DNA from: Acidobacteriota bacterium
Lineage (GTDB): Bacteria; Acidobacteriota; Blastocatellia; Pyrinomonadales; Pyrinomonadaceae
Assembly (NCBI GenBank): GCA_003222975.1
Contig: QHXN01000014.1
Span: 29,642 to 93,641, forward strand
Direction: 5' to 3'
DNA length: 64,000 nucleotides
The position numbers and the translations under genes are program-made. The notes beneath the pieces were generated by a model. That model searched no databases. It had not been told where the DNA came from and saw only the letters and a program-made list of their open reading frames with translations. Shown piece after piece: positions 1 to 64,000 of the stretch. Every line of letters begins with the position of its first letter. The stretch's first letter is position 1.

Positions 1-437
1 TGCCGCCCGCGGCGCGAGCGCAGCAGGCCGACGAAGCCGAGCAGCAGCGCGCCGGGGCAGAAGATGATGCCGAGGTATGGGACGAGCGCATAGACGGCGA
101 AGGCGCGCGCCGTCGCCGTGACTCCGCTGATATTTCTCGGCGGCATAACCTCTCTTTTCACTCTCACGCGCACCGCCCCTCGCCGTCTGCGTTCGCCTCG
201 CAGCCCGCGCGCCGTCTTCGATTTACTCGCGGAGGACGGCACGCGCTCGAAGCTGTACGAGGCGCGAAGCGAGTCCGCCGGGAAGTAGTCCTCGTCGAGG
301 CCCCGCCCGCACGTCGAGCAGTAGCGCGCCGACGCGCGACGCGCGCGAGCGCCGCACGCGGGACACGCGGGTGATCGTGCGGCGAAAACATCTTCGCCGC
401 CATGCCCGAACCTCACACCGTCGCCTGAAGCGCTCAT
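1..437 (-). CDS. Zinc-ribbon membrane protein, C-terminus beyond the window (partial)
   Basis: Manual translation of the minus strand from ATG at 437: MSASGDGVRFGHGGEDVFAARSPACPACGARARRASARYCSTCGRGLDEDYF...AFAVYALVPYLGIIFCPGALLLGFVGLLRSRRG. CxxC...CxxC ribbon plus hydrophobic segment, open to the window edge. The track's 164..403 ORF is another frame. Confidence 0.55.
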   Translation of the reverse strand, partial: MSASGDGVRFGHGGEDVFAARSPACPACGARARRASARYCSTCGRGLDEDYFPADSLRASYSFERVPSSASKSKTARGLRGERRRRGAVRVRVKREVMPPRNISGVTATARAFAVYALVPYLGIIFCPGALLLGFVGLLRSRRGR

Positions 438-498
438 TATTTTTGCCGCGTGCCCGTCGGTGATGCCGGGGCGATGATGACAGATTTCCGCGCGGCGC

Positions 499-1713
499 TC
501 AACGTCGGCGGCCCTTGCTGGCGGCCTTGCGGGAGATGCGGAAATCGAGGCGGTGCTGGTCTGCGAAGTCCTGTATGACGCGGAGGAAGTGCTCGCGGTC
601 GCGCGTGGTCATCACGGCGGCCTCGTCGGCGGTCTCGATGGCGTAAGGGTATCCGTTGCCGACGACGCACTCGGCGCGCACGGCGTCCAAGACCTCTTCG
701 AGGAGTCCGGCCTCGTGCACCCACACGGGTATGTCGAGCCGCGAAGGGTTGCCGTCCGCGGTGGTCTGCAAATAGACGAAGCCGACGAGTGGCGCGCCGC
801 GCTCGTCGAAAAAGCTCTCGGCGAGGCTGGCGCGCTGGCAGTGCCAGAAGATCGTGCGGTCGCCCCAGGCGTCGAGGAGCGGCGGGTGGCCTTCGTCGCG
901 GGCGCGCAGGAGCTGCGCGTCATAGACGCTGGTGCGCGGCGAGTCCGCGTGGAGGGCTTCGAGCAGATCGCGCAGGTCGGGCGCGTAGGACTGGTCAACG
1001 TAGCCGACGACCGGAACCTCCGTCTCGCGCGAGAGGCGTATCAGTTCCGAGAGCGCCGAGGCGTAGCGCTTCGAGAAGGTGACTTCGGCGTCCTTGCGCC
1101 GCGAAGAGAAGAGGAGCGTGTTATCGAAGAAGGCCAGGGGCACGCGCTCGCCGCGCGCCCGCCATCCGCGCCGCCTCTCCAAGAACTGGCAGACGGCCTT
1201 CGCCTCAAGCTCGAAGCGCCGCGCGCCGACGACCTGTTCGGGGCTTTCGTATGAGCGCTCGCCGCCGAGCAGTTGGTCGGGCGTGATGACCTCGAAGTGA
1301 ACGTCCTTGAGGTAGCGGCCTTCCGGCGCGTGCGGGTTCTCGAAGGAGGCGACCTGCACGGCGGCGACGGGCACGCTGGCCTCGCGTCCGGGGAAGACCT
1401 GGCTGCCGTCCGCCGCGAACGTCACGCGCCCGCGCAAGACTTCGAGCGCCCAGCGCCGTCCCTCCTCGTGCGAGCGCCACGCCGCGCCGAACGGGACGAC
1501 CACGCCCCGCGCGCGCTCCAACTCGTCCGAAGGGAAGCTCACGCGCGCCGCGACCGCGCCCGACTCGCGCCTCACCTCTGCGGCAGTCCGTCCGGCGAGC
1601 GCGCGCAACCGCCGCGCCGCCTCGCACACCTCTTCGCGCAGAGCGCGCCCGAAGGTGACGAACTCCTCGCGCCGCGCCTCAAGCGCGTTGACGACGTGCG
1701 TGCGGTAGAGCAT
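499..1713 (-). CDS. NurA-domain nuclease-like protein
   Basis: 404 aa. FAADGSQVFPGREASVPVAAVQVASFENPH resembles the NurA DGS motif; conserved-looking C-terminal YPYAIETADEAAVMTTRDREHFLRVIQDF. Confidence 0.75.
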   Translation of the reverse strand: MLYRTHVVNALEARREEFVTFGRALREEVCEAARRLRALAGRTAAEVRRESGAVAARVSFPSDELERARGVVVPFGAAWRSHEEGRRWALEVLRGRVTFAADGSQVFPGREASVPVAAVQVASFENPHAPEGRYLKDVHFEVITPDQLLGGERSYESPEQVVGARRFELEAKAVCQFLERRRGWRARGERVPLAFFDNTLLFSSRRKDAEVTFSKRYASALSELIRLSRETEVPVVGYVDQSYAPDLRDLLEALHADSPRTSVYDAQLLRARDEGHPPLLDAWGDRTIFWHCQRASLAESFFDERGAPLVGFVYLQTTADGNPSRLDIPVWVHEAGLLEEVLDAVRAECVVGNGYPYAIETADEAAVMTTRDREHFLRVIQDFADQHRLDFRISRKAASKGRRR

Positions 1714-1730
1714 AAGAGCCGTGAATGGTA

Positions 1731-1815
1731 AACCGTAAACCGTGACAAGAAAAACCGCGAACGACGCGCCGTGAGCGATTACAACGTTCCATCTCTCTTG
1801 TCACGGTTTACGGTT
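1731..1815. repeat. Inverted repeat of CCGTRAA-type heptamers (hairpin copy 1)
   Basis: AACCGTAAACCGTGACAAGA (1731-1750) is the exact reverse complement of TCTTGTCACGGTTTACGGTT (1796-1815). Confidence 0.85.
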
Positions 1816-2340
1816 CACGGTTTTCGGCTTTTCCCCTCTCTGGATGCGCGCGAGCTGCTGCTCGGAGTAGGCGTAGCGCGTCGTCTTGAGGCGGCTGCCG
1901 ACGAAGGTATAAACGACGCCCTCCTTCTCGTTCGTGAAGACCTCGACCTCGCCTTTGGCGTCACGCTTGAACGCGGAGTTTTTGACGAGGTTCATTGATT
2001 CCGGCGTGTCGGTGGCGTTGTTGTGCGAGAGGACGATCTGCAAGATCGTGCCTTCGAGGGCGGGCGAGAGATGCTTGGTAGCGACGAACTTCGGCGTGAC
2101 GAAGAAGACCGTGACCGAGCCGCCCGACACGTTGAACCGCATCGTCCCGTCCTCCGCCAAACGATCCGAGACGGGCGCTCCGAGCACGCGCTCCACGTCT
2201 GCGCGCTTCGACACGAACGGCTCAAGCCCCTTCCAGCTCGCCGCGCGCGCCCCTCCTGCCGACAGCAGCAGGGACGCGACGGCGGCGAGAACCACTGCGG
2301 CGCTCCGCGCCTTCGCGCGAGAAAAATGTGTGTTCCTCAT
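1801..2340 (-). CDS. Exported hypothetical protein
   Basis: Start at MRNTHFSRAKARSAAVVLAAVASLLLSAGGARA (signal peptide). The C-terminus ...KPKTVNRKP is encoded by the hairpin repeat. Upstream start at 2385 not favoured. Confidence 0.6.
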   Translation of the reverse strand: MRNTHFSRAKARSAAVVLAAVASLLLSAGGARAASWKGLEPFVSKRADVERVLGAPVSDRLAEDGTMRFNVSGGSVTVFFVTPKFVATKHLSPALEGTILQIVLSHNNATDTPESMNLVKNSAFKRDAKGEVEVFTNEKEGVVYTFVGSRLKTTRYAYSEQQLARIQRGEKPKTVNRKP

Positions 2341-2385
2341 GCGAGCGATGCTAGCGCAAAAGCCGTGAGCCGTAAACCGTGGCAA

Positions 2386-2468
2386 AGCCGTGAACCGTAA
2401 ACCGTGAACCGTGACAAGAAGAACGAGCGCCTTCTCTTGTCACGGTTCACGGTTTACGGTTCACGGCT
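2386..2468. repeat. Long perfect inverted repeat of CCGTRAA-type heptamers (hairpin copy 2)
   Basis: 34-nt arm AGCCGTGAACCGTAAACCGTGAACCGTGACAAGA (2386-2419) is the exact reverse complement of 2435-2468; 15-nt loop. Confidence 0.9.
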
Positions 2469-2470
2469 CT

Positions 2471-3700
2471 TTACTGTTTCGCGAACGGGCGGACGCGGTC
2501 GGCGGACTCTTTGAAGTAGGCGTCCGTGGGCGCGAGCTGCTGGCCCTTCTCGTAGGCGGCGAGCGCCTTGGCGTACTGCTTGTTTGATTCGTAGGAGAAG
2601 CCGAGCAGTCGGTAGATGTCGGCGTTGTCGGGCGACTTCGTGGCCGCCTGTTCAAGCGCGGCGACGGCCTTCGGGTAGTTCTTGGCCTGAACCTCGGCGA
2701 AGCCGAGGAGGTAGAAGGTCTCGTCGGGCGCTTGCGGCGAGGCGGCGGCGCGCTCAAGGGCGGCGGCGGCGCGCACGTACTGCTTGGCGAAGATGAGCGC
2801 CTGCCCCTGAAGGGCGGCGGTGCGCTCGTCGTTGCGCAGGCGCGCGAGTGAGTCGCTGGCGCGGACGGCTGAGAGGAAGTCGGCGTCGGCGGCTGCGCCC
2901 GCCGCGGCGCGACCGCGATACATGTAGGCCTGCGTCAGGAGTTCCCAGGCCTGCGCGTAGGACGGGTCGGCGAGCGTGGCGCGGTTGAGCATGTTGATGG
3001 AAGTCGTGTAGTCGTTGCGCGCGAAGGCCATCTGGCCGAGGTAGAGGAGCGCGAGCCTGTTCTTCGGGTCAACCTTCAGAACCTCGTTGAAGGAGCGCTC
3101 GGCGTCCTCCGTCTTCTTCAGGTTCATCTCGGCGACGCCGCGGTAGGAGAGAGTCGCCGCGTCGGGCTTCGCGTCCTTGCGCGTCGTCTCAGCGACGAGG
3201 AGCGGCAGCGCCTGCTCGTAGTTGCCCGCGAAGAAGTAGGCTTCGGCGAGCGCGTCTTCGGTGTGCGGGTCGGGCTTGGCGTCGGCGCGTTGCAGGTCGC
3301 GCGCGCGCCGCAAGTCGTCGGCGGCATCGGGGTAGCGCTTCAGCCCGATCTCGGCGAAGCCGGCGAGCTTCCAGGCCTCGGAGTTCTTCGGGTCGGCGGC
3401 GGCAATCTCCTTCGCCTCCTTGAGCGCCGCGTCGTACTGCTTCTGCTGGAAGAGCGAGAAGGCGTGCGCCGTCGAGCCTGCGGCGGGCTGCGCGGAGGTG
3501 TCGGCGGGCCGGGCCGTGCGCGCCGAAGTCGTTGGCGTCGTCGCCGCGTTGCTCGCGTCGGTGGTCGGCTGCACGGGCGTCACGCGCCGCGGGCGCGTCG
3601 CGCCGGACTGCGCGGAGGCGAGCGAAGCGCCGAGCAGGGTCGAGGCGACGGAGGCGGTCAGGACGGCGTTTAGTCTCTTCATGGAAAGGAAGTTTTTCAT
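2471..3700 (-). CDS. Exported tetratricopeptide-repeat protein
   Basis: 409 aa; repeated TPR pattern (AWKLAGFAEIGLKRYPDAADDLRRA, ALLYLGQMAFARNDYTTSINML, IYRLLGFSYESNKQYAKALAAYEKG); N-terminal signal-like segment. Confidence 0.85.
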   Translation of the reverse strand: MKNFLSMKRLNAVLTASVASTLLGASLASAQSGATRPRRVTPVQPTTDASNAATTPTTSARTARPADTSAQPAAGSTAHAFSLFQQKQYDAALKEAKEIAAADPKNSEAWKLAGFAEIGLKRYPDAADDLRRARDLQRADAKPDPHTEDALAEAYFFAGNYEQALPLLVAETTRKDAKPDAATLSYRGVAEMNLKKTEDAERSFNEVLKVDPKNRLALLYLGQMAFARNDYTTSINMLNRATLADPSYAQAWELLTQAYMYRGRAAAGAAADADFLSAVRASDSLARLRNDERTAALQGQALIFAKQYVRAAAALERAAASPQAPDETFYLLGFAEVQAKNYPKAVAALEQAATKSPDNADIYRLLGFSYESNKQYAKALAAYEKGQQLAPTDAYFKESADRVRPFAKQ

Positions 3701-3990
3701 AGGCCGGGGCCGTTTTCAACTCGGTACGGACGTAGCGGGAGAGGGTACTCATCGGATGCCTCGCGCGCCGGGCGGGTTCGCCGAAAAACCTTGTCGCGAA
3801 TTTGGCCCACTCAGGCCGGCCCGGAATAAGATTCACGTTGTAACGACTGTAGTCGTGTGATAAAGTCTGCCCGCTTTAGTTCATAAGCCTTACCCCTTCT
3901 ACGAGACGAGCACACACCGCGGAGGCGCGTTCGCACGAGTCCCGTCTCCGTCGCGATTTTTCATCAGCCGACACTTTCGGAGGTGCGCCA

Positions 3991-5520
3991 ATGCCCAGCG
4001 TCAACCAGCTCTCTAAAATCCAGCACGTCGTCGTCCTCATGCTGGAAAACCGATCCTTCGACCACATGCTCGGATTCCTCTACGCCGACCAGGGGAACAA
4101 GTCGCCCGCCGGCCAGCCCTTCGAGGGCCTCACCGGCAAGGAGTCCAACCCGGACGCCAACGGCAAGCCCGTTCCCGTCTTCAAGATCAAGGCCACCGAC
4201 CAGAACGCTTATTTCATGCCGGGCGCAGACCCCGGCGAGGGCTACGCCGCCACCAACTCCGAACTCTTCGGCAGCACAGACGCACCCGTGCCGCCCGTCC
4301 CGATCAACCAGGGCTTCGTCAAGGACTTCGCCTACACGCTCGGCTGGCAGGCGAAGAAGAAATGGTCAATCCTTCCCGGCACAGTGCCGCAGAACATCAT
4401 GGGCATCTTCACGCCCCAGATGCTGCCCGTGCTTTCGGGACTCGCGCGCGGCTACGCCGTCTGCGACCACTGGTACAGCCCCGCGCCGACCGAGACTCTG
4501 CCCAATCGCGCCTACGCTAACGCCGGCACCAGCCAGGGCCACATGAACGACAGCACCAAGTCTTTCACCGTGCAAAGCATCTTCGGCCTGATGAGCCAGC
4601 ACAGCGTGAGTTGGGCGATCTACGGCTACACCTCGAAGCCGCTCACGCGCCTTAACTTCCCCGACACTACGTCAGCGCCCAATTCGCACTTCGGCGTCTT
4701 CAAGGACTTTCAGGCCGCCGCCGCCTCGGGGACGCTCCCCGCCTACACCTTCCTTGAGCCGGACTGGGGTTCGACCGGCAACAGCCAGCACCCCAACTAC
4801 GATGTCGCCCTCGGCGAGCAACTCATCCACGACGTTTACTACGCCCTGCGCAAAGGCAAGGGCTGGAACCAGACTCTGCTCATCGTCACCTACGACGAGC
4901 ACGGCGGGTGCTACGACCACGTCCCGCCGCCGCAGGGCGCGGTGCCGCCCGACAACTGCCAGGGCGAGTACGGCTTCGACTTCCGACGCTTCGGCGTCCG
5001 CGTCCCCGCAGTCCTCGTCTCGCCCCTCATCGCGCCCGGCACGGTCTTCCGCGTCCCCAACGGGACGACGCCGCTCGACCACACCTCGATCCTCAAGACC
5101 GTGGAGAAGCGCTGGGGCCTGCCCGCACTCACCGCGCGCGACGCCGCCGCGCCCGACATCGGGGGCGTGCTCACGCTCGCCACCCCGCGCACCGACGACC
5201 CGCTCAAAGGCGTGGTCGTCCCCAAGCCGAGCGGCAAAGACCCGGCCAAGGGCATGCCCTCTCACCTGGAGCAGGTGCACGCCGAACTCGCGGCGCAGTT
5301 GCCGGTCAAGGACAAGGAGGGGAACGCGCCCCCCGCCGAGTCGCCCAAGCTGCAAACGAGCGCCGACTACAAAGCCTTCATCAAGTCGCGCACCGAGGCG
5401 TGGGACGCGCACCGCCTGTCGTTGGCGGCGGTTGACGGGCAGGTCGTGAAGCCGGTCGCGGCGAAAAAGGGTAGGGCGAAGTCCAAGTCGAAGCCGAAGA
5501 CAAAGGCGAAGAAAAAATAG
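3991..5520 (+). CDS. Phosphoesterase-family protein (PF04185, phospholipase C/acid phosphatase-like)
   Basis: 509 aa; IQHVVVLMLENRSFDHMLGFL N-terminus, LLIVTYDEHGGCYDHVPPP metal-site region; Lys-rich C-terminal tail. Confidence 0.85.
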   Translation: MPSVNQLSKIQHVVVLMLENRSFDHMLGFLYADQGNKSPAGQPFEGLTGKESNPDANGKPVPVFKIKATDQNAYFMPGADPGEGYAATNSELFGSTDAPVPPVPINQGFVKDFAYTLGWQAKKKWSILPGTVPQNIMGIFTPQMLPVLSGLARGYAVCDHWYSPAPTETLPNRAYANAGTSQGHMNDSTKSFTVQSIFGLMSQHSVSWAIYGYTSKPLTRLNFPDTTSAPNSHFGVFKDFQAAAASGTLPAYTFLEPDWGSTGNSQHPNYDVALGEQLIHDVYYALRKGKGWNQTLLIVTYDEHGGCYDHVPPPQGAVPPDNCQGEYGFDFRRFGVRVPAVLVSPLIAPGTVFRVPNGTTPLDHTSILKTVEKRWGLPALTARDAAAPDIGGVLTLATPRTDDPLKGVVVPKPSGKDPAKGMPSHLEQVHAELAAQLPVKDKEGNAPPAESPKLQTSADYKAFIKSRTEAWDAHRLSLAAVDGQVVKPVAAKKGRAKSKSKPKTKAKKK

Positions 5521-5797
5521 CGGCGGGAGCCAGTGGGGAGACCGCAAGCATCTGCGAACGCCGCCGCGTCGCGAGTTAACGAGAGCGCCCGGCGAGTGAG
5601 CGTCGGCTTCTCGTGGCTCCCGTCTCTCTCGCTTGCCGACGTTCTCGAACCGGCGGCACGTCGCGCTCCACGCTTTCTCGAAATCAGTTTGCGTCGGGAA
5701 CAAAAGCAGCCTCGCACATTCGCCCGCATCGTTCATCATCGAGACGGTCAACGGAACCGTCTGCCGCGTCGCACCACGAATAACCAAGGAGAAGACT

Positions 5798-7336
5798 ATG
5801 TCCCACCCACGTAAGACCGTCGCAGTTCTCCAGCGCGCGCTACTCTGCATGGCCCTCTTATTGCTCGGCTTCTTCTTGGCCGCGCGCTACGTCGGCGGGC
5901 CGAGGCGGAGCAGCGCCCACGCCGCGTCGTCGCCGCCGGGCTTCGTCCAGGCGAAGTCCGGCCCGCAGCCGCCGTTCCCCAACGCCAACCCTCTGTTCAT
6001 CCCGCCGGCGGCCATCTACGGCGGGCCGCTCTTCGTGCTCAGCCAGGACTATCCCAGACAGATGCCCGGCCCGCAGAGCCGCCCCGCCTTCCTCTCCTCT
6101 GACTTCAAGGCGGACTGGAAGGCTTACATGATGAAGGTGCGCGACTATTGCTTCGAGGGCAACACCGACGTTGACTTCCGCGTCGAGCACAACAAGGTGC
6201 GCGCCTGGTTCCACATGCCCTGGCAGGACTACGGCCCTTCGGGGCGCGAAGGCATCCACGGGCTGACCAAAGAGGCGCAGGTGCAAAAGCAGCAACTAGC
6301 CTCGTCGCAAACTTACGTCAACGGGCAGACCTACGCCGTCGGCTTCTTCAACGACCTCGGCGGCTACACCATCGGGCAGGTCTGGGCCGACCACTTCGAC
6401 CCCGACCCTTCAAAGAGCAGCCGTCCCAACGGCTTCCCCGTCGGCACGGTCATCTTCAAACTGCTCTTCGTTGACGTGCCGACCAATCAGGTGTCGAGCC
6501 TCGCCAACCCGAAAGAGTGGCAGGCATACGTTGACCCTTGCTACAAGGCCCCGTGCAGCCCGCCCGCATCCGACGACCGCGTCCTCAAGCAGATGGCGCT
6601 CATCCAGATGGACATCGCGGTGCGTACCGACGACCCGCACGCGCCGACGGGCTGGCTCTTCGGCACCTTCCAGTACAACGGCGCGCTCAACCGACCGAAC
6701 CCCTGGGAGAACCTCGTCCCCGTCGGCCTGATGTGGGGCAACGACCCGACCGTCAAAGACGACACGCACACGCAGAGGAGCTTCACGACGCCGCCCGACA
6801 AGACCAATTTCAACGACAAGCTTCAGGAGTCCGCCATCAACCACGACGCGGAACTCCCGCCCACGCACCTCGGCTGGAACGGGCGGCTGAACGGGCCGGT
6901 TGATAACCCCGTAAGCTCCTGCATGAGCTGCCACATGACGGCGCAGGTTCCGAGCGATGCGCCGCTCAACCCGTCCTTCCAGTCCGCCATCCCCTACAGG
7001 TACACGCCCACGGGGAACGCCTACTGGATGCGCTGGTTCCAGAACATCAACTGCGCCGTGCCCTTCGGCAACTACCTCGCGGGCGGCGTGCCCGAAAAGG
7101 GCTTGAACACGCTCTCGACGGATTTCAGCCTGCAACTCTCCATCTCGATCACGAACTTCTGCACCGTCTATCCGGAAAATTGCGGCGGGACTACCAACGA
7201 AACGAACAGCGCGACGGCGAAGTCCGCCAGAATTCTCGCCGCGCCGCGCAACCGAAGCCACGTGCCGAGCGCGAACGGTCACGTCGTCCAACCTATCGTC
7301 CGCGACGTGCCGGAGGCGCACCCGCACCCGAAATAA
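5798..7336 (+). CDS. Exported protein with one CxxCH heme motif
   Basis: Start at MSHPRKTVAVLQRALLCMALLLLGFFLAA (signal/TM) inside the 5633..7336 ORF; single SSCMSCHMTAQ motif. Confidence 0.65.
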   Translation: MSHPRKTVAVLQRALLCMALLLLGFFLAARYVGGPRRSSAHAASSPPGFVQAKSGPQPPFPNANPLFIPPAAIYGGPLFVLSQDYPRQMPGPQSRPAFLSSDFKADWKAYMMKVRDYCFEGNTDVDFRVEHNKVRAWFHMPWQDYGPSGREGIHGLTKEAQVQKQQLASSQTYVNGQTYAVGFFNDLGGYTIGQVWADHFDPDPSKSSRPNGFPVGTVIFKLLFVDVPTNQVSSLANPKEWQAYVDPCYKAPCSPPASDDRVLKQMALIQMDIAVRTDDPHAPTGWLFGTFQYNGALNRPNPWENLVPVGLMWGNDPTVKDDTHTQRSFTTPPDKTNFNDKLQESAINHDAELPPTHLGWNGRLNGPVDNPVSSCMSCHMTAQVPSDAPLNPSFQSAIPYRYTPTGNAYWMRWFQNINCAVPFGNYLAGGVPEKGLNTLSTDFSLQLSISITNFCTVYPENCGGTTNETNSATAKSARILAAPRNRSHVPSANGHVVQPIVRDVPEAHPHPK

Positions 7337-7382
7337 ACCGTCCCACACTTCGGGTTGACTGCTCATCGCCGCCCCGAACGAA

Positions 7383-7431
7383 ACTATCGGCCCGGCCCGT
7401 TCATGCTATGTGAACAGGCCGGGCCGATAGT
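7383..7431. terminator. Bidirectional terminator-like hairpin between convergent genes
   Basis: ACTATCGGCCCGGCCCGTTCA (7383-7403) / TGAACAGGCCGGGCCGATAGT (7411-7431): 21-nt arms, one mismatch, in the gap between convergent CDSs. Confidence 0.75.
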
Positions 7432-7488
7432 CTTACTGGTCTCATCGCTAATGGCTCACTATGCACGTGGCCGTGTGCTCACCCGGTC

Positions 7489-9252
7489 TCACTTCAGGAC
7501 AGACTTGATGATGTTGTCCACAGCCTTCAAGGTGGTCGCGGCGATGGTGAGCGTCGGGTTGGCCGTGCCGACTGAGGGGAAGACGCCGCTGCCCAGGAGG
7601 AAGAGGTTCGCGTGGTCGAACGACTGTTGGTTGGCGTCGCAGACCGCCTGTGTGCGGTCGTTGCCCATGCGGTAAGTGCCCATGACGTGGCCCGCGCCGT
7701 TCAGGATGTAAGGCTCGTCCTCGTAGAAGAAGAGGCTCGCGCTGCTCATGTTGGGCGAGGTGAAGTCGGTCGCGCCCATCTGTGCGAAGAGCTGTGCGGC
7801 GACCTTGCGCGCTGCCGCGTAGCCTGCGCGCGTGTAGGGGTCGAGGTCGTATGTGATTTCGGGTCGCGGGATGCCGAGGTTGTCCGTGTACTCTTTGGAA
7901 GGCACGATGCGATTCGTCGAGAGCGGCATCTGCTCGACGAGCGAGCCGAAGCGGAACTGGCGTATGAAGAGTCCGTTCAGAGTGCTCCGCAAAGTCGCGC
8001 CGAACTCGCCGCCCGCGACCAGAGAGTTGACGCTGCCCCAAGGGTCGTTCATCGCCCAGTTCCAGCCCTCGTTGCCGATCTCCATCCGAAACGGCGCGTG
8101 CTCCTTGCGGAAGTCGCCGTCGCGCAGGCTCTCGACGCCGGAGGTCGAGAGCGGGCCGCGGTAAGGCCAGACCGGCTCAGGCATCAAGGCCCAACTGAGC
8201 TGCGTCGGATGATCCATCAGGTTTTGGCCCACCTGTCCGCTTGAGTTGGCGACGCCGCCCGGCAGCTCGTTGGTCGCGGAGTTCAAGAGAATCTTCGGCG
8301 TCTCGATGGCGTGGGCGGCCATGATGTAGATGTTGCCGGTGACGGTTCCGGTCTGCGTCACGGGGCCTGCGGGGTCTTCGTACTGTTTGTAGTTGACGCC
8401 GGAGATGAGGCCGGTCTGCGTGTCCACGTCGAGCGAATAGACCACCGTCTTGAACCAGACCTCAGCGCCCGCGTTCTGCGCCTTGCCGACGTGAATCGAG
8501 GCGTCGTACTTCGCCTGGATGGGGCAGATGGGGATGCAGTTGGTGTTGCCGGCGCAGACTCTTCGGTCGTCGAACGGAATGGAGTTGCGCGCCTGCGGGG
8601 TGGGGCTGACCGTCACCTGCTGCCCCTCAAGTGTGATATTGCCGAGCCGCCGCTCGATCACCTGATCCTGGTACGCCTGGAGTATCTCCGGCATCGGGTA
8701 GCTGTAAGGCTGCTGGCGTGTCGGGTCGTCGGGGTTCCAGAACTTGAGGCCGTGGTACTGCTGGTGGTCAACGTCCGCCGCGATGCCGATCTCCCACTCA
8801 GCGCGGCAGTACCAGTCCTGCAAGTCGTCGTAGCCGTAGGGCCAGTCAACGCCGTGGCCGTAGGTGGTCTGGATGTGGAAGTCGTTCGGCAGGTGGCGGA
8901 GCGACGTGCCCATCCAGTGCCAGGTCGTGCCGCCGCCGACGCGCTCGTAGGTCGAGCTGAACGGCAGCGGCCCGTTCTGGACGAGGTAGCCCGTCGGCGG
9001 CCTCGCCTGCCACGAGCCAATGTCTAAGACGACGGGCCGCGGGTCGTTCGGGTCGTCAGGGTAGGGCGACTCCGGCGTCTTCGCCATCGAGAGGTAGAAC
9101 TTCTCCATGTACGCGCCGCGGTTCGGCGGCACGCCGGGGCCGCCGTCGAGCACGAGCACGCGCTTGCCGGCCTGCGCCAGCTTGTAGGCGGCCAGGCCGC
9201 CGGCGATGCCTGCGCCCACGATGACGACATCGTAGTTGGTTTGTTCGGTCAT
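7489..9252 (-). CDS. GMC-family oxidoreductase
   Basis: 587 aa; N-terminal FAD motif YDVVIVGAGIAGGLAAYKLAQAGKRVLVLDGG; C-terminal GTYRMGNDRTQAVCDANQQSFDHANLFLLGSGVFPSVGTANPTLTIAATTL. Confidence 0.9.
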   Translation of the reverse strand: MTEQTNYDVVIVGAGIAGGLAAYKLAQAGKRVLVLDGGPGVPPNRGAYMEKFYLSMAKTPESPYPDDPNDPRPVVLDIGSWQARPPTGYLVQNGPLPFSSTYERVGGGTTWHWMGTSLRHLPNDFHIQTTYGHGVDWPYGYDDLQDWYCRAEWEIGIAADVDHQQYHGLKFWNPDDPTRQQPYSYPMPEILQAYQDQVIERRLGNITLEGQQVTVSPTPQARNSIPFDDRRVCAGNTNCIPICPIQAKYDASIHVGKAQNAGAEVWFKTVVYSLDVDTQTGLISGVNYKQYEDPAGPVTQTGTVTGNIYIMAAHAIETPKILLNSATNELPGGVANSSGQVGQNLMDHPTQLSWALMPEPVWPYRGPLSTSGVESLRDGDFRKEHAPFRMEIGNEGWNWAMNDPWGSVNSLVAGGEFGATLRSTLNGLFIRQFRFGSLVEQMPLSTNRIVPSKEYTDNLGIPRPEITYDLDPYTRAGYAAARKVAAQLFAQMGATDFTSPNMSSASLFFYEDEPYILNGAGHVMGTYRMGNDRTQAVCDANQQSFDHANLFLLGSGVFPSVGTANPTLTIAATTLKAVDNIIKSVLK

Positions 9253-9770
9253 GCTTGCCCTCCTCCCGAAGAGTTGCCGTTGGCCGATGAGCCAGCGTCG
9301 GTCGAGTCGTCCGCTTGCGGCGGCGTGGCCCAGTAGCCGTAGTGCATCTCACTGTAGCCCATCGGGTGCGCCTGCATGGCGTCCCAGGCGAGGCCCTTCG
9401 TGTAGGCGTTCGACGAAACGACCGTGCCTGGGGAGAAGCCCGTGACCGGCCCGGTGTCGTAGCCGTCGTACCAGATGGACAGATACCACATCCGTATTAT
9501 GTTGCGCGCAACAGGCCCCATCTGCGGGTCTGTGAGAATCTGCACCTGCACCTGCGCGGGCTGCTCGGCGGCGGGGAACTGCGCGGCGATTGTTTGGTAG
9601 GTCGTGAGCAACTGTGTGACGAGCGGCGCGGCGACCTTCGCCTGCAACGTCTGAAGGTACTCGACCGCGACGGGCTGCGGACTGAACTGCGGGTTGAGAT
9701 CGTCGGCGCTGAAGCCGGTCAGGATGGCCGAGAGGCCGACGAAATTATCGAGGTCTTGATTGCTGCTCAT
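9249..9770 (-). CDS. FAD-SLDH/sugar dehydrogenase small-subunit-like protein
   Basis: 173 aa; 4-nt overlap with the GMC gene; NIIRMWYLSIWYDGYDTGPVTGFSPGTVVSSNAYTKGLAWDAMQAHPMGYSEMHYGYWATPP resembles small subunits partnered with GMC dehydrogenases. Confidence 0.6.
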   Translation of the reverse strand: MSSNQDLDNFVGLSAILTGFSADDLNPQFSPQPVAVEYLQTLQAKVAAPLVTQLLTTYQTIAAQFPAAEQPAQVQVQILTDPQMGPVARNIIRMWYLSIWYDGYDTGPVTGFSPGTVVSSNAYTKGLAWDAMQAHPMGYSEMHYGYWATPPQADDSTDAGSSANGNSSGGGQA

Positions 9771-11194
9771 TACTTTCCGCCCCCTTTCTTGTGCGCGCGT
9801 TCCAGCAGGTAGGTGAAGTCGGAGAACTTGCTATTGGTCGTCGTGGCGTTGTTGTGGCACATGATGCAACTGGAAGAGACGTTCGGCGTGTTGCCCTGAA
9901 TGTAAGTTTCGAGCGTCGCGTTGGCGAGGAACGGCGGCGCGGGGTCGCCCGCGGGCTTCGGGCCTGTCGGCGAGGCGTTCGGCTGCGTCGGCCACTGCGT
10001 GCTGACCAGCTCGTAATACTGCCAGACCGAATCCTTGTTGACGCCGCCGAGCCACGCCTGCCACTGCGCGTTCAGCGCCTTCGTAGCGTCGTCAATCGGG
10101 ATGACGCGCTTGACCTGGCTGCGCTTGTCGGGCGGTAGCACCGCGTTCGGGTTCCAGGGTCGCGGCGGCGGCGTGTTGACCGGGTAGGTCGAGACCGCGT
10201 CGAAGAAGTTGGCCTTCGTGCCCGGCGGTGCGTCGTGCCCGACCTGCACGTTGTCCACCTGCTCGAAGGTTGACCAGACCCACTGCGGCGCTGAAGCCGT
10301 CTTGTGCGCGATGTGGAAGCCGACCAGCCCCACCGTCTTCAGCTCGCACGAAGGCGGCGTCGGCGGGTTGTCCGACGCGCGCGTATAGACGTAAGCCTGC
10401 ACCTTGTGGAAGCGACCGGGGATGTCGCCCTGCGCCGGGTCAATGACCTTCCAGGCGGCCTTGATGACGATTGAGCCGACGGGCGCGTCCGGTGCTTGCG
10501 ACGACGGATTTGTGCCCTTCGGGAACTGGATCAACTGCGTGAACGCCTGCTGCCCCTCCTTGTTGTAGAGCGTATTCTGGACGATGTAGTCGTAGGTGTC
10601 GCGGTTGATGCGTATCTCGTAGCGGACGTACCTGCCGTTCTGCTGATCCACGAGCGGGCCGGTTCCGAAGGGCTGGCCCGACGCGTCGAGCACGTCGTCG
10701 GAAACCTTCTGCGTCATCTGAAGCACCTTGTCTCCGGGCGGGCCGAGGTTGCGGCACTGCGCGGGCAGTTGTTGCTGACCCCAGGGCGTCGGCGTCGAGC
10801 CGTCCGGCAGAAAGACCTCGTAAGGCTCTTTGTAGCCGTCCCACACGACCGCGCCATCGCCGTCCGCGCCGATGATTTTACCGGGATCGGCGGAGCCGTC
10901 GGGCATGGCCGGCCAGTTCAGCGCGACGAACGACTGCCAGGAGAACACGTCGAAGTCGTGCTGGATCGCCGCGAGCGTCTGCGGGTTATCGCTGAAGTTC
11001 GCGTCGTGAGGGATCGCGGGGCCGAGCGTGCCGGGCGGCGGGGTCGGCGCGGCAGACGTGTTGTTGGCCGTGGCCGTGGCCGCCGGGGTCGCATTCGTGT
11101 TGGCTGGCGGTTGAACCGGCGTGCAGCCTCCGCCGCCCATGCAGGCGAGGCCGGACAGGATGATCATGCAGATCATCGGTCGAGAGAAGCGCAT
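9770..11194 (-). CDS. Mono-heme cytochrome-like lipoprotein
   Basis: 474 aa; lipoprotein-type N-terminus MICMIILSGLACMGGGGC; C-terminal SSSCIMCHNNATTT heme motif; adjacent to the FAD-SLDH-like subunit. Confidence 0.65.
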   Translation of the reverse strand: MRFSRPMICMIILSGLACMGGGGCTPVQPPANTNATPAATATANNTSAAPTPPPGTLGPAIPHDANFSDNPQTLAAIQHDFDVFSWQSFVALNWPAMPDGSADPGKIIGADGDGAVVWDGYKEPYEVFLPDGSTPTPWGQQQLPAQCRNLGPPGDKVLQMTQKVSDDVLDASGQPFGTGPLVDQQNGRYVRYEIRINRDTYDYIVQNTLYNKEGQQAFTQLIQFPKGTNPSSQAPDAPVGSIVIKAAWKVIDPAQGDIPGRFHKVQAYVYTRASDNPPTPPSCELKTVGLVGFHIAHKTASAPQWVWSTFEQVDNVQVGHDAPPGTKANFFDAVSTYPVNTPPPRPWNPNAVLPPDKRSQVKRVIPIDDATKALNAQWQAWLGGVNKDSVWQYYELVSTQWPTQPNASPTGPKPAGDPAPPFLANATLETYIQGNTPNVSSSCIMCHNNATTTNSKFSDFTYLLERAHKKGGGK

Positions 11195-11523
11195 CGGATT
11201 TTCTCCTTAGCAACGAGGTGACGCGGGCCGTTCGTTAAATCGGCGTGACACGCCCACACCTGACGGATGACCTCGGGATATTGCTACTGCTCCCAGGAAC
11301 GTGAAGAACGACGGGGCGAAAGCTCAGGCGTTAGATGGAAAAGAGAAAGGCTGATCAGAGCGACGACGGCGAGAAGGCTCTCAGGCTCAGCCCGCGAAAT
11401 CCTGTGATGAGCGAGATAATGCGCCGGGCCGTCCCGCTTGTCAATCGCTTTTCGCGTGAAGGCGACTCGTTTCTCCGCGCGTCCGAGAGATATCGTGAGG
11501 TCGGCAACGCCGCCGTTCAAAGG

Positions 11524-12252
11524 CTACTCGTAATGCGTCTCGGCGCCGAGCAGGCGGTCGTACTCCTTCCGCACCACCGCGTAGCACTCGCACGAGGCGC
11601 GCTCCAGGCCCTGCGGGTCGGCGATCCTGATCCGCCCCCGCGTGTGCTCAATCAGCCCTCCCGCCGACAGCGCGCCGCACGCCTCGGTGACGCCCGCGCG
11701 CCGCACCCCCAGCATGACGCCTAAGAACTCCTGCGTCAGCGGCAGCGTGTCTGACTGCGCCCTGTCCCTGGTCGTGAGCAGCCAGCGGGCCAGCCGCCCG
11801 TCCAGGGGATGCAGGCGGTTGCAGCCCGCCGTTATCGCCGTCTGGACGAAGAACGCCTGCGCGTATCCGAGCAGCAGGCGGCCCAGCGTCTCACAACGTT
11901 TGAGTTCCTCCCCGAACGCCCCCGCCCTCAGACGCATCGCGCTGCCCGGCACTTGCACCACGGCCTTGAGCGGCGCGGAGTCCGTGCCCAAAACGAGCGG
12001 CAGCCCCAGCATCCCCTCGCGCCCTATTACGCCCACTTCAACCTCCGACCCGTCCTCCATCACGGCGGTGATGGAGATCGTGCCAAGCAAAGGGAAATAG
12101 ACGTAAGCGATGCGTTCCTCCGGTTGGTAGAGGACTTGACCCAGAGGCAGCGATATATTTTCGAAGCGCGGGCTAATGCGCTCGTACTCGTCTCTGGGTA
12201 GCCCGGATAATATTCGGTTGATGTGCGGATGGATCGGTTCTGCGGTACTCAT
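11524..12252 (-). CDS. Crp/Fnr-family transcriptional regulator
   Basis: From MSTAEPIHPHINRILSGLP; cNMP-like fold (VEVGVIGREGMLGLPLVLG) and C-terminal HTH (LTQEFLGVMLGVRRAGVTEACGALSAGGLIEHTRGRIRIAD). Confidence 0.8.
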   Translation of the reverse strand: MSTAEPIHPHINRILSGLPRDEYERISPRFENISLPLGQVLYQPEERIAYVYFPLLGTISITAVMEDGSEVEVGVIGREGMLGLPLVLGTDSAPLKAVVQVPGSAMRLRAGAFGEELKRCETLGRLLLGYAQAFFVQTAITAGCNRLHPLDGRLARWLLTTRDRAQSDTLPLTQEFLGVMLGVRRAGVTEACGALSAGGLIEHTRGRIRIADPQGLERASCECYAVVRKEYDRLLGAETHYE

Positions 12253-12521
12253 CGGGACGCTCCTTGCCGTGGGCCTGTGGCCTGACAGTCGGCACAAGGA
12301 GGGTTCGGGCGAGTCCCCATGCTGAGAGGTAAGTCCTCTATTGAACGAATTGCTCAGTAGCTTACGTCCCATCGTACACTGCAGGCGTCCGCCTGTCTGT
12401 TCGTTGGCGCGCATAGTGGAGCTTCTGTACGGAATAGTATTGATTAGCCGCCGCCAGGAGAGCTATTCTTTCAACATCCCCGCTATTTCACTCCCCAACT
12501 CCTAAGACGAGAAAAAGATTT

Positions 12522-12923
12522 ATGGACGGGAACACCGAAAATCAGGCGACCATCTTTCTGGTAGAGGAAGACGACGAGACGCGCAGGCCATTGGTTAATA
12601 ACCTGCGCGGCTACGGCTACCGCGTCATAGTGGCGCTTGACGAGGAAGCCGCCCTTGAGAGTGTCGGCGGCGGGCGTATGTCTGCCGACTTGATTCTGGT
12701 CAACCTCGTCGGCAAATCAACCGACGAGGCTTTGGACATGGGTCGGCGCATCCGCGCACACGCTAAGTATGACGGCCACACGCCGCTCGTCGTGATGGCG
12801 GAGAAGTACGGGGAGGACGTGGAAGGCACGGACGTAAACGTCGCCGGCAACGACTGGGTCACCTACCCGGAAGATGCCCGACAGTTGAGAAGGCTCTTAG
12901 ACCGTCTTATCGTCGCGGCGTAA
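12522..12923 (+). CDS. Degenerate response-regulator receiver-like protein
   Basis: 133 aa; TIFLVEEDDETRRPLVNNLRGYGYRVIVALDEEAAL then DLILVNLVGKSTDEA, where Asn sits at the usual phospho-Asp position. Confidence 0.65.
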   Translation: MDGNTENQATIFLVEEDDETRRPLVNNLRGYGYRVIVALDEEAALESVGGGRMSADLILVNLVGKSTDEALDMGRRIRAHAKYDGHTPLVVMAEKYGEDVEGTDVNVAGNDWVTYPEDARQLRRLLDRLIVAA

Positions 12924-13013
12924 ACCGCCCGGCAGGCTTTGGAAGAGGCTCAATGAATTGTAAGGTCGAGTCATGACGTTTTTCTACGCGGGCGATTCCT
13001 TCCGCTTCCGGCA

Positions 13014-14816
13014 TTACGCCGTCTGACGAAACAGGACACGATGAATCTCCGCGATCAGTTCGGGATCAACTTTCGGCTTGCGGTCATACGTCAGCAGGCC
13101 GTTGGTCTCCTGCTCAATGTCGGTCAACTGCGTGTAGCAGAAGCCGGCGAGGAAGCGCAAGGAGGCGATGCCTTCCAACAGGTTGTGGTACTTTTCATAA
13201 AGCTCCTCCGGCGTGCGGACTGAGCCGTAAAAACGGTAGAGCATGTCGCGCTCTTCCGCCGGGAGGTCGGGCGGGATCGTCAGGAAGCCGCCGACTTCGG
13301 AGAGCACGACGGGCTGCCCGCGGTACTTCGAGCCGCGCGCGAACAAAGGCTTCTCGCCGACCCAGACCGTCGGCGGCAGGTTGCCTTCGCCGAGCTTCTC
13401 GCGGTAGCGCTCGCGGAGCTTCCCCCCGGTCGGCGTGTAATCGTGTATGGCGCAGATGTCGGTGATGTCTGTGTGCTCCCAGCCGTCGTTGTCTATGACG
13501 GGGCGCGTCGGGTCGAGGCGGCGTGTGGCCGAGACCATGCGTTCGAGGAAGGCGTACTGCCCCGGATGCTGCTGCCCCAGGCCGGGAAATCCCATGCTCT
13601 CGTTGACGGGAACCCACGCGATGATCGAAGGGTGGCTGTAGTCGCGCCGCACCGCGCGCCTCCACTCCGAGGCCAGGCGCTCCTCGGCGAGTGAAGACCA
13701 CTCGCGCGCGTTCGGCATCTCGCCCCAGACCAGAAGCCCCAGGCGGTCGCACCAGTAGAGCCAGCGCGGGTCTTCGATCTTCTGGTGCTTGCGCGCCCCG
13801 TTGAAGCCGAACATCTTCGCCCAGCCCACGTCTGACTGCATCGCCTCGTCGGAGGGCGCGGCCAGAAGACCCGCGGGCCAGTAGCCCTGGTCGAGCACCA
13901 TCTTCAGGAAGACAGGCTCGCCGTTCAGCAGCACGCGCCCGCCGCGCATCTCGATGCTCCGAAGGCCGGCGTATGACTTGACCTCGTCCAACAACTCCTC
14001 GCCGTCGAACAGGCTGATCCTCAGCTCGTAAAGGTACGGCGACTCCGGCGACCAGAGCTTCGCGTAAGGGATGGAGAGGACGAGCCAGCCCGTAGCGACC
14101 GCCGTCCTCTCTTCGACGCGCGCGACTGTGCGCCCGCCGTCTATCGCCTCGGCCACGAGCCGCCACGCGGCGGAAGGGGCGTGGAGATAGACGCTCAGCG
14201 CGAGCATGTTCTTGTGCGCGAGCGGCGTGATCCTGATCTCCTCGATGCGGACTGAGGGCACAGGCTCAAGCCAGACCGTCTGCCAGACGCCGGTCGTGCA
14301 GTAGTAATCAATGTCGTGCGGGAGTCCCGACACGGACTGCTTGCCGCGCGGCTGATTCGCGTCCTGGCGGTCAACGACGCGGAGCGTGAGGCGGTTCGCG
14401 CCCGCCTTCACGTAGGGCGCGATGTCGAAGAGGAACGGCACGTGTCCGCCCTGGTTGTGGCCGACCTCCTGGCCGTTGACCCACACGGTCGCTTCGTAAT
14501 CCACCGCGCCGAAGTGAAGCAGCAGGTCGCGCCCGCGCCAACCTTCGGGCACTTCAAAACTGCGCGCGTACCAGACGCACTCGTGGACTGACTTGTCGCC
14601 GACGCCCGACAGCTCGCTCTGGTACGGGAACGGCACGACGATGCGGCCACGCAAACTCCGCCCGTCGTGCCAGCCGAGTTCCGCCCCCCGCTCGTCGTCG
14701 TCGAAAGCGAACTCCCACTCGCCGTTTAAGTTCAGCCACTCCTCGCGGACGAACTGCGGGCGCGGGTATTCGGGACGCGGGACTTCCCTGTGTGTTTGCC
14801 CCATGCTCACGGTCAA
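13014..14816 (-). CDS. Glycoside hydrolase family 2 protein
   Basis: 600 aa; PRPEYPRPQFVREEWLNLNGEWEFAFDD, DLLLHFGAVDYEATVWVNGQEVGHNQGGHVPFLFDIAPYV, IIAWVPVNES (NE acid/base motif). Confidence 0.9.
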   Translation of the reverse strand: MTVSMGQTHREVPRPEYPRPQFVREEWLNLNGEWEFAFDDDERGAELGWHDGRSLRGRIVVPFPYQSELSGVGDKSVHECVWYARSFEVPEGWRGRDLLLHFGAVDYEATVWVNGQEVGHNQGGHVPFLFDIAPYVKAGANRLTLRVVDRQDANQPRGKQSVSGLPHDIDYYCTTGVWQTVWLEPVPSVRIEEIRITPLAHKNMLALSVYLHAPSAAWRLVAEAIDGGRTVARVEERTAVATGWLVLSIPYAKLWSPESPYLYELRISLFDGEELLDEVKSYAGLRSIEMRGGRVLLNGEPVFLKMVLDQGYWPAGLLAAPSDEAMQSDVGWAKMFGFNGARKHQKIEDPRWLYWCDRLGLLVWGEMPNAREWSSLAEERLASEWRRAVRRDYSHPSIIAWVPVNESMGFPGLGQQHPGQYAFLERMVSATRRLDPTRPVIDNDGWEHTDITDICAIHDYTPTGGKLRERYREKLGEGNLPPTVWVGEKPLFARGSKYRGQPVVLSEVGGFLTIPPDLPAEERDMLYRFYGSVRTPEELYEKYHNLLEGIASLRFLAGFCYTQLTDIEQETNGLLTYDRKPKVDPELIAEIHRVLFRQTA

Positions 14817-14833
14817 GTCTCAGATTTTTCAGT

Positions 14834-17218
14834 TTATATCATGCGCGCGCGCGCGGCGAAGGGCGTGGCCGCGCGCTCTCTGAAGTAGCGCGTGAGGGCG
14901 CTTTCCAGAGGCGGGAGCAGCGTGCCGCGCTCGCTCGCCAGAGCGCTGTAGGCCGGGCGCGCGGCGACGAGGCCGAGAGAACTCGCGGGGCGCGCCTCGA
15001 CCAGTTCGGCGTCGAGGCCGGCGAGTAGTGCCGCGCGCCGCGCAAGCTCCGCCCACGAGAGTGCGCCCTGATTCGACAGGTGCCACACGCCTCGCTCGCC
15101 GTCAATCAGAAGGTCGAGGCAGACGCCCACGAGGTCGGGAACGTAGGTCGGCGAGACGACCGCGTCGCACGCCGCGGCGACGCGTCGCCCTTCGGCGAGG
15201 GCGCGCAGCGCGATGGTGACGAAGTTGTATTCATCGTGCGGGCCGAAGAAGGCGCTCGTGCGGACGACGAGCGCCGAAGGGTGCACCGCGAGCACGCGCG
15301 CCTCCGCCTCGGCCTTGCTTCGCCCGTAGGCATTGAGAGGAGAAATCGTGTCCCGTTCGACATACGGCCTCCGCAATGATCCGTCGAAGACGAGGTCGGA
15401 CGAGAACGTGACCAGTGCGACGCTGCGCGCCGCGCAAGCCTCGGCGAGCGTGGCGGGGCCGTCCGCGTTCTCGCGGCGGCACGCTTCAGGCTCGCGCTCC
15501 GCGTCGTCCACTCTCACGTAGCCGGCGGCGTTCACCAAGGCCCACGGCTCGAACTCTTCGAGCGCCGACGCGACCGCTTCGGCGTCGGCGATGTCCATCT
15601 CGGCGCGGGTCAGAAGTTGATAACTGATCGCGCGCGCGCGGCAGGCGCGGGCGAAGGCTTGGCCCAGCGTGCCCGTCGCCCCCGTCAGCAGGAGCTTCCG
15701 CGCCTTCCCTCCCCCCGACCCCGCACGGACGTTCCCGCCCCACGTCTTCGCGCGCGCGTTCGCGCCTCCCGACTTCGCACGCGCGTCAACGCTTCCCAAA
15801 GTAGCCGACGCCCCGGCTGCCGCGGCCTTCGCGTTCGCGTGCTTCTTCTGTTCCGGCAGGTAGAGCAGACGTTCGAGGCGTTGCCACCAGCCCGGCGCGT
15901 CGAGCGCGGCGTGGGACAGCTCTTCGCCGCGCGCGAGCTTGCGGAGAAGATGTGCCAGGGCCGTGGGGCGCGGCGCGGGCGCGCGAAGGTCGAAGACGCC
16001 CGGCTCGTAGTGGTCGCATGCACGCGCGCCTCGCCGGTCGCAGTCTCGCGTCAGGAGGCTGTCCCAGTCGAAGGAGCCGAGCAAGGCCCACGCGGTCACG
16101 GCGCGCACGTCCGCGCCCTCTTCGCGCAAGCCTCGCACCGCGTCCCACACTTCGACGAACCAACGCAACTGCTCCTCGCGCGTGCACCCCAAGTGCACTT
16201 CCGTCACGGCGAGCAGCAGGCGGTAGCGCTCCCACGCCTCTTTGAGAAGCGCGCGCGGCCCTGCGCACCCTTCGGCGCGCGCACGCACCGCCTCAACGTC
16301 CGCGTATGCGTGCCGACCGTTCCCGCCGTGCGTGTGCGGCGGGTAGCGCTCGATCCTCTCGTCGAGGAAGCGCTCGCTCGTCAGGTAGTGGTTGACGCCG
16401 ACGATGTCGGGCGGGCAAGGATTGAGGAGGAACCATTCGAGTTCGGATTCTTTCACGCCGACGTATGTGAGGTAGCCCCACATCGGGTGCGCGCCGTCAA
16501 CGCGCCCGCACAGCAGGTCGAAGGTGAGCCAGCGGCGTTCGTTTTCGAACTCGGCCTGGTAGCCGAGTGCACGCGTGCTGTGGGTCTTGCCCAGGTCTTC
16601 GGTCTGCACGAGTCGTGCGCGCGTGTTTACTTCGCGCACCGCCCGCATCGAGAGCGCGACGGCGCGGCACTGCGTGAGCAGACAGCGCGCGAACGTCAGC
16701 TCGTCGCGCCCGTGCGGATACCAGTGGCCGTAGAGGCCGCTGAAGCGCGCGGTCGTCAGCGGCTCGTTGACGGGCGTGTAGTCTTCCACCCAGGGGTAGC
16801 GTTCGGCCACCGCTCGCGCGAAGCGTGCAAGCTCCTCAGGGAAGGCCGGGTCAACGAGGCTCGTCGTGCGCGGGCCGCTTCCGTGGTGGACTAAGCCGAC
16901 GACGGGGCGGACGCTGAGTTCGCGCAGGCGCGTGAGGCGCTCGTCCGCCCAAGTCCAGTCGGCGCGCTCGACTCCTTCGGGCGCGGTACGCTCCCAGAGG
17001 ACTGGGTAGCGCAAGGCACTGAGGCCGAGCGCCGCGAACAGTTCGAGGTCTGCGGCGCGGCGCGCGTGGCCGCTTCGTTCGAGCTGGTCGAAGTAGCTGC
17101 CGCCGACGCGGTTGACGGTGCACTCGACGCCGCCCCACAGCTCAAGCGGCAAGCTCCGGGGCGTCTCGCTGTCTGACGTGGACACGCGGCGTCGCCTCCT
17201 ACGGGTTTGTGACCGCAA
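14834..17218 (-). CDS. GH1-like glycosidase fused to RmlD-like sugar-nucleotide reductase
   Basis: 794 aa; N-terminal GH1-like VEDYTPVNEPLTTARFSGLYGHWYPHGRD; C-terminal KLLLTGATGTLGQAFARA... LVNAAGYVRVDDAE... SSDLVFDGS... NAYGRSKAEAE. Overlaps the upstream gene by about 20 nt, so the start is uncertain. Confidence 0.8.
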   Translation of the reverse strand: MRSQTRRRRRRVSTSDSETPRSLPLELWGGVECTVNRVGGSYFDQLERSGHARRAADLELFAALGLSALRYPVLWERTAPEGVERADWTWADERLTRLRELSVRPVVGLVHHGSGPRTTSLVDPAFPEELARFARAVAERYPWVEDYTPVNEPLTTARFSGLYGHWYPHGRDELTFARCLLTQCRAVALSMRAVREVNTRARLVQTEDLGKTHSTRALGYQAEFENERRWLTFDLLCGRVDGAHPMWGYLTYVGVKESELEWFLLNPCPPDIVGVNHYLTSERFLDERIERYPPHTHGGNGRHAYADVEAVRARAEGCAGPRALLKEAWERYRLLLAVTEVHLGCTREEQLRWFVEVWDAVRGLREEGADVRAVTAWALLGSFDWDSLLTRDCDRRGARACDHYEPGVFDLRAPAPRPTALAHLLRKLARGEELSHAALDAPGWWQRLERLLYLPEQKKHANAKAAAAGASATLGSVDARAKSGGANARAKTWGGNVRAGSGGGKARKLLLTGATGTLGQAFARACRARAISYQLLTRAEMDIADAEAVASALEEFEPWALVNAAGYVRVDDAEREPEACRRENADGPATLAEACAARSVALVTFSSDLVFDGSLRRPYVERDTISPLNAYGRSKAEAEARVLAVHPSALVVRTSAFFGPHDEYNFVTIALRALAEGRRVAAACDAVVSPTYVPDLVGVCLDLLIDGERGVWHLSNQGALSWAELARRAALLAGLDAELVEARPASSLGLVAARPAYSALASERGTLLPPLESALTRYFRERAATPFAARARMI

Positions 17219-18410
17219 GCCCGGAAGACGGCGCGAGGCGGCCAGTTCCGTTCGAGTTCCCGTGGCCGTGGCCGTTGCTCCTGTACTGCGTCTGCGCGAC
17301 CACGGCCAGCGCGCGCCTCTCGCCGCGAATCTTCGCGTAGGTCGTCAAGGCCTGCGCGACGATCTGATCCATGTTGTAGTAGCGGTAGGTCGCCAGCCGT
17401 CCGACGAAGTGTACTTCGGGCGTTGAGTCGGCGAGCGCCTTGTACTTCGCGTAAAGCTCGCCGTTCTCCTTGCGCGGCACGGGGTAATAGGGGTCGCCCT
17501 CGTCGCGCGGGAACTCGTAAACGATGCTCGTCTTCGAATGCTCCTGGCCCGTCAGGTATTTGAACTCGGTGACGCGCGTGTAGAGGTGCTCGTTCGGGTA
17601 GTTGACGACGGGCGCGCTCTGGAACTGCTCGCGGTCGTGCGTCTCGTGCTTGAATTCGAGCGAGCGGTAGGGGAGCTTGCCGTAGCGGTAGTCGAAGAAC
17701 GAGTCCACCGGCCCCGTGTAGATCATCTCGCGGAACGGCACGTCGCGCTCTATTTCCTGATAGTCGCAGTTCAAGAGCACTTTGATGTTCGGATGGTCGA
17801 GCATGTTCTCGAACATGCGCGTGAAGCCGTTGAGCGGCATCGCCTGGTAGGTGTCTGTGAAGTAGCGCGCGTCGCGGTTCGTGCGCGTCGGCACGCGCGA
17901 AGTCACAGAGGCGTCCAGCTCCGAAGGGTCTAGTCCCCACTGCTTGCGCGTGTAGTTGCGGAAGAACTTCTCGTACAGCTCGCGCCCGACTCGGCTGACG
18001 ACCACGTCCTCGCTGGTGCGAACCTGCTCGACCGGCTCGGCGACCGACCGGAAGAACTCTTCGAGCTGGAACGAGGTCAGGCTCAGGCCGTAGAGCTTGT
18101 TGATGGTGTCGAGGTTGATCGGGATGGGCACGAGCTGGCCGTCAACGTGCGCCATCACGCGGTGCTGGTAGGAGCGCCACTCGGTGAAGCGCGAGAGGTA
18201 CTCGAAGACCTCGCGCGAGTTGGTGTGGAAGATGTGCGGGCCGTACTTGTGGACGAGGATGCCGGCCTCGTTGTAGTGGTCGTAGGCGTTGCCGCCGACG
18301 TGCGGACGCCTGTCGCATATGAGAACCTTCTTGTCGGAGCCGCGCGCGAGCCGCTCGGCCAGCACGCTCCCGGCGAACCCCGCCCCGACGATTAAATAAT
18401 CGAACATCAT
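17199..18410 (-). CDS. glf: UDP-galactopyranose mutase
   Basis: From MMFDYLIVGAGFAGSVLAERLA; KVLICDRRPHVGGNAYDHYNEAGILVHKYGPHIFHTNSREVFEYLSRFTEW; strong UGM signature. Confidence 0.92.
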   Translation of the reverse strand: MMFDYLIVGAGFAGSVLAERLARGSDKKVLICDRRPHVGGNAYDHYNEAGILVHKYGPHIFHTNSREVFEYLSRFTEWRSYQHRVMAHVDGQLVPIPINLDTINKLYGLSLTSFQLEEFFRSVAEPVEQVRTSEDVVVSRVGRELYEKFFRNYTRKQWGLDPSELDASVTSRVPTRTNRDARYFTDTYQAMPLNGFTRMFENMLDHPNIKVLLNCDYQEIERDVPFREMIYTGPVDSFFDYRYGKLPYRSLEFKHETHDREQFQSAPVVNYPNEHLYTRVTEFKYLTGQEHSKTSIVYEFPRDEGDPYYPVPRKENGELYAKYKALADSTPEVHFVGRLATYRYYNMDQIVAQALTTYAKIRGERRALAVVAQTQYRSNGHGHGNSNGTGRLAPSSGLAVTNP

Positions 18411-18450
18411 TCCCCCTGTTCGCTCTTCGGCAAAGCCGATGCTTATGTGA

Positions 18451-19713
18451 TTAATCCCCGCCCGCAAAACTCGCAGCCGCGCCGGCGAGCGGTGCGCGAC
18501 CGGCGATGTCTGAACGCTTCGCCGCCGCGGCCCGCGTCTTCAACGCGCCCCGCCGCGCAGCCGCGACCCCTTCGATCAAGTCGCTCATCTGCTTCCACGT
18601 TCTATCCCACGAAGTCTCGGCCAGGAAGGCGTCTGTCCTCTCGATGCGCGCCGCCGCGTCCTCATTCATCGCCGCCTCGCACGCCCCGACAAACTCCTCC
18701 GCCGTGTCGGCGATGTGGACGAACCCTCGCTCGCCGTAGGGTCGCACCACGTCGCGGATCGAGGTCGAGACGACGGGCCTGCCTGCCGCGAGGTATTCGG
18801 GCGTCTTCGTCGGGCTGATGAAGCGCGTGGACTCGTTGCGCGCGAACAGCAAGAGCGCCACGTCCCAGCCCGCGAGATAACCGGGCAGTTCTTCGTAAGA
18901 CTTCATGCCGAGGTAATGAATGCTGGCGCGGCGCGGCAGACTGGTCTCGTCAATCTTGACGACCGGCCCGATCATCACGAACTGCCAGTCGGGGCGCAGC
19001 CGCGCCAGGCGGTCGAGGAGTTCAACGTCAAGCCGCTCGTCAATCACGCCGAAGAAGCCGAGGCGGGGGCGCGGGATGGCGGCCTGATCCGGCGGGTCGG
19101 CGGCGGCGGCGCGCGCCTGCGCGAAGTGCGCCGCGTCAATGCTCGAAGGGAAGGCATAGACGCGCGGGTGTCGGTCGCGCTTGGCCTCGTAGAGGCTCTG
19201 CCCGCCGGTGAAAACTAAATCCGCGCGCGCGAGCAGTTCCCGCTCAAGAGTCCTCAAAAGCGGCGACGCCCCGCGGAAGGCCGACAGCTCGTCCATGCAG
19301 TCATAGACGGTCGCGACGGGGCGCAAGGCCCGCGTGAACCTGAGCGCCATCGGCGTGTAGTACCAGAGGACGAAGTCCTGCGCGCCGTAATCTGCCAGCA
19401 GACGCTCGACGAGGCACTGCTGCGCGGCGTCGCGTGCGACCTCGCTCGTCAAGCCTTCAGGCAGGTGGGGCACGGCCACCCGCACGCCGCAGTCGCGCTC
19501 ACTCACTTCGAGGCGGAGCGGGCCTTCATCGAAGACCGGCTCTTCGATGAAGAAGACGCGCTGCCCCTTGGCGCAACGGCTCATGAGATGTTGCGGTCGC
19601 TGATAGACGAAGTCCCAGCGCAGGTGCGACAGGCACACGAGGTCGGGCGCGTTCGGGTCGGTCGCGTCGGGCGGCTCGATACTTCGAGCGTAACTTTTTT
19701 GATCCATACTCAT
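18451..19713 (-). CDS. Glycosyltransferase
   Basis: 420 aa; DLVCLSHLRWDFVYQRPQHLMSR, PRLGFFGVIDERLDVELLDRLARLRPDWQFVMIGP, SPTKTPEYLAAGRPVVSTSIRDVVRPYG. Confidence 0.85.
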   Translation of the reverse strand: MSMDQKSYARSIEPPDATDPNAPDLVCLSHLRWDFVYQRPQHLMSRCAKGQRVFFIEEPVFDEGPLRLEVSERDCGVRVAVPHLPEGLTSEVARDAAQQCLVERLLADYGAQDFVLWYYTPMALRFTRALRPVATVYDCMDELSAFRGASPLLRTLERELLARADLVFTGGQSLYEAKRDRHPRVYAFPSSIDAAHFAQARAAAADPPDQAAIPRPRLGFFGVIDERLDVELLDRLARLRPDWQFVMIGPVVKIDETSLPRRASIHYLGMKSYEELPGYLAGWDVALLLFARNESTRFISPTKTPEYLAAGRPVVSTSIRDVVRPYGERGFVHIADTAEEFVGACEAAMNEDAAARIERTDAFLAETSWDRTWKQMSDLIEGVAAARRGALKTRAAAAKRSDIAGRAPLAGAAASFAGGD

Positions 19714-20274
19714 AGCTTTCCGAATCGAAGTGAGACTGCCGCCCCGCGTGCTTCCGTCGGGGCAGAGGTCTAGCTACTAAAGAGGCGGGCCGGGGGTTCG
19801 CTGCCTCCATTCGTGTGCGCGATTTTCGTAGGGACGGCGCGCCGTTAACCGCCAGTCTTGTCCACGCGCCTGATGCGGTGCGATCAACTCGCCGGCGAGG
19901 CGATAAGTTTTTCGATCCCGCCGGTGGAGGCGGCTGCGCTCGCCGGGGTTTTTGAGACCGAGCCGCAGCCGGACAGACTAAAGTTTCCACTAAAAGGGTC
20001 GGTTGAAGATATATGAAGAAGGGTTCACTGTCTGTGCGCCGACGTACAGACGACCTTTTTCAAAAGGCCGTGACTGCGTCCAGCGCGGACTCTTATTTCA
20101 CGGTTTTCTAAGATACAGACCGGACGGAGTCTGCCTTCGGGCGGCATGTTGAAGTAGTGAGCGCCGACGAGGAAGGCGACGGGCGGGACGAGGCTCAGCA
20201 CGCTCCTATCCGGCCTTTCTTAGAGTCTTTAGACTACGGCAACTTCTGGAAGCATAAGTTTGCCGCGAGTTTTT

Positions 20275-20313
20275 GGAAGCATCCGTTGGCCGTTACGGCC
20301 AACGGATGCTTCC
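20275..20313. repeat. Near-uninterrupted palindrome (19-1-19)
   Basis: GGAAGCATCCGTTGGCCGT-T-ACGGCCAACGGATGCTTCC. Confidence 0.95.
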
Positions 20314-20327
20314 AGTCACAGCCACTC

Positions 20328-20410
20328 TTAAAAGTTAAGTTTCAATCCGAACTGGAAGCAGTTCGGCTCAGTTCAAAAGCGATCTAACCCTCGAGTTTTC
20401 GCTAGCCTGA
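20328..20410 (-). repeat. Dispersed intergenic repeat, copy 1 (core 20347-20410)
   Basis: Core CCGAACTGGAAGCAGTTCGGCTCAGTTCAAAAGCGATCTAACCCTCGAGTTTTCGCTAGCCTGA matches 61364-61427 with 6 differences in 64 nt; minus strand reads TEPNCFQFGLKLNF-stop. Confidence 0.9.
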
Positions 20411-20694
20411 AACTTAATGGCAGCGTGCTTGGACGGGCGTCGGAGGCCGAAGTCTAAGGATCGGGGGAGACGCCCGTGAGCGCAGAGATTAGCCCTCCGG
20501 CGCGTATCGCAATAAGATTTTCAGGCGTCCGCAGCCCTGCTTGCATCCGGCCTCATTGGCTGCGCCTGTTCGCCGGTTGGGCGGTCAGAGGTTCTCATAC
20601 CTGAAGGGATGACGCGCGTGGTTAATATGTGAAGCCACGTGCGGGCGTGTTTCCGTGAGTCACGGCTGACCCGGATCACCTCGCGTGATACCGG

Positions 20695-21051
20695 TCACGA
20701 CGTGTTGCGGGAGCGACGAAACGCCAGTTTCTGAATCAGCACGCCGGCGACGGCCCCCATTACCGGGGCGAACGGAACTATGTAGATCGTATCCGGGGAT
20801 TTTAATCCGCCCATCGCTAAGGCGACGGTCAAGGCGGTCAGCAGTCCGTATAGCGCACCTAATCCAAGGCCGTGCCACCAGGGGCTTCGAGCCTTCAAAG
20901 ACAGCGCGGTCAGCAGGCTGACTAGGACGCCCCTCATGATCGCCGCCAGCAGCAATTCCGTCCGATTCGGATGCCGCTCCACAGCGAAGGTGCTGAGACC
21001 GGGGAGCGCACCGGTGATGATACCAATGATTAAGACGATAACGAGATTCAT
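20695..21051 (-). CDS. Small integral membrane protein
   Basis: From MNLVIVLIIGIITGALPGLSTFAVE; several hydrophobic segments. Confidence 0.55.
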   Translation of the reverse strand: MNLVIVLIIGIITGALPGLSTFAVERHPNRTELLLAAIMRGVLVSLLTALSLKARSPWWHGLGLGALYGLLTALTVALAMGGLKSPDTIYIVPFAPVMGAVAGVLIQKLAFRRSRNTS

Positions 21052-21132
21052 GCTACCTCCTTTCAAACATTCGTCCAAGGCCACGGCGGATGCCGGCGGT
21101 GCCTTGGCGAATCTGCCGTGCGCCGACCGCGC

Positions 21133-23538
21133 TCATTTGGAGGCTGCCCCGGATTTTCCGGGCACAGCCTTCGTCCGCTTGGCCTCCCCCGAAAGATTCA
21201 GCCTATCGAGATTAATCGTTTCAGGGGCGGAGCCGTTCTCGCGAATAATGTAGCTCCGATCCATTCTGAGGTGTTCGAACGTTTGGGTTCTTCCGGTCGC
21301 GGGCCATGTGACCTCAACCGCACGGATGGAGGTCGCCTGGCCCAACCCGATCTCCTGTTGCAGGCTCGACGAGCCAAAGCTGCCCCCCGTCGAGACGGTG
21401 GAGTAAATATCCCGTATCCCCTCCTTCACGTTTACGCTTATTTTGATGCGCGCCCCGATGGCCGCGCGATTGGAGCGCACGCCTTCGAGCTTAAGTTTAA
21501 CCCAGTGATTCTTATGCCCCGGGTTTAGAAAGAGCGCGCGTTGAAAGGCGTCTCCGGGGTAGACCCCGCCGAATACTGCATAGATGTCTTGGTTGCCGTC
21601 ATTGTCTACATCGCCGAAAGAGACCGCCTGCCCCTTCTGCAAGTGGCCGACCCCGGCGGAGGTGGTCACGTCCTGAAAATATTTCCCCCCGTTATTACGA
21701 AACATCCTGTTCGGCAGCAACGCGCGGTAGTCAAGCCCGCCGGTTCCGAGGTAAAGGTCGGGGTAGCCGTCATTATCCAGGTCTCCATAATTGCCGCCCA
21801 TGCTGAAGAGCGGATGGTGCAGCCCGACTTCGCGGGTCACATCCCTGAAGCTGCCGTCGTGATTATTACGGTAGAGGCGGGGCGTTTCGGCGGTGAAAGG
21901 CCGTCCCAGATAGTCGGCGGTCGCCTGCCCGGCTTGATGGGCGAAATCCTCTATCGAATATCCGGAGACGAAGATGTCGAGCCAGCCGTCGTTGTCGTAG
22001 TCCCAGAACCAGCAGGCGTAGCTCTGAATCGGCTCGCTGACGCCGGCCTGCTCGGTCACGTCCGTAAACTTCCACTGACCGGAGGCATCTTTCCCGTCAT
22101 TACGCATGAGCAGGTTAGGCTCACCCAGACGCGATATGTAGAGGTCAGGCAGGCCATCATTATTGTAGTCCCCCCAGGCGGCCCCCTTCACCCAGCCGAG
22201 TACGCCGAGACCCACTTTGTTCGCCATGTCGGTGAACGTCCCGTCGCCGTTGTTATGAAAAAGCTGGCACGGGCTGAGGTCTTGATAGTCGAAGAAGTAG
22301 ATGGGCTTATTAATGCTTGGGGACGCGGCCAACTCGATGTTGATGCTTAAGGCCCTGTAGGTCGGCATGGACTCGTTGCCGATGAAGAGGTCTATCCAGC
22401 CGTCGTTATCGAAATCGCCCCACACAGCCGTTTGCGAAGGATGCAGGGTCATTAAGCCGGCCTCTTCGGTCACATCCGTAAACGTCCCGTCGCAATTATT
22501 GCGCAGCAGCGAAGGGGGATGATGGCCGATGCGCCCCAGCCACGCGCCCCGGGGTATAAACACATCAACGCACCCGTCGTTGTTATAGTCTGCCGAACTT
22601 ATCTGCAGCCCGCCCGTGATTCCGTTCAATCCGGCCTCCAACGTCCGGTCGCTGAAGGTTCCGTCTCCGTTGTTGTGAAAGTAGCGAAGTTGATCTCGCT
22701 CCTTGTCGAATCCGAGGGATGAGGTCATCACGTCCAGATAACCGTCGCCGTCGAAATCTTCTATCACGCTCCCGCCCGCCAAGGCCGTGACATCCAGGTT
22801 AAGCTGCGGGGCGATGTCCTTAAACCGCTTCATGTCGTAAGCGGACCTGAAAACGCCGGGGGGGATCAGCCAAGGCTTCGGCACCTTCTCGGGGTATTCA
22901 CCGAGTGACATGCAGGCCAGGTTGAGCAGCCAGCGTGAGGTTAAATCGTCAGGGTCTTCCCGCAGTATTTCGAGGTACTCTTTGATAGCCGCCTCCGCCC
23001 CGTCCCTCACCGTGTAGATACCCGAGGCGGCCACGGGCAAGAGGGAAGCGTCGGTATTATGGTGATCGGAATAATTTTCCTGCTGCCCGGCGCGTAGGTA
23101 AGAGACGGCCAACAGCTCGCGGATGTTTTTTAAGAAAGATGGGTCGAAGGGGGCGCTGTTGGCGATCACGGACTTTTTAACCTGCGCCAAGCGTCGCGCG
23201 GCCTCCCGGCTCCTCCCCTGCAGCAGCAAGTCGTAACCCGCCCTCGCCTCAACGATCAGCTCGCCGCGAAAATCAAGCGGCTGCCTGATCTGCCAGAAGT
23301 AGCGTAGCATGCCGGGGTCGGCAAGTCCCGTGTACGAGAGTCTCACCGCTTCCAGGCTCTTCCCGATCTTCTCCAACCGCTCGGACATTCGACGGGTGCT
23401 GGGCGCTTGAGCAGGGCGTTTCGCCCCGCCCTGCTCTTGAACGGCCTGGGCCGAGAGGATCACGCCGAAAAGCAGGACGAGAAGCCCCGCCGGGGCCGGG
23501 CGCGCGGGACGGGGTTTGTTCGCGCTCGATCTGTTCAT
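21133..23538 (-). CDS. CRTAC1-type FG-GAP/VCBS repeat protein with ASPIC/UnbV domain
   Basis: 801 aa; repeated DFDGDGYLDV/DYNNDGLPDLYI/DLDNDGYPDLYLG; C-terminal NHWVKLKLEGVRSNRAAIGARIKI... RAVEVTWPATGRTQTF. Confidence 0.92.
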   Translation of the reverse strand: MNRSSANKPRPARPAPAGLLVLLFGVILSAQAVQEQGGAKRPAQAPSTRRMSERLEKIGKSLEAVRLSYTGLADPGMLRYFWQIRQPLDFRGELIVEARAGYDLLLQGRSREAARRLAQVKKSVIANSAPFDPSFLKNIRELLAVSYLRAGQQENYSDHHNTDASLLPVAASGIYTVRDGAEAAIKEYLEILREDPDDLTSRWLLNLACMSLGEYPEKVPKPWLIPPGVFRSAYDMKRFKDIAPQLNLDVTALAGGSVIEDFDGDGYLDVMTSSLGFDKERDQLRYFHNNGDGTFSDRTLEAGLNGITGGLQISSADYNNDGCVDVFIPRGAWLGRIGHHPPSLLRNNCDGTFTDVTEEAGLMTLHPSQTAVWGDFDNDGWIDLFIGNESMPTYRALSINIELAASPSINKPIYFFDYQDLSPCQLFHNNGDGTFTDMANKVGLGVLGWVKGAAWGDYNNDGLPDLYISRLGEPNLLMRNDGKDASGQWKFTDVTEQAGVSEPIQSYACWFWDYDNDGWLDIFVSGYSIEDFAHQAGQATADYLGRPFTAETPRLYRNNHDGSFRDVTREVGLHHPLFSMGGNYGDLDNDGYPDLYLGTGGLDYRALLPNRMFRNNGGKYFQDVTTSAGVGHLQKGQAVSFGDVDNDGNQDIYAVFGGVYPGDAFQRALFLNPGHKNHWVKLKLEGVRSNRAAIGARIKISVNVKEGIRDIYSTVSTGGSFGSSSLQQEIGLGQATSIRAVEVTWPATGRTQTFEHLRMDRSYIIRENGSAPETINLDRLNLSGEAKRTKAVPGKSGAASK

Positions 23539-23637
23539 CTCAATCTCACGCGGGCGCTGGCGGCGCTCCGCCTTCGGGCGACGGACGACTTCTGGCAGGC
23601 TACTTGAGCTTTACATGGCTTCGCGCGTGGCGGCACA

Positions 23638-25680
23638 TTACGGCCATTCGCCGACGGTAAAAATGCCGTTGCCCTCCGTCCCTCCGTAGATTGCCGTCGG
23701 ATCATGCGGGTCGACGGCCAGGGTCAAGACATAATGTGCGGTCACTAGCGTCTTAACTCCCACCCAGGTTTTTCCCGCATCCTGGCTCTTAAAGACGCCT
23801 TGGTCGGTGCCCGCGTAAACCGTCCGGGCGTCCTTGGGATCAAAGGCCAGGGAGAGGACCCAGTGGTTGCCCAGCGCAGTGGCGGACCAACTCTTTCCCT
23901 TGTCTGTGCTTTTGAAGACCCCGCCGCTCGTCGAGGCGTCGGAGAAATCCCCGGAACCGACATAGAGTGTGCCGGAATCCTGGGGGTCAATTATCAAGGC
24001 CCTGACGCGCCGATCCGTCAATCCGGTGTTTACCTCTGACCAGGTTTTAGTGCCGTCGCTGCTCTTGAAAACTCCGCCGTCCGTCCCGGCGTAAACCGTC
24101 TCCGAGTCGTTGGGATCAACCGCCAGCACGAAGATGGGTCGCGGATGCATCAACTGTTGAATGGGGGTCACGCCGGCGACGTTCTCGTTGATCGCCCCGC
24201 GGCTGACGTCGGCCCAGGTCGCGCCTCGGTCCGTGCTCCTGAAAATTCCGCCGCCGTCCGTGCCGACGTAGACCGTGCCGTCACGGTGCGGGTCAATCGC
24301 GAGCGAGAAGACGCGCCGCCGGATGGTTCCCGCGCCGATCTGGACCCAGCTTCGCCCGCCGTCAGTGCTCTTGAAGACGCCCCCGGCTGAGCCGAGGAAC
24401 TGCTCTTGCGCGCCGACGTAGAGCGTCATCGGGTCTGTCGGGTCCACGACGAGAGCTTTGATGACAGGGTTGCGCAGGCCCGTGTTGATACTGGCCCAGT
24501 TCCGCCCCCTGTCGGCGCTCTTGAAGACTCCGGCACCCGCCGTCCCGGCATACAGCGTAGCCGAATTCCGTGGATCAACGGCCACCGCGAATACTACTTG
24601 GTTGGCGAGCGGAGCCGGAACCGCCCGCCAGCTTTGCCCGCCGTCGGTGCTCCTAAAGACACCGCCGCCCAGCGTCCCGGCATAAATAGTCTGCGGGTGT
24701 TGCGGGTCAATGCTGAGAGGCCAAACGATTCTATTGCTCAACCCGGCGCTGGCCTCCGACCAGTGCTGCCCCCGGTCAGAACTCAGAAAGACCCCTTCGC
24801 CCGTGCCTGCGTAAACGGTCTTGGGATCGCTCGGGCCGACCGTCAGCGAGAAGACGAGTTGCTGGGACAAAGTGTTCGTCGGCGGAGCCCAGTGCCTGCA
24901 TCCGTCGTCACTCTTGAAAATTCCTCCGCTCGTCCCGGCATAAACCGTCGCGGGATTATCCGGGGCGACCGCTAACGAGTAAATCCGGCGGTTTGTCAGG
25001 CCCTCGTTGCTCTCAGACCAGCGGACGCCGCCGTCCTCGCTCTTAAAGACCCCCCCGCCGAATGTTCCGGCATACAGCGTCTGCGTGTGATGCGGGTCAA
25101 CGGCGAGGGGCCAGATTACTAGGTTGGTTAGTCCGTCACTGGCTTTCGACCAAGTGCGCGCCCCGTCGGTACTCTTGAAGACCCCGCCGCCCGCCGTCCC
25201 GGCATACAGCGTGCCCGGAGACCGCGGATCGGGAACCAGCGACCAGACATCGCGGGTAGTTAACCCCGCGTCGGCCTCTGACCAGCTATTCGCCCCGTCC
25301 GTGCTTTTGTAAATGCCAACGTGCGTCCCAGCATAGATGACTCGCGAATCCGCGGGATCAATTACCAACGGCATTACGGTCAAGTCATTCAGCCCCGTGT
25401 TCGCAGGCGTCCAGTTACGGCCCCCGTCGGCGCTCTTGATGATGCCGCCGCCGTGGAGGCCAACATAGATGGTGTCGGTACGACGAGGGTCAATCGCGAT
25501 GCTGAAAGCCCAGCCCCCCGGCGGGCCGGAGCACCCCGGGCTCGGCGGCCCGCCTGCCGGGCCGCCACCCGTCGCGCCGGCTGTCCGCGCTGTCCCGCCG
25601 CATAACCCGACCGTTAAAAGTCCCACTAACAAGGCACCGAGTAACGCTCGGACGGATGTTTTTTCGTGCACGACGTACAC
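23638..25680 (-). CDS. Exported BNR/Ycf48-like beta-propeller repeat protein
   Basis: 680 aa; about 13 repeats of GGVFKSTDGGRSW...GLTNxxVxxLxVDPxxxxTLYAGT. Confidence 0.88.
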   Translation of the reverse strand: MYVVHEKTSVRALLGALLVGLLTVGLCGGTARTAGATGGGPAGGPPSPGCSGPPGGWAFSIAIDPRRTDTIYVGLHGGGIIKSADGGRNWTPANTGLNDLTVMPLVIDPADSRVIYAGTHVGIYKSTDGANSWSEADAGLTTRDVWSLVPDPRSPGTLYAGTAGGGVFKSTDGARTWSKASDGLTNLVIWPLAVDPHHTQTLYAGTFGGGVFKSEDGGVRWSESNEGLTNRRIYSLAVAPDNPATVYAGTSGGIFKSDDGCRHWAPPTNTLSQQLVFSLTVGPSDPKTVYAGTGEGVFLSSDRGQHWSEASAGLSNRIVWPLSIDPQHPQTIYAGTLGGGVFRSTDGGQSWRAVPAPLANQVVFAVAVDPRNSATLYAGTAGAGVFKSADRGRNWASINTGLRNPVIKALVVDPTDPMTLYVGAQEQFLGSAGGVFKSTDGGRSWVQIGAGTIRRRVFSLAIDPHRDGTVYVGTDGGGIFRSTDRGATWADVSRGAINENVAGVTPIQQLMHPRPIFVLAVDPNDSETVYAGTDGGVFKSSDGTKTWSEVNTGLTDRRVRALIIDPQDSGTLYVGSGDFSDASTSGGVFKSTDKGKSWSATALGNHWVLSLAFDPKDARTVYAGTDQGVFKSQDAGKTWVGVKTLVTAHYVLTLAVDPHDPTAIYGGTEGNGIFTVGEWP

Positions 25681-25796
25681 TCCCTCGCTTGTCGCGCAAG
25701 CCGGACGAGCGTCGCCAAGCTTCCGCGGTTCCCCAGCCTTATACAGCCGCCCTCGCCGCTGCAGAAGACGGCGGCAACGAAGCCCCTCCCATACGA

Positions 25797-28094
25797 TCAG
25801 AAGTACCAGGCGAAGGCGACGCTGCCGAGATGATTTCTGGTGGGACTCGGATAAAAATAGCCTCCGAATCTATCGTTGACCACGATGTAGGAGGAGTATT
25901 GATCGTTGAACAGATTGTTCACGCGGTAGAGTAGCCGCAGGCTGAACCGTTTGAAGTAGCGGTCGTAGCCCCCGTACCAGTTCGCCACCTGGTAACTATT
26001 ATTTGCCACCGTGTTGGCGTCGTCGGCGAAAATTTTTCCGACCGCCTGCAAATCCAATCCGCTGTACAGACCTGAGTGGTGCGCGTACCTCAGGCTTGCG
26101 AAGAGGCGATTGACGGGGATGCCAGGGATCCTTCTCCCGCTGAAGTCCCCGAAGCCGTTGACGAATCTTCTGTAATAAAAGTCGGAGTAAGTATACCCGA
26201 CTCGCAGGCTCAGATCCTTGTAGAGGTTGGCTCCTCCGCCCAGCTCCAACCCGTTGTGTATCGCCTGCGCGGCGTTGATGAAGGTCTCCTGCGGAAAGCC
26301 GATCCCAGTCGGGACGATCTCGTCATTCACCCGCAACCGGAAGAGAGAGAAATTGAGGTAGACTTTCCGCGGCAGGGTGTAGAGCCCGCCGATCTCGTAG
26401 CTGGTTGAACGCTCCGGCCTGAGGTCAGGATTCAGTCCGCCCTTACCCTGCGGGTTCCGGCCAATCTCGGTGATCGTCGGCGGGTCGAACCCGGTGCTGA
26501 CGTTCGAGTAGAGCGAGAACGCCGGCTTGAAATGATAGGTCGCGCCGAACTGGTAGCTTAGTTTATCGAACAATCTCTCCCCGGAATCGTTGCCGTCGGT
26601 GAGCAGAAAGTCATCTATCCGGACGTGGACGCGCGAGTAGTTCAGCCCTATCCTGAAATCAAGCTTCTCGGTGATCCTCATGCTGTCAAGGAGGTAGAGG
26701 CCCGTGTTGTAGAGCCTACGGGTCTCGTCTCGCTGAACGCCGGCGCCCTTCGTCCCGGCGTTATTGTCGAAATCCTTTCTGGCCTCGTGATCATGCTGAA
26801 GTTCCGCGCCGAGGGTAAAAGTGTTCTTCGTCTTTCCGACCGCCCGCTTGAAGGAGTACCTCACGTCGCCGCCGAAGGAGTTTCTCTGCCCGTTGAGAAA
26901 GACGAAAGGGACCGGGACCTGAAAATTGAGGTGGCGGAAGTAGAACATGGCCGACAGAGACTTGTCATCACCCCACTGCCGATTGAAGTTCGTCCCGAAT
27001 TGCTCACGCGTGATGTTGCTCTGCGCGTCGAAGAGTTTGAAGAGGAAGCTGGCCTGTCGGCGGTCGGCCCGCAACTCCGCGGCGGACAAATTGCCGGGCA
27101 ACTGGCTCGCCGTGTCCGCCGTCCTGAAGAAGAAGGTCAGCCCGGAGCGCTCCCCCAGCTTCAGGTCGAGGCGGCTGTTGAGGTGGTAGGCGCGCAAGTT
27201 TTCGTGCTCGCGGTAGCCATCTTTGTCGGTGCGGGTAAAATTCAGGAGGTAATTGAGGCGCTTATAATTCCCCGATAGCTTGCCCTGGTTTTTCCAGAAG
27301 CCATAACTACCGAAGAGGGTCTTGGCCTCGATGAAGGGTACGGCGGAGCCTTTTTCCGTAATCACGTTGACGACGCCGCTCGAGCTGGCCCCATACTGCG
27401 CCGCCATAGGCCCTTTTACAATTTCCAGTCTCTCGGCGGAGTCCAGATCAATGCCCGTCAGGTCGGAGGTCTCGCCGGTTGAGTCGCTTTCGGGGATGCC
27501 GTCAACCAGCATCCTGATACTCCTGATTCCGAAGCTGGTGTTGAGACCCCGCCCGCGAATCGAAATCCTGACTTCCTGCGTTTCAGCCTGACTCTCGGCT
27601 TTGACCCCGGGAATTTCATTCAGCGCCTCGTCCAGCCCGACGGCCTTGGTCACTGCGAGCTCCCGGTCCGTGATTACGCCGACGCTCTGGGTGAGATCTT
27701 CCATCGGCTCCGGCTGGCCGCTGGCCGTGACGATCACCTCCTCTCTCAGCACCGGCTCGACGACCATCAGAAATTCGACCGGCCTCGACTCCTGCTCGGA
27801 GACCTTAACGCGCTCCTTCAAAGTTTTATAACCGAACGCGGAGATTTCCACCGAATAAGTCCCCACCGGCAGGCCGGGGAAACTGAAATCTCCCGCCGCG
27901 TCAACCTCAGCAGTCTTTCCGATCTCGACGATGGTGACGGTCGCGCGGGCGACGGGGGTGCGTCCGTGGGCATCAAGCACTTTGCCGACGAGTTTGCCGG
28001 TTCTGACCGCCGCGCCGGCCGCGGCGGAAAAACTCGCGGACGCTAAACAGAAGGCGAGCGCAATCAGGCGGGAGGCGATCCTTTTTCTGTTCAT
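25797..28094 (-). CDS. TonB-dependent receptor with carboxypeptidase-regulatory-like N-terminal domain
   Basis: KLVGKVLDAHGRTPVARATVTIVE; plug ITDRELAVTKAVGLDEALNEIPGVKAES... RSIRMLVDGIPESD; aromatic C-terminus NHLGSVAFAWYF. Confidence 0.92.
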   Translation of the reverse strand: MNRKRIASRLIALAFCLASASFSAAAGAAVRTGKLVGKVLDAHGRTPVARATVTIVEIGKTAEVDAAGDFSFPGLPVGTYSVEISAFGYKTLKERVKVSEQESRPVEFLMVVEPVLREEVIVTASGQPEPMEDLTQSVGVITDRELAVTKAVGLDEALNEIPGVKAESQAETQEVRISIRGRGLNTSFGIRSIRMLVDGIPESDSTGETSDLTGIDLDSAERLEIVKGPMAAQYGASSSGVVNVITEKGSAVPFIEAKTLFGSYGFWKNQGKLSGNYKRLNYLLNFTRTDKDGYREHENLRAYHLNSRLDLKLGERSGLTFFFRTADTASQLPGNLSAAELRADRRQASFLFKLFDAQSNITREQFGTNFNRQWGDDKSLSAMFYFRHLNFQVPVPFVFLNGQRNSFGGDVRYSFKRAVGKTKNTFTLGAELQHDHEARKDFDNNAGTKGAGVQRDETRRLYNTGLYLLDSMRITEKLDFRIGLNYSRVHVRIDDFLLTDGNDSGERLFDKLSYQFGATYHFKPAFSLYSNVSTGFDPPTITEIGRNPQGKGGLNPDLRPERSTSYEIGGLYTLPRKVYLNFSLFRLRVNDEIVPTGIGFPQETFINAAQAIHNGLELGGGANLYKDLSLRVGYTYSDFYYRRFVNGFGDFSGRRIPGIPVNRLFASLRYAHHSGLYSGLDLQAVGKIFADDANTVANNSYQVANWYGGYDRYFKRFSLRLLYRVNNLFNDQYSSYIVVNDRFGGYFYPSPTRNHLGSVAFAWYF

Positions 28095-28173
28095 CGTAGT
28101 CTCCTCACGAGGGTCAGGCCCAGTCCGCTTCATCTGGAAAGTTGCGCCGACCGCGGCGGCGGGCACCAGTTTA

Positions 28174-29286
28174 TCAATACACGTGGATGACGTTACGGCG
28201 AAGCGTGGTCTGATCTCCGGTGGTAATCCTGAGGCTGTATTCTTTAGCTGCGACCTCAGGCAAAGTGATTCTCGCGGACAAAAAGATGTTGGCCGTCAGC
28301 AACCTCACGTCGCTCGCCTGGATCGGACTACCGCCTTCATCGCCCGAAGGTATGAGTTCGACTTCGGAGTCTGGCGCGAAACCGGTCCCCACGATTCTTA
28401 AGGGGAGCGTACCCTTCAGCTCGCGCAACTTTTCGACGGGAAGGCTCTGAGGGTAGATGGCAAAGATCCTCGGCTTCGGCAAATCCTCGACGAAGACGTT
28501 AGCCGAGAGGTTGGGATTGTCAGGGCTGATGCGCGCCCAAGGGTCATGCGGCGTGAGGGCGAACTCCTGCTCTTTCCCTCCGCTACGAATTTTCGTGAGG
28601 CCGGAAATTTGGCCCTGAGCGTCAATCTTCAAGATCAGCTCGACTTCCTGCAAGCCGGCTAATCGTGAGATGTCCACGCGGTCGAGGACGACCTCGTCCC
28701 ATGCCGCGCGCCCTTGGCGTTGAAGGCTGACCGAGTCCTTTTGCAGAGACAGGGAGGCCAGCGCCCCCATCGTTGCCATGTCCCCGATGCCGATTTTGAG
28801 CCTCTCGTGGCCGCGCAGGACGGGCGCACAGATTCTGGCCGAAAGCACCAGGTCGCCGAACGTCTCAGCCCCGGAGAAGGCCAAGAGACCGCGCTCGTCC
28901 ACCGGCAGGATGAACTTGGCGACGAAAGTACCGTAGGCGTTGACGGTATCGGTCTGGTCTATCTTGAGGGCGCCGCCCCTGACGTTGAGCCCGTTAATGC
29001 GACCGAGGCTGAGAAAGTAGCCCCCCGCCCCGGCGGGCTTGCCGCCGATCTCCGGAGGCTGGAATCTGCCGTCCCGGTCGAAGGAATCCCTAAGAATTAG
29101 GCGGCCTCTGGAGGAGAGTGAAAGTTCGTCGATTAAGAAGCTGAAAGGCACCGGCTCGACTGCCGTATCGGACGTCTCATCCGCCGGCGCAGCCCGCGCT
29201 CCCCGCGTGGGCTGCGCGGGGCCGAGCGGGACAGAGCCGACCAGCAGCCACGCGAGCAGCAGGCCCAGATGTTTCGTTCGTCTCAT
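28174..29286 (-). CDS. Exported protein with C-terminal IPT/TIG-like domain
   Basis: Start at MRRTKHLGLLLAWLLVGSVPLG; PKPRIFAIYPQSLPVEKLRELKGTLPLRIVGTGFAPDSEVELIPSG. Paralog of 31575..32855. Confidence 0.6.
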   Translation of the reverse strand: MRRTKHLGLLLAWLLVGSVPLGPAQPTRGARAAPADETSDTAVEPVPFSFLIDELSLSSRGRLILRDSFDRDGRFQPPEIGGKPAGAGGYFLSLGRINGLNVRGGALKIDQTDTVNAYGTFVAKFILPVDERGLLAFSGAETFGDLVLSARICAPVLRGHERLKIGIGDMATMGALASLSLQKDSVSLQRQGRAAWDEVVLDRVDISRLAGLQEVELILKIDAQGQISGLTKIRSGGKEQEFALTPHDPWARISPDNPNLSANVFVEDLPKPRIFAIYPQSLPVEKLRELKGTLPLRIVGTGFAPDSEVELIPSGDEGGSPIQASDVRLLTANIFLSARITLPEVAAKEYSLRITTGDQTTLRRNVIHVY

Positions 29287-29378
29287 GGTACTCGCGTCCG
29301 GATCGTTCACGGCGCTCAGGCCGCGCCCGAAGAGTGCGGGCTTTGTCGAAATCACAGACGGCCCGCCGTTCGGGGCGG

Positions 29379-30704
29379 TCAACGGCTGAAGCCGAGTTGT
29401 TTGAGGACTGCGTTCCTCAGCTCCGCGGCCTCCGAACTTTTTTCCACCGCCACTTGAATAAAACAGAGGGCCATCTCGTCGGTAGTCTCTGACCCCCAGC
29501 CGACGCGCTCGGGCGGGCTGTTCGGGTTGCGCGGATTGTCCGCTGAATTGTCGAAAAAGGCTTCCATCTCGATGCGCGTGCCGGCGGGCAGCGCCAGCGG
29601 CGTCCGGTACTGATATTGGCTGTGCCAGTAGTAGTCCCAGTCCCTAATCCAGATCATCGGCACCGTAGCGCCCGTGCCGAGCGTGGCGGTGACCTTCATC
29701 TCGCGCCCCAGAAAGTGCATGTGCGGCGTGACGGAGATGACTTGCAGGTCGATCGGGGTGACGAACGAGGCCGTCACCCGGTGACGTTTAGCGCCCGGCG
29801 GGATATCCAGGTTACGCTGAAGCAGTGGGACGCTGATGGCGATCTTCCTCGGCGGAGTTTTAGAGAAGTAGAGTGCGATGCTCGATTGGTCTGTCTCCAC
29901 CTTACCCGTGGGGTGATAATGGTTCTGTATAACGAGGTCAGTTCCCTTCCGGACTACCTGCGCGACGCCGTCCGGCAGGCGGACGGCCGACGCCCCCGGA
30001 GACCAGCCGCCGAGCGCGCCCGACGGGGTGAAGCCCGGCCCGCCGAAGCTGCTATAGCCGACAGCCGGGTCTGCAGCATCTAGCCGGCGCGCGATCCCTG
30101 AATTGTCCAGATACGAGACTGAGTGATGCAGCACCCTGCGATTGCCGGGGCGGAATTCGAAGCCGCAGACGTATTGATCCTTGGGAAGATTCATGGGGAG
30201 AACGAAGGTCTGAAAGACATCGGGGCCGTCCGCCCTGACAGTGAACGGCTGCGGCATCCTCAAGACCATGTCGGGCTCGCCCATCCGCCAGCCCTCGGCG
30301 AAAGTCGGCGCGGGCGGCAGGTCGGCATCGTTACCTCTTAACATTCCCGTCTCGGCCCAACGCCGGAGCAGCGTAATCTCCTGATCGGTCAGGCGGCGCG
30401 CGCCGCGAAAGTCTCCGTAACCTGGCTCCGGCTTCCAGGGCGGCATGTAACGGGTCGCAGCCACTTCGGCCAGAAGCCGCGCCCGTTTCGCCGCGTCTTG
30501 ATAAGACTCCAGGGGGAAGGGCGCGACCTCGCCGCGGCGGTGGCAGGCCACGCAATTCTTGTAGAGAATCGGCGCGATGTCTTTGCTGTAAGTCATCGGG
30601 CCGAGTTCGGCTGGCGCTCGCTGGGCCAGACTGAGCGGGGCGAGCGCGGCCAGCAGGCCGGTGCAGGTCAGTCCGAGAGCGATGGGCACCCTGAAGCCGA
30701 TCAT
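29379..30704 (-). CDS. Heme-motif protein with ascorbate-dependent copper monooxygenase-like domain
   Basis: 441 aa; ILYKNCVACHRRGEVAPFPLESYQDAAKRARLLAEVAATRYMPPW; NRRVLHHSVSYLDNSG; LVIQNHYHPTGK; ISVTPHMHFLGREM. Confidence 0.8.
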   Translation of the reverse strand: MIGFRVPIALGLTCTGLLAALAPLSLAQRAPAELGPMTYSKDIAPILYKNCVACHRRGEVAPFPLESYQDAAKRARLLAEVAATRYMPPWKPEPGYGDFRGARRLTDQEITLLRRWAETGMLRGNDADLPPAPTFAEGWRMGEPDMVLRMPQPFTVRADGPDVFQTFVLPMNLPKDQYVCGFEFRPGNRRVLHHSVSYLDNSGIARRLDAADPAVGYSSFGGPGFTPSGALGGWSPGASAVRLPDGVAQVVRKGTDLVIQNHYHPTGKVETDQSSIALYFSKTPPRKIAISVPLLQRNLDIPPGAKRHRVTASFVTPIDLQVISVTPHMHFLGREMKVTATLGTGATVPMIWIRDWDYYWHSQYQYRTPLALPAGTRIEMEAFFDNSADNPRNPNSPPERVGWGSETTDEMALCFIQVAVEKSSEAAELRNAVLKQLGFSR

Positions 30705-31376
30705 TTATCGCTCCCCAGGCGGCGTCGGCAAATAGCACCCGACCGCCTTGGTCACGGGGGCGGGAATCGGCAGGCCGGCGGCGATGGCATCAAGTGTCAG
30801 TTGCAAATCCCGCCGCGTCGGCTTCTCTCGAAACTTGCCCAGCCCCATGTAGAGGTCGTCTATTCGCCCGCGGTAGAGCAGTTCACCGCGCGGCGAAAGC
30901 ACGGCCACTTCGGGCGTCACCGTGACGCTAGTCCTCTTCGCCAGAATTTGCGTTGGGTCAAGCAGCACGGGGAACCTGTAGTCGAAATCCTGAACGGCCT
31001 TCAGGCCGCGGTCTCGCGCGCTGGGAGACGGATCAGAGAGCACGCCGTAGAAGGCGAAATTCTTCGGCGTGTACTCGGCCACGATTCTGTTGATCTCTGG
31101 CGAGTACCTGTTTGAGATCGGGCACTCGGCTTCGAGAAAGAAGAAGACTAGCGCGCGCTTCTCTCGCCATTCCTCTCGCCAGTGCTTTCTGCCTTCCACA
31201 TCCGATAGCGGGGCGTCCCATTCGGGCGATGAGGCTTGGCGCGGCTCACCCCCTTGCGCCCCCGGCGCCACCCTTGCCGGAATGAGCCGGACGCACACTG
31301 CGAATAACAGCAGGAGGGCGAAGAAACGTGTCAGAATCGTTCCGAACGGTTTTCCCTTGTCCATGTCCTGTTCCAT
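30705..31376 (-). CDS. Redoxin (AhpC/TSA-like) domain protein
   Basis: ALVFFFLEAECPISNRYSPEINRIVAEYTPKNFAFYGVLSDPS; stop codon abuts the ATG of the monooxygenase-like gene. Start may be 31364. Confidence 0.75.
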   Translation of the reverse strand: MEQDMDKGKPFGTILTRFFALLLLFAVCVRLIPARVAPGAQGGEPRQASSPEWDAPLSDVEGRKHWREEWREKRALVFFFLEAECPISNRYSPEINRIVAEYTPKNFAFYGVLSDPSPSARDRGLKAVQDFDYRFPVLLDPTQILAKRTSVTVTPEVAVLSPRGELLYRGRIDDLYMGLGKFREKPTRRDLQLTLDAIAAGLPIPAPVTKAVGCYLPTPPGER

Positions 31377-31574
31377 TGAGAGCCGGCCCAGAGTCTGCCG
31401 GCGCTGTTCCTACACGCCGTCCTAATCTGTCTGGTCGAGCCTTCAGGGCCGTGAGTATACGGCGCGGCGCTTCGCGCCGCCGCGCCATCCCGTGACTCTA
31501 CCGCCTTGCGCGGCGGCTCCGGTGATTCGCACCCGCCGCGCCGGACTCGCTTGATAGTGCCCGGACGGTCAGTC

Positions 31575-32855
31575 TCACCTGAGGCTCAGCGCATTCTCCG
31601 CGAGGGTGGTTTGCCCCGCCGTCGTCAGCCTGACCGAGTAAGAGTTGGCAGGCGTGCCCCGCATCTGAAACGTCGCCTCCAGCGACCCGTTATGTGGCGC
31701 GATGCGGACTCTGTCGGCCACAACAGGGGCCGCCCCTTGGCCGGCGGGGATCAATTCGACGCGCGTGTCCGGGCCGAAGCCGACGCCGGTGATTTGCAAG
31801 GTGACGGCGCCGCGCTGTAGCAACAACGCCTTGCGCGTGATTTCCTTTGGCGTGACCTGGGCTATGCGCGGCTTCGGCAGTATCTCGACAAAGATGCTGG
31901 CCGCGTATTTATCGTAGGTCGGGTCGAGAATGGCTTGCGGCCCGGCCCCGTTGAGTTTGAAGCGACGCACGCCGCTGCTGCTCGTCACCTCGGCGAGCCC
32001 TGACATCCGCCCTTCGGCGTTAACCATGAAAGTTAGCCGGACATCGGATATTCCCCGCAGCCGGGTCAGGTCGACTTGGTCGAGGATGATCTCTTGCCAT
32101 GGCCACTGCCCGTCCTTCATGGAAACGGCTTCGAGCGTGATGCGGTCTCTGCGCACCGAGAGTTTCCCGGCGGGGCGGCGCGCGCCGACATCCGTGAGAC
32201 CGAGCGTGAAGGTCTCGTAGCCCTGCAGGGCCGCCGCGTGGACGCGCGCCGAAAAGAGCAGGTCGCCGAACATTTCCTTACCCGAAAAAGTCGAGTTGCC
32301 TTGGTAAGTCCGCTTGTCGGCGAAGGCCGTCGAGGCGCCCGTGGCCTTGACCGGGATGGAGAACAGGGCGCCGAAGGAGGCCCCGAATGCGTCCGTGTAG
32401 ACTTCCGGGGCCTCGCCGCCACGCGCGGCGGTGGGGAGCCCGGCGGAAAGCGCCGCCCTGGCGGTTCCCGAACTTCGCAACGGCACGAGCGAAGTCGTCT
32501 TCAGGACGAGCGCCCCGTTCTGCACATCGGCAGCAGTGATATTGCCGTAGCGGACCTGATACTCGGTCTGCGCCGCGGCGAGACCCGGCCCTGCGTTGAG
32601 CGTGGCCCGGAATCTTCCCGACTCTTTGAAGTTGTCTTTGGCGATCAGCCTGTTCTTCGCGGCCAGAGAGATCTCTCCGATTTCCAGTTGGAAAGGCGAA
32701 GGTTCCATGGCCGCTTCCGCCGTTCGCGTTTGTGGTTGCGACGGCGTTTCGGCGGTAGGTGCCGACACCGCGGCCCCTTGTTGCGCTAGGCCGTCCGTCA
32801 CAAAGCATCCGAGAACCAGCGTCAGAATTAGCGTCCACCTCTTTAACAGTTCCAT
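31575..32855 (-). CDS. Exported protein with C-terminal IPT/TIG-like domain (paralog)
   Basis: Start at MELLKRWTLILTLVLGCFV; FGDLLFSARVHAAALQGYETFTLGLTD and IFVEILPKPRIAQVTPKEI...TLQITGVGFGPDTRVELIPAGQG match 28174..29286. Confidence 0.6.
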   Translation of the reverse strand: MELLKRWTLILTLVLGCFVTDGLAQQGAAVSAPTAETPSQPQTRTAEAAMEPSPFQLEIGEISLAAKNRLIAKDNFKESGRFRATLNAGPGLAAAQTEYQVRYGNITAADVQNGALVLKTTSLVPLRSSGTARAALSAGLPTAARGGEAPEVYTDAFGASFGALFSIPVKATGASTAFADKRTYQGNSTFSGKEMFGDLLFSARVHAAALQGYETFTLGLTDVGARRPAGKLSVRRDRITLEAVSMKDGQWPWQEIILDQVDLTRLRGISDVRLTFMVNAEGRMSGLAEVTSSSGVRRFKLNGAGPQAILDPTYDKYAASIFVEILPKPRIAQVTPKEITRKALLLQRGAVTLQITGVGFGPDTRVELIPAGQGAAPVVADRVRIAPHNGSLEATFQMRGTPANSYSVRLTTAGQTTLAENALSLR

Positions 32856-33040
32856 GACGACCTCCTCCTGGGAGAAAGCGAGTTGCGATTCGCCGGGCGG
32901 CACGACACGCCGCCCGGAAGCCCGTTTCACCGGCACGATTGATTGCCGTTTGCGCTGCACCCTGCCCCGCTGCGGCTCCACGATAACGGCACAGAACGAA
33001 GAGGGCGCGGCCCCGCTGCCCTCGCAGGTGGCTGGCGGCC

Positions 33041-34831
33041 TCAGCGAGAAGAAGTCTTGACCGGCGCCGCCGGCTCCCTAATCGTCAACTGCTGGTCGGG
33101 CGCGACGTTCTTTAGGTTCTGTCGTGTGCCGCTCGGCCAACGAATTTCCAACGAGTCAACCCGGCTGTGATCCCCTAGCCCGAACTGTACGACGCGCGAG
33201 CTTTGTGCGGAGAAGCCGTTGCCGCCGTCCACCTCTCTGATCTGGCTGAGGCCGCCAGCGACGGCGGTCAGGCGACTCCCGATGGCGTCGCGGTTGCTGC
33301 GCGTACCGATAAGGCGGACTTGCAGCCAGTGGCGCGAAGCGCCGACCTCATTGCGGTACAGCAAGGACGCCTGACCGCAGTTTGTCACGAAGATGTCCAG
33401 GTCGCCGTCCCCGTCGAAGTCGGCGAGCGCGATGCCGCGCCCGTCGCCCGTATCCGCCACGCCCGCCGCCTCGGCCATCTCCTGAAAGCCAGCCCCGGTA
33501 TTTTTGAACAGCCGGTGCTTCTCGCGGGCGCTGATCGAGAAGCCGCGCATGTCAGGCCAGGCGCTGACGTCCGAGATGTCTGAGGTGGATAAGCGACCGA
33601 AGAATTCGCCGAGCCGGCTGCCGGCGAAAAGGTCGACCGGCCCGTCCGTGATGTAGCCGTTGACGTTGTAAATATCCAGCAGCCCGTCATTATCGAAATC
33701 AAAGAACTTGGCACCCCAGGCCCACCCGCCGTCCGCGCAGTTGTTCTCCTGCGCCGCGTTCACGAAGGTGCCTTCGCCCATGTTGTGCCATAGCATGTTG
33801 CCTTGCCGGATGTACCGATTGGTAATGTTGGTCACATAGATGTCCATGTATCCGTCGTTATCGTAGTCACCGAAGTCTACGTTCATCCCGGCATCGAAGT
33901 CGCCGCCCGTGCTCTGCCGCGTGATATTCGTGAAGGTCCCGTCGCCGTTGTTCCTGTAGACCAAGTCCTCGCCGTAGTCGTCGGCGACGTAGATGTCCTG
34001 ATCGCCGTCGTTATCAATGTCGGCGCAGCCTATATCGAGCGTCCAACCCTTGCTTAACAAACCTGACTCGGCGGTAACGTCCGTGAAAGTGTTGTTGCCG
34101 TTATTCCGGTAGAGTACGAGTCCGCCGCCGTTACGCGCCTTGATGAAATTTTCGGGCAGGATTCTGGTTGAAGGGATGTTCCACAGGTCGACGTTTCTCT
34201 CGAAGTAATGGCCCACCAGGAGGTCGAGAAGCCCGTCATTGTTATAGTCTATAAAGACGGCGCACGAGGCGTTGCCCCAAGCCTTCAGCCCCGCCTCCTT
34301 CGTGATGTCTGTGAACCGCCCCCCGTCGTTTCGGAAGAGCCTGCTTTCTCCGTAGCAGGCGATGAAGAGGTCCTGATCGCCGTCGTTATCTATATCACCG
34401 AAGATAGGGTCTACGGAGACGCCCTCCGCGTTGTTGACATAGGCCACGCCCAGCTGCGCCGCCACATCGGTGAAAGTCATGTCGCCGTTGTTGCGATAGA
34501 GCGCGTTGGGCGCTCCGCTGCTTGAGTTCACCACGTAGAGATCGGGCCGCCCGTCGCCGTTGTAATCGCCCACGGCCACGCCGGCGTTGAGCGAAGTGAT
34601 CCAGGGCATGACCTTCGCGAGCCGCTGATCGAAGACCGGCTTTTGGTGGACATGCCGCACCCCGGCCTGTGCAGCGATCTCGGTGAACATGGGTTTAGCA
34701 CCCCCCGCCGGGAAAGCGGAAGAGGGCCGCGCCCATAAGGTGCAGAGCGTCATGACCGCCAGCCACATCTTTAGCGAGAAAAGCTCCACCGGTTCTTCGA
34801 CCTCCGGACCGGCCCATCGTGTCTGCCGCAA
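33041..34831 (-). CDS. CRTAC1-type FG-GAP repeat protein with ASPIC/UnbV domain
   Basis: 596 aa; DYNGDGRPDLYVVN, DIDNDGDQDIYVADD; C-terminal HWLQVRLIGTRSNRDAIGSRLTAVAGG. Confidence 0.92.
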   Translation of the reverse strand: MRQTRWAGPEVEEPVELFSLKMWLAVMTLCTLWARPSSAFPAGGAKPMFTEIAAQAGVRHVHQKPVFDQRLAKVMPWITSLNAGVAVGDYNGDGRPDLYVVNSSSGAPNALYRNNGDMTFTDVAAQLGVAYVNNAEGVSVDPIFGDIDNDGDQDLFIACYGESRLFRNDGGRFTDITKEAGLKAWGNASCAVFIDYNNDGLLDLLVGHYFERNVDLWNIPSTRILPENFIKARNGGGLVLYRNNGNNTFTDVTAESGLLSKGWTLDIGCADIDNDGDQDIYVADDYGEDLVYRNNGDGTFTNITRQSTGGDFDAGMNVDFGDYDNDGYMDIYVTNITNRYIRQGNMLWHNMGEGTFVNAAQENNCADGGWAWGAKFFDFDNDGLLDIYNVNGYITDGPVDLFAGSRLGEFFGRLSTSDISDVSAWPDMRGFSISAREKHRLFKNTGAGFQEMAEAAGVADTGDGRGIALADFDGDGDLDIFVTNCGQASLLYRNEVGASRHWLQVRLIGTRSNRDAIGSRLTAVAGGLSQIREVDGGNGFSAQSSRVVQFGLGDHSRVDSLEIRWPSGTRQNLKNVAPDQQLTIREPAAPVKTSSR

Positions 34832-34876
34832 CAGGTAATGAAAGGCGCGGCATCAATGTCGGCGCCTCTCCGGTGA

Positions 34877-35611
34877 TTAAGCTCGAGGCTGTCTCGCCCT
34901 GCCGCCGGTCCCGGGCCGGTGGGATACCCGCCCCACCTGGTAGAAACGGCAGAAGTCCGTCAGGGAACAGGCGGCACAAACCGGCTGCGACCTGCGGCAC
35001 AATTCTTGGCCGTGTCGGCGCAGCAACTGGTGCGCCCGGATGAGCCAGCCGTAGTCGTCCCGCAAGTAATCCCGTATGGCGTCTTGCGCTGAGCGGTAAG
35101 TAGCCGCGTAGTTCTTGCGCTCCTCCCCGAAGCCGAGTCGGACCAACACGCGCAGCCCGTTGGAGTCCAAGGCCAAGACCCGGTGGCTGCGAGAGAAGAG
35201 TAAAATCTTTTCCGCGCCCGGATCGCCGATAGCCGGGAACAGCTTCAGCGACTTCCTGGCCTGCGCCAGCGGCTGCTTCAGCGCCCAGCGCAGGTCGCCC
35301 TCGAACTCCTCAAGGGCGATGCGCGCGATGAGTTGTAGCCGTTGCGCCCGCTGCCGCGCGTTGATGCCGCCTAGCCGTGCTACTTCTAGGAGCGCCGCGT
35401 CGGGCGCTGAGAGAATGCTCTCGGGTGTCGTGCCGATCCGCTCCCGCAGGGCCTCGAAAGCCTTCTCACGTTGCTCGTCGCCGACGAGATAGGCGACGTT
35501 CTCCAAAAGTATTAACTCCAGCGGGTCTACGACGGCGGGCGGTGCCGGACGCCCGTAGACGGCTTTGAGCCGCGCGATGACCTCCTCTAATACGTTCCTG
35601 CTCTTCGGCAT
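34877..35611 (-). CDS. HhH-GPD / endonuclease III-like protein with [4Fe-4S] motif
   Basis: 244 aa; C-x6-C-x2-C-x5-C (CRRSQPVCAACSLTDFC) and helix-hairpin region LFPAIGDPGAEKILLFSRSHRVLALDSNGLRVLVRLG. Confidence 0.82.
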   Translation of the reverse strand: MPKSRNVLEEVIARLKAVYGRPAPPAVVDPLELILLENVAYLVGDEQREKAFEALRERIGTTPESILSAPDAALLEVARLGGINARQRAQRLQLIARIALEEFEGDLRWALKQPLAQARKSLKLFPAIGDPGAEKILLFSRSHRVLALDSNGLRVLVRLGFGEERKNYAATYRSAQDAIRDYLRDDYGWLIRAHQLLRRHGQELCRRSQPVCAACSLTDFCRFYQVGRVSHRPGTGGRARQPRA

Positions 35612-35642
35612 CGTCTCGCTCTCAGTCTCGACCGGCGGCGCA

Positions 35643-36044
35643 CTACCGTCGCTTTTCTGAGAGGGAGATGGGGAGGTCGTCCGGGTCTACGCAGATAGCC
35701 AAACGCCCTGCCCCTTCGCGCTGAGCGGGCGGCGCGGTGAAGCGGACGCCCCGCGCGGTCAAAGCCTTGAAAGCATCCTCCAGATCGTCCACCATGAACC
35801 CTAAGGAGCAGGTGCCGGGCCGGGCCCCTCCCGGCTGCTCGGCGGGTGACGCGCCCTGTGTCGCGTCCGCGGCGTGCAGCGCGAGTGTCGTCGCGCCGGT
35901 CTGGAATTCCGTCCACTGCGGCGACTCAAACTTTAACGGCAGCCCCAGCCCGTCGTGGTAGAATTCGATGGAGCGAGGCATGTTCGAAACCATCACGATG
36001 ACGTAATCGATCTTCCCTAACATCTCCCGTACCTGTTCACGCAC
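35643..36044 (-). CDS. VOC-family (glyoxalase-like) protein
   Basis: KIDYVIVMVSNMPRSIEFYHDGLGLPLKFESPQWTEFQTGATTLALH; LGFMVDDLEDAFKALTARGVRF. Confidence 0.88.
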   Translation of the reverse strand: MREQVREMLGKIDYVIVMVSNMPRSIEFYHDGLGLPLKFESPQWTEFQTGATTLALHAADATQGASPAEQPGGARPGTCSLGFMVDDLEDAFKALTARGVRFTAPPAQREGAGRLAICVDPDDLPISLSEKRR

Positions 36045-36170
36045 CTGAATGTTTTTGGCAGCGCCCGCAACGAGGCACTAGCCCGCCGGGGGCGGTCGCG
36101 GGCGGCCCCCTTCGCAGAGGCCGACTTCAACGCGCCGCCCGAGCCGTGAACCCGGACGGGTGAGCCGAAT

Positions 36171-37082
36171 TCACCCATCCATGATGAGAAATAGCACGAT
36201 TCTTCTCGCGTTCATGACCGCCCACTCATCATACCCGCCCCAGCGGCCATACTTCGGGCGTAAGGCTTCAACTGCTCTCTCCGCGACACGCTCGACGTAG
36301 AGATCGAATAACTCCCTCACGTCTGCGCTCCCTTGATGTTCTTCGACCATCTCCTCGTAGCTCATCTCCTGCCGGAGCTTGCGGGCTTCCGCGATGAGGT
36401 CGTCGAAGTAAGCGATATACCGGTCGACCCACTGTTTTGCCCCGGGCGGGCCGTGACCGTAGAGCAGAATCTTGAAATCGACCTCCCTCAGCCGGCGCAA
36501 GGTGTCGAGGTATTTTCTGATGTCGGTTCCGGGCAGGTCTCTGAAAGGCACGCTGCCCGGGTAGACCATGTCGACCATCATGAGAATCTTTTCCGCCGGC
36601 AGATAAATAGCGATGTTGGAGTTCGAGTGGTTCTCCCCGAAATACAACAGGCGCACCTCCTTGCCGCCCAGCTTCAGCTCGTAGCGGTCTTTGAAGGTTA
36701 TCTGCGGTGTGACGATGGCGGGATTCCCCCTGGCGAGGATGTTGACGCGCGCATTCTCCTGCGCAATGAACTGCGCCGTGGACGCGAAGACGGCCCCGCC
36801 CGCGATATGATCGGTGTGGTCGTGGCTGTAGATCACGTAGCGCACCGGCTTATCCGTGAGGCTCTCGATGGCCTGAAGGTACAGCCCGGCCACTTTGGGA
36901 GAGATCGGGTCGGTCGCGATGACCCCCCCCGATGTCACTATGAAGAGGCTGCTATAAAAATAGGCGCTGAAGAGGTAAACACCGTCGGCCAGCCGCGTGA
37001 CGGTGTAGGGCTTGGCAGGCCGCTGCGCCTGCGCGCTAACTGAGCAAACGCATAACGACAGGGCTAGCAGCGCGGCTCTCAT
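36171..37082 (-). CDS. MBL-fold metallohydrolase
   Basis: VRYVIYSHDHTDHIAGGAVF (HxHxDH) with signal peptide; 4-nt overlap with the upstream pentaheme gene. Confidence 0.88.
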   Translation of the reverse strand: MRAALLALSLCVCSVSAQAQRPAKPYTVTRLADGVYLFSAYFYSSLFIVTSGGVIATDPISPKVAGLYLQAIESLTDKPVRYVIYSHDHTDHIAGGAVFASTAQFIAQENARVNILARGNPAIVTPQITFKDRYELKLGGKEVRLLYFGENHSNSNIAIYLPAEKILMMVDMVYPGSVPFRDLPGTDIRKYLDTLRRLREVDFKILLYGHGPPGAKQWVDRYIAYFDDLIAEARKLRQEMSYEEMVEEHQGSADVRELFDLYVERVAERAVEALRPKYGRWGGYDEWAVMNARRIVLFLIMDG

Positions 37083-38692
37083 GGCTTCTCGATCTCAAGC
37101 TCGCTCGTCGCGATAGTAATGTCCGGGATGTCCCACCCTTTGGCGTCCGCTAGCGGCTTGAAGGCGCGCCGGTAGATTAACCGCACCCTGATGGATAAAC
37201 GACCGGACTCTTTCGGCACGCTGAAGACGTAACTGGATAGGTCGCTGGCGTTGGCCGGGATTCGGTTGTCGGATAAGATGCGGTTGCGCCGCCAGAAGGG
37301 GGACGGGAACTCCGCCGCCGTCGTGTTGTTAACGACGTGCGTCGGCGTCGCATACTCGTTGAGCGTCAAAAGGATTTTGGCGAACCCTTTACCCGGCTGG
37401 CCCGCCAGGTCGCCGCCCCAGGCGGGCACGGACTCGCCCGCCATAAACCGCAGGGACTGCTCCTGCCCGCCGGCGGCGGAGACGGCAAGGATCATGTTGC
37501 GCATCGGCTGGCCGGTCGGCACGTCGTGGCCGGCGCCGACGTTGGTGATCTTGACCGTGACGGTCAGCAATCGATCTTGTACCCGCGCCGACGCCTCCAT
37601 CGCGACGGCGTTGCGCAGGAATTCCGACGGATCTTCTCCCATCATCCGGTGAGAGGCGATAGTCGCAGGGGGGCGAATCTTCCCCCCTTTCTCGGGGTCG
37701 GCGAAGAAATCAAACTTCCCGGTCGTCTGCATGTGGCAGGTCTGACACTGTACGCCGAGCCTGCTATACGAACTCTTCCCCCACTCGGTGAAAGTCTCGT
37801 AGACGGGGACTCCCCAGAAGCTCCCGTCGTGGCAGGCGGCGCAGAACCGACTGCTTTTGAATAAAGGCGAATGGGAAAAGTCAGGGACCTCGTTGAGAAA
37901 GGTGGCGTCATCGAAAGGGCCGAAGAGAAGCTTTGCGCTGGCGGGCGGTCGCAGGAATATGACTTCGGCGGCGTTAGGTTGATTGAGGTCCGGCCTGACC
38001 TCCTCAATCTTGTGGCACAAGTCGCACGAGACGCCCATACCTTCCACGCCCCGTATGTCACTCAGGTCCATGTGCTGAGCCAGCGAGGCGACGGGCGCAT
38101 GACAGGTCGCGCAATTGCCCTGATCTGACCAGTCGAGCCGGTATCCCGGCCCCACGCCGGGCCGACCCCGCACGTCCGTCCCGCTATACATCGTCTGGAC
38201 CAAAGGGTTGGTCGTCGAACGGGCGTGCGCGTCCTGCGTCCACTCGCGGTAGATTCTGCTGTGACAGTTGCCGCAGTTATCCTGGCTCTTGAGGTCAGGC
38301 GTCGGGTCTTGCCACTGATAGCCTTTATTATCGTCCTTCGGAATCTCCTGTAAGTTAATAAGCAAATGCTGGTCAGGCTTGAGCAGGCGGGCGCGGTTCG
38401 TGTAGTAGCCGACCTTGCCCGCGGTCACGTACAGGGAGGGGTTGAAAGCGGGAACGGACAAAGTGAAGAGGCCGCGCTCGTCCGTCAGGGTGGATTGCTC
38501 CGCCCCTTGGAGCCTGACAATGGCCCCGGCGACCGGGTGCCCGCTGCACGTTACCTCGCCGCTGATTCTTTGCCCCGCCGCTAGGACGGAGCCGAGGTAA
38601 GCGCTTACGGCCAGCACCAGACCTAACGCCAGGGCGCAAGCTTTATAGACCCGCGCGCCGGGAGGACTTGTCCACATCGAAGCACTGCCCAT
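37079..38692 (-). CDS. Pentaheme c-type cytochrome with N-terminal carboxypeptidase-regulatory-like domain
   Basis: 537 aa; five CxxCH motifs: CGNCH, CATCH, CDLCH, CAACH, CQTCH; N-terminal ISGEVTCSGHPVAGAIVRLQGAEQSTLTDERGLFTLSVP. Confidence 0.85.
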   Translation of the reverse strand: MGSASMWTSPPGARVYKACALALGLVLAVSAYLGSVLAAGQRISGEVTCSGHPVAGAIVRLQGAEQSTLTDERGLFTLSVPAFNPSLYVTAGKVGYYTNRARLLKPDQHLLINLQEIPKDDNKGYQWQDPTPDLKSQDNCGNCHSRIYREWTQDAHARSTTNPLVQTMYSGTDVRGRPGVGPGYRLDWSDQGNCATCHAPVASLAQHMDLSDIRGVEGMGVSCDLCHKIEEVRPDLNQPNAAEVIFLRPPASAKLLFGPFDDATFLNEVPDFSHSPLFKSSRFCAACHDGSFWGVPVYETFTEWGKSSYSRLGVQCQTCHMQTTGKFDFFADPEKGGKIRPPATIASHRMMGEDPSEFLRNAVAMEASARVQDRLLTVTVKITNVGAGHDVPTGQPMRNMILAVSAAGGQEQSLRFMAGESVPAWGGDLAGQPGKGFAKILLTLNEYATPTHVVNNTTAAEFPSPFWRRNRILSDNRIPANASDLSSYVFSVPKESGRLSIRVRLIYRRAFKPLADAKGWDIPDITIATSELEIEKP

Positions 38693-38798
38693 CGGATTCT
38701 CCGTGTCACTCGCTCAACGCTCGCCCCCGCCCGTGCGGCGCGATCTGCGCCCGTTTTAAGATTGCTCCTCGAACTTACCCTGGCCCTCGCGGGGAGAC

Positions 38799-41351
38799 TT
38801 AGCGCCCCTGATTGATAAAGAGTGTGAAGCGGCCCTTATTCGCCTCACCTGTGATCAAATCGATCGCGCCGTCACCACTGAAATCGGCTGCTACGGGAAT
38901 TTCCGGCTGCGCGAGGCCAATGACCGGACCCTTCTTAAACTTACCGCCGCCCTCATTGAGTAAGACCACGACGCTTTCCTCCGTGCTGGTCAGCAAGTCT
39001 GGCAGGCCGTCCCCGTTAATGTCGGCCAAGGTAGCCCCGGTGGGGTGATTGCCGACGGCGATGTAGTGAGGTTTGCGGAACGACCAGTCGCCGCTGTTGA
39101 GGAACACGGCGATGTCGCCGGAGGCGAAATTGGCGGTCAGGATGTCGGGGAGTCCGTCCTGGTTAACGTCGCGGGCGATTACCGTCCTCGCACCCGAAGC
39201 CAGCAGATTGAGTTCGGCCTTATTGAGGAAACTTCCATCGCCCTGGTTCCTGAACAGCGTGATGGTGTCTGAATTGGCGTTGAGCGTGAGGATATCCTCT
39301 AGGCCGTCGCCGTCAAGGTCGGCGCTGGCGATGCGGGCCGGCACATGATCGAGCGCCATCTTCGCCGGCGCGCCGAACTTCCGCGCACCCCGGTTGAACA
39401 GCAGCGTAACATCCTTTCCAATCTTGCTCGCCGTGGCGAGGTCGAGCAACCCGTCGTTGTTGAAGTCAGCGACGGCGACGCTGACAGGCTGGGATTTCAG
39501 TGGGAGGAGATATGGCTTGGAGAAATTCCTGTTGCCCTCGTTGTAAAAGACAGACAGGTTCGAGGTGAGGCGATTGACGACGACGATGTCGAGCCGTCCG
39601 TCCTGGTCAAGGTCGGCGACGACCGCCTCGCACGGGTCGAAGCCCCCGGTGGCGAGCCGCACTGGCTCGGACGACAGCCCCTGCGGCCCGTTGAAGTAGA
39701 TCGCCACGTCTTCGCCCCCGTTTTCCAGGGAGATCAAATCCACCCTGCCGTCGTGGTCTAGATCGGCGGCGGCAGCCGTGTGGGCGGGGCGCGGTTGCCG
39801 CAGTTCGCCCGCCGCCTTGAAGGAGCCGTAGCCCGTCTCCGGCTGCACGTCGAAAGACGAGACGTACTCCGTCTTCATCCTCAGACCTTCGACCGACTTA
39901 ACGCCGTCGCTGATGATTATTTTGACTTGTTCACCGGGCAGAAAACGGGGCGCTGGTGAAGCCTGGCTGCTATCGCCGGCGGCGGGCGTCTGCGGCTGGA
40001 TGTCGAGGGTGTGTGTCTCGGCGCGATATGAAAGGCGGGCTTCACGAACTCCCGACTGGCTGCCATATAGCAGTACAGTCTTCGCCGATAGGGTGCGTTC
40101 GTCAACCGAAGTGTTCCACTTAACACTGATCGAGGTGAGCAGGTTCCCTCCGTGCAGAGTGACTTTGGCGGTCGCCGAGGGGCTGACCCGCTCGACCCTC
40201 GGCACGCGAATTCCGTTGAGCATCACCGAAATGTTGTTGCTCCCCGAGTTGGCCGTCACCAAGTCCATGCGCCCGTCGTTATTTAGGTCCGCGACGACGA
40301 TGGCGATGGGGTACAGCCCATAAGCTGGGAAGTCGGTCGCTTTACCGAAGGTCCCGTCCCCCTTGTTCAAGAGGACAGAGACGGTGTTGGCGCTCTGGTT
40401 GGCGGTGGCGATGTCTGGGTATCCGTCGCCGTTGATGTCAGCCGCCACCACCCCTTGCGGCAGCTTAACGGGGTAGTTGACCGCCGGATTAAACGTGCCG
40501 TCGCCCTTATTGATGAGCACGGACACGGTGTCCGATCCGCCGTTGCCCACGATTAAGTCCGGAAGTTTATCGCCGTTGAGATCTGCCGCGTACAAGATCT
40601 GGCTCAGCGAGTCGGTCGGGTACGAAACCGGCTCGGCGAAAACAGCATCCCCTTTGTTGAGGAGCACCGTCACATTTGCTGAGTAGATGTTACCGGTCGC
40701 TAAATCCATCTTCCCGTCACCGTTGAAGTCGGCGGCGACCAGCGAGTAGGGAACGACGCATTTACATCTGTAGGTGCTTTGGTGCTCGAACACGCCGTTG
40801 CCACGGTTGAGGTAGATGGCGATGTCGTCGTGCCCGATATTGCAGACAGCGATGTCCGGCCTGCCGTCGTTATTAAAATCGGCGATGACCGGGAACATCG
40901 GCCCCGGCTCGCCCTTGATGTTGACCGCGTCCTGAAAGGTGCCGTCTCCCTTGTTATAAAAGATGGAGAGATTGACGGAGAACATGTTCCCCACAACCAA
41001 GTCTGCCGCTCCGTCGCCGTTGAGGTCGCCGGCTGCCAGGGCGTAGGGCGTGTAACCATGCGTGGGATAGTTGACTCCGTCGCTGTACGTGCCGTTGCCC
41101 TTGTTCAGGTACACGGTCACGTCATGGGAGACGGTGTTGGAGGCGGCGAGGTCGAGGAAGCCGTCCTTGTTGAGATCAACGGCCACGACGTAGTAAGGGC
41201 TGATCCCGGCGGGTAAATTGAAAGCCTCGCTGAAGTCGAGGGGGATAAGGGCGCGCGGAAGCGCGGGCGCATCTTCCGCGCTGCTGGCGGCGGGCGCTGG
41301 GGCGGCCACCAAGGATGCGATCACAATGAGTAGCAAGGCGGCGGATTTCAT
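38799..41351 (-). CDS. Exported VCBS/FG-GAP protein (propeller - Ig-like - propeller)
   Basis: 850 aa; repeated DLNGDGAADLVVGN; central SVKWNTSVDERTLSAKTVLLYGSQSGVREARLSYRAETHTLDIQP resembles an SbsA-type Ig domain. Confidence 0.85.
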   Translation of the reverse strand: MKSAALLLIVIASLVAAPAPAASSAEDAPALPRALIPLDFSEAFNLPAGISPYYVVAVDLNKDGFLDLAASNTVSHDVTVYLNKGNGTYSDGVNYPTHGYTPYALAAGDLNGDGAADLVVGNMFSVNLSIFYNKGDGTFQDAVNIKGEPGPMFPVIADFNNDGRPDIAVCNIGHDDIAIYLNRGNGVFEHQSTYRCKCVVPYSLVAADFNGDGKMDLATGNIYSANVTVLLNKGDAVFAEPVSYPTDSLSQILYAADLNGDKLPDLIVGNGGSDTVSVLINKGDGTFNPAVNYPVKLPQGVVAADINGDGYPDIATANQSANTVSVLLNKGDGTFGKATDFPAYGLYPIAIVVADLNNDGRMDLVTANSGSNNISVMLNGIRVPRVERVSPSATAKVTLHGGNLLTSISVKWNTSVDERTLSAKTVLLYGSQSGVREARLSYRAETHTLDIQPQTPAAGDSSQASPAPRFLPGEQVKIIISDGVKSVEGLRMKTEYVSSFDVQPETGYGSFKAAGELRQPRPAHTAAAADLDHDGRVDLISLENGGEDVAIYFNGPQGLSSEPVRLATGGFDPCEAVVADLDQDGRLDIVVVNRLTSNLSVFYNEGNRNFSKPYLLPLKSQPVSVAVADFNNDGLLDLATASKIGKDVTLLFNRGARKFGAPAKMALDHVPARIASADLDGDGLEDILTLNANSDTITLFRNQGDGSFLNKAELNLLASGARTVIARDVNQDGLPDILTANFASGDIAVFLNSGDWSFRKPHYIAVGNHPTGATLADINGDGLPDLLTSTEESVVVLLNEGGGKFKKGPVIGLAQPEIPVAADFSGDGAIDLITGEANKGRFTLFINQGR

Positions 41352-41577
41352 GGACTCGTCTCCCTCTCCGATGACCCCAGAGGCGGGCCGCGAATTTTCA
41401 ACGCTTGATTAGGTAGCGCAAGGGGATCGCCCGTCCTGCCCTAAGCGCGCACAGGTAAGTCGGCGGCAGACCTCGCGGGAACAGTTACGCGTCCGGCTCG
41501 ACCGGGCCAACCAGCGCGGCCCGGATCTGAGAGAGGCCGCCCCCGCAGGCAGGTGCGCGACTCTGTCAACGTCCTGT

Positions 41578-44184
41578 TCAGTGCGTGTGCGTCGTCCTTT
41601 GCACTTGTCTGCCGGTGGCCTCTTTGGCCGGCAGGTTGAGCAAAACCGAGAGATCGAACGAATACCGGTTGGCGATAACCATGTCCAAAGCCCCGTCGCC
41701 GTTGAAGTCGGCGACGACCGGGGAGGTGGGGTTTTTGCCGACGGGGATCGTCTCCGCTTTTCTGAACGTCCCGTCGCCGTTATTCATCATAACTACGACT
41801 GTCCCGCCGTCGAGGGTGAGCGCGACATCTACCAGCCCGTCGTGGTTGAAGTCGCCGAAGACTTTGTCGGTAGGCGTCGGGCCGACGGGCGTGTTCGGCT
41901 GTTGCTTGAAGTTGTCGCCGCCGTTGTTGAGAAAGACGGTCATGTCGTCGGAGGCGGTGTTGATGGTGACGATGTCGGTCCGGCCATCGCCGTTTATGTC
42001 GATCGGCTCCTGGGTTAAGGCCTTGGCTAACAGCAGCGGAAATTCTTCGGGCCGCCGGAAAGTTCCGTCGCCGTTGTTCAGCAGGATGGTCCCGCGGTCG
42101 GACTCCAGGTTGGTCATGACCAAGTCGGGCACGCCGTCGCCGTTCACGTCACGGCTGGAGATATCGTAGGGAGAGGGGGCCACCGCGTAACTGATGTACT
42201 TACCGAAGTCGCCCCTGCCGTCGTTCATGAAGACGAGAACCGCCGGAAAGCCTTTGGTCACCACCGCGATGTCTATCGCCCCGTCACCGTTAAAGTCGCC
42301 CGTCGTGACGCCCATCGGGCCGGCCCCGGCGGGGAGCTTGACCGGCTCCTTGAATTTCCCCTTACCCTGGTTATAGAAGATGCTCATGTCGGAAGAGAAG
42401 GTGTTGACGACGGCGATATCTATATTCCCGTCGCGGTTGAAGTCCGCGAGCGCCAAGTCCCAGGGGCCGTAGCCGCCGGTGCGTATGAAGAGGTGATCGT
42501 TGAAAGTGGCGTCGCCCTTGTTGAAGTGGACGCGCAGCCCGTCCACCTCACGGCATAGGGCGACGATGTCCACCGTGCCGTTATTATCGAGGTCGGCGGC
42601 CCTCAACTTGCCGGGGATTTTGTCGCAGGAGATGCGCTGCGTCTCCACGAAGTTGCCGTCCCCTTTGGTTGGCTCGATGAGAAAGGCCTGGGTGAAGGGC
42701 TGGCTCATCGGCAGGCCGGAGAGGGAACGGATCTTGTCCGTAAACATGACCGTCACCCACTCCCCCGGCTGGAATGCCAGCGAGCCTTCGGGTTTGACAG
42801 AGACGCTGTGATTCGCCGCGCCGTAAGAGATTTCGGCTTTGTGAAACCCCGACTGACTTCCGTATAAGAGGATTGAGTCATCATTCAAAGTTTTCTCGTC
42901 GAGCGCCGTGTTGAACAGCGCGACCGGCTCCTTGCTCAAGGCCCCGTTGGCAGCCGTGACCCTCTCCATGAGGGTGGGCGTGACCTTTTCGATGCGCGGA
43001 ACGCGGGTGCCATGTAAGAGGATCGAGACGTTGTTGGAGCCGGCGTTGGCCGTCGCGATATCGGCCTTCCCGTCCCGGTTAAAGTCGGCGGTCGTCACGG
43101 ACGCCACGTACTCCCCGTTGACCGGCAAGCGAACTGCGTCCGCAAAGAGGCCGTCGCCTTTGCCCAGCAAGACCGCGACGGAATTGTTATCCAATTCGGC
43201 CACGACCAAGTCGGGCTGGCGATCTCCGTCCACGTCCGCGACGCTGACGCTACTGGGGTTCTTCACCGTGTAGTCGCCCGCGTGCTTGAAGAGGCCCTTC
43301 CCCTGACCCAACAGAACTGAGACGGTGTTCGAGTCGCCGTTGGCCGTCACCAGGTCGGGCACTCCGTCGTGATTGAGATCAGCCGCGCAGAGCGCCTGCG
43401 GGCCGAGGGCGGTGTCAACTGTCTGTGCGGGCGAAAAGCCATCCCGCCCGTGATTAAGAAAGACGGAGACGTTGTTCGACGCGCCGTTAGCGACGGCGAT
43501 ATCGTTCTGCCCGTCCTGATTAAAATCAGCGATCACCAGGGCACGCGCCGAGCCGGCACTCAGCGGCAGAGAGAGGTCTTTGTTAAATCGCCGATCACCG
43601 TGATTGAAGAAGATGTCAACGCTATTCTCCCCCATGTTGACGGTGGCGATCTCGTCCAGGCCGTCGCCGTTGAGGTCTCCGCAGGCGACGGAGATCGGCC
43701 CGCGGTCCGCCTTCACAGTGACGGGCGGCCCGAACCCCCCGTGACCGTCGTTGAAGAAGATGGAGATGTCGGAAGACATTAAATTGGCCGTTACCAGATC
43801 GGGGAGCTTGTCGCTGTTAAGCCTGCCGACGGCGACAGCGTAAGGCGACGGCCCGCCCAAGTCGTACCGGTGCGGTGTCTGGAAAGTGCCGTTCCCTCTT
43901 CCGCTCAGGATTGTAACGCTGTGGTCCGAGGGGTTGGCCGTGATAAGGTCGAGCTGGCCGTCCAAATTCATATCACTGACGGCCACTTGGCTGGGACCGG
44001 GATCGGTAGTTACATTGATAACGTCCGAGTAATCTAGGCCCGGTGCCGCCGAAGTGACGACCGTCCGACAAAGCAAGCTGGAGAACAGCAGACAGGCGAC
44101 GCCAGCTATAACCACTGTGCTCGTAACAACCCGATTCCTGGTGGTCTTTGACATGGTCAAGCTCCTTTTAGCCGGGACGGCCAT
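41578..44184 (-). CDS. Exported VCBS/FG-GAP protein, paralog of 38799..41351
   Basis: 868 aa; DFNQDGQNDIAVANGASNNVSVFLNHG repeats and the same central Ig-like segment ALFNTALDEKTLNDDSILLYGSQSGFHKAEISYG. Confidence 0.85.
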   Translation of the reverse strand: MAVPAKRSLTMSKTTRNRVVTSTVVIAGVACLLFSSLLCRTVVTSAAPGLDYSDVINVTTDPGPSQVAVSDMNLDGQLDLITANPSDHSVTILSGRGNGTFQTPHRYDLGGPSPYAVAVGRLNSDKLPDLVTANLMSSDISIFFNDGHGGFGPPVTVKADRGPISVACGDLNGDGLDEIATVNMGENSVDIFFNHGDRRFNKDLSLPLSAGSARALVIADFNQDGQNDIAVANGASNNVSVFLNHGRDGFSPAQTVDTALGPQALCAADLNHDGVPDLVTANGDSNTVSVLLGQGKGLFKHAGDYTVKNPSSVSVADVDGDRQPDLVVAELDNNSVAVLLGKGDGLFADAVRLPVNGEYVASVTTADFNRDGKADIATANAGSNNVSILLHGTRVPRIEKVTPTLMERVTAANGALSKEPVALFNTALDEKTLNDDSILLYGSQSGFHKAEISYGAANHSVSVKPEGSLAFQPGEWVTVMFTDKIRSLSGLPMSQPFTQAFLIEPTKGDGNFVETQRISCDKIPGKLRAADLDNNGTVDIVALCREVDGLRVHFNKGDATFNDHLFIRTGGYGPWDLALADFNRDGNIDIAVVNTFSSDMSIFYNQGKGKFKEPVKLPAGAGPMGVTTGDFNGDGAIDIAVVTKGFPAVLVFMNDGRGDFGKYISYAVAPSPYDISSRDVNGDGVPDLVMTNLESDRGTILLNNGDGTFRRPEEFPLLLAKALTQEPIDINGDGRTDIVTINTASDDMTVFLNNGGDNFKQQPNTPVGPTPTDKVFGDFNHDGLVDVALTLDGGTVVVMMNNGDGTFRKAETIPVGKNPTSPVVADFNGDGALDMVIANRYSFDLSVLLNLPAKEATGRQVQRTTHTH

Positions 44185-44653
44185 TTCCGATCACGACGGC
44201 GCGTTAGTCTGTCATGGGCGGGAGGGCGTGTGATTTCCAGCTCACCTTATGCTCGTAAGGGGAAGCCGTTGACTAAGCTCACGACCCACCCGCGAAGGCG
44301 AAGGGTGCGGCATTTCAGCTCGCCCCTCGGGCGGAGCGGGCACTGCGCCTTCCGTAAGTCCAATGGAGATGCCTAAGCTATCTCCTGCGCGCGGCACCTT
44401 AAGTCCTTCGTAGCACCTTCTTTAGAAAAAGCCGCGTTATAAAGAGGAATTCGGGCGCGCCGCCGCCCGTGACATAGGTATTAGGCTATAAGATAAGCCA
44501 GCCCGGCGAAATATCTAGCGTCCCCGGTTTAGGCGCGCATCAGTTAGCAGCAAGCCCAAATAAGGGCTAAAGACCGGATCAGCACGAACGGTCGAAGAGG
44601 TAAGCTACCGAAACGGCTATTTCAGGGCAAGAGAAAACTGTTAGCCGATCTGG

Positions 44654-45010
44654 CTATTTGTTGGCCGGTTTGGCTAACCTGGATTGAGCAGAAATGGAGC
44701 GGATGCGGCACTGCATGGGGGTAACCCCAAAGAACCTCTTGAAATCTCTCACGAAGTGACTCCCATCGCTTATTCCGACCACATTCATGATTTGCTTCAC
44801 GTTGAGAAACGTGCTCTCGGTCAGCTCTTTGGCCTTATTCATCTTCAGGAATTTTATGTATTGCGCGGGGCTGATCCCCATTTCTGCCTTGAAAACATGT
44901 CGCAGCCGCGAGGTCGAAAGATTCACGGCCTGGGCCAGTTCGATAAGGCTTAACTCTTTATCGGAACCTGCTTTCATGATATTGATGACGGCTTGTACCC
45001 TTTGATCCAT
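44654..45010 (-). CDS. AraC-type HTH regulator, DNA-binding domain only
   Basis: 118 aa; LSIELAQAVNLSTSRLRHVFKAEMGISPAQYIKFLKMNKAKELTESTFLNVKQIMNVVGISDGSHFVRDFKRFFGVTP. Confidence 0.88.
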   Translation of the reverse strand: MDQRVQAVINIMKAGSDKELSLIELAQAVNLSTSRLRHVFKAEMGISPAQYIKFLKMNKAKELTESTFLNVKQIMNVVGISDGSHFVRDFKRFFGVTPMQCRIRSISAQSRLAKPANK

Positions 45011-45265
45011 AGTCCCCCCTCAGGAAGATGGTGGTCCAAACGTCAGGCGAGCTATTGCAGGTTACGTAAGAATTTGTGAGACGCGACTATAAACAGACAA
45101 CGGCACGCGTCATCCTTCCCTAAGCTGAATCGCTGTGAACGGTCTACCGCTCATCAGCATCTTTGCAACTAGGCGCGGTCGAGTGAGAACAGAGTCACAA
45201 CATATTGGGGCAACAAGGCTCAGTCAGGTAGCTTATATTATGGATGTTTCACTATAGTCAACAAA

Positions 45266-46209
45266 TATGCGAATCAGTAGTTGAAAACGAGCAGGAAGAA
45301 AGCCACTGCTAGTTTTCCCTAGCAGTGGATCATCAGCGCGTCAGTCGAGCGCACTTTGCTCGCTCTTTGAATCTGGGTCTTCTCCTCGATCCAGTTGAAC
45401 AGGCTCTCGATGGGCTGCCGGATGCGACGCACCAACCGATTGTAATAGCTCTCGGCCTCAGTTAGTTCTTTGCCTTTCGGCTTTTTTCGCGGCGCAACCA
45501 GCCGCGTCTGCTGCTCTTTCAAGTGCGAGATGATCTCCGGCGTCGGGTAAGCCAAATCGCCGAAGAGTGAGGTTTCGGGTACTTCCGGCTGCTGTTGGAT
45601 GAAGGCTTTCGAGTCATGATGCGAGGCGGCGCAGAGCCACACCTGCGAGGGCAGCGGCAAGCGCCCTCCCCGCCTTTGCGCGATGCAGTGCAGGCGCACG
45701 CCATGGAAGCGAGTCTTCTTGGCCGCACAGAAGCCGGCATCGGCGACCTCGCGCCCGACCCGCGCGCCGTAGGAGTGGCCGTGGCGGGCGAGCATCACGG
45801 GCAATGAGTCAACCAGATGATCAAACTCCGGCGTGTGTTGCGCGGCCAAAGCGTCAGCCAGGACAGCGCCGATGGTCTGAAAGGTCGGCTCCAGGCGGTT
45901 GAGCCGCAGCACGAAGGTCTGGTAGCCGGGCAGGCGCGGGAACCACTCTCGCCAATACTTGCGAATCAGGCGGTGCATCTTCTTCTTCTCGAAGCAGCCC
46001 TCTAAGTGAGCGAAGAACCAGATGGTGATCAGCTCTTGGTCGGAGAACTCTGGTTCTCAGTTGTTGCTCAAGCGTTGATAACAGGTCTGGGACGAAGTAT
46101 CGTGAACGTGACAGACGAACAGGTAGATTTCGATCAGTAGGTTTTCCATGGCAAGAAAATTCTACTGAATCTGCCGTTCGTCTGTCTTTTTCAACTACTG
46201 ATTCGCATA
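45266..46209 (-). mobile_element. IS982-like insertion sequence, ~944 bp
   Basis: 22-bp perfect terminal inverted repeats TATGCGAATCAGTAGTTGAAAA (45266-45287) and TTTTCAACTACTGATTCGCATA (46188-46209) enclosing a transposase; possible AAAT target duplication. Confidence 0.88.
45319..46149 (-). pseudogene. IS982-like transposase interrupted by an in-frame UGA
   Basis: Translation from ATG at 46149: MENLLIEIYLFVCHVHDTSSQTCYQRLSNN*EPEFSDQELITIWFFAHLEGCFEKKKMHRLIRKYWREWFPRLPGYQTF..., UGA at 46059-46057, then continuous with the 219-aa track ORF. Confidence 0.8.
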
Positions 46210-46502
46210 AATATATTCAGGGAGAGGCCGGCCCTTCGAAGCATAGTATAAAAAATCATTAAGGTATAAATTTTGTGTAGTAAGATTGGAGCGAGAGTGC
46301 GGGGAACACCAGGGCACTTACTAGGAATGGCACTGCCCGTAAATTCGGGACGATGAACTGGAGCGTCTCCTCAAGGGTGTTAATCCAAGCGATAGCCAAG
46401 CCGAACTTCGTTAAATGGAACGCTCGGCCTTCAGGGATGAGCGGGGAACGTCGTCCGCATAGAGTGCCCGCACGGGTTCATTCTTCTCGAACGTTGGCTG
46501 CG

Positions 46503-48230
46503 ATGAACAAAAGGCGTCTGGTCGTGCCCCTAATATGGCTCATCATCTTGATGGCCTCTGCGTCGTCCGCCTATTCACAACAGCGGGACATCTCCGCGTT
46601 TAATTCGCCGCGGTCTAACGCGCCCGGCAGCCCAAGCGTGCCCGGCAACTCTCCCGACGGGGCCGCGGGCGAGGCCCTGGAAAAGCTCACGCAGGATTTC
46701 AACGAGGCGTTGATGACGGTGCAGTCCCATCACGTGGACGGCGACCAAATGAATTACGCGTCCATCTTCAAGTCATCAATTAACGGCATGCTTCAGTCTC
46801 TCGACCCGCACTCGAAGTTCTACGACGCCGGAGACTACCGCGAGTGGCTCGCGCACCAGCGGTTCCAGTACTGCGGCATCGGTGCCACCATCGGTTATCG
46901 CGCCATTGGCAGCCGAGTAGACACTTACATCCTCGATACCTTTCAGGATTCGCCGGCGAGCCGCGCAAACTTACGCTACGGGGACCGCATCTTGGAAGTG
47001 GACGGCCTCTCCGTGCCCAACAGGGCCTCGAGTGAGGTGCGAGAACATATTCGCGGTAGGTGCGACTCGGTCGTCAATCTTAAGGTCGAGCGCGCCGCGA
47101 CCGGGGCGACCGACACAATAAAGGTCTCGCGCGAGGTCATGCACCAGCCCTCAATCCCGGACGCATATCTGGTTCGGCCCGGGATCGGTTACATTTTGAT
47201 GGACGGCGGATTCGTCTTTACGACCCCAGACGAGTTGCAATCCGCCCTCAGATTTTTAAAGGAGCTGGGGGCCACCGCTTACATACTCGATCTGCGGAAT
47301 AATCGGGGCGGGCACGTCTACGAGGCGATTCGCGTAGCCGACATGTTCTTGCCGCGCGGGCAAGTCATCCTCACGCTCAAGGGGCGTATCGGGGGAATCA
47401 GCCACACTTACTCGGCGGCCAACGCCGCCCCCGACTTGTCACCACTGGTGATTCTGGTTAACCGGCATACGGCGTCGGCTTCTGAGATCGTCGTGGGCTC
47501 GCTGCAAGATCACGACCGTGCGCTCGTCGTGGGCGAGAACAGTTTCGGTAAAGGCCTCGTGCAGAATTTCGCCGTACTTGATGAGGGCCTCGGCCTGAAC
47601 CTCACTATCGCGAGATATTACACCCCTTCAGGGCGTTTGATTCAGCGGGATTATACAAACGTCAGCTACTACGACTACCTGAGCCGCGGCGACGCGGAAC
47701 TCGCGGGTGGCACGAGTGGGCAGAGGCAACAGGCCGCGCCGACTGGTCCTTCGAGCCGAACCGATCAGGGACGGCCTGTCTATGGCGGCGGCGGAATCAC
47801 GCCGGACGTGGCGGTGCTGCCGCGCCTCATGACACCGGAACAACAGCAGCTAACAGACTCGATCTTCATCTTCACCCGCGAATTGGTTAACGGTCGCGTC
47901 GCGGGCTTCGATGCCTACAAGGTTCAGCGTCCGATAGACTACGGTCATTTGCTGCAGGCGACCGATTTCCCTGCGACAGAGGCTCTGTATAAGAGCTATA
48001 AGCGCTATGTCATGACTCAAAACCTCAACATCAAAGAAGATAGACTCGACGCAGAACACGATTTCATCCTGCGCCAGCTACGTTATGAGATAGTGACGGC
48101 GGCTTACGGCACGACCGCGGCACTGCAAGCGTTGGAAGCTGACGATCTCCAACTGAAACGCGCCATCGATGAGATTCCCCGCGCGCGCGAGTTCGCTCAA
48201 ACCTTCACGCGTAGGTGCAATCTGCACTGA
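46503..48230 (+). CDS. S41-family (C-terminal processing) peptidase with PDZ domain
   Basis: From MNKRRLVVPLIWLIILMASASSAYS; PDZ YGDRILEVDGLSVPNR; AYILDLRNNRGGHVYEAIRVADMF; RHTASASEIVVGSLQDHDRALVVGENSFGKGLVQ. Confidence 0.9.
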   Translation: MNKRRLVVPLIWLIILMASASSAYSQQRDISAFNSPRSNAPGSPSVPGNSPDGAAGEALEKLTQDFNEALMTVQSHHVDGDQMNYASIFKSSINGMLQSLDPHSKFYDAGDYREWLAHQRFQYCGIGATIGYRAIGSRVDTYILDTFQDSPASRANLRYGDRILEVDGLSVPNRASSEVREHIRGRCDSVVNLKVERAATGATDTIKVSREVMHQPSIPDAYLVRPGIGYILMDGGFVFTTPDELQSALRFLKELGATAYILDLRNNRGGHVYEAIRVADMFLPRGQVILTLKGRIGGISHTYSAANAAPDLSPLVILVNRHTASASEIVVGSLQDHDRALVVGENSFGKGLVQNFAVLDEGLGLNLTIARYYTPSGRLIQRDYTNVSYYDYLSRGDAELAGGTSGQRQQAAPTGPSSRTDQGRPVYGGGGITPDVAVLPRLMTPEQQQLTDSIFIFTRELVNGRVAGFDAYKVQRPIDYGHLLQATDFPATEALYKSYKRYVMTQNLNIKEDRLDAEHDFILRQLRYEIVTAAYGTTAALQALEADDLQLKRAIDEIPRAREFAQTFTRRCNLH

Positions 48231-48264
48231 GAGTTGGGGATGACCCGACAGCCAAACGCTCTGA

Positions 48265-48396
48265 GCCGGGAAGCATAAGGCGCAGCTCGCCCTCAAGATT
48301 CAGCAGCTCATCGAGCGGAAGGGGGTGATGCAATCGGAGATCGCCCTCCTGTTCGGACTCGACCAGCCGAAGGTCTCCCATCTTATGCAACGATGA
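48265..48396 (+). pseudogene. Remnant of XRE/HigA-type HTH protein
   Basis: Manual translation: AGKHKAQLALKIQQLIERKGVMQSEIALLFGLDQPKVSHLMQR-stop, preceded by an in-frame stop; absent from the ORF track. Confidence 0.55.
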
Positions 48397-48517
48397 CATA
48401 AGCCGTTATAATCACATGGTCGTTTACGAGGACTTTAGTCTCTCACGAGTGGGTCGGACACTATCAGTGTGGAACATAAGCCGCATGAACGGCAATCAGC
48501 AAATAAGATAGTTCTTT

Positions 48518-51229
48518 ATGAGTAAGCTTACCCTTCCCCAGCTAGAACGACATCTCTATAAAGCCGCAGATCATCTGCGGGGCAAGATGGACGCCTCGGA
48601 GTATAAGGAGTACATCTTCGGGATGTTGTTCCTTAAGCGGTGCTCCGACGTGTTCATGGAGCACCGCGAGCGGCTGATTGCCGAGAAGAGGGCGGCGGGG
48701 TGGACTGATGAAGATATTGCGGCGCGTCTGGAGATGCGCGCTTTTTATCCGGGCATCTTCTTCGTGCCCGAAGTGTCTCGCTGGGAGTATATCAAGGCGC
48801 ACCAGCACGAGGACGATCCGGGCGACGTGCTGAACCAGGCGCTGCTCAACCTAGAGCGGGAGAACATCAACACGCTCAAGGGCGTGCTCAGCCACATCAA
48901 CTTTAAGCCGCCGGGGAAGAATAAGCTCACCGAACAGCAGCTACGCCAGTTCATCAAGCACTTCAACAAGAGGCGGCTGCGCAACGAGGATTTCGAGTTC
49001 CCCGACCTGCTCGGCGCGGCCTACGAATTTCTCATCAAGCAGTTCGCCGACTCAGCCGGGGCGAAGGGCGGCGAGTTCTACACGCCGCGCGACGTGGTGC
49101 GCCTGATGGTCGAAATACTCCAGCCGCAGGAGCACAAGCGCATCTACGACCCGGCTGTCGGCTCGGGCGGCATGCTCATCATCTCGAAGCAGTACGTCGA
49201 GGAACACGGCGGCGACGCGAGCGACCTGAGCCTGTTCGGGCAGGACGAGAACGTCGGCGTGTGGGCGATCTGCAAGATGAACATGATCCTGCACGGGATC
49301 ATGAACGCAGACATACAGAGCGGCGACGTCATCACCAGCCCGAAGCACGAACACGACGGCGAGTTAATCCGCTTCGATTACGTGATTAGCAACCCGCCCT
49401 TCAGCAAGGGTTATTCCAGGAAGGACATGCAGCACGACTGGCGCTTCAGGCACGGCTTCGCCCCGGCGAAGGGGAAGAAGGGCGACTTGATGTTCGCGCA
49501 GCACATGCTCGCGGTGCTGGTTCCCAGCGGGCGGATGGCGACGGTGATGCCGCACGGCGTTCTGTTCCGCGGCGGCGACGAGAAGAAGATTCGCAAGGGC
49601 TTCATTGACTCGGACGAGCTTGAGGCGATCATCAGCCTGCCGCCGAACCTGTTCTACGGGACGGGCATCCCGGCGTGCGTTCTGGTGATGCGCGCGCGGC
49701 TGCTCGACTCGTCGGGCAAGCCGCGGGGGCGTCGCGGTAAGATTCTCTTCATCAACGCCGACGCCGAGTACGCGCAGGGGCGCGCGCAGAATTACCTGCG
49801 GCCCGAAGACATTCAGAAGATAGCCACGACCTATCACAGGTTCGAGGACGTGCACGGCTATGCGTGCGTCGTCACACGCGCGCAGATAGCGAAGGAAGAT
49901 TACAACTGCAACGTCCGGCGCTACGCGGACAACGCCCCGCCGCCTGAGCCGCACGACGTTCGCGCGCACATCGCGGGCGGAGTGCCGCGGCGCGAGATAG
50001 AGGGTAAGCGGGAGTTGTTCGCGGCGCACGGCTTCGAGCCTTTGAACGTCTTCGTCCCGCGCGGGCAGGCCGGCGTGGGCGAAGGTGCGGGCGACGCCTA
50101 CTTTGATTTTCATCCGAAGCTCGACGACAGGCGCGACATTAAGACGGCGTTGGAGGCGGACGAGAACGTCCGCGCGAAAGAGGCGCTGCTCCACCGTGCG
50201 ACGCTCGACTGGTGGGGGCAGCACAAGGCGCAGCTCTCGCAGTTGCCGGGCAGCCGCCGCTTGATGGACGTGCGCAATAAGCTCCTGAGTTCGTTCAATC
50301 AGGCCGTCGCGCCGCTCGGACTGCTCAACACTTACAAGGTTGACGGCGTGGTCGTGAGCTGGTGGAACGAGAACCAGTACGATTTGAAGGGCCTGGTCGC
50401 GCAGGGCTTCGGCGGCTTGATTGGCAGTTGGGTGGCCTCGATCCGCACGGCGTTGGAGCCGGATGAGGACGAGGACGACGAAGAGGCGCAGCGCGGCAGC
50501 CGCTACGACCCGCTCACGCACAAGCTGGTCAGGCCGCTCGTGCCCGAATACCTTGACGAGTTGAACCGCGCGGAGGCTCTGATCGCGGAACTGGAAGCCG
50601 AGAAGAGGGAGTTTGAGAGTCGCGGCAACAGCGACGCGGGCGGCGAGGGTTCTGAAGGCGAAGGGGAAGAGGCGGAGGAGGATTACGCTAAAGAGTTGGC
50701 GGACGAGTTGAAGGAGTTGAAATACTCGATCAAGCCGACGGCGGCGCGCATCAAGACGCTCGGCGGGGGGACGCGCGTGCAAGGCTCGATTGCCGCCGCG
50801 CGCCGTGCGGGTGAAGACACGGCGGCACTCGAAGCGGAGTTGGAGGCGCTGAAGGCGGAGATTGCGCCGGTCGAGCGGCGCATCGCGGAGGTTGAAGCGG
50901 AGTTGCAGCCGTACAAGGAGATTAAGGAGCGTCTGACCGCCGCGCGGCGCGAGTTGCGGGGGTTGAAGAAGCGGTTTATTGAGCGTTTGGAGGAAGCGCG
51001 GGCGCGTCTGACGGAGGCCGAGTGTGAGGAGCTTGTGTTGAATCTGCTGCGTGAAAACCTCGCGGCTTATCTGGATTCTTACATCGCGGCGCACCGGCAG
51101 GAGGTCGTCAGCGCGTTGGAAAACTTCTGGGACAAGTACCGCGTGACGCTCGGCGACATTGATCGCGAGCGAGACGCGGCGATGGCGGAATTGGAGAGGT
51201 TCGCTGCCGCGTTGGGATACACAGCATAA
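48518..51229 (+). CDS. hsdM: Type I restriction-modification DNA methyltransferase subunit
   Basis: 903 aa; [61 protein letters not shown]; extended charged coiled-coil C-terminus. Confidence 0.95.
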
Positions 51230-51274
51230 TCTGCGGCAGCCCGGTGGATTTTCCGACGTAAACGAAGTCGCTAG

Positions 51275-52630
51275 GTGAAGATGCAGGCTGAAGCCAAGTC
51301 AACAAAACTTCCCTTTGATTTACCTGATGGTTGGTCAGAGGAGCAATTGAATACTCTCGCCGATATTAATCCTGAGTCGCTTGGCGGAGGAACATCAGCG
51401 TCATTTGAGTTTCGCTATATTGATATTTCGCCCGTTGAGCACGGTGTCATCAATTGGGATGATGTTACTACTCAGACTTTCGCGGATGCGCCGAGTAGAG
51501 CAAGAAGGGTTGTGCGCCCGAAAGATACTCTTCTGTGTACAGTAAGACCTGCCTTGCAAGCGCATACATTTGCTTACTGGCAAGATAAGGATGGATTCAT
51601 TTGCTCCACTGGCTTCGCAGTGATACGCGCTAAAAATCAGAATGAGCCGCGCTACTTATATCACCAGATTTTCAGTGACTATGTTGCAGGTCAGATTCGG
51701 CGTCTTGAAATAGGCTCAAGCTATCCCGCAATAAACGAAAATGATGTCAGGTCTTTGGTTCTTGTTGTCGCGCCGCCACCTGAACAGCGCCGCATCGCCG
51801 AAGTGCTCGATGCTGTTGGCGCGGCGATTCAACGCACCGACGCGCTCATCAACAAGCTCAAGTGGATGAAGGCGGGGCTGCTGCACGACCTGCTGACGCG
51901 CGGACTCGACCGTGACGGCAAGCTGCGCGACCACGTCCGAAATCCTGAGCAGTTCAAGGACTCGCCGCTTGGATTGATTCCGAAGGAGTGGGATGTTTGT
52001 ACCTTAGAACAGTTGACAGAATCAGCAGTTGATGGCCCGTTTGGGTCGAATCTTAAAACAGAACATTATATTAATCGGCCTGAAGTGCGGGTCGTTCGTT
52101 TACAGAATATAGAGGTCGGGTATTTCAATGAGACAGACGAAGCTTACGTTTCGTATTCTCATGCTGATAAGCTTAAACGTTATGCTGTAGTAGCTGGTGA
52201 TTTGCTCATTGCCTCGCTTGGTGATGATAGACATCCCCTTGCCCGTGCTTGCTTGTACCCGTCAACCGGTCAACCGGCCATCGTTAAGGCCGATTGCTTT
52301 AGATTCCGCCTCAAATCTTCTTTAGCATTACATGCCTACGTTATGCACATGCTGAATTGTCCATCAACGCGAGGTGACATTAATCAGCGAGGTCAGGGTG
52401 TTACTCGTGACCGGGTAAATTTAACTTCTCTCAAACAAGTTCGACTGACAAAACCCTCCGTCTTAGAGCAGGGTTACATTGTTGATGCCCTTGCTGCCCA
52501 CGATGCACGCATTCGTTGCGAAGAAGCTAAGCGCGACAAGCTCATCCTAATCAAGAAAGGCTTGATGCACGACCTTCTAACCGGGCGCGTGCGCGTGCCC
52601 GTCACGAAGTCGGAGGTGGTCGCGGTATGA
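51275..52630 (+). CDS. hsdS: Type I restriction-modification specificity subunit
   Basis: 451 aa; two half-repeats, each a variable region followed by PPPEQRRIAEVLDAVGAAIQRTDALINKLKWMKAGLLHDLLTRGLDRDGKL / KPSVLEQGYIVDALAAHDARIRCEEAKRDKLILIKKGLMHDLLTGRVRV. Confidence 0.93.
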   Translation: MKMQAEAKSTKLPFDLPDGWSEEQLNTLADINPESLGGGTSASFEFRYIDISPVEHGVINWDDVTTQTFADAPSRARRVVRPKDTLLCTVRPALQAHTFAYWQDKDGFICSTGFAVIRAKNQNEPRYLYHQIFSDYVAGQIRRLEIGSSYPAINENDVRSLVLVVAPPPEQRRIAEVLDAVGAAIQRTDALINKLKWMKAGLLHDLLTRGLDRDGKLRDHVRNPEQFKDSPLGLIPKEWDVCTLEQLTESAVDGPFGSNLKTEHYINRPEVRVVRLQNIEVGYFNETDEAYVSYSHADKLKRYAVVAGDLLIASLGDDRHPLARACLYPSTGQPAIVKADCFRFRLKSSLALHAYVMHMLNCPSTRGDINQRGQGVTRDRVNLTSLKQVRLTKPSVLEQGYIVDALAAHDARIRCEEAKRDKLILIKKGLMHDLLTGRVRVPVTKSEVVAV

Positions 52631-53208
52631 GCCTGCCCTTCGACATGCCCGCGGGACTCACGCCCGAAGCCCGGCGCGAACTCGAACGCTGGGACGAAGA
52701 GCGTCGAGGACTCGTCGCCGAAATCAAAAGAATCCCGCTGCGCATTCTCGTCTGGGGGCCAAGCCCCGCTTCGCCCGGCCCCGTCGCCTTCAAGCGCGTG
52801 CAAATCCGCGACGCCCTGGTCGCCGAAGGCTTCCTCGCCGTGTTCAGCGAGATATGGGCGGGTGCCGCGCCCGGCCTGTCGCAGAAAACCAACGAGCTGA
52901 CGCAGGCGCTGACCGCCCACCTGATTATCATTCTCATCGAAGGCTCCCCCGGCGCTCTCGCCGAGATGCACGATTTCAGCAGCCGCCAAGACGTAGCCCG
53001 CAAGATGCTCGTCATGTGCCCGCGCAGGTACAGCGACGGCTACAGCATCAAAGGCGCGGGTGCTATCCTGAGCGTCGCCTTCGGCAATCTCGACTTGTAC
53101 GAAGACGGCGAGATCGAAAACTGTAACGTGCTGACGCGCGCGCTGGCCCGCGCCGTCGCGCTACGCGAAGCCGCGGCACACAGAGAGCTACGGGACATCT
53201 TGCATTGA
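52627..53208 (+). CDS. Uncharacterised Rossmann-like protein inside the R-M operon (NDT/TIR/SLOG-like by eye)
   Basis: 193 aa; RILVWGPSP... KRVQIRDALVAEGFLAVFSEIW... THLIIILIEGSPGALAEMHDFSS... RKMLVMCPRRYSDGYSIKGAG; 4-nt overlaps with hsdS and hsdR. Confidence 0.6.
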   Translation: MSLPFDMPAGLTPEARRELERWDEERRGLVAEIKRIPLRILVWGPSPASPGPVAFKRVQIRDALVAEGFLAVFSEIWAGAAPGLSQKTNELTQALTAHLIIILIEGSPGALAEMHDFSSRQDVARKMLVMCPRRYSDGYSIKGAGAILSVAFGNLDLYEDGEIENCNVLTRALARAVALREAAAHRELRDILH

Positions 53209-56200
53209 ACCAACTGGAAGCACTCGCCAAAGAGCCGCCGACACTTGAGGAGTGGCAACGCGCCGAGGCCGTTGTCAATCCGCAGTCGTCGTTCGTGCTC
53301 TGGGCGGTCAAGACGCAGTTCTGCACGCGCAGGTCAGACTTCCGCCGACACTTCGGCGACCAGCTCCCGATTGACTCGCTCCTCGGCAAGCTCGAACTGC
53401 AAGGCTTCGTCCAGCCGGACGGCGCAGACTACGCCCTGACTGCCGCCGGAGATGAAGTTGTCGCCCGCCTCGGCGAGCCGGAGATTTCCCGTTACGCCGA
53501 CCTCAAGCGCGAGGCCGCCAGCGTCGCCCAACGCTTTGACGCGGCGGACGTGACCCAGCCGGAGATCGTCGAGGACGACCCCGCCTCCAACGAGTACACG
53601 CTCGTCGAGCGCCCGCTCATCGGGCAGTTGGAAGGTCTCGGCTGGTCGTACCTTGAGGGCGACAGGTTCGTGCCGGAACTCACCGAGCGCGAAAGCTTCC
53701 GCGACGTGCTTTTGCCGAGCCGCCTGCGCGCCGCCTTGCGCCGCGTCAACCTCGACGAGAACGGACACGAATGGCTGGACGACGCGCGCATCACGCAAGC
53801 CGTCACCGACCTACAGCGGCTCGAAGGCTTCAAGTTGATAGAACGAAACGAGGCCGCGACCCGGCTCATTAACAGAGGCACGGACGTTGAAGGCACGCCC
53901 GAACGCGACGAGGGGCGACCGCGCCGCGTGCAGTTCGTTGACTTCGACCGCCCGGAGCGCAACGACTACCTGGCCGTCAATCAGTTCCGCGTTGACACGC
54001 CCGGCGGCCAGCGCCACATCGTCGCCGACCTCGTCCTCTTCGTGAACGGCATCCCGCTCGTCGTCGTCGAGTGCAAAAGCCCCGCCCTGACGAACCCGAC
54101 CGAGGAGGCCATCACCCAACTCCGCCGCTACAGCAACCAACGCACGCGCGCCGCCGGCAGCGCGGTCATGGGCGAGGAGACGACGGAAGGCGCGGAGAAC
54201 CTTTTCTATTACAACCAACTCCTCGTCGCCACCTGCTTCTTCGAGGCGCGCGTCGGGAGCGTCAGCGCCTCATACGAACACTTCCTTGAGTGGAAAGACA
54301 CTTACCCGCTCCGCGCATCGGAGGTCGCCGAGAAGCTGGGCGTGAAGCATCTGAGCAGCCAGCAGACGCTCGCCGCCGGCATGCTGCGCCCCGAACACCT
54401 GCTCGACATCGTCCGCAACTTCACACTCTTTCAGGAATCAGGCGGCAAGCGCATCAAGATCATTCCGCGCTACACGCAGTTCAGGGCGGTGCGCAAGGCC
54501 GTCGAATGCCTGACGACCGGCAAGACCCGGCGCGAAGACGGCGCGCGCGACCAGCGCGGCGGTATCATCTGGCACACGCAAGGCTCCGGCAAGTCTCTGA
54601 CGATGGTCTTCCTCATCCGCAAGATGCGCCGGATCAAAAAGCTGCGAAACTTCAAGATCGTCATCGTCACCGACCGCCGGGACTTACAAGAACAACTCAG
54701 CGACACCGCCGTGCTGACTGGCGAGACGCCTCTCGTCCCGGACGGCATCCCGGCGCTCAAACGCGAACTGCGCGAAGACAGCCCCGACATCGTCTTCGCG
54801 ATGATTCAGAAGCTGCGCCCCGAAGACGAGGCCGCGCGCCGCGAAGACGGGGCCGCCGAAGAAGAGCCGGAGGTCGAAGACTTAGGCGACAACCCCTCCG
54901 AGTCCATCCTCTTGCTCATAGACGAGGCGCACCGTTCACACGCGAGCAAGCTCCACGCCGCACTCATGAAAGCACTCCCAAACGCGGCGAAGATCGGCTT
55001 CACCGGCACACCGATCCTCATGGGCGAGCGCAAGCTCACCGAAGAGATTTTCGGGCCGTTCCTCGACCGCTACACCATCAAGCAGTCTGAGATGGATCAG
55101 GCCACAGTCCCGATTCTCTACGAGGGGCGGCGCGTCGAAGGCCAAGTCGTTGACGAGCAGAGCCTCGACTTCTACTTCGAGAGTGACTTCCGCGACCGCA
55201 CGCCGCAAGAGCGCGCCGCGATCAAGCGCCGGTTCGCCAACCAGCCGGAAGTGGCGAAGGCGCTCAAGCTGATCGCGGCCAAGGCCGACGACATGCTCCG
55301 CCACTACGTCAGCGTCGTGCTGCCGGAAGGATTGAAGGCGCAAGTCGTTTCATCCGACCGCGAGGCGGCGGTACGCTATCAGCAGGCGCTCATCCACGCG
55401 AAAGAGAGTCTGCTCGCCGAACTGGGAGGGGTTGACCCGGCGCTGCTCGAAGAAAACGACGGAAACGGCGAGCGCCTTGACGACAAGACGAAATTCCTGA
55501 TGCGCGCCTACCGGTATTCCCCGACCATCGAACGTCTGGAGTTCGGCGCCGTCATCTCCGGCACGAATAACGACCCGGAGAATTATCGCCGATGGAATAA
55601 CGCCGAATCTCATCAACGAATCATTTCGCGTTTCAAACGCGACCTCGTCAACAAAGACCCGTCTAAACAGGACGCCCTCGCCTTTCTCTGCGTCGCCAGC
55701 ATGTTAATCACCGGCTTCGACGCGCCGGTCGAAGGAGTGCTCTACCTCGACCGCTCTATGAAGGAACACGAACTCCTGCAAACCATCGCCCGCGTCAACC
55801 GCCCCTTCACGAACAAGACGCACGGCCTCGTGGTGGACTATCACGGCGTCGCGCAGAACCTGAAAGAAGCGCTCGCCGTTTACACCGCCGAGGATGTCGC
55901 GGGCGCACTGAGCAGCATCAGGGACGAGCTTCCGCTCCTGGCAGACCGGCACCGCCGCGCGCGCGCCGTCTTCGAGGCGCGCGACATCAGCGTCGGCGAC
56001 GTACAAGCCTGCGTTGATCTCCTCGCCGACGCGGAAATTCGGGCGGACTTCGTGCTCAAGCTCAAAAAGTTTCTGAAGAGCCTCAACGTCGTGCTGCCGC
56101 GCCCAGAAGCCCTGCCGTACACCGCCGACGCGAAACAGCTCGGCCTCATCAACCGCATCGCCGCGCGGCTCTACCGTGACGAGGAGATAAATCTGACGGG

Positions 56201-56834
56201 CGTCGGCGAAAAAGTACGACGCTTGATAGACGAGTACGTGGAGGCCAAAGGCATCAAAGTTGAAATCCCGCCGGTCTCGATCACAGACCCGGATTTCGAG
56301 CGCGCAGTTGATGACCACGATTCAGACCGCTCCAAAGCCTCAGAGATGGAACACGCCGCGCGCTATTACATTTCAAAGCACTACCAAGAAGACCCTGTTT
56401 TCTATAAGAAGCTCAGCGAGCGTCTACAGGAGATTCTTCGACAATTCGCGGACAACTGGGCGGCGCGCATCGAAGCGCTGCGCGAATTCACGCGCGAGAT
56501 TGCGCGGGGACGGCCTCCGAACGAGTTCGGCTTAGACCTCAAGCTGGAGGCCCGTTTCTACGACATTATTATTGAAGAGGCGGGCAAGGAGGGTGGGCTA
56601 ACCTATGCGCGGCGTGCGGAATTCGCAAAGCTGACCCTCGGACTTGTCGAACTCATCCGACGCCACCTGAGGCGCGTGGATTTCTGGCGCACTCCTTTTA
56701 ATCGTGAGGTGTTACAACAGGAGGTCGCCCTCTTGCTTGACTCCTACAGGGCGATCCCGCTCGCCAAGTGCGAGGCCGTCGCCGACCGAATTGTTGAGCT
56801 GGCCCATCAGCTCAGCACCCATCTGAAGGCATGA
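53205..56834 (+). CDS. hsdR: Type I restriction endonuclease subunit R
   Basis: 1209 aa; nuclease region LFVNGIPLVVVECKSP; Walker A GGIIWHTQGSGKSLTMVFLIRKM; LLLIDEAHRSHASKLH; GFTGTPI. TTG start overlaps the previous stop. Confidence 0.96.
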   Translation: MNQLEALAKEPPTLEEWQRAEAVVNPQSSFVLWAVKTQFCTRRSDFRRHFGDQLPIDSLLGKLELQGFVQPDGADYALTAAGDEVVARLGEPEISRYADLKREAASVAQRFDAADVTQPEIVEDDPASNEYTLVERPLIGQLEGLGWSYLEGDRFVPELTERESFRDVLLPSRLRAALRRVNLDENGHEWLDDARITQAVTDLQRLEGFKLIERNEAATRLINRGTDVEGTPERDEGRPRRVQFVDFDRPERNDYLAVNQFRVDTPGGQRHIVADLVLFVNGIPLVVVECKSPALTNPTEEAITQLRRYSNQRTRAAGSAVMGEETTEGAENLFYYNQLLVATCFFEARVGSVSASYEHFLEWKDTYPLRASEVAEKLGVKHLSSQQTLAAGMLRPEHLLDIVRNFTLFQESGGKRIKIIPRYTQFRAVRKAVECLTTGKTRREDGARDQRGGIIWHTQGSGKSLTMVFLIRKMRRIKKLRNFKIVIVTDRRDLQEQLSDTAVLTGETPLVPDGIPALKRELREDSPDIVFAMIQKLRPEDEAARREDGAAEEEPEVEDLGDNPSESILLLIDEAHRSHASKLHAALMKALPNAAKIGFTGTPILMGERKLTEEIFGPFLDRYTIKQSEMDQATVPILYEGRRVEGQVVDEQSLDFYFESDFRDRTPQERAAIKRRFANQPEVAKALKLIAAKADDMLRHYVSVVLPEGLKAQVVSSDREAAVRYQQALIHAKESLLAELGGVDPALLEENDGNGERLDDKTKFLMRAYRYSPTIERLEFGAVISGTNNDPENYRRWNNAESHQRIISRFKRDLVNKDPSKQDALAFLCVASMLITGFDAPVEGVLYLDRSMKEHELLQTIARVNRPFTNKTHGLVVDYHGVAQNLKEALAVYTAEDVAGALSSIRDELPLLADRHRRARAVFEARDISVGDVQACVDLLADAEIRADFVLKLKKFLKSLNVVLPRPEALPYTADAKQLGLINRIAARLYRDEEINLTGVGEKVRRLIDEYVEAKGIKVEIPPVSITDPDFERAVDDHDSDRSKASEMEHAARYYISKHYQEDPVFYKKLSERLQEILRQFADNWAARIEALREFTREIARGRPPNEFGLDLKLEARFYDIIIEEAGKEGGLTYARRAEFAKLTLGLVELIRRHLRRVDFWRTPFNREVLQQEVALLLDSYRAIPLAKCEAVADRIVELAHQLSTHLKA

Positions 56835-57535
56835 ATGAGCAAATGCACATTGGCGATCTCGTCTTCGCCGTGCGCCGGAGCGCGCGGCGTAAGACTATCG
56901 GCATAACCGTTGACCGTGACGGATCGCTCATTCTGCGCGCCCCCGTTGAGTGTCCGTCGGAGCAGCTTGAACGAGTCGCCAGAGAAAAACTGCTCTGGAC
57001 ATACACCAGGCTTGCCGAAAAGAAGCTACTCTTTCGACCAACTCGCCCGAAAAAGTTCATTGACGGGGAAGGCTTCTACTACCTCGGTGAGAGCTACCGT
57101 TTGTTGCTGATTGATCAGCAGTCAGGCGGGCATAGAACCGTACCTCTAAAGCTGCAAGATGATTGGTTCATGCTATGCCGCAACGAGCGTCCGCGGGCCG
57201 AGCAACACTTTATAACTTGGTACACCCGCCAAGCCCGCGGCTGGCTCAGAACGCGCGTCACACGTTTTGCCGCCCGCGTTGACGTTCAACCGCGAGCCAT
57301 AGATGTGCGCCGCGTCGGTTTCCGCTGGGGGTCATGCAGCCCTACGGGACAACTCAACTTCCACTGGCGCACAATTCTCTTGCCGCCGGAGATAATCGAC
57401 TACCTTGTCGTCCATGAGTTAGTCCACCTACGCGAGCCACGTCATAGCCTTGAATTCTGGCGTCGCGTCGAACGCGCTATCCCTGACTACCTACAGCGGA
57501 AAAATTGGCTCTCCGAGAATGGAGGCCGGATGTAA
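56831..57535 (+). CDS. SprT/YgjP-like (DUF45) zinc metallopeptidase
   Basis: 234 aa; RRVGFRWGSCSPTGQLNFHWRTILLPPEIIDYLVVHELVHLREPRHSLEFWRRVERAIPDY; 4-nt overlap with hsdR. Confidence 0.92.
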   Translation: MNEQMHIGDLVFAVRRSARRKTIGITVDRDGSLILRAPVECPSEQLERVAREKLLWTYTRLAEKKLLFRPTRPKKFIDGEGFYYLGESYRLLLIDQQSGGHRTVPLKLQDDWFMLCRNERPRAEQHFITWYTRQARGWLRTRVTRFAARVDVQPRAIDVRRVGFRWGSCSPTGQLNFHWRTILLPPEIIDYLVVHELVHLREPRHSLEFWRRVERAIPDYLQRKNWLSENGGRM

Positions 57536-57628
57536 TTTGTTTATTGATGGCGTCCCTGCGCTCGTCGGAACTCCGGCCCATTTGCTAGAGCACCTCTCTC
57601 AACTGACGCATTCAGATACGCACGTGCA

Positions 57629-57889
57629 TTATCCTATGAAATCTGCCAGAGAGTCGTTAAATGCCTGTCGTCTGACTCGCTCCTGCTTGCTCGGAATCTT
57701 CAAAATCTTTTCGTAATGGCAGACCAGACAGCGCGACCTCCCACAGCCCCGCGCTTTCTGTTTTCTAAAACGCCCGGCCTGTAAGTCACAGGCACAATTG
57801 ACCACTCGTCCAGGCCACCCGTGAATCTCCCGCAGGTGCTCCCTGTGCCGACGCCGGGTCAACTCACGCTCAGAATGATAACGCCGCAC
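57629..57889 (-). CDS. Small Cys-containing conserved-looking protein
   Basis: RRHREHLREIHGWPGRVVNCACDLQAGRFRKQKARGCGRSRCLVCHYEKILKIPSKQERVRRQAFNDSLADF; GTG start at 57889 proposed because the longer ORF overlaps the SWIM gene. Confidence 0.5.
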   Translation of the reverse strand: MRRYHSERELTRRRHREHLREIHGWPGRVVNCACDLQAGRFRKQKARGCGRSRCLVCHYEKILKIPSKQERVRRQAFNDSLADFIG

Positions 57890-57930
57890 GGCTATGAATC
57901 TCCCTTCAACAACATCGCTTGCCGCCGGGC

Positions 57931-59781
57931 TTACAACCTCGCCAACTGAGCTTGCAGCGCGGGTCGCCGCTTGTATTGCTCTTTCAATTCCCGCAAATAC
58001 TTTTGCCACTCGCTCGTGCGCCCTGACTTCGCGTAAGCGGCCTTGGCGCGCTTGAGCCAGCCGGCGGCAGCCGGATAAAGATTACTTTTCGTCTGCACGA
58101 TCAAATCTTCGGCCTGTTTGATGCTGGCGCGAATGACCCATTCCGGGCGGTGCGCGATGAGCGCCTCCGCTACCGTCTCCATGACTGTGTGGTAAGCGTC
58201 CTTTTGATCGGCGACTTTGATGGCCGCGTCCCATTCCTGCTCGAACAGCAGCACTTCGGCGAGCGGTTGTTTGTCGTAAAACTTCTCCAAAGTCGCCATC
58301 ACCGCAGATTTCAGCCGGCCCCAGCGCGCCCCCGCCAGTCGCTTGATCGTTTGATAAGTGGTGAGTGACGGGCGCTCGGAAAACGCCGCACGCCACGCTT
58401 CGAGTGCCTGCGGCCCGCGCCCCTGCGTTTCTTCGACGGGGCCGAGCCATTCGCCGAGCGCGGCTTTCCGCCCGGCGAGTTTGAGACCGCGTTCGCCGAC
58501 CCTGATCGCTTCGTCGAGGTGACCCGATTCGCGGAAGTGTTGCGCCAACAGCAAAGCCTCGTCGGCGACCGTCAGATGTTTAAGACTATACGAGACGGCT
58601 TCCGGCAGGCGACCAAGTCCGCACAGCTTTAAGGCATAGCGCAGGTGCTCGCCCTCCTTAACACACAGCGTAAGGTAGTCGTCGGTACGCCCTTGTCGCT
58701 CCAGTACGTTGAGCTTGGCGCGCGTCAAGGCTTGCTCCGTGCCGTCGTGCGACCACGGCGCGCCGAACTGATCGAAGTAATCATCCTCAAACTCCGACTC
58801 GTCCTCACTCCCTAACTCGTCTTCATCCTCATCGTCCCACTCACCTTCGTCTTCATCTTCTTCAACAGCGTGCCCCGTTGAATTCTCGCGCGGCGCTTCA
58901 TCCCAGCCACGTTCGGCAGCAGCGATGGCGACGCTCAATCCCTCCACCCCGTAGTCGCTGAGTTTGTCGTGCAGCTCATCCAGATCGCTGGCGAGGTCTT
59001 CGCGCTCATCCTCGTTCAAATCGAGACTCAAAATGACTTCGGCCAAAGTTTCACCGACGCCTGAAAAGAAATCGCCCAGTTCGCCGTTCGAGTCGTCAAT
59101 GTAGTCAAAGCCGTCGTAACTCTCCTGAATCAACGTCAGCAAAATCTGTAAGGCGGATTCGGCATCACCGGCATTAATGAACTCAATCGCGCTTCGCCGC
59201 ACGCCGTCCAGCTCCCCGACCATACCCCGGACGTGCCAGTAAGCCTCCGACATGCGCATGTGATCGAGGCTGTGCATAATGGCGCGCACGCGCCGCTGGT
59301 AGACCGCCGTGTCCACTTGTTTACGTTTGGCCGTTTTAGACTTTGCTTTGCCGGACGCGGCTGGCAAAGTGAGCGCCGCTTCGACCCAATCGTACAGGTC
59401 CGGCTGTTCGCGCAGCAGCTTCGTCACGAGCGCCAGCAACTGCTCGCGCGTGAGATCGGACAGAAGTTCTGCCGGCTCTCGACTGACGACAAACTGTTTC
59501 GGCTTCTGCGCGTAGGCCAGGAGCAGGGCGACGATGTGTTTGCAGTATCCGCCGAAATCATACGGGCAAGTGCACGTGGCCGTGCGAATGCCACCGCCGT
59601 CCAACTCGACGCGCACTTTGTAGAAAGGCGACTCGTTGCCTTCACACTCGCCGCTTAAAGTGTGGCCCCGTATGGCGGCGTTCGAGATCGCGCCGCTGCG
59701 ATAAAGCTCCCGGCCACGCTGAAAGCTCTTGTCGTTTGTGCCCGCGCGAATCACAGCTTCCGTCAGTTTGGCAATGGTCAT
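57931..59781 (-). CDS. SWIM zinc-finger protein
   Basis: 616 aa; [30 protein letters not shown] (CxC...CxH). Confidence 0.88.
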
Positions 59782-59918
59782 AACATCTACTTTCTAACGC
59801 CTGCCCAGCTCCCGCTCTCTTTTCGGGTATAGAGGTTTGACATCCGAAGGTAAGTTTCAAAGAATTCAGACGGCTCTATCCTAATGCTTTCAGCTTCGCA
59901 CTGCTACGTCCGCAAGCC

Positions 59919-61172
59919 ATGACTAACAATGTCGCTCTATCGCCTGTCCACCGGCGCGTTCTGCGGAACCAACCCATCAGCGGGCACGAGCCGGGAGCGG
60001 TGTTGCAAGATTTCGCGTCGCTGCTGGACTTCGTCGGGGCGCGTGAGATCGCCGTGAGCGGCAAGCATCAGTTATTGCCGATGTCGCTCTTAGCCGAGTT
60101 GAGCTCTCGCCTGTCGAGAACCAATCAGGTCGGCCTCAAGCGGCCTCAGCAGAAGTCGTACCCGTACATCGACGGCCTTTATCTGCTGCTGCGCGCGAGC
60201 GGCCTCTCGCTGGTGGAGAATCGCGGAAACAAACAATTTCTGTTGCTCGACGACGATGCTTTGCGGTCGTGGCACGGGCTGAACATGACGGAGCGATATT
60301 TCACACTGCTCGGCGCGTGGCTTATTCGCGCGCGCGGGGAGATTCTGGGCGAAGACCGCTACCCCTTCAGCGAACTCAGCCGGTGTCGAGATTTCGTGCA
60401 GCGCATACCGGAAGCGGGGCTGAACGTGGCCGGAGACAAACACACTGAGTCAACGATTCCCTTTCAGCCGGGGCCGCGCAACATCGCGCTGCTGGACCTG
60501 TTCGGACTCATCTCCGTGTGGCAGGGAGAGCCGGAACCGGGCCGGGCGTGGAGCATCGCCCGCATCTTCCGCAGGCCTTTCGGAGACGCGCTCCTTCGTT
60601 TGCTGTCAGACCTGTCGAGCGATGAAGTAATGCTGTGGGAGTTGCGGGGAGACCAGAGTAATGAGGCAGAGTTGTACCATGACTTTCAATCGAGACTCCA
60701 GCCGCTCTTCCCTGAATGGCGCGAGACGCTGACGCCGCCGGAACCCGCGATGAGAGACAGCTTGCACGTCTTCAAGGTCTCACTGGGAAGAGTGTGGCGG
60801 CGCGTTGCGATCCCCGGAGAGATGACGTTGGAGGCACTGAGCGAAGCCATCTTGGATGCCTTCGATTTTGATAACGATCACCTGCACCTCTTCAGGTACA
60901 GAAACCGCTTCGGCCTCTTTGAAGAGGTCAAACACCCTTACACAGAGGAATCGCCCTCGACGGCTGAGGTCAAAATCGGGGAACTGCCGCTCAGACCCGG
61001 CGCAGTGCTGGAATATCTTTTCGATTTCGGGGACAACTGGCTTTTCGAAGCGCGGCTGGAAAGACTTGAGCCGGCGGACCCGAAGATCAGAAAACCGACG
61101 GTGATTGACGGGCGCGGTCAGGCTCTGCCACAGTACCCGAACTTTGATGACGAAGGATGGGATAAGGAATAG
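59919..61172 (+). CDS. Plasmid pRiA4b ORF-3-like protein
   Basis: 417 aa; LHVFKVSLGRVWRRVAIPGEMTLEALSEAILDAFDFDNDHLHLFRY and LEYLFDFGDNWLFEARLERL. Confidence 0.85.
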   Translation: MTNNVALSPVHRRVLRNQPISGHEPGAVLQDFASLLDFVGAREIAVSGKHQLLPMSLLAELSSRLSRTNQVGLKRPQQKSYPYIDGLYLLLRASGLSLVENRGNKQFLLLDDDALRSWHGLNMTERYFTLLGAWLIRARGEILGEDRYPFSELSRCRDFVQRIPEAGLNVAGDKHTESTIPFQPGPRNIALLDLFGLISVWQGEPEPGRAWSIARIFRRPFGDALLRLLSDLSSDEVMLWELRGDQSNEAELYHDFQSRLQPLFPEWRETLTPPEPAMRDSLHVFKVSLGRVWRRVAIPGEMTLEALSEAILDAFDFDNDHLHLFRYRNRFGLFEEVKHPYTEESPSTAEVKIGELPLRPGAVLEYLFDFGDNWLFEARLERLEPADPKIRKPTVIDGRGQALPQYPNFDDEGWDKE

Positions 61173-61275
61173 TCCGACGCAAGCGCGTCTCTTGTTTACA
61201 GAACCGGGAGTGGGCGGGTCGCGTAAGGAACGAAATTCAAATCGGCGTTTCCTTCATCCTTCCTCCTCCGGTTAG

Positions 61276-61335
61276 GAACGCGCATCAGGAGGCCCGACAC
61301 ATGAATTCACGTGTCGGGCCTCCTGATGCGCGTTC
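61276..61335. repeat. Perfect inverted repeat, 25-nt arms, 10-nt loop
   Basis: GAACGCGCATCAGGAGGCCCGACAC (61276-61300) ATGAATTCAC GTGTCGGGCCTCCTGATGCGCGTTC (61311-61335). Confidence 0.95.
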
Positions 61336-61344
61336 GTGATCCTC

Positions 61345-61427
61345 TCAGAAGCTGAGCCGGAGGCCGAACTGGAAACAGTTTGGCTCAGTTCAAAGGCGAT
61401 TTAACCCTTGAGTTTTCGCTAACCTGA
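61345..61427 (-). repeat. Dispersed intergenic repeat, copy 2 (core 61364-61427)
   Basis: Core CCGAACTGGAAACAGTTTGGCTCAGTTCAAAGGCGATTTAACCCTTGAGTTTTCGCTAACCTGA matches 20347-20410; minus strand reads TEPNCFQFGLRLSF-stop. Confidence 0.9.
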
Positions 61428-61539
61428 TTTTATATGCGAAACTTGGTGGTAAAGTCTAGCCTTGAAAATCTTACTCCGGTGCAGGTTACAATCAATGAGC
61501 GAGTAAATTTTCCATGGCCGCACGACCGAACGTAAGGAT

Positions 61540-61575
61540 GCTTCAATTGAGCCACGTTCATTCAAACGTGGAAAC
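61540..61575 (-). CRISPR. Single CRISPR-repeat-like sequence, no array
   Basis: 36 nt GTTTCCACGTTTGAATGAACGTGGCTCAATTGAAGC on the minus strand: 7-bp stem CCACGTT/AACGTGG with 6-nt loop, GTTTCC start and TTGAAGC end; sits directly downstream of cas4-cas1. No second copy seen. Confidence 0.6.
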
Positions 61576-62818
61576 GTGCGAAGTAATCGCGCGCCGCCGC
61601 GCCTTCGATGCCGAGTAGCTGTTCGAGCGCTGCGGCGCGCTCCGCATCGCGGCGGGCGTAGGCGAGACGCACCAGAGTCTCGCGCGGCAGCTCGCGTGCG
61701 TTACGACGCAGAAGCGTCCGCGCGTTGCGAATCTTGCCGGAGACGAAAGCCCGCGCCAGCCGAAGACAGAACTCTTTATCGTCGGCGGCTTTGAATTGAC
61801 GGCGGCGCAGTTCTATATTTTTGTGCGGCGGCGGAGTCGTCACGGCAGTCAGCCAGCCGCCGTAAGACATATGTATGATCGGCACGTCGCGCCCCGCGAG
61901 TTCGTGGAGAGCCTGTGCCGAGAGCTGTACGTTGCCGAATAGACAGAGCTGATTTGTCTCAAGCAAACGCGCGTCGCTCACGGTCTTGCCCTTCTCGCGT
62001 ATCTCCAACACTTCGTCGCGCAGACCCACGCTGTAACCCTGCCCCTGCACATAGACCGCGAGCGCGTCGTCGCGCGCCGGAATCAGGCGGCGCGGCTCCG
62101 CCTCCGCTTTCGACGGACAGGGCAATTCGTTTTCCGCCGTGGCTTCGTCAGCAAGACCCTCGGCTGTGGCTTCGCGCAGCAGATTCGTCTCATCCGGCAG
62201 GCAGATGCCGACGAGCGAACAGCGCGGACACTTCGGCGAACGCACGAGCGGCGGAGGAATCGTCCGATTGGCTGCGACGCGACGCGCTTCTGCTATCAAC
62301 TCTCGCGTGCGCGCCACGAGTTCGTCAGTTAGCTCGACGCGGACGCGCTGATTCGTCTCCGCGAAATAAATAGCGCCCTCGTCGCACTCATAGCCATGCT
62401 CGCGCAGCAGCAAACCCTGCAAGCAGACCTGCACGCGCTCCGGCTCATACGCTCCCTCCGCCACGTCCGGCGGCGCGCCGCGCTTGTAATCCACAGGGAT
62501 CACGCGCTCGTCATCCGCCTCGATCACGTCCACACGCGCCGTCACTCCAAGCTCGTCCGAGCCGAGCAGAACGGAGCGTGCGTGCAGGCGCGGCATCTCA
62601 ACCACCTTCTCCGGCTCCGGCACGCGCCCATGCTCCTCATCCACACGCCGGTGCACGAATCGTCCGTCGAGCGTGTCCGCATTGTGCGCCCATTCGCCTT
62701 GCACATGTTCCAGATAAAACAGGCGTGGGCAGTAGGCATATTCATTAATCATCCGCGCCGGAATCTGCTCGACGCTTTCTTGATTGCCTTGATTCGTTGC
62801 TGCGGGTTCTGTCGTCAT
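61562..62818 (-). CDS. cas4-cas1: CRISPR-associated Cas4-Cas1 fusion, Cas1 part C-terminally truncated
   Basis: 418 aa; Cas4 MINEYAYCPRLFYLEHVQGEW ... CPRCSLVGICLPDE; Cas1 N-domain VYVQGQGYSVGLRDEVLEIREKGK... QLCLFGNVQLSAQAL, ending LLGIEGAAARDYFARFHV-stop before the His/Asp catalytic region. Confidence 0.88.
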   Translation of the reverse strand: MTTEPAATNQGNQESVEQIPARMINEYAYCPRLFYLEHVQGEWAHNADTLDGRFVHRRVDEEHGRVPEPEKVVEMPRLHARSVLLGSDELGVTARVDVIEADDERVIPVDYKRGAPPDVAEGAYEPERVQVCLQGLLLREHGYECDEGAIYFAETNQRVRVELTDELVARTRELIAEARRVAANRTIPPPLVRSPKCPRCSLVGICLPDETNLLREATAEGLADEATAENELPCPSKAEAEPRRLIPARDDALAVYVQGQGYSVGLRDEVLEIREKGKTVSDARLLETNQLCLFGNVQLSAQALHELAGRDVPIIHMSYGGWLTAVTTPPPHKNIELRRRQFKAADDKEFCLRLARAFVSGKIRNARTLLRRNARELPRETLVRLAYARRDAERAAALEQLLGIEGAAARDYFARFHV

Positions 62819-62938
62819 CTGCGTTTAGCTCCTCTCAACAACATCAATAGTTCAGAGGATCTAAAACCGGAAAAGCTGCGTGAGATATTTTATTTTCAAA
62901 GAACAACGTCGCCGTTTTAGACAGAATCAGGCATGGAC

Positions 62939-64000
62939 TCACACAGGCTCGAATAACCCCAAGCCGAAATGCGCGCCGAAGCCGAGCACGAGCGGCGCAT
63001 TAACTTCTTCGGCGAACTCGATTTCGAAGCCCGCCGTGCCGTAGCCCGTCGTGCCGTTAAAGCGGCGCGTGCGAAACTCAAGCCAGCGCACGAGCCGCGC
63101 CCCAACTTTGTAGCCTTTCAAATCTTTGTCCACATCGCTGCTGTGCACTTCTATTATTTCCGGCAACTGACGCAGGCGCGCTTCGCGCTTCAACTGCTCA
63201 ACCGGCGTGTCGCGCGGGCGCGCACCCTTCCCCGCCCCGCGCGTGGCGAAACGCGGCAGGACGAACGGCGTTACCGAGCGCCAACGCTTCGCTTTCGTAA
63301 AAATCGGTGCGGCGCCCTGAAACATCTCTTCACTGCCAAGCCCGACTAGCACCATGCGGACTTCATGCGTTGCATCGAAGCGATAAATCTTTCGTAAGCG
63401 TCCGAAAGCGGCGATATCCGCTCCGTCAAACTCTGCCCTCGCGTAGATAGTCAGGTGGTCGAGCCAGCCGTCGCCGTCTTCATCGGTCGCCAAAAAGTAG
63501 GCGTGGTTGTGATCCTTTAACGGTACGCCAGAGAGGGTCTTGCCTGTAAGCGTTTCGGAGTGTGCGGCATTTTCGATCTTCGCGCGAATATCAAACAATG
63601 CGCGGCGCACTTTCTCGCAGAACGGCAAAGTGTCCTGCACCTGCGGCAGTACTTTGGAATCAAGTGTGTAGCGTGCGACGTTCACGCGCACAGATTTCCC
63701 CTGATGCATACGCGGCGGGCATCCTTCCGAGAGCACATCCAACGGTCGCAGATAAGTCAACCATTCTGCTCCGTCAGGCGGACTAAGGTGTTTCTTGTCG
63801 CGCATCTCACCGATTTCAACGCATAACTTGCTCAATATGTCGTCAGTGCCAGCTTGCGGGACAAGCACGCGAGCCGTCGCCCAGCCTGCGAGCGATTGAC
63901 CGTTCATGTAAGGTTGACAGTTGATTTTCGCCGCGTCGAAATTTTCTTCCAATTTCATTTCACACCACGACTCGGCGCGCCCGAACGTGTTGAGTCGCTC
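62939..64000 (-). CDS. csb2: Type I-G (I-U) CRISPR-associated Csb2 (Cas5-Cas6-like), N-terminus beyond the window
   Basis: HAYFLATDEDGDGWLDHLTIYARAEFDG and LGFGAHFGLGLFEPV; frame stays open past the listed M to ERLNTFGRAESWCEMKLEENFD at the window edge. Confidence 0.8.
   Translation of the reverse strand, partial: ERLNTFGRAESWCEMKLEENFDAAKINCQPYMNGQSLAGWATARVLVPQAGTDDILSKLCVEIGEMRDKKHLSPPDGAEWLTYLRPLDVLSEGCPPRMHQGKSVRVNVARYTLDSKVLPQVQDTLPFCEKVRRALFDIRAKIENAAHSETLTGKTLSGVPLKDHNHAYFLATDEDGDGWLDHLTIYARAEFDGADIAAFGRLRKIYRFDATHEVRMVLVGLGSEEMFQGAAPIFTKAKRWRSVTPFVLPRFATRGAGKGARPRDTPVEQLKREARLRQLPEIIEVHSSDVDKDLKGYKVGARLVRWLEFRTRRFNGTTGYGTAGFEIEFAEEVNAPLVLGFGAHFGLGLFEPV

Follow-up and report, generated by a model that had tools for sequence, protein, structure and literature searches.

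A truncated type I-G cas4-cas1 gene ending in a solitary CRISPR repeat in an uncultured acidobacterium

Truncation of cas1 by a deletion beside a CRISPR array is already described: several strains of Bacteroides fragilis carry a cas1 gene truncated by an inferred single deletion (PMC5704556). Array deletions that leave the downstream repeat with its boundary intact are likewise known (PMC8047081), and in the I-G fusion of Methanosarcina barkeri the mutation of one glutamate per domain is reported to abolish the activity of that domain (PMC10504553). Here we describe a type I-G locus in which the cas4-cas1 fusion gene ends within a single CRISPR repeat, and compare it with the intact I-G locus of an Acidobacteriota metagenome-assembled genome of the same genus (G106; JAFAZX010000035.1, an 81,924-base contig).

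The locus lies in a 64,000-nucleotide stretch of DNA, referred to below as the window, which is the final 64 kb of a 93,641-base contig (C42); window position 64000 is the contig end. The contig belongs to a draft genome of an uncultured acidobacterium (153 contigs, 4.93 Mb, 92% complete), and one scan of genome contigs yielded no second genome of the window's species. The cas genes of the locus are as follows:

61562..62818, minus strand: truncated cas4-cas1 fusion (type I-G), 418 codons with the stop within the repeat; from Pfam, NCBIfam, PDB and PADLOC profiles and an alignment with nine relatives
62939..64000, minus strand: 3' part of csb2 (type I-G Cas5-Cas6 fusion), open to the contig end; from TIGR02165 and PADLOC Cas56g

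The contig breaks off within csb2. As the window ends where the contig ends, the absence of csb1, cas3 and the 5' part of csb2 falls outside the lesion: neither that 5' part nor Cas3 (queried with the N-terminal part of Cas3 from G107, a genome of the same family) has a match in the genome's own bin, and for both the contig end accounts for this, so that it carries no information on loss. The remaining csb2 sequence scores 80.7 bits against TIGR02165 (cut-off 45), giving the fusion gene the csb2 neighbour that is looked for in a type I-G locus.

The first-pass annotation had proposed that a type I-G cas4-cas1 gene is cut where a CRISPR-like repeat starts, and the reading frame, the 36-mer and their overlap all bear this out. 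The frame ends LLGIEGAAARDYFA-RF-HV-stop, its last codons and TGA falling in the repeat. The product consists of a Cas4 domain (residues ~19-208) followed by the N-terminal part of Cas1 (~255-416), and in every profile (Pfam, NCBIfam, PDB and PADLOC) the Cas1 homology ends at residue 416-417, two residues short of the stop. The I-G fusion model NF049935 matches with E 1e-150 over profile positions 2-379 of 546; because the frame is truncated, its score of 502.8 bits falls below the full-length cut-off of 560 bits. The Pfam Cas1 profile is matched over positions 1-166 of 283, and the best PADLOC match is Cas1g, which together with NF049935 identifies the Cas4-Cas1 fusion as that of a type I-G locus.

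In the alignment with nine relatives, all 94 invariant residues before the cut are retained in the window protein and all 62 after it are gone. The retained residues include Cys30, Cys197, Cys200, Cys206, Asp97, Asp110 and Lys112 of Cas4 and glutamate E405 of Cas1; those lost with the missing part of Cas1 include the histidine of YHQPRYGRP and the aspartate of LALD (H507 and D519 in G106, numbered from the start of the open frame, a few residues ahead of the start codon). The alignment thus agrees with the earlier reading that the Cas4 cysteine motifs and the Cas1 glutamate are kept while the downstream His and Asp are missing. We take these three residues, E, H and D, to be the catalytic residues of Cas1; two of the three are lost, leaving the catalytic set (Glu, His, Asp) of a functional I-G adaptation module incomplete.

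The sequence that ends the gene is a single repeat:

61540..61575, minus strand: single type I-G CRISPR repeat, GTTTCCACGTTTGAATGAACGTGGCTCAATTGAAGC; 1 copy in its own genome, 58 copies in the G106 array

The 36-mer occurs once in the window and in none of 100 shuffles. Exactly one copy is present in the genome, where a degenerate I-G repeat pattern likewise finds just one, so that an array hidden under a variant repeat was rejected. With one repeat in both window and genome, the locus falls short of a CRISPR array, which takes two or more repeats separated by a spacer. In G106, 58 copies with no more than 3 mismatches each, of which 54 are perfect, make up a tandem array (C20:20062-24229) with spacers of 35-39 nt, and variants of the repeat form the arrays of three other genomes of the family (GTTTCCACGTTCGTGAGGACGTGGCTCCATTGAAGC in G107 and G038, GTTTCCACGTTCGTATGAACGTGGCTCAATTGAAGC in G104). 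Its identification as a CRISPR repeat is therefore upheld, both by the identical array repeats beside an intact cas4-cas1-cas2 set and by these close variants. The repeat kept in the window has the GTTTCC form found in the body of the G106 array, as opposed to the GTTCCC form of the last G106 repeats. A search for a degenerate second repeat downstream of the lone one gave a borderline signal (0.6-0.8% of shuffles for one of three queries), which we rejected. A lone type I-G repeat was also observed in G107 (C57:26494-26529, minus strand; L081 6495-6530): GTTTCCACGTTCGTGAGAACGTGGCTCTATTGAAGG, matching the G107 array repeat at 33 of 36 positions, lies ~50 nt upstream of a gyrA/parC-like gene (ORF 6582-9152), at a great distance from the G107 CRISPR locus. 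For the pattern used, such a match is well beyond chance; none was seen in the other genomes searched.

The G106 locus runs in the order cas3, csx17-like, csb1, csb2, cas4-cas1 (608 aa), cas2 (97 aa), leader and array, its effector genes being named by order and resemblance. Comparison with this intact locus, one of the checks proposed at first pass, provided a full cas4-cas1, cas2, leader and 58 repeats against which to place the break; another, the search with the 36-mer, gave the single copy in the genome itself and the matches to type I-G array repeats in relatives. The window gene aligns to G106 17728-18929 with 85% nucleotide identity, and 92% amino acid identity over the shared part. 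Neither the last 199 aa of Cas1 nor any part of Cas2 has a match in the window's own assembly, whereas the same G106 query matches both in G106. No other cas1 was found in the genome, and the G106 Cas2 query recovered no cas2 there to complete a functional I-G adaptation module. The claim that the rest of cas1, cas2 and the array are absent thus extends to the whole assembly, in which one repeat remains.

The position of the break can be narrowed to a few bases:

61573..61579, minus strand: cas1/repeat junction, from blastn and codon comparison with G106

The blastn alignment with G106 cas1 stops at 61578, two bases ahead of the repeat (which starts at 61575). On the cas1 side of the join the window reads TTCGCACGTTTCCACG, against TTCGCGAGCTTCTCGC in G106, TTCTCCAACTTCGCG in G038 and TTTTCTCACTTCGCA in G107. 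It had been suggested that a GTTTCCACG-like homology drove the deletion; at the corresponding site G106 has GCTTCTCGC, which matches at 4 of 9 positions, and the other relatives differ too, so that any microhomology at the join amounts to ~5 nt at most (G-T/C-TTC). The nine-base homology is not visible in relatives, and we do not retain this part of the proposal.

The assembled sequences establish that the gene is truncated, what the repeat is, that the missing parts do not occur in the assembly, and that the sister genome has an intact counterpart. On this basis we consider it probable that a deletion, whether simple or part of a larger rearrangement, removed the 3' half of cas1 from this I-G locus together with cas2, the leader and every repeat but one. 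An illegitimate deletion, apparently involving little or no homology, would have joined cas4-cas1 at about codon 415-416 to the start of one array repeat, from which the frame takes its last two codons (H-V) and its TGA stop. The predicted product is a Cas4 nuclease domain with an inactive remnant of Cas1 attached. Its Cas4 part may still fold and have nuclease activity; the protein as a whole is presumably inactive in adaptation. Without the Cas1 integrase core, Cas2, leader and array, spacers could be neither acquired nor stored at this locus. The deletion between cas1 and the array proposed at first pass is therefore the probable course, with the loss spanning the cas1 3' half, cas2, leader and array, and without homology as its driver. 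In its favour the repeat runs on into single-copy chromosomal sequence; against it are the lack of clear homology at the breakpoint, the lack of any independent sign of decay in the retained gene, the inverted SWIM-PRiA4 block in the flank (described below), and the state of the assembly, a draft of 153 contigs with a break inside csb2. A self-targeting spacer was considered as the cause and rejected, as no G106 spacer stands out against cas1 or the window, these being the spacers of G106 and not the window's own lost ones.

The retained codons differ from those of G106 with dN 0.045-0.054 and dS 0.77-0.96 (dN/dS ~0.05-0.07), which, at the codon level, shows strong purifying selection since the split from G106, and the retained part of the gene has no second lesion. 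The break is thus young, unfixed or not real. For the same reasons the description of a decaying locus is only half borne out. Strong purifying selection would also fit a population in which the gene remains intact, and so bears on the main rival to deletion, an assembly artefact or strain mixture in which the array, cas2 and the 3' end of cas1 sit in contigs left out of the bin, cas1 having been linked to a repeat during assembly, for instance by way of a self-derived spacer copying the 36 nt of cas1 just ahead of the repeat. The draft is 92% complete, its contig ends in csb2, and cas3 and the 5' part of csb2 are not in the bin, all of which would accord with such an error. A de Bruijn join, however, needs a shared word, and none is seen, the cas1 genes of relatives sharing at most ~5 nt with the repeat; the lone repeat has only one continuation; and a 4.2-kb array of the same repeat did assemble in G106. 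TTN is the PAM of the Geobacter I-G system, and no TTN lies upstream of the 35-39 nt of cas1 that precede the repeat, at any of those spacer lengths. We therefore regard misassembly as unlikely, and the join as probably present in a living genome.

The far side of the repeat is occupied by chromosomal DNA:

61173..61539: non-CRISPR flank past the repeat, 23 unassigned nt followed by dispersed chromosomal intergenic sequence

From ~23-24 nt past the repeat the flank is 78% identical over 168 nt to G038:C191, and shorter dispersed copies occur in G021, G036, G037, G105 and at window positions 20347-20410. Its derivation from a phage, as a spacer, was considered and no match was found. The flank includes a near-perfect 60-nt palindrome (61276-61335; 30-nt arms, no loop) that forms a terminator-like hairpin. 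Since a similar hairpin stands behind the end of a TonB-receptor-like gene in G021 (L072), that of the window probably acts as a strong terminator in both directions and came along with the remnant of a gene end. The Rfam matches at the hairpin, to human-type microRNA families far below thresholds, were discarded.

Beyond the join, the locus as a whole has a composite history. The window csb2 is 54% identical to that of G107 at the amino acid level and ~30% to that of G106; its cas4-cas1 is 92% identical to G106 and 70% to G107. Judged by these identities, the locus is a mosaic of a G107-like csb2 and a G106-like cas4-cas1. A gene for a SWIM protein flanks both the G106 array (24350-26203) and the window locus (57931-59781), where it is inverted relative to cas and a PRiA4_ORF3 gene lies between. 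The SWIM-PRiA4 block (57931-61172; L083 1200-4388) is 85% identical to G038:C248 and sharp at both ends, and its inversion relative to G106 means that the whole region needs more than one event.

These features lend some support to a reading, doubtful in our view, in which the join marks one end of a larger rearrangement, by inversion or replacement of the flank, as opposed to a simple deletion: SWIM flanks both loci in opposite orientation relative to cas, the SWIM-PRiA4 block is sharply bounded, and csb2 and cas4-cas1 have different affinities. A possible though improbable course would be that SWIM lay next to the array in the ancestor, as in G106, that an inversion of the segment followed, one breakpoint falling in cas1, and that the far side was later lost. 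After a simple inversion the cas1 3' end, cas2 and the array should lie beyond SWIM, but that place is taken by a type I restriction operon; nor would such an inversion leave the break in cas1 next to a repeat oriented like the cas genes. As this reading overlaps with deletion and can include it, the likelihoods that we attach to the readings do not sum to one.

The type I restriction-modification operon (hsdM, hsdS, hsdR) occupies window positions 48518-57535; in its region lie a small ORF (52627-53208), which weakly resembles a defence protein of the nucleoside deoxyribosyltransferase kind, and one more ORF (56831-57535). The window SWIM zinc-finger gene matches the PADLOC candidate PDC-S62 (E 1.5e-22), with the PRiA4_ORF3 gene divergent from it, and the two are possibly a defence pair; the I-G array of G106 is flanked by SWIM alone, and in G104 another TPR protein lies near the array. 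In G038 (C113; L050 609-8263), a second, different I-G-like effector set appears to be flanked by what is left of a G107-like cas3 (first 161 aa) on one side and the 3' part of a G107-like csb2 on the other, all identified by resemblance. The arrangement looks like an exchange of effector modules through recombination within cas3 and csb2.

Both the repeat and the Cas4 motifs have stayed intact, and csb2 (Cas5-Cas6) is an open frame as far as it is retained, which leaves a very small probability that the solitary repeat is a functional element, either a repeat-mimic RNA (compare the viral Racrs) or a regulatory crRNA-like RNA beside a Cas4-only protein. It is conceivable, if highly improbable, that a transcript of the repeat serves as a regulatory RNA, for instance one bound by the Cas6 portion of Csb2, the locus having abandoned spacer acquisition. 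The repeat adjoins the host's own broken cas1, its flanks have no viral or plasmid match, there is no second repeat and the best downstream pseudo-repeat signal is borderline; the intactness is explicable by a young deletion without selection.

Most likely this is CRISPR decay of an ordinary kind, affecting a member of a well-known system; it is visible at base level because the sister species keeps an intact locus. It provides a base-resolved example of the joint loss of adaptation module and array in type I-G, and above all a caution for annotation, as profile searches score the window ORF as both Cas4 and Cas1 even though it no longer encodes the integrase. Should the join be real and fixed, a deletion reaching into a cas gene has had one of its ends at a CRISPR repeat.

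Among the closest known systems is the G106 locus, which shares with the window the identical 36-nt repeat, a Cas4-Cas1 that is 92% identical over the shared part, and csb2 upstream of cas4-cas1. It differs in its full 608-aa Cas4-Cas1, cas2, leader and 58 repeats, against a truncated gene and one repeat, and in a csb2 of another lineage (~30% aa) and the opposite orientation of the SWIM gene. The fusion architecture of the window protein is shared with Geobacter sulfurreducens Cas4-Cas1 (PDB 7mi4 and related) and Methanosarcina barkeri Cas4/1 (PMC10504553); residues 15-416 align to residues 7-391 of the 559 in the 7mi4 chain, and compared with both proteins the window protein is without the C-terminal part that holds the Cas1 His and Asp. 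Like type I-B of Bacteroides fragilis (PMC5704556), the locus has a truncated cas1 and has lost neighbouring cas genes, there by a single deletion according to the authors; in B. fragilis cas2 and a short array stay and cas4, cas7, cas8 and cas3 are lost, whereas the window has lost cas2 and the array and keeps one repeat adjoining cas1. A solitary-repeat RNA anti-CRISPR (Racr) is carried by a virus or other mobile element; the window repeat abuts host cas1 and chromosomal DNA, and its flanks have no phage or plasmid match. Finally, as in array contraction by recombination or slippage between repeats (PMC8047081), one repeat boundary is cleanly kept, but the other end of the proposed deletion lies inside cas1 and not in a second repeat.
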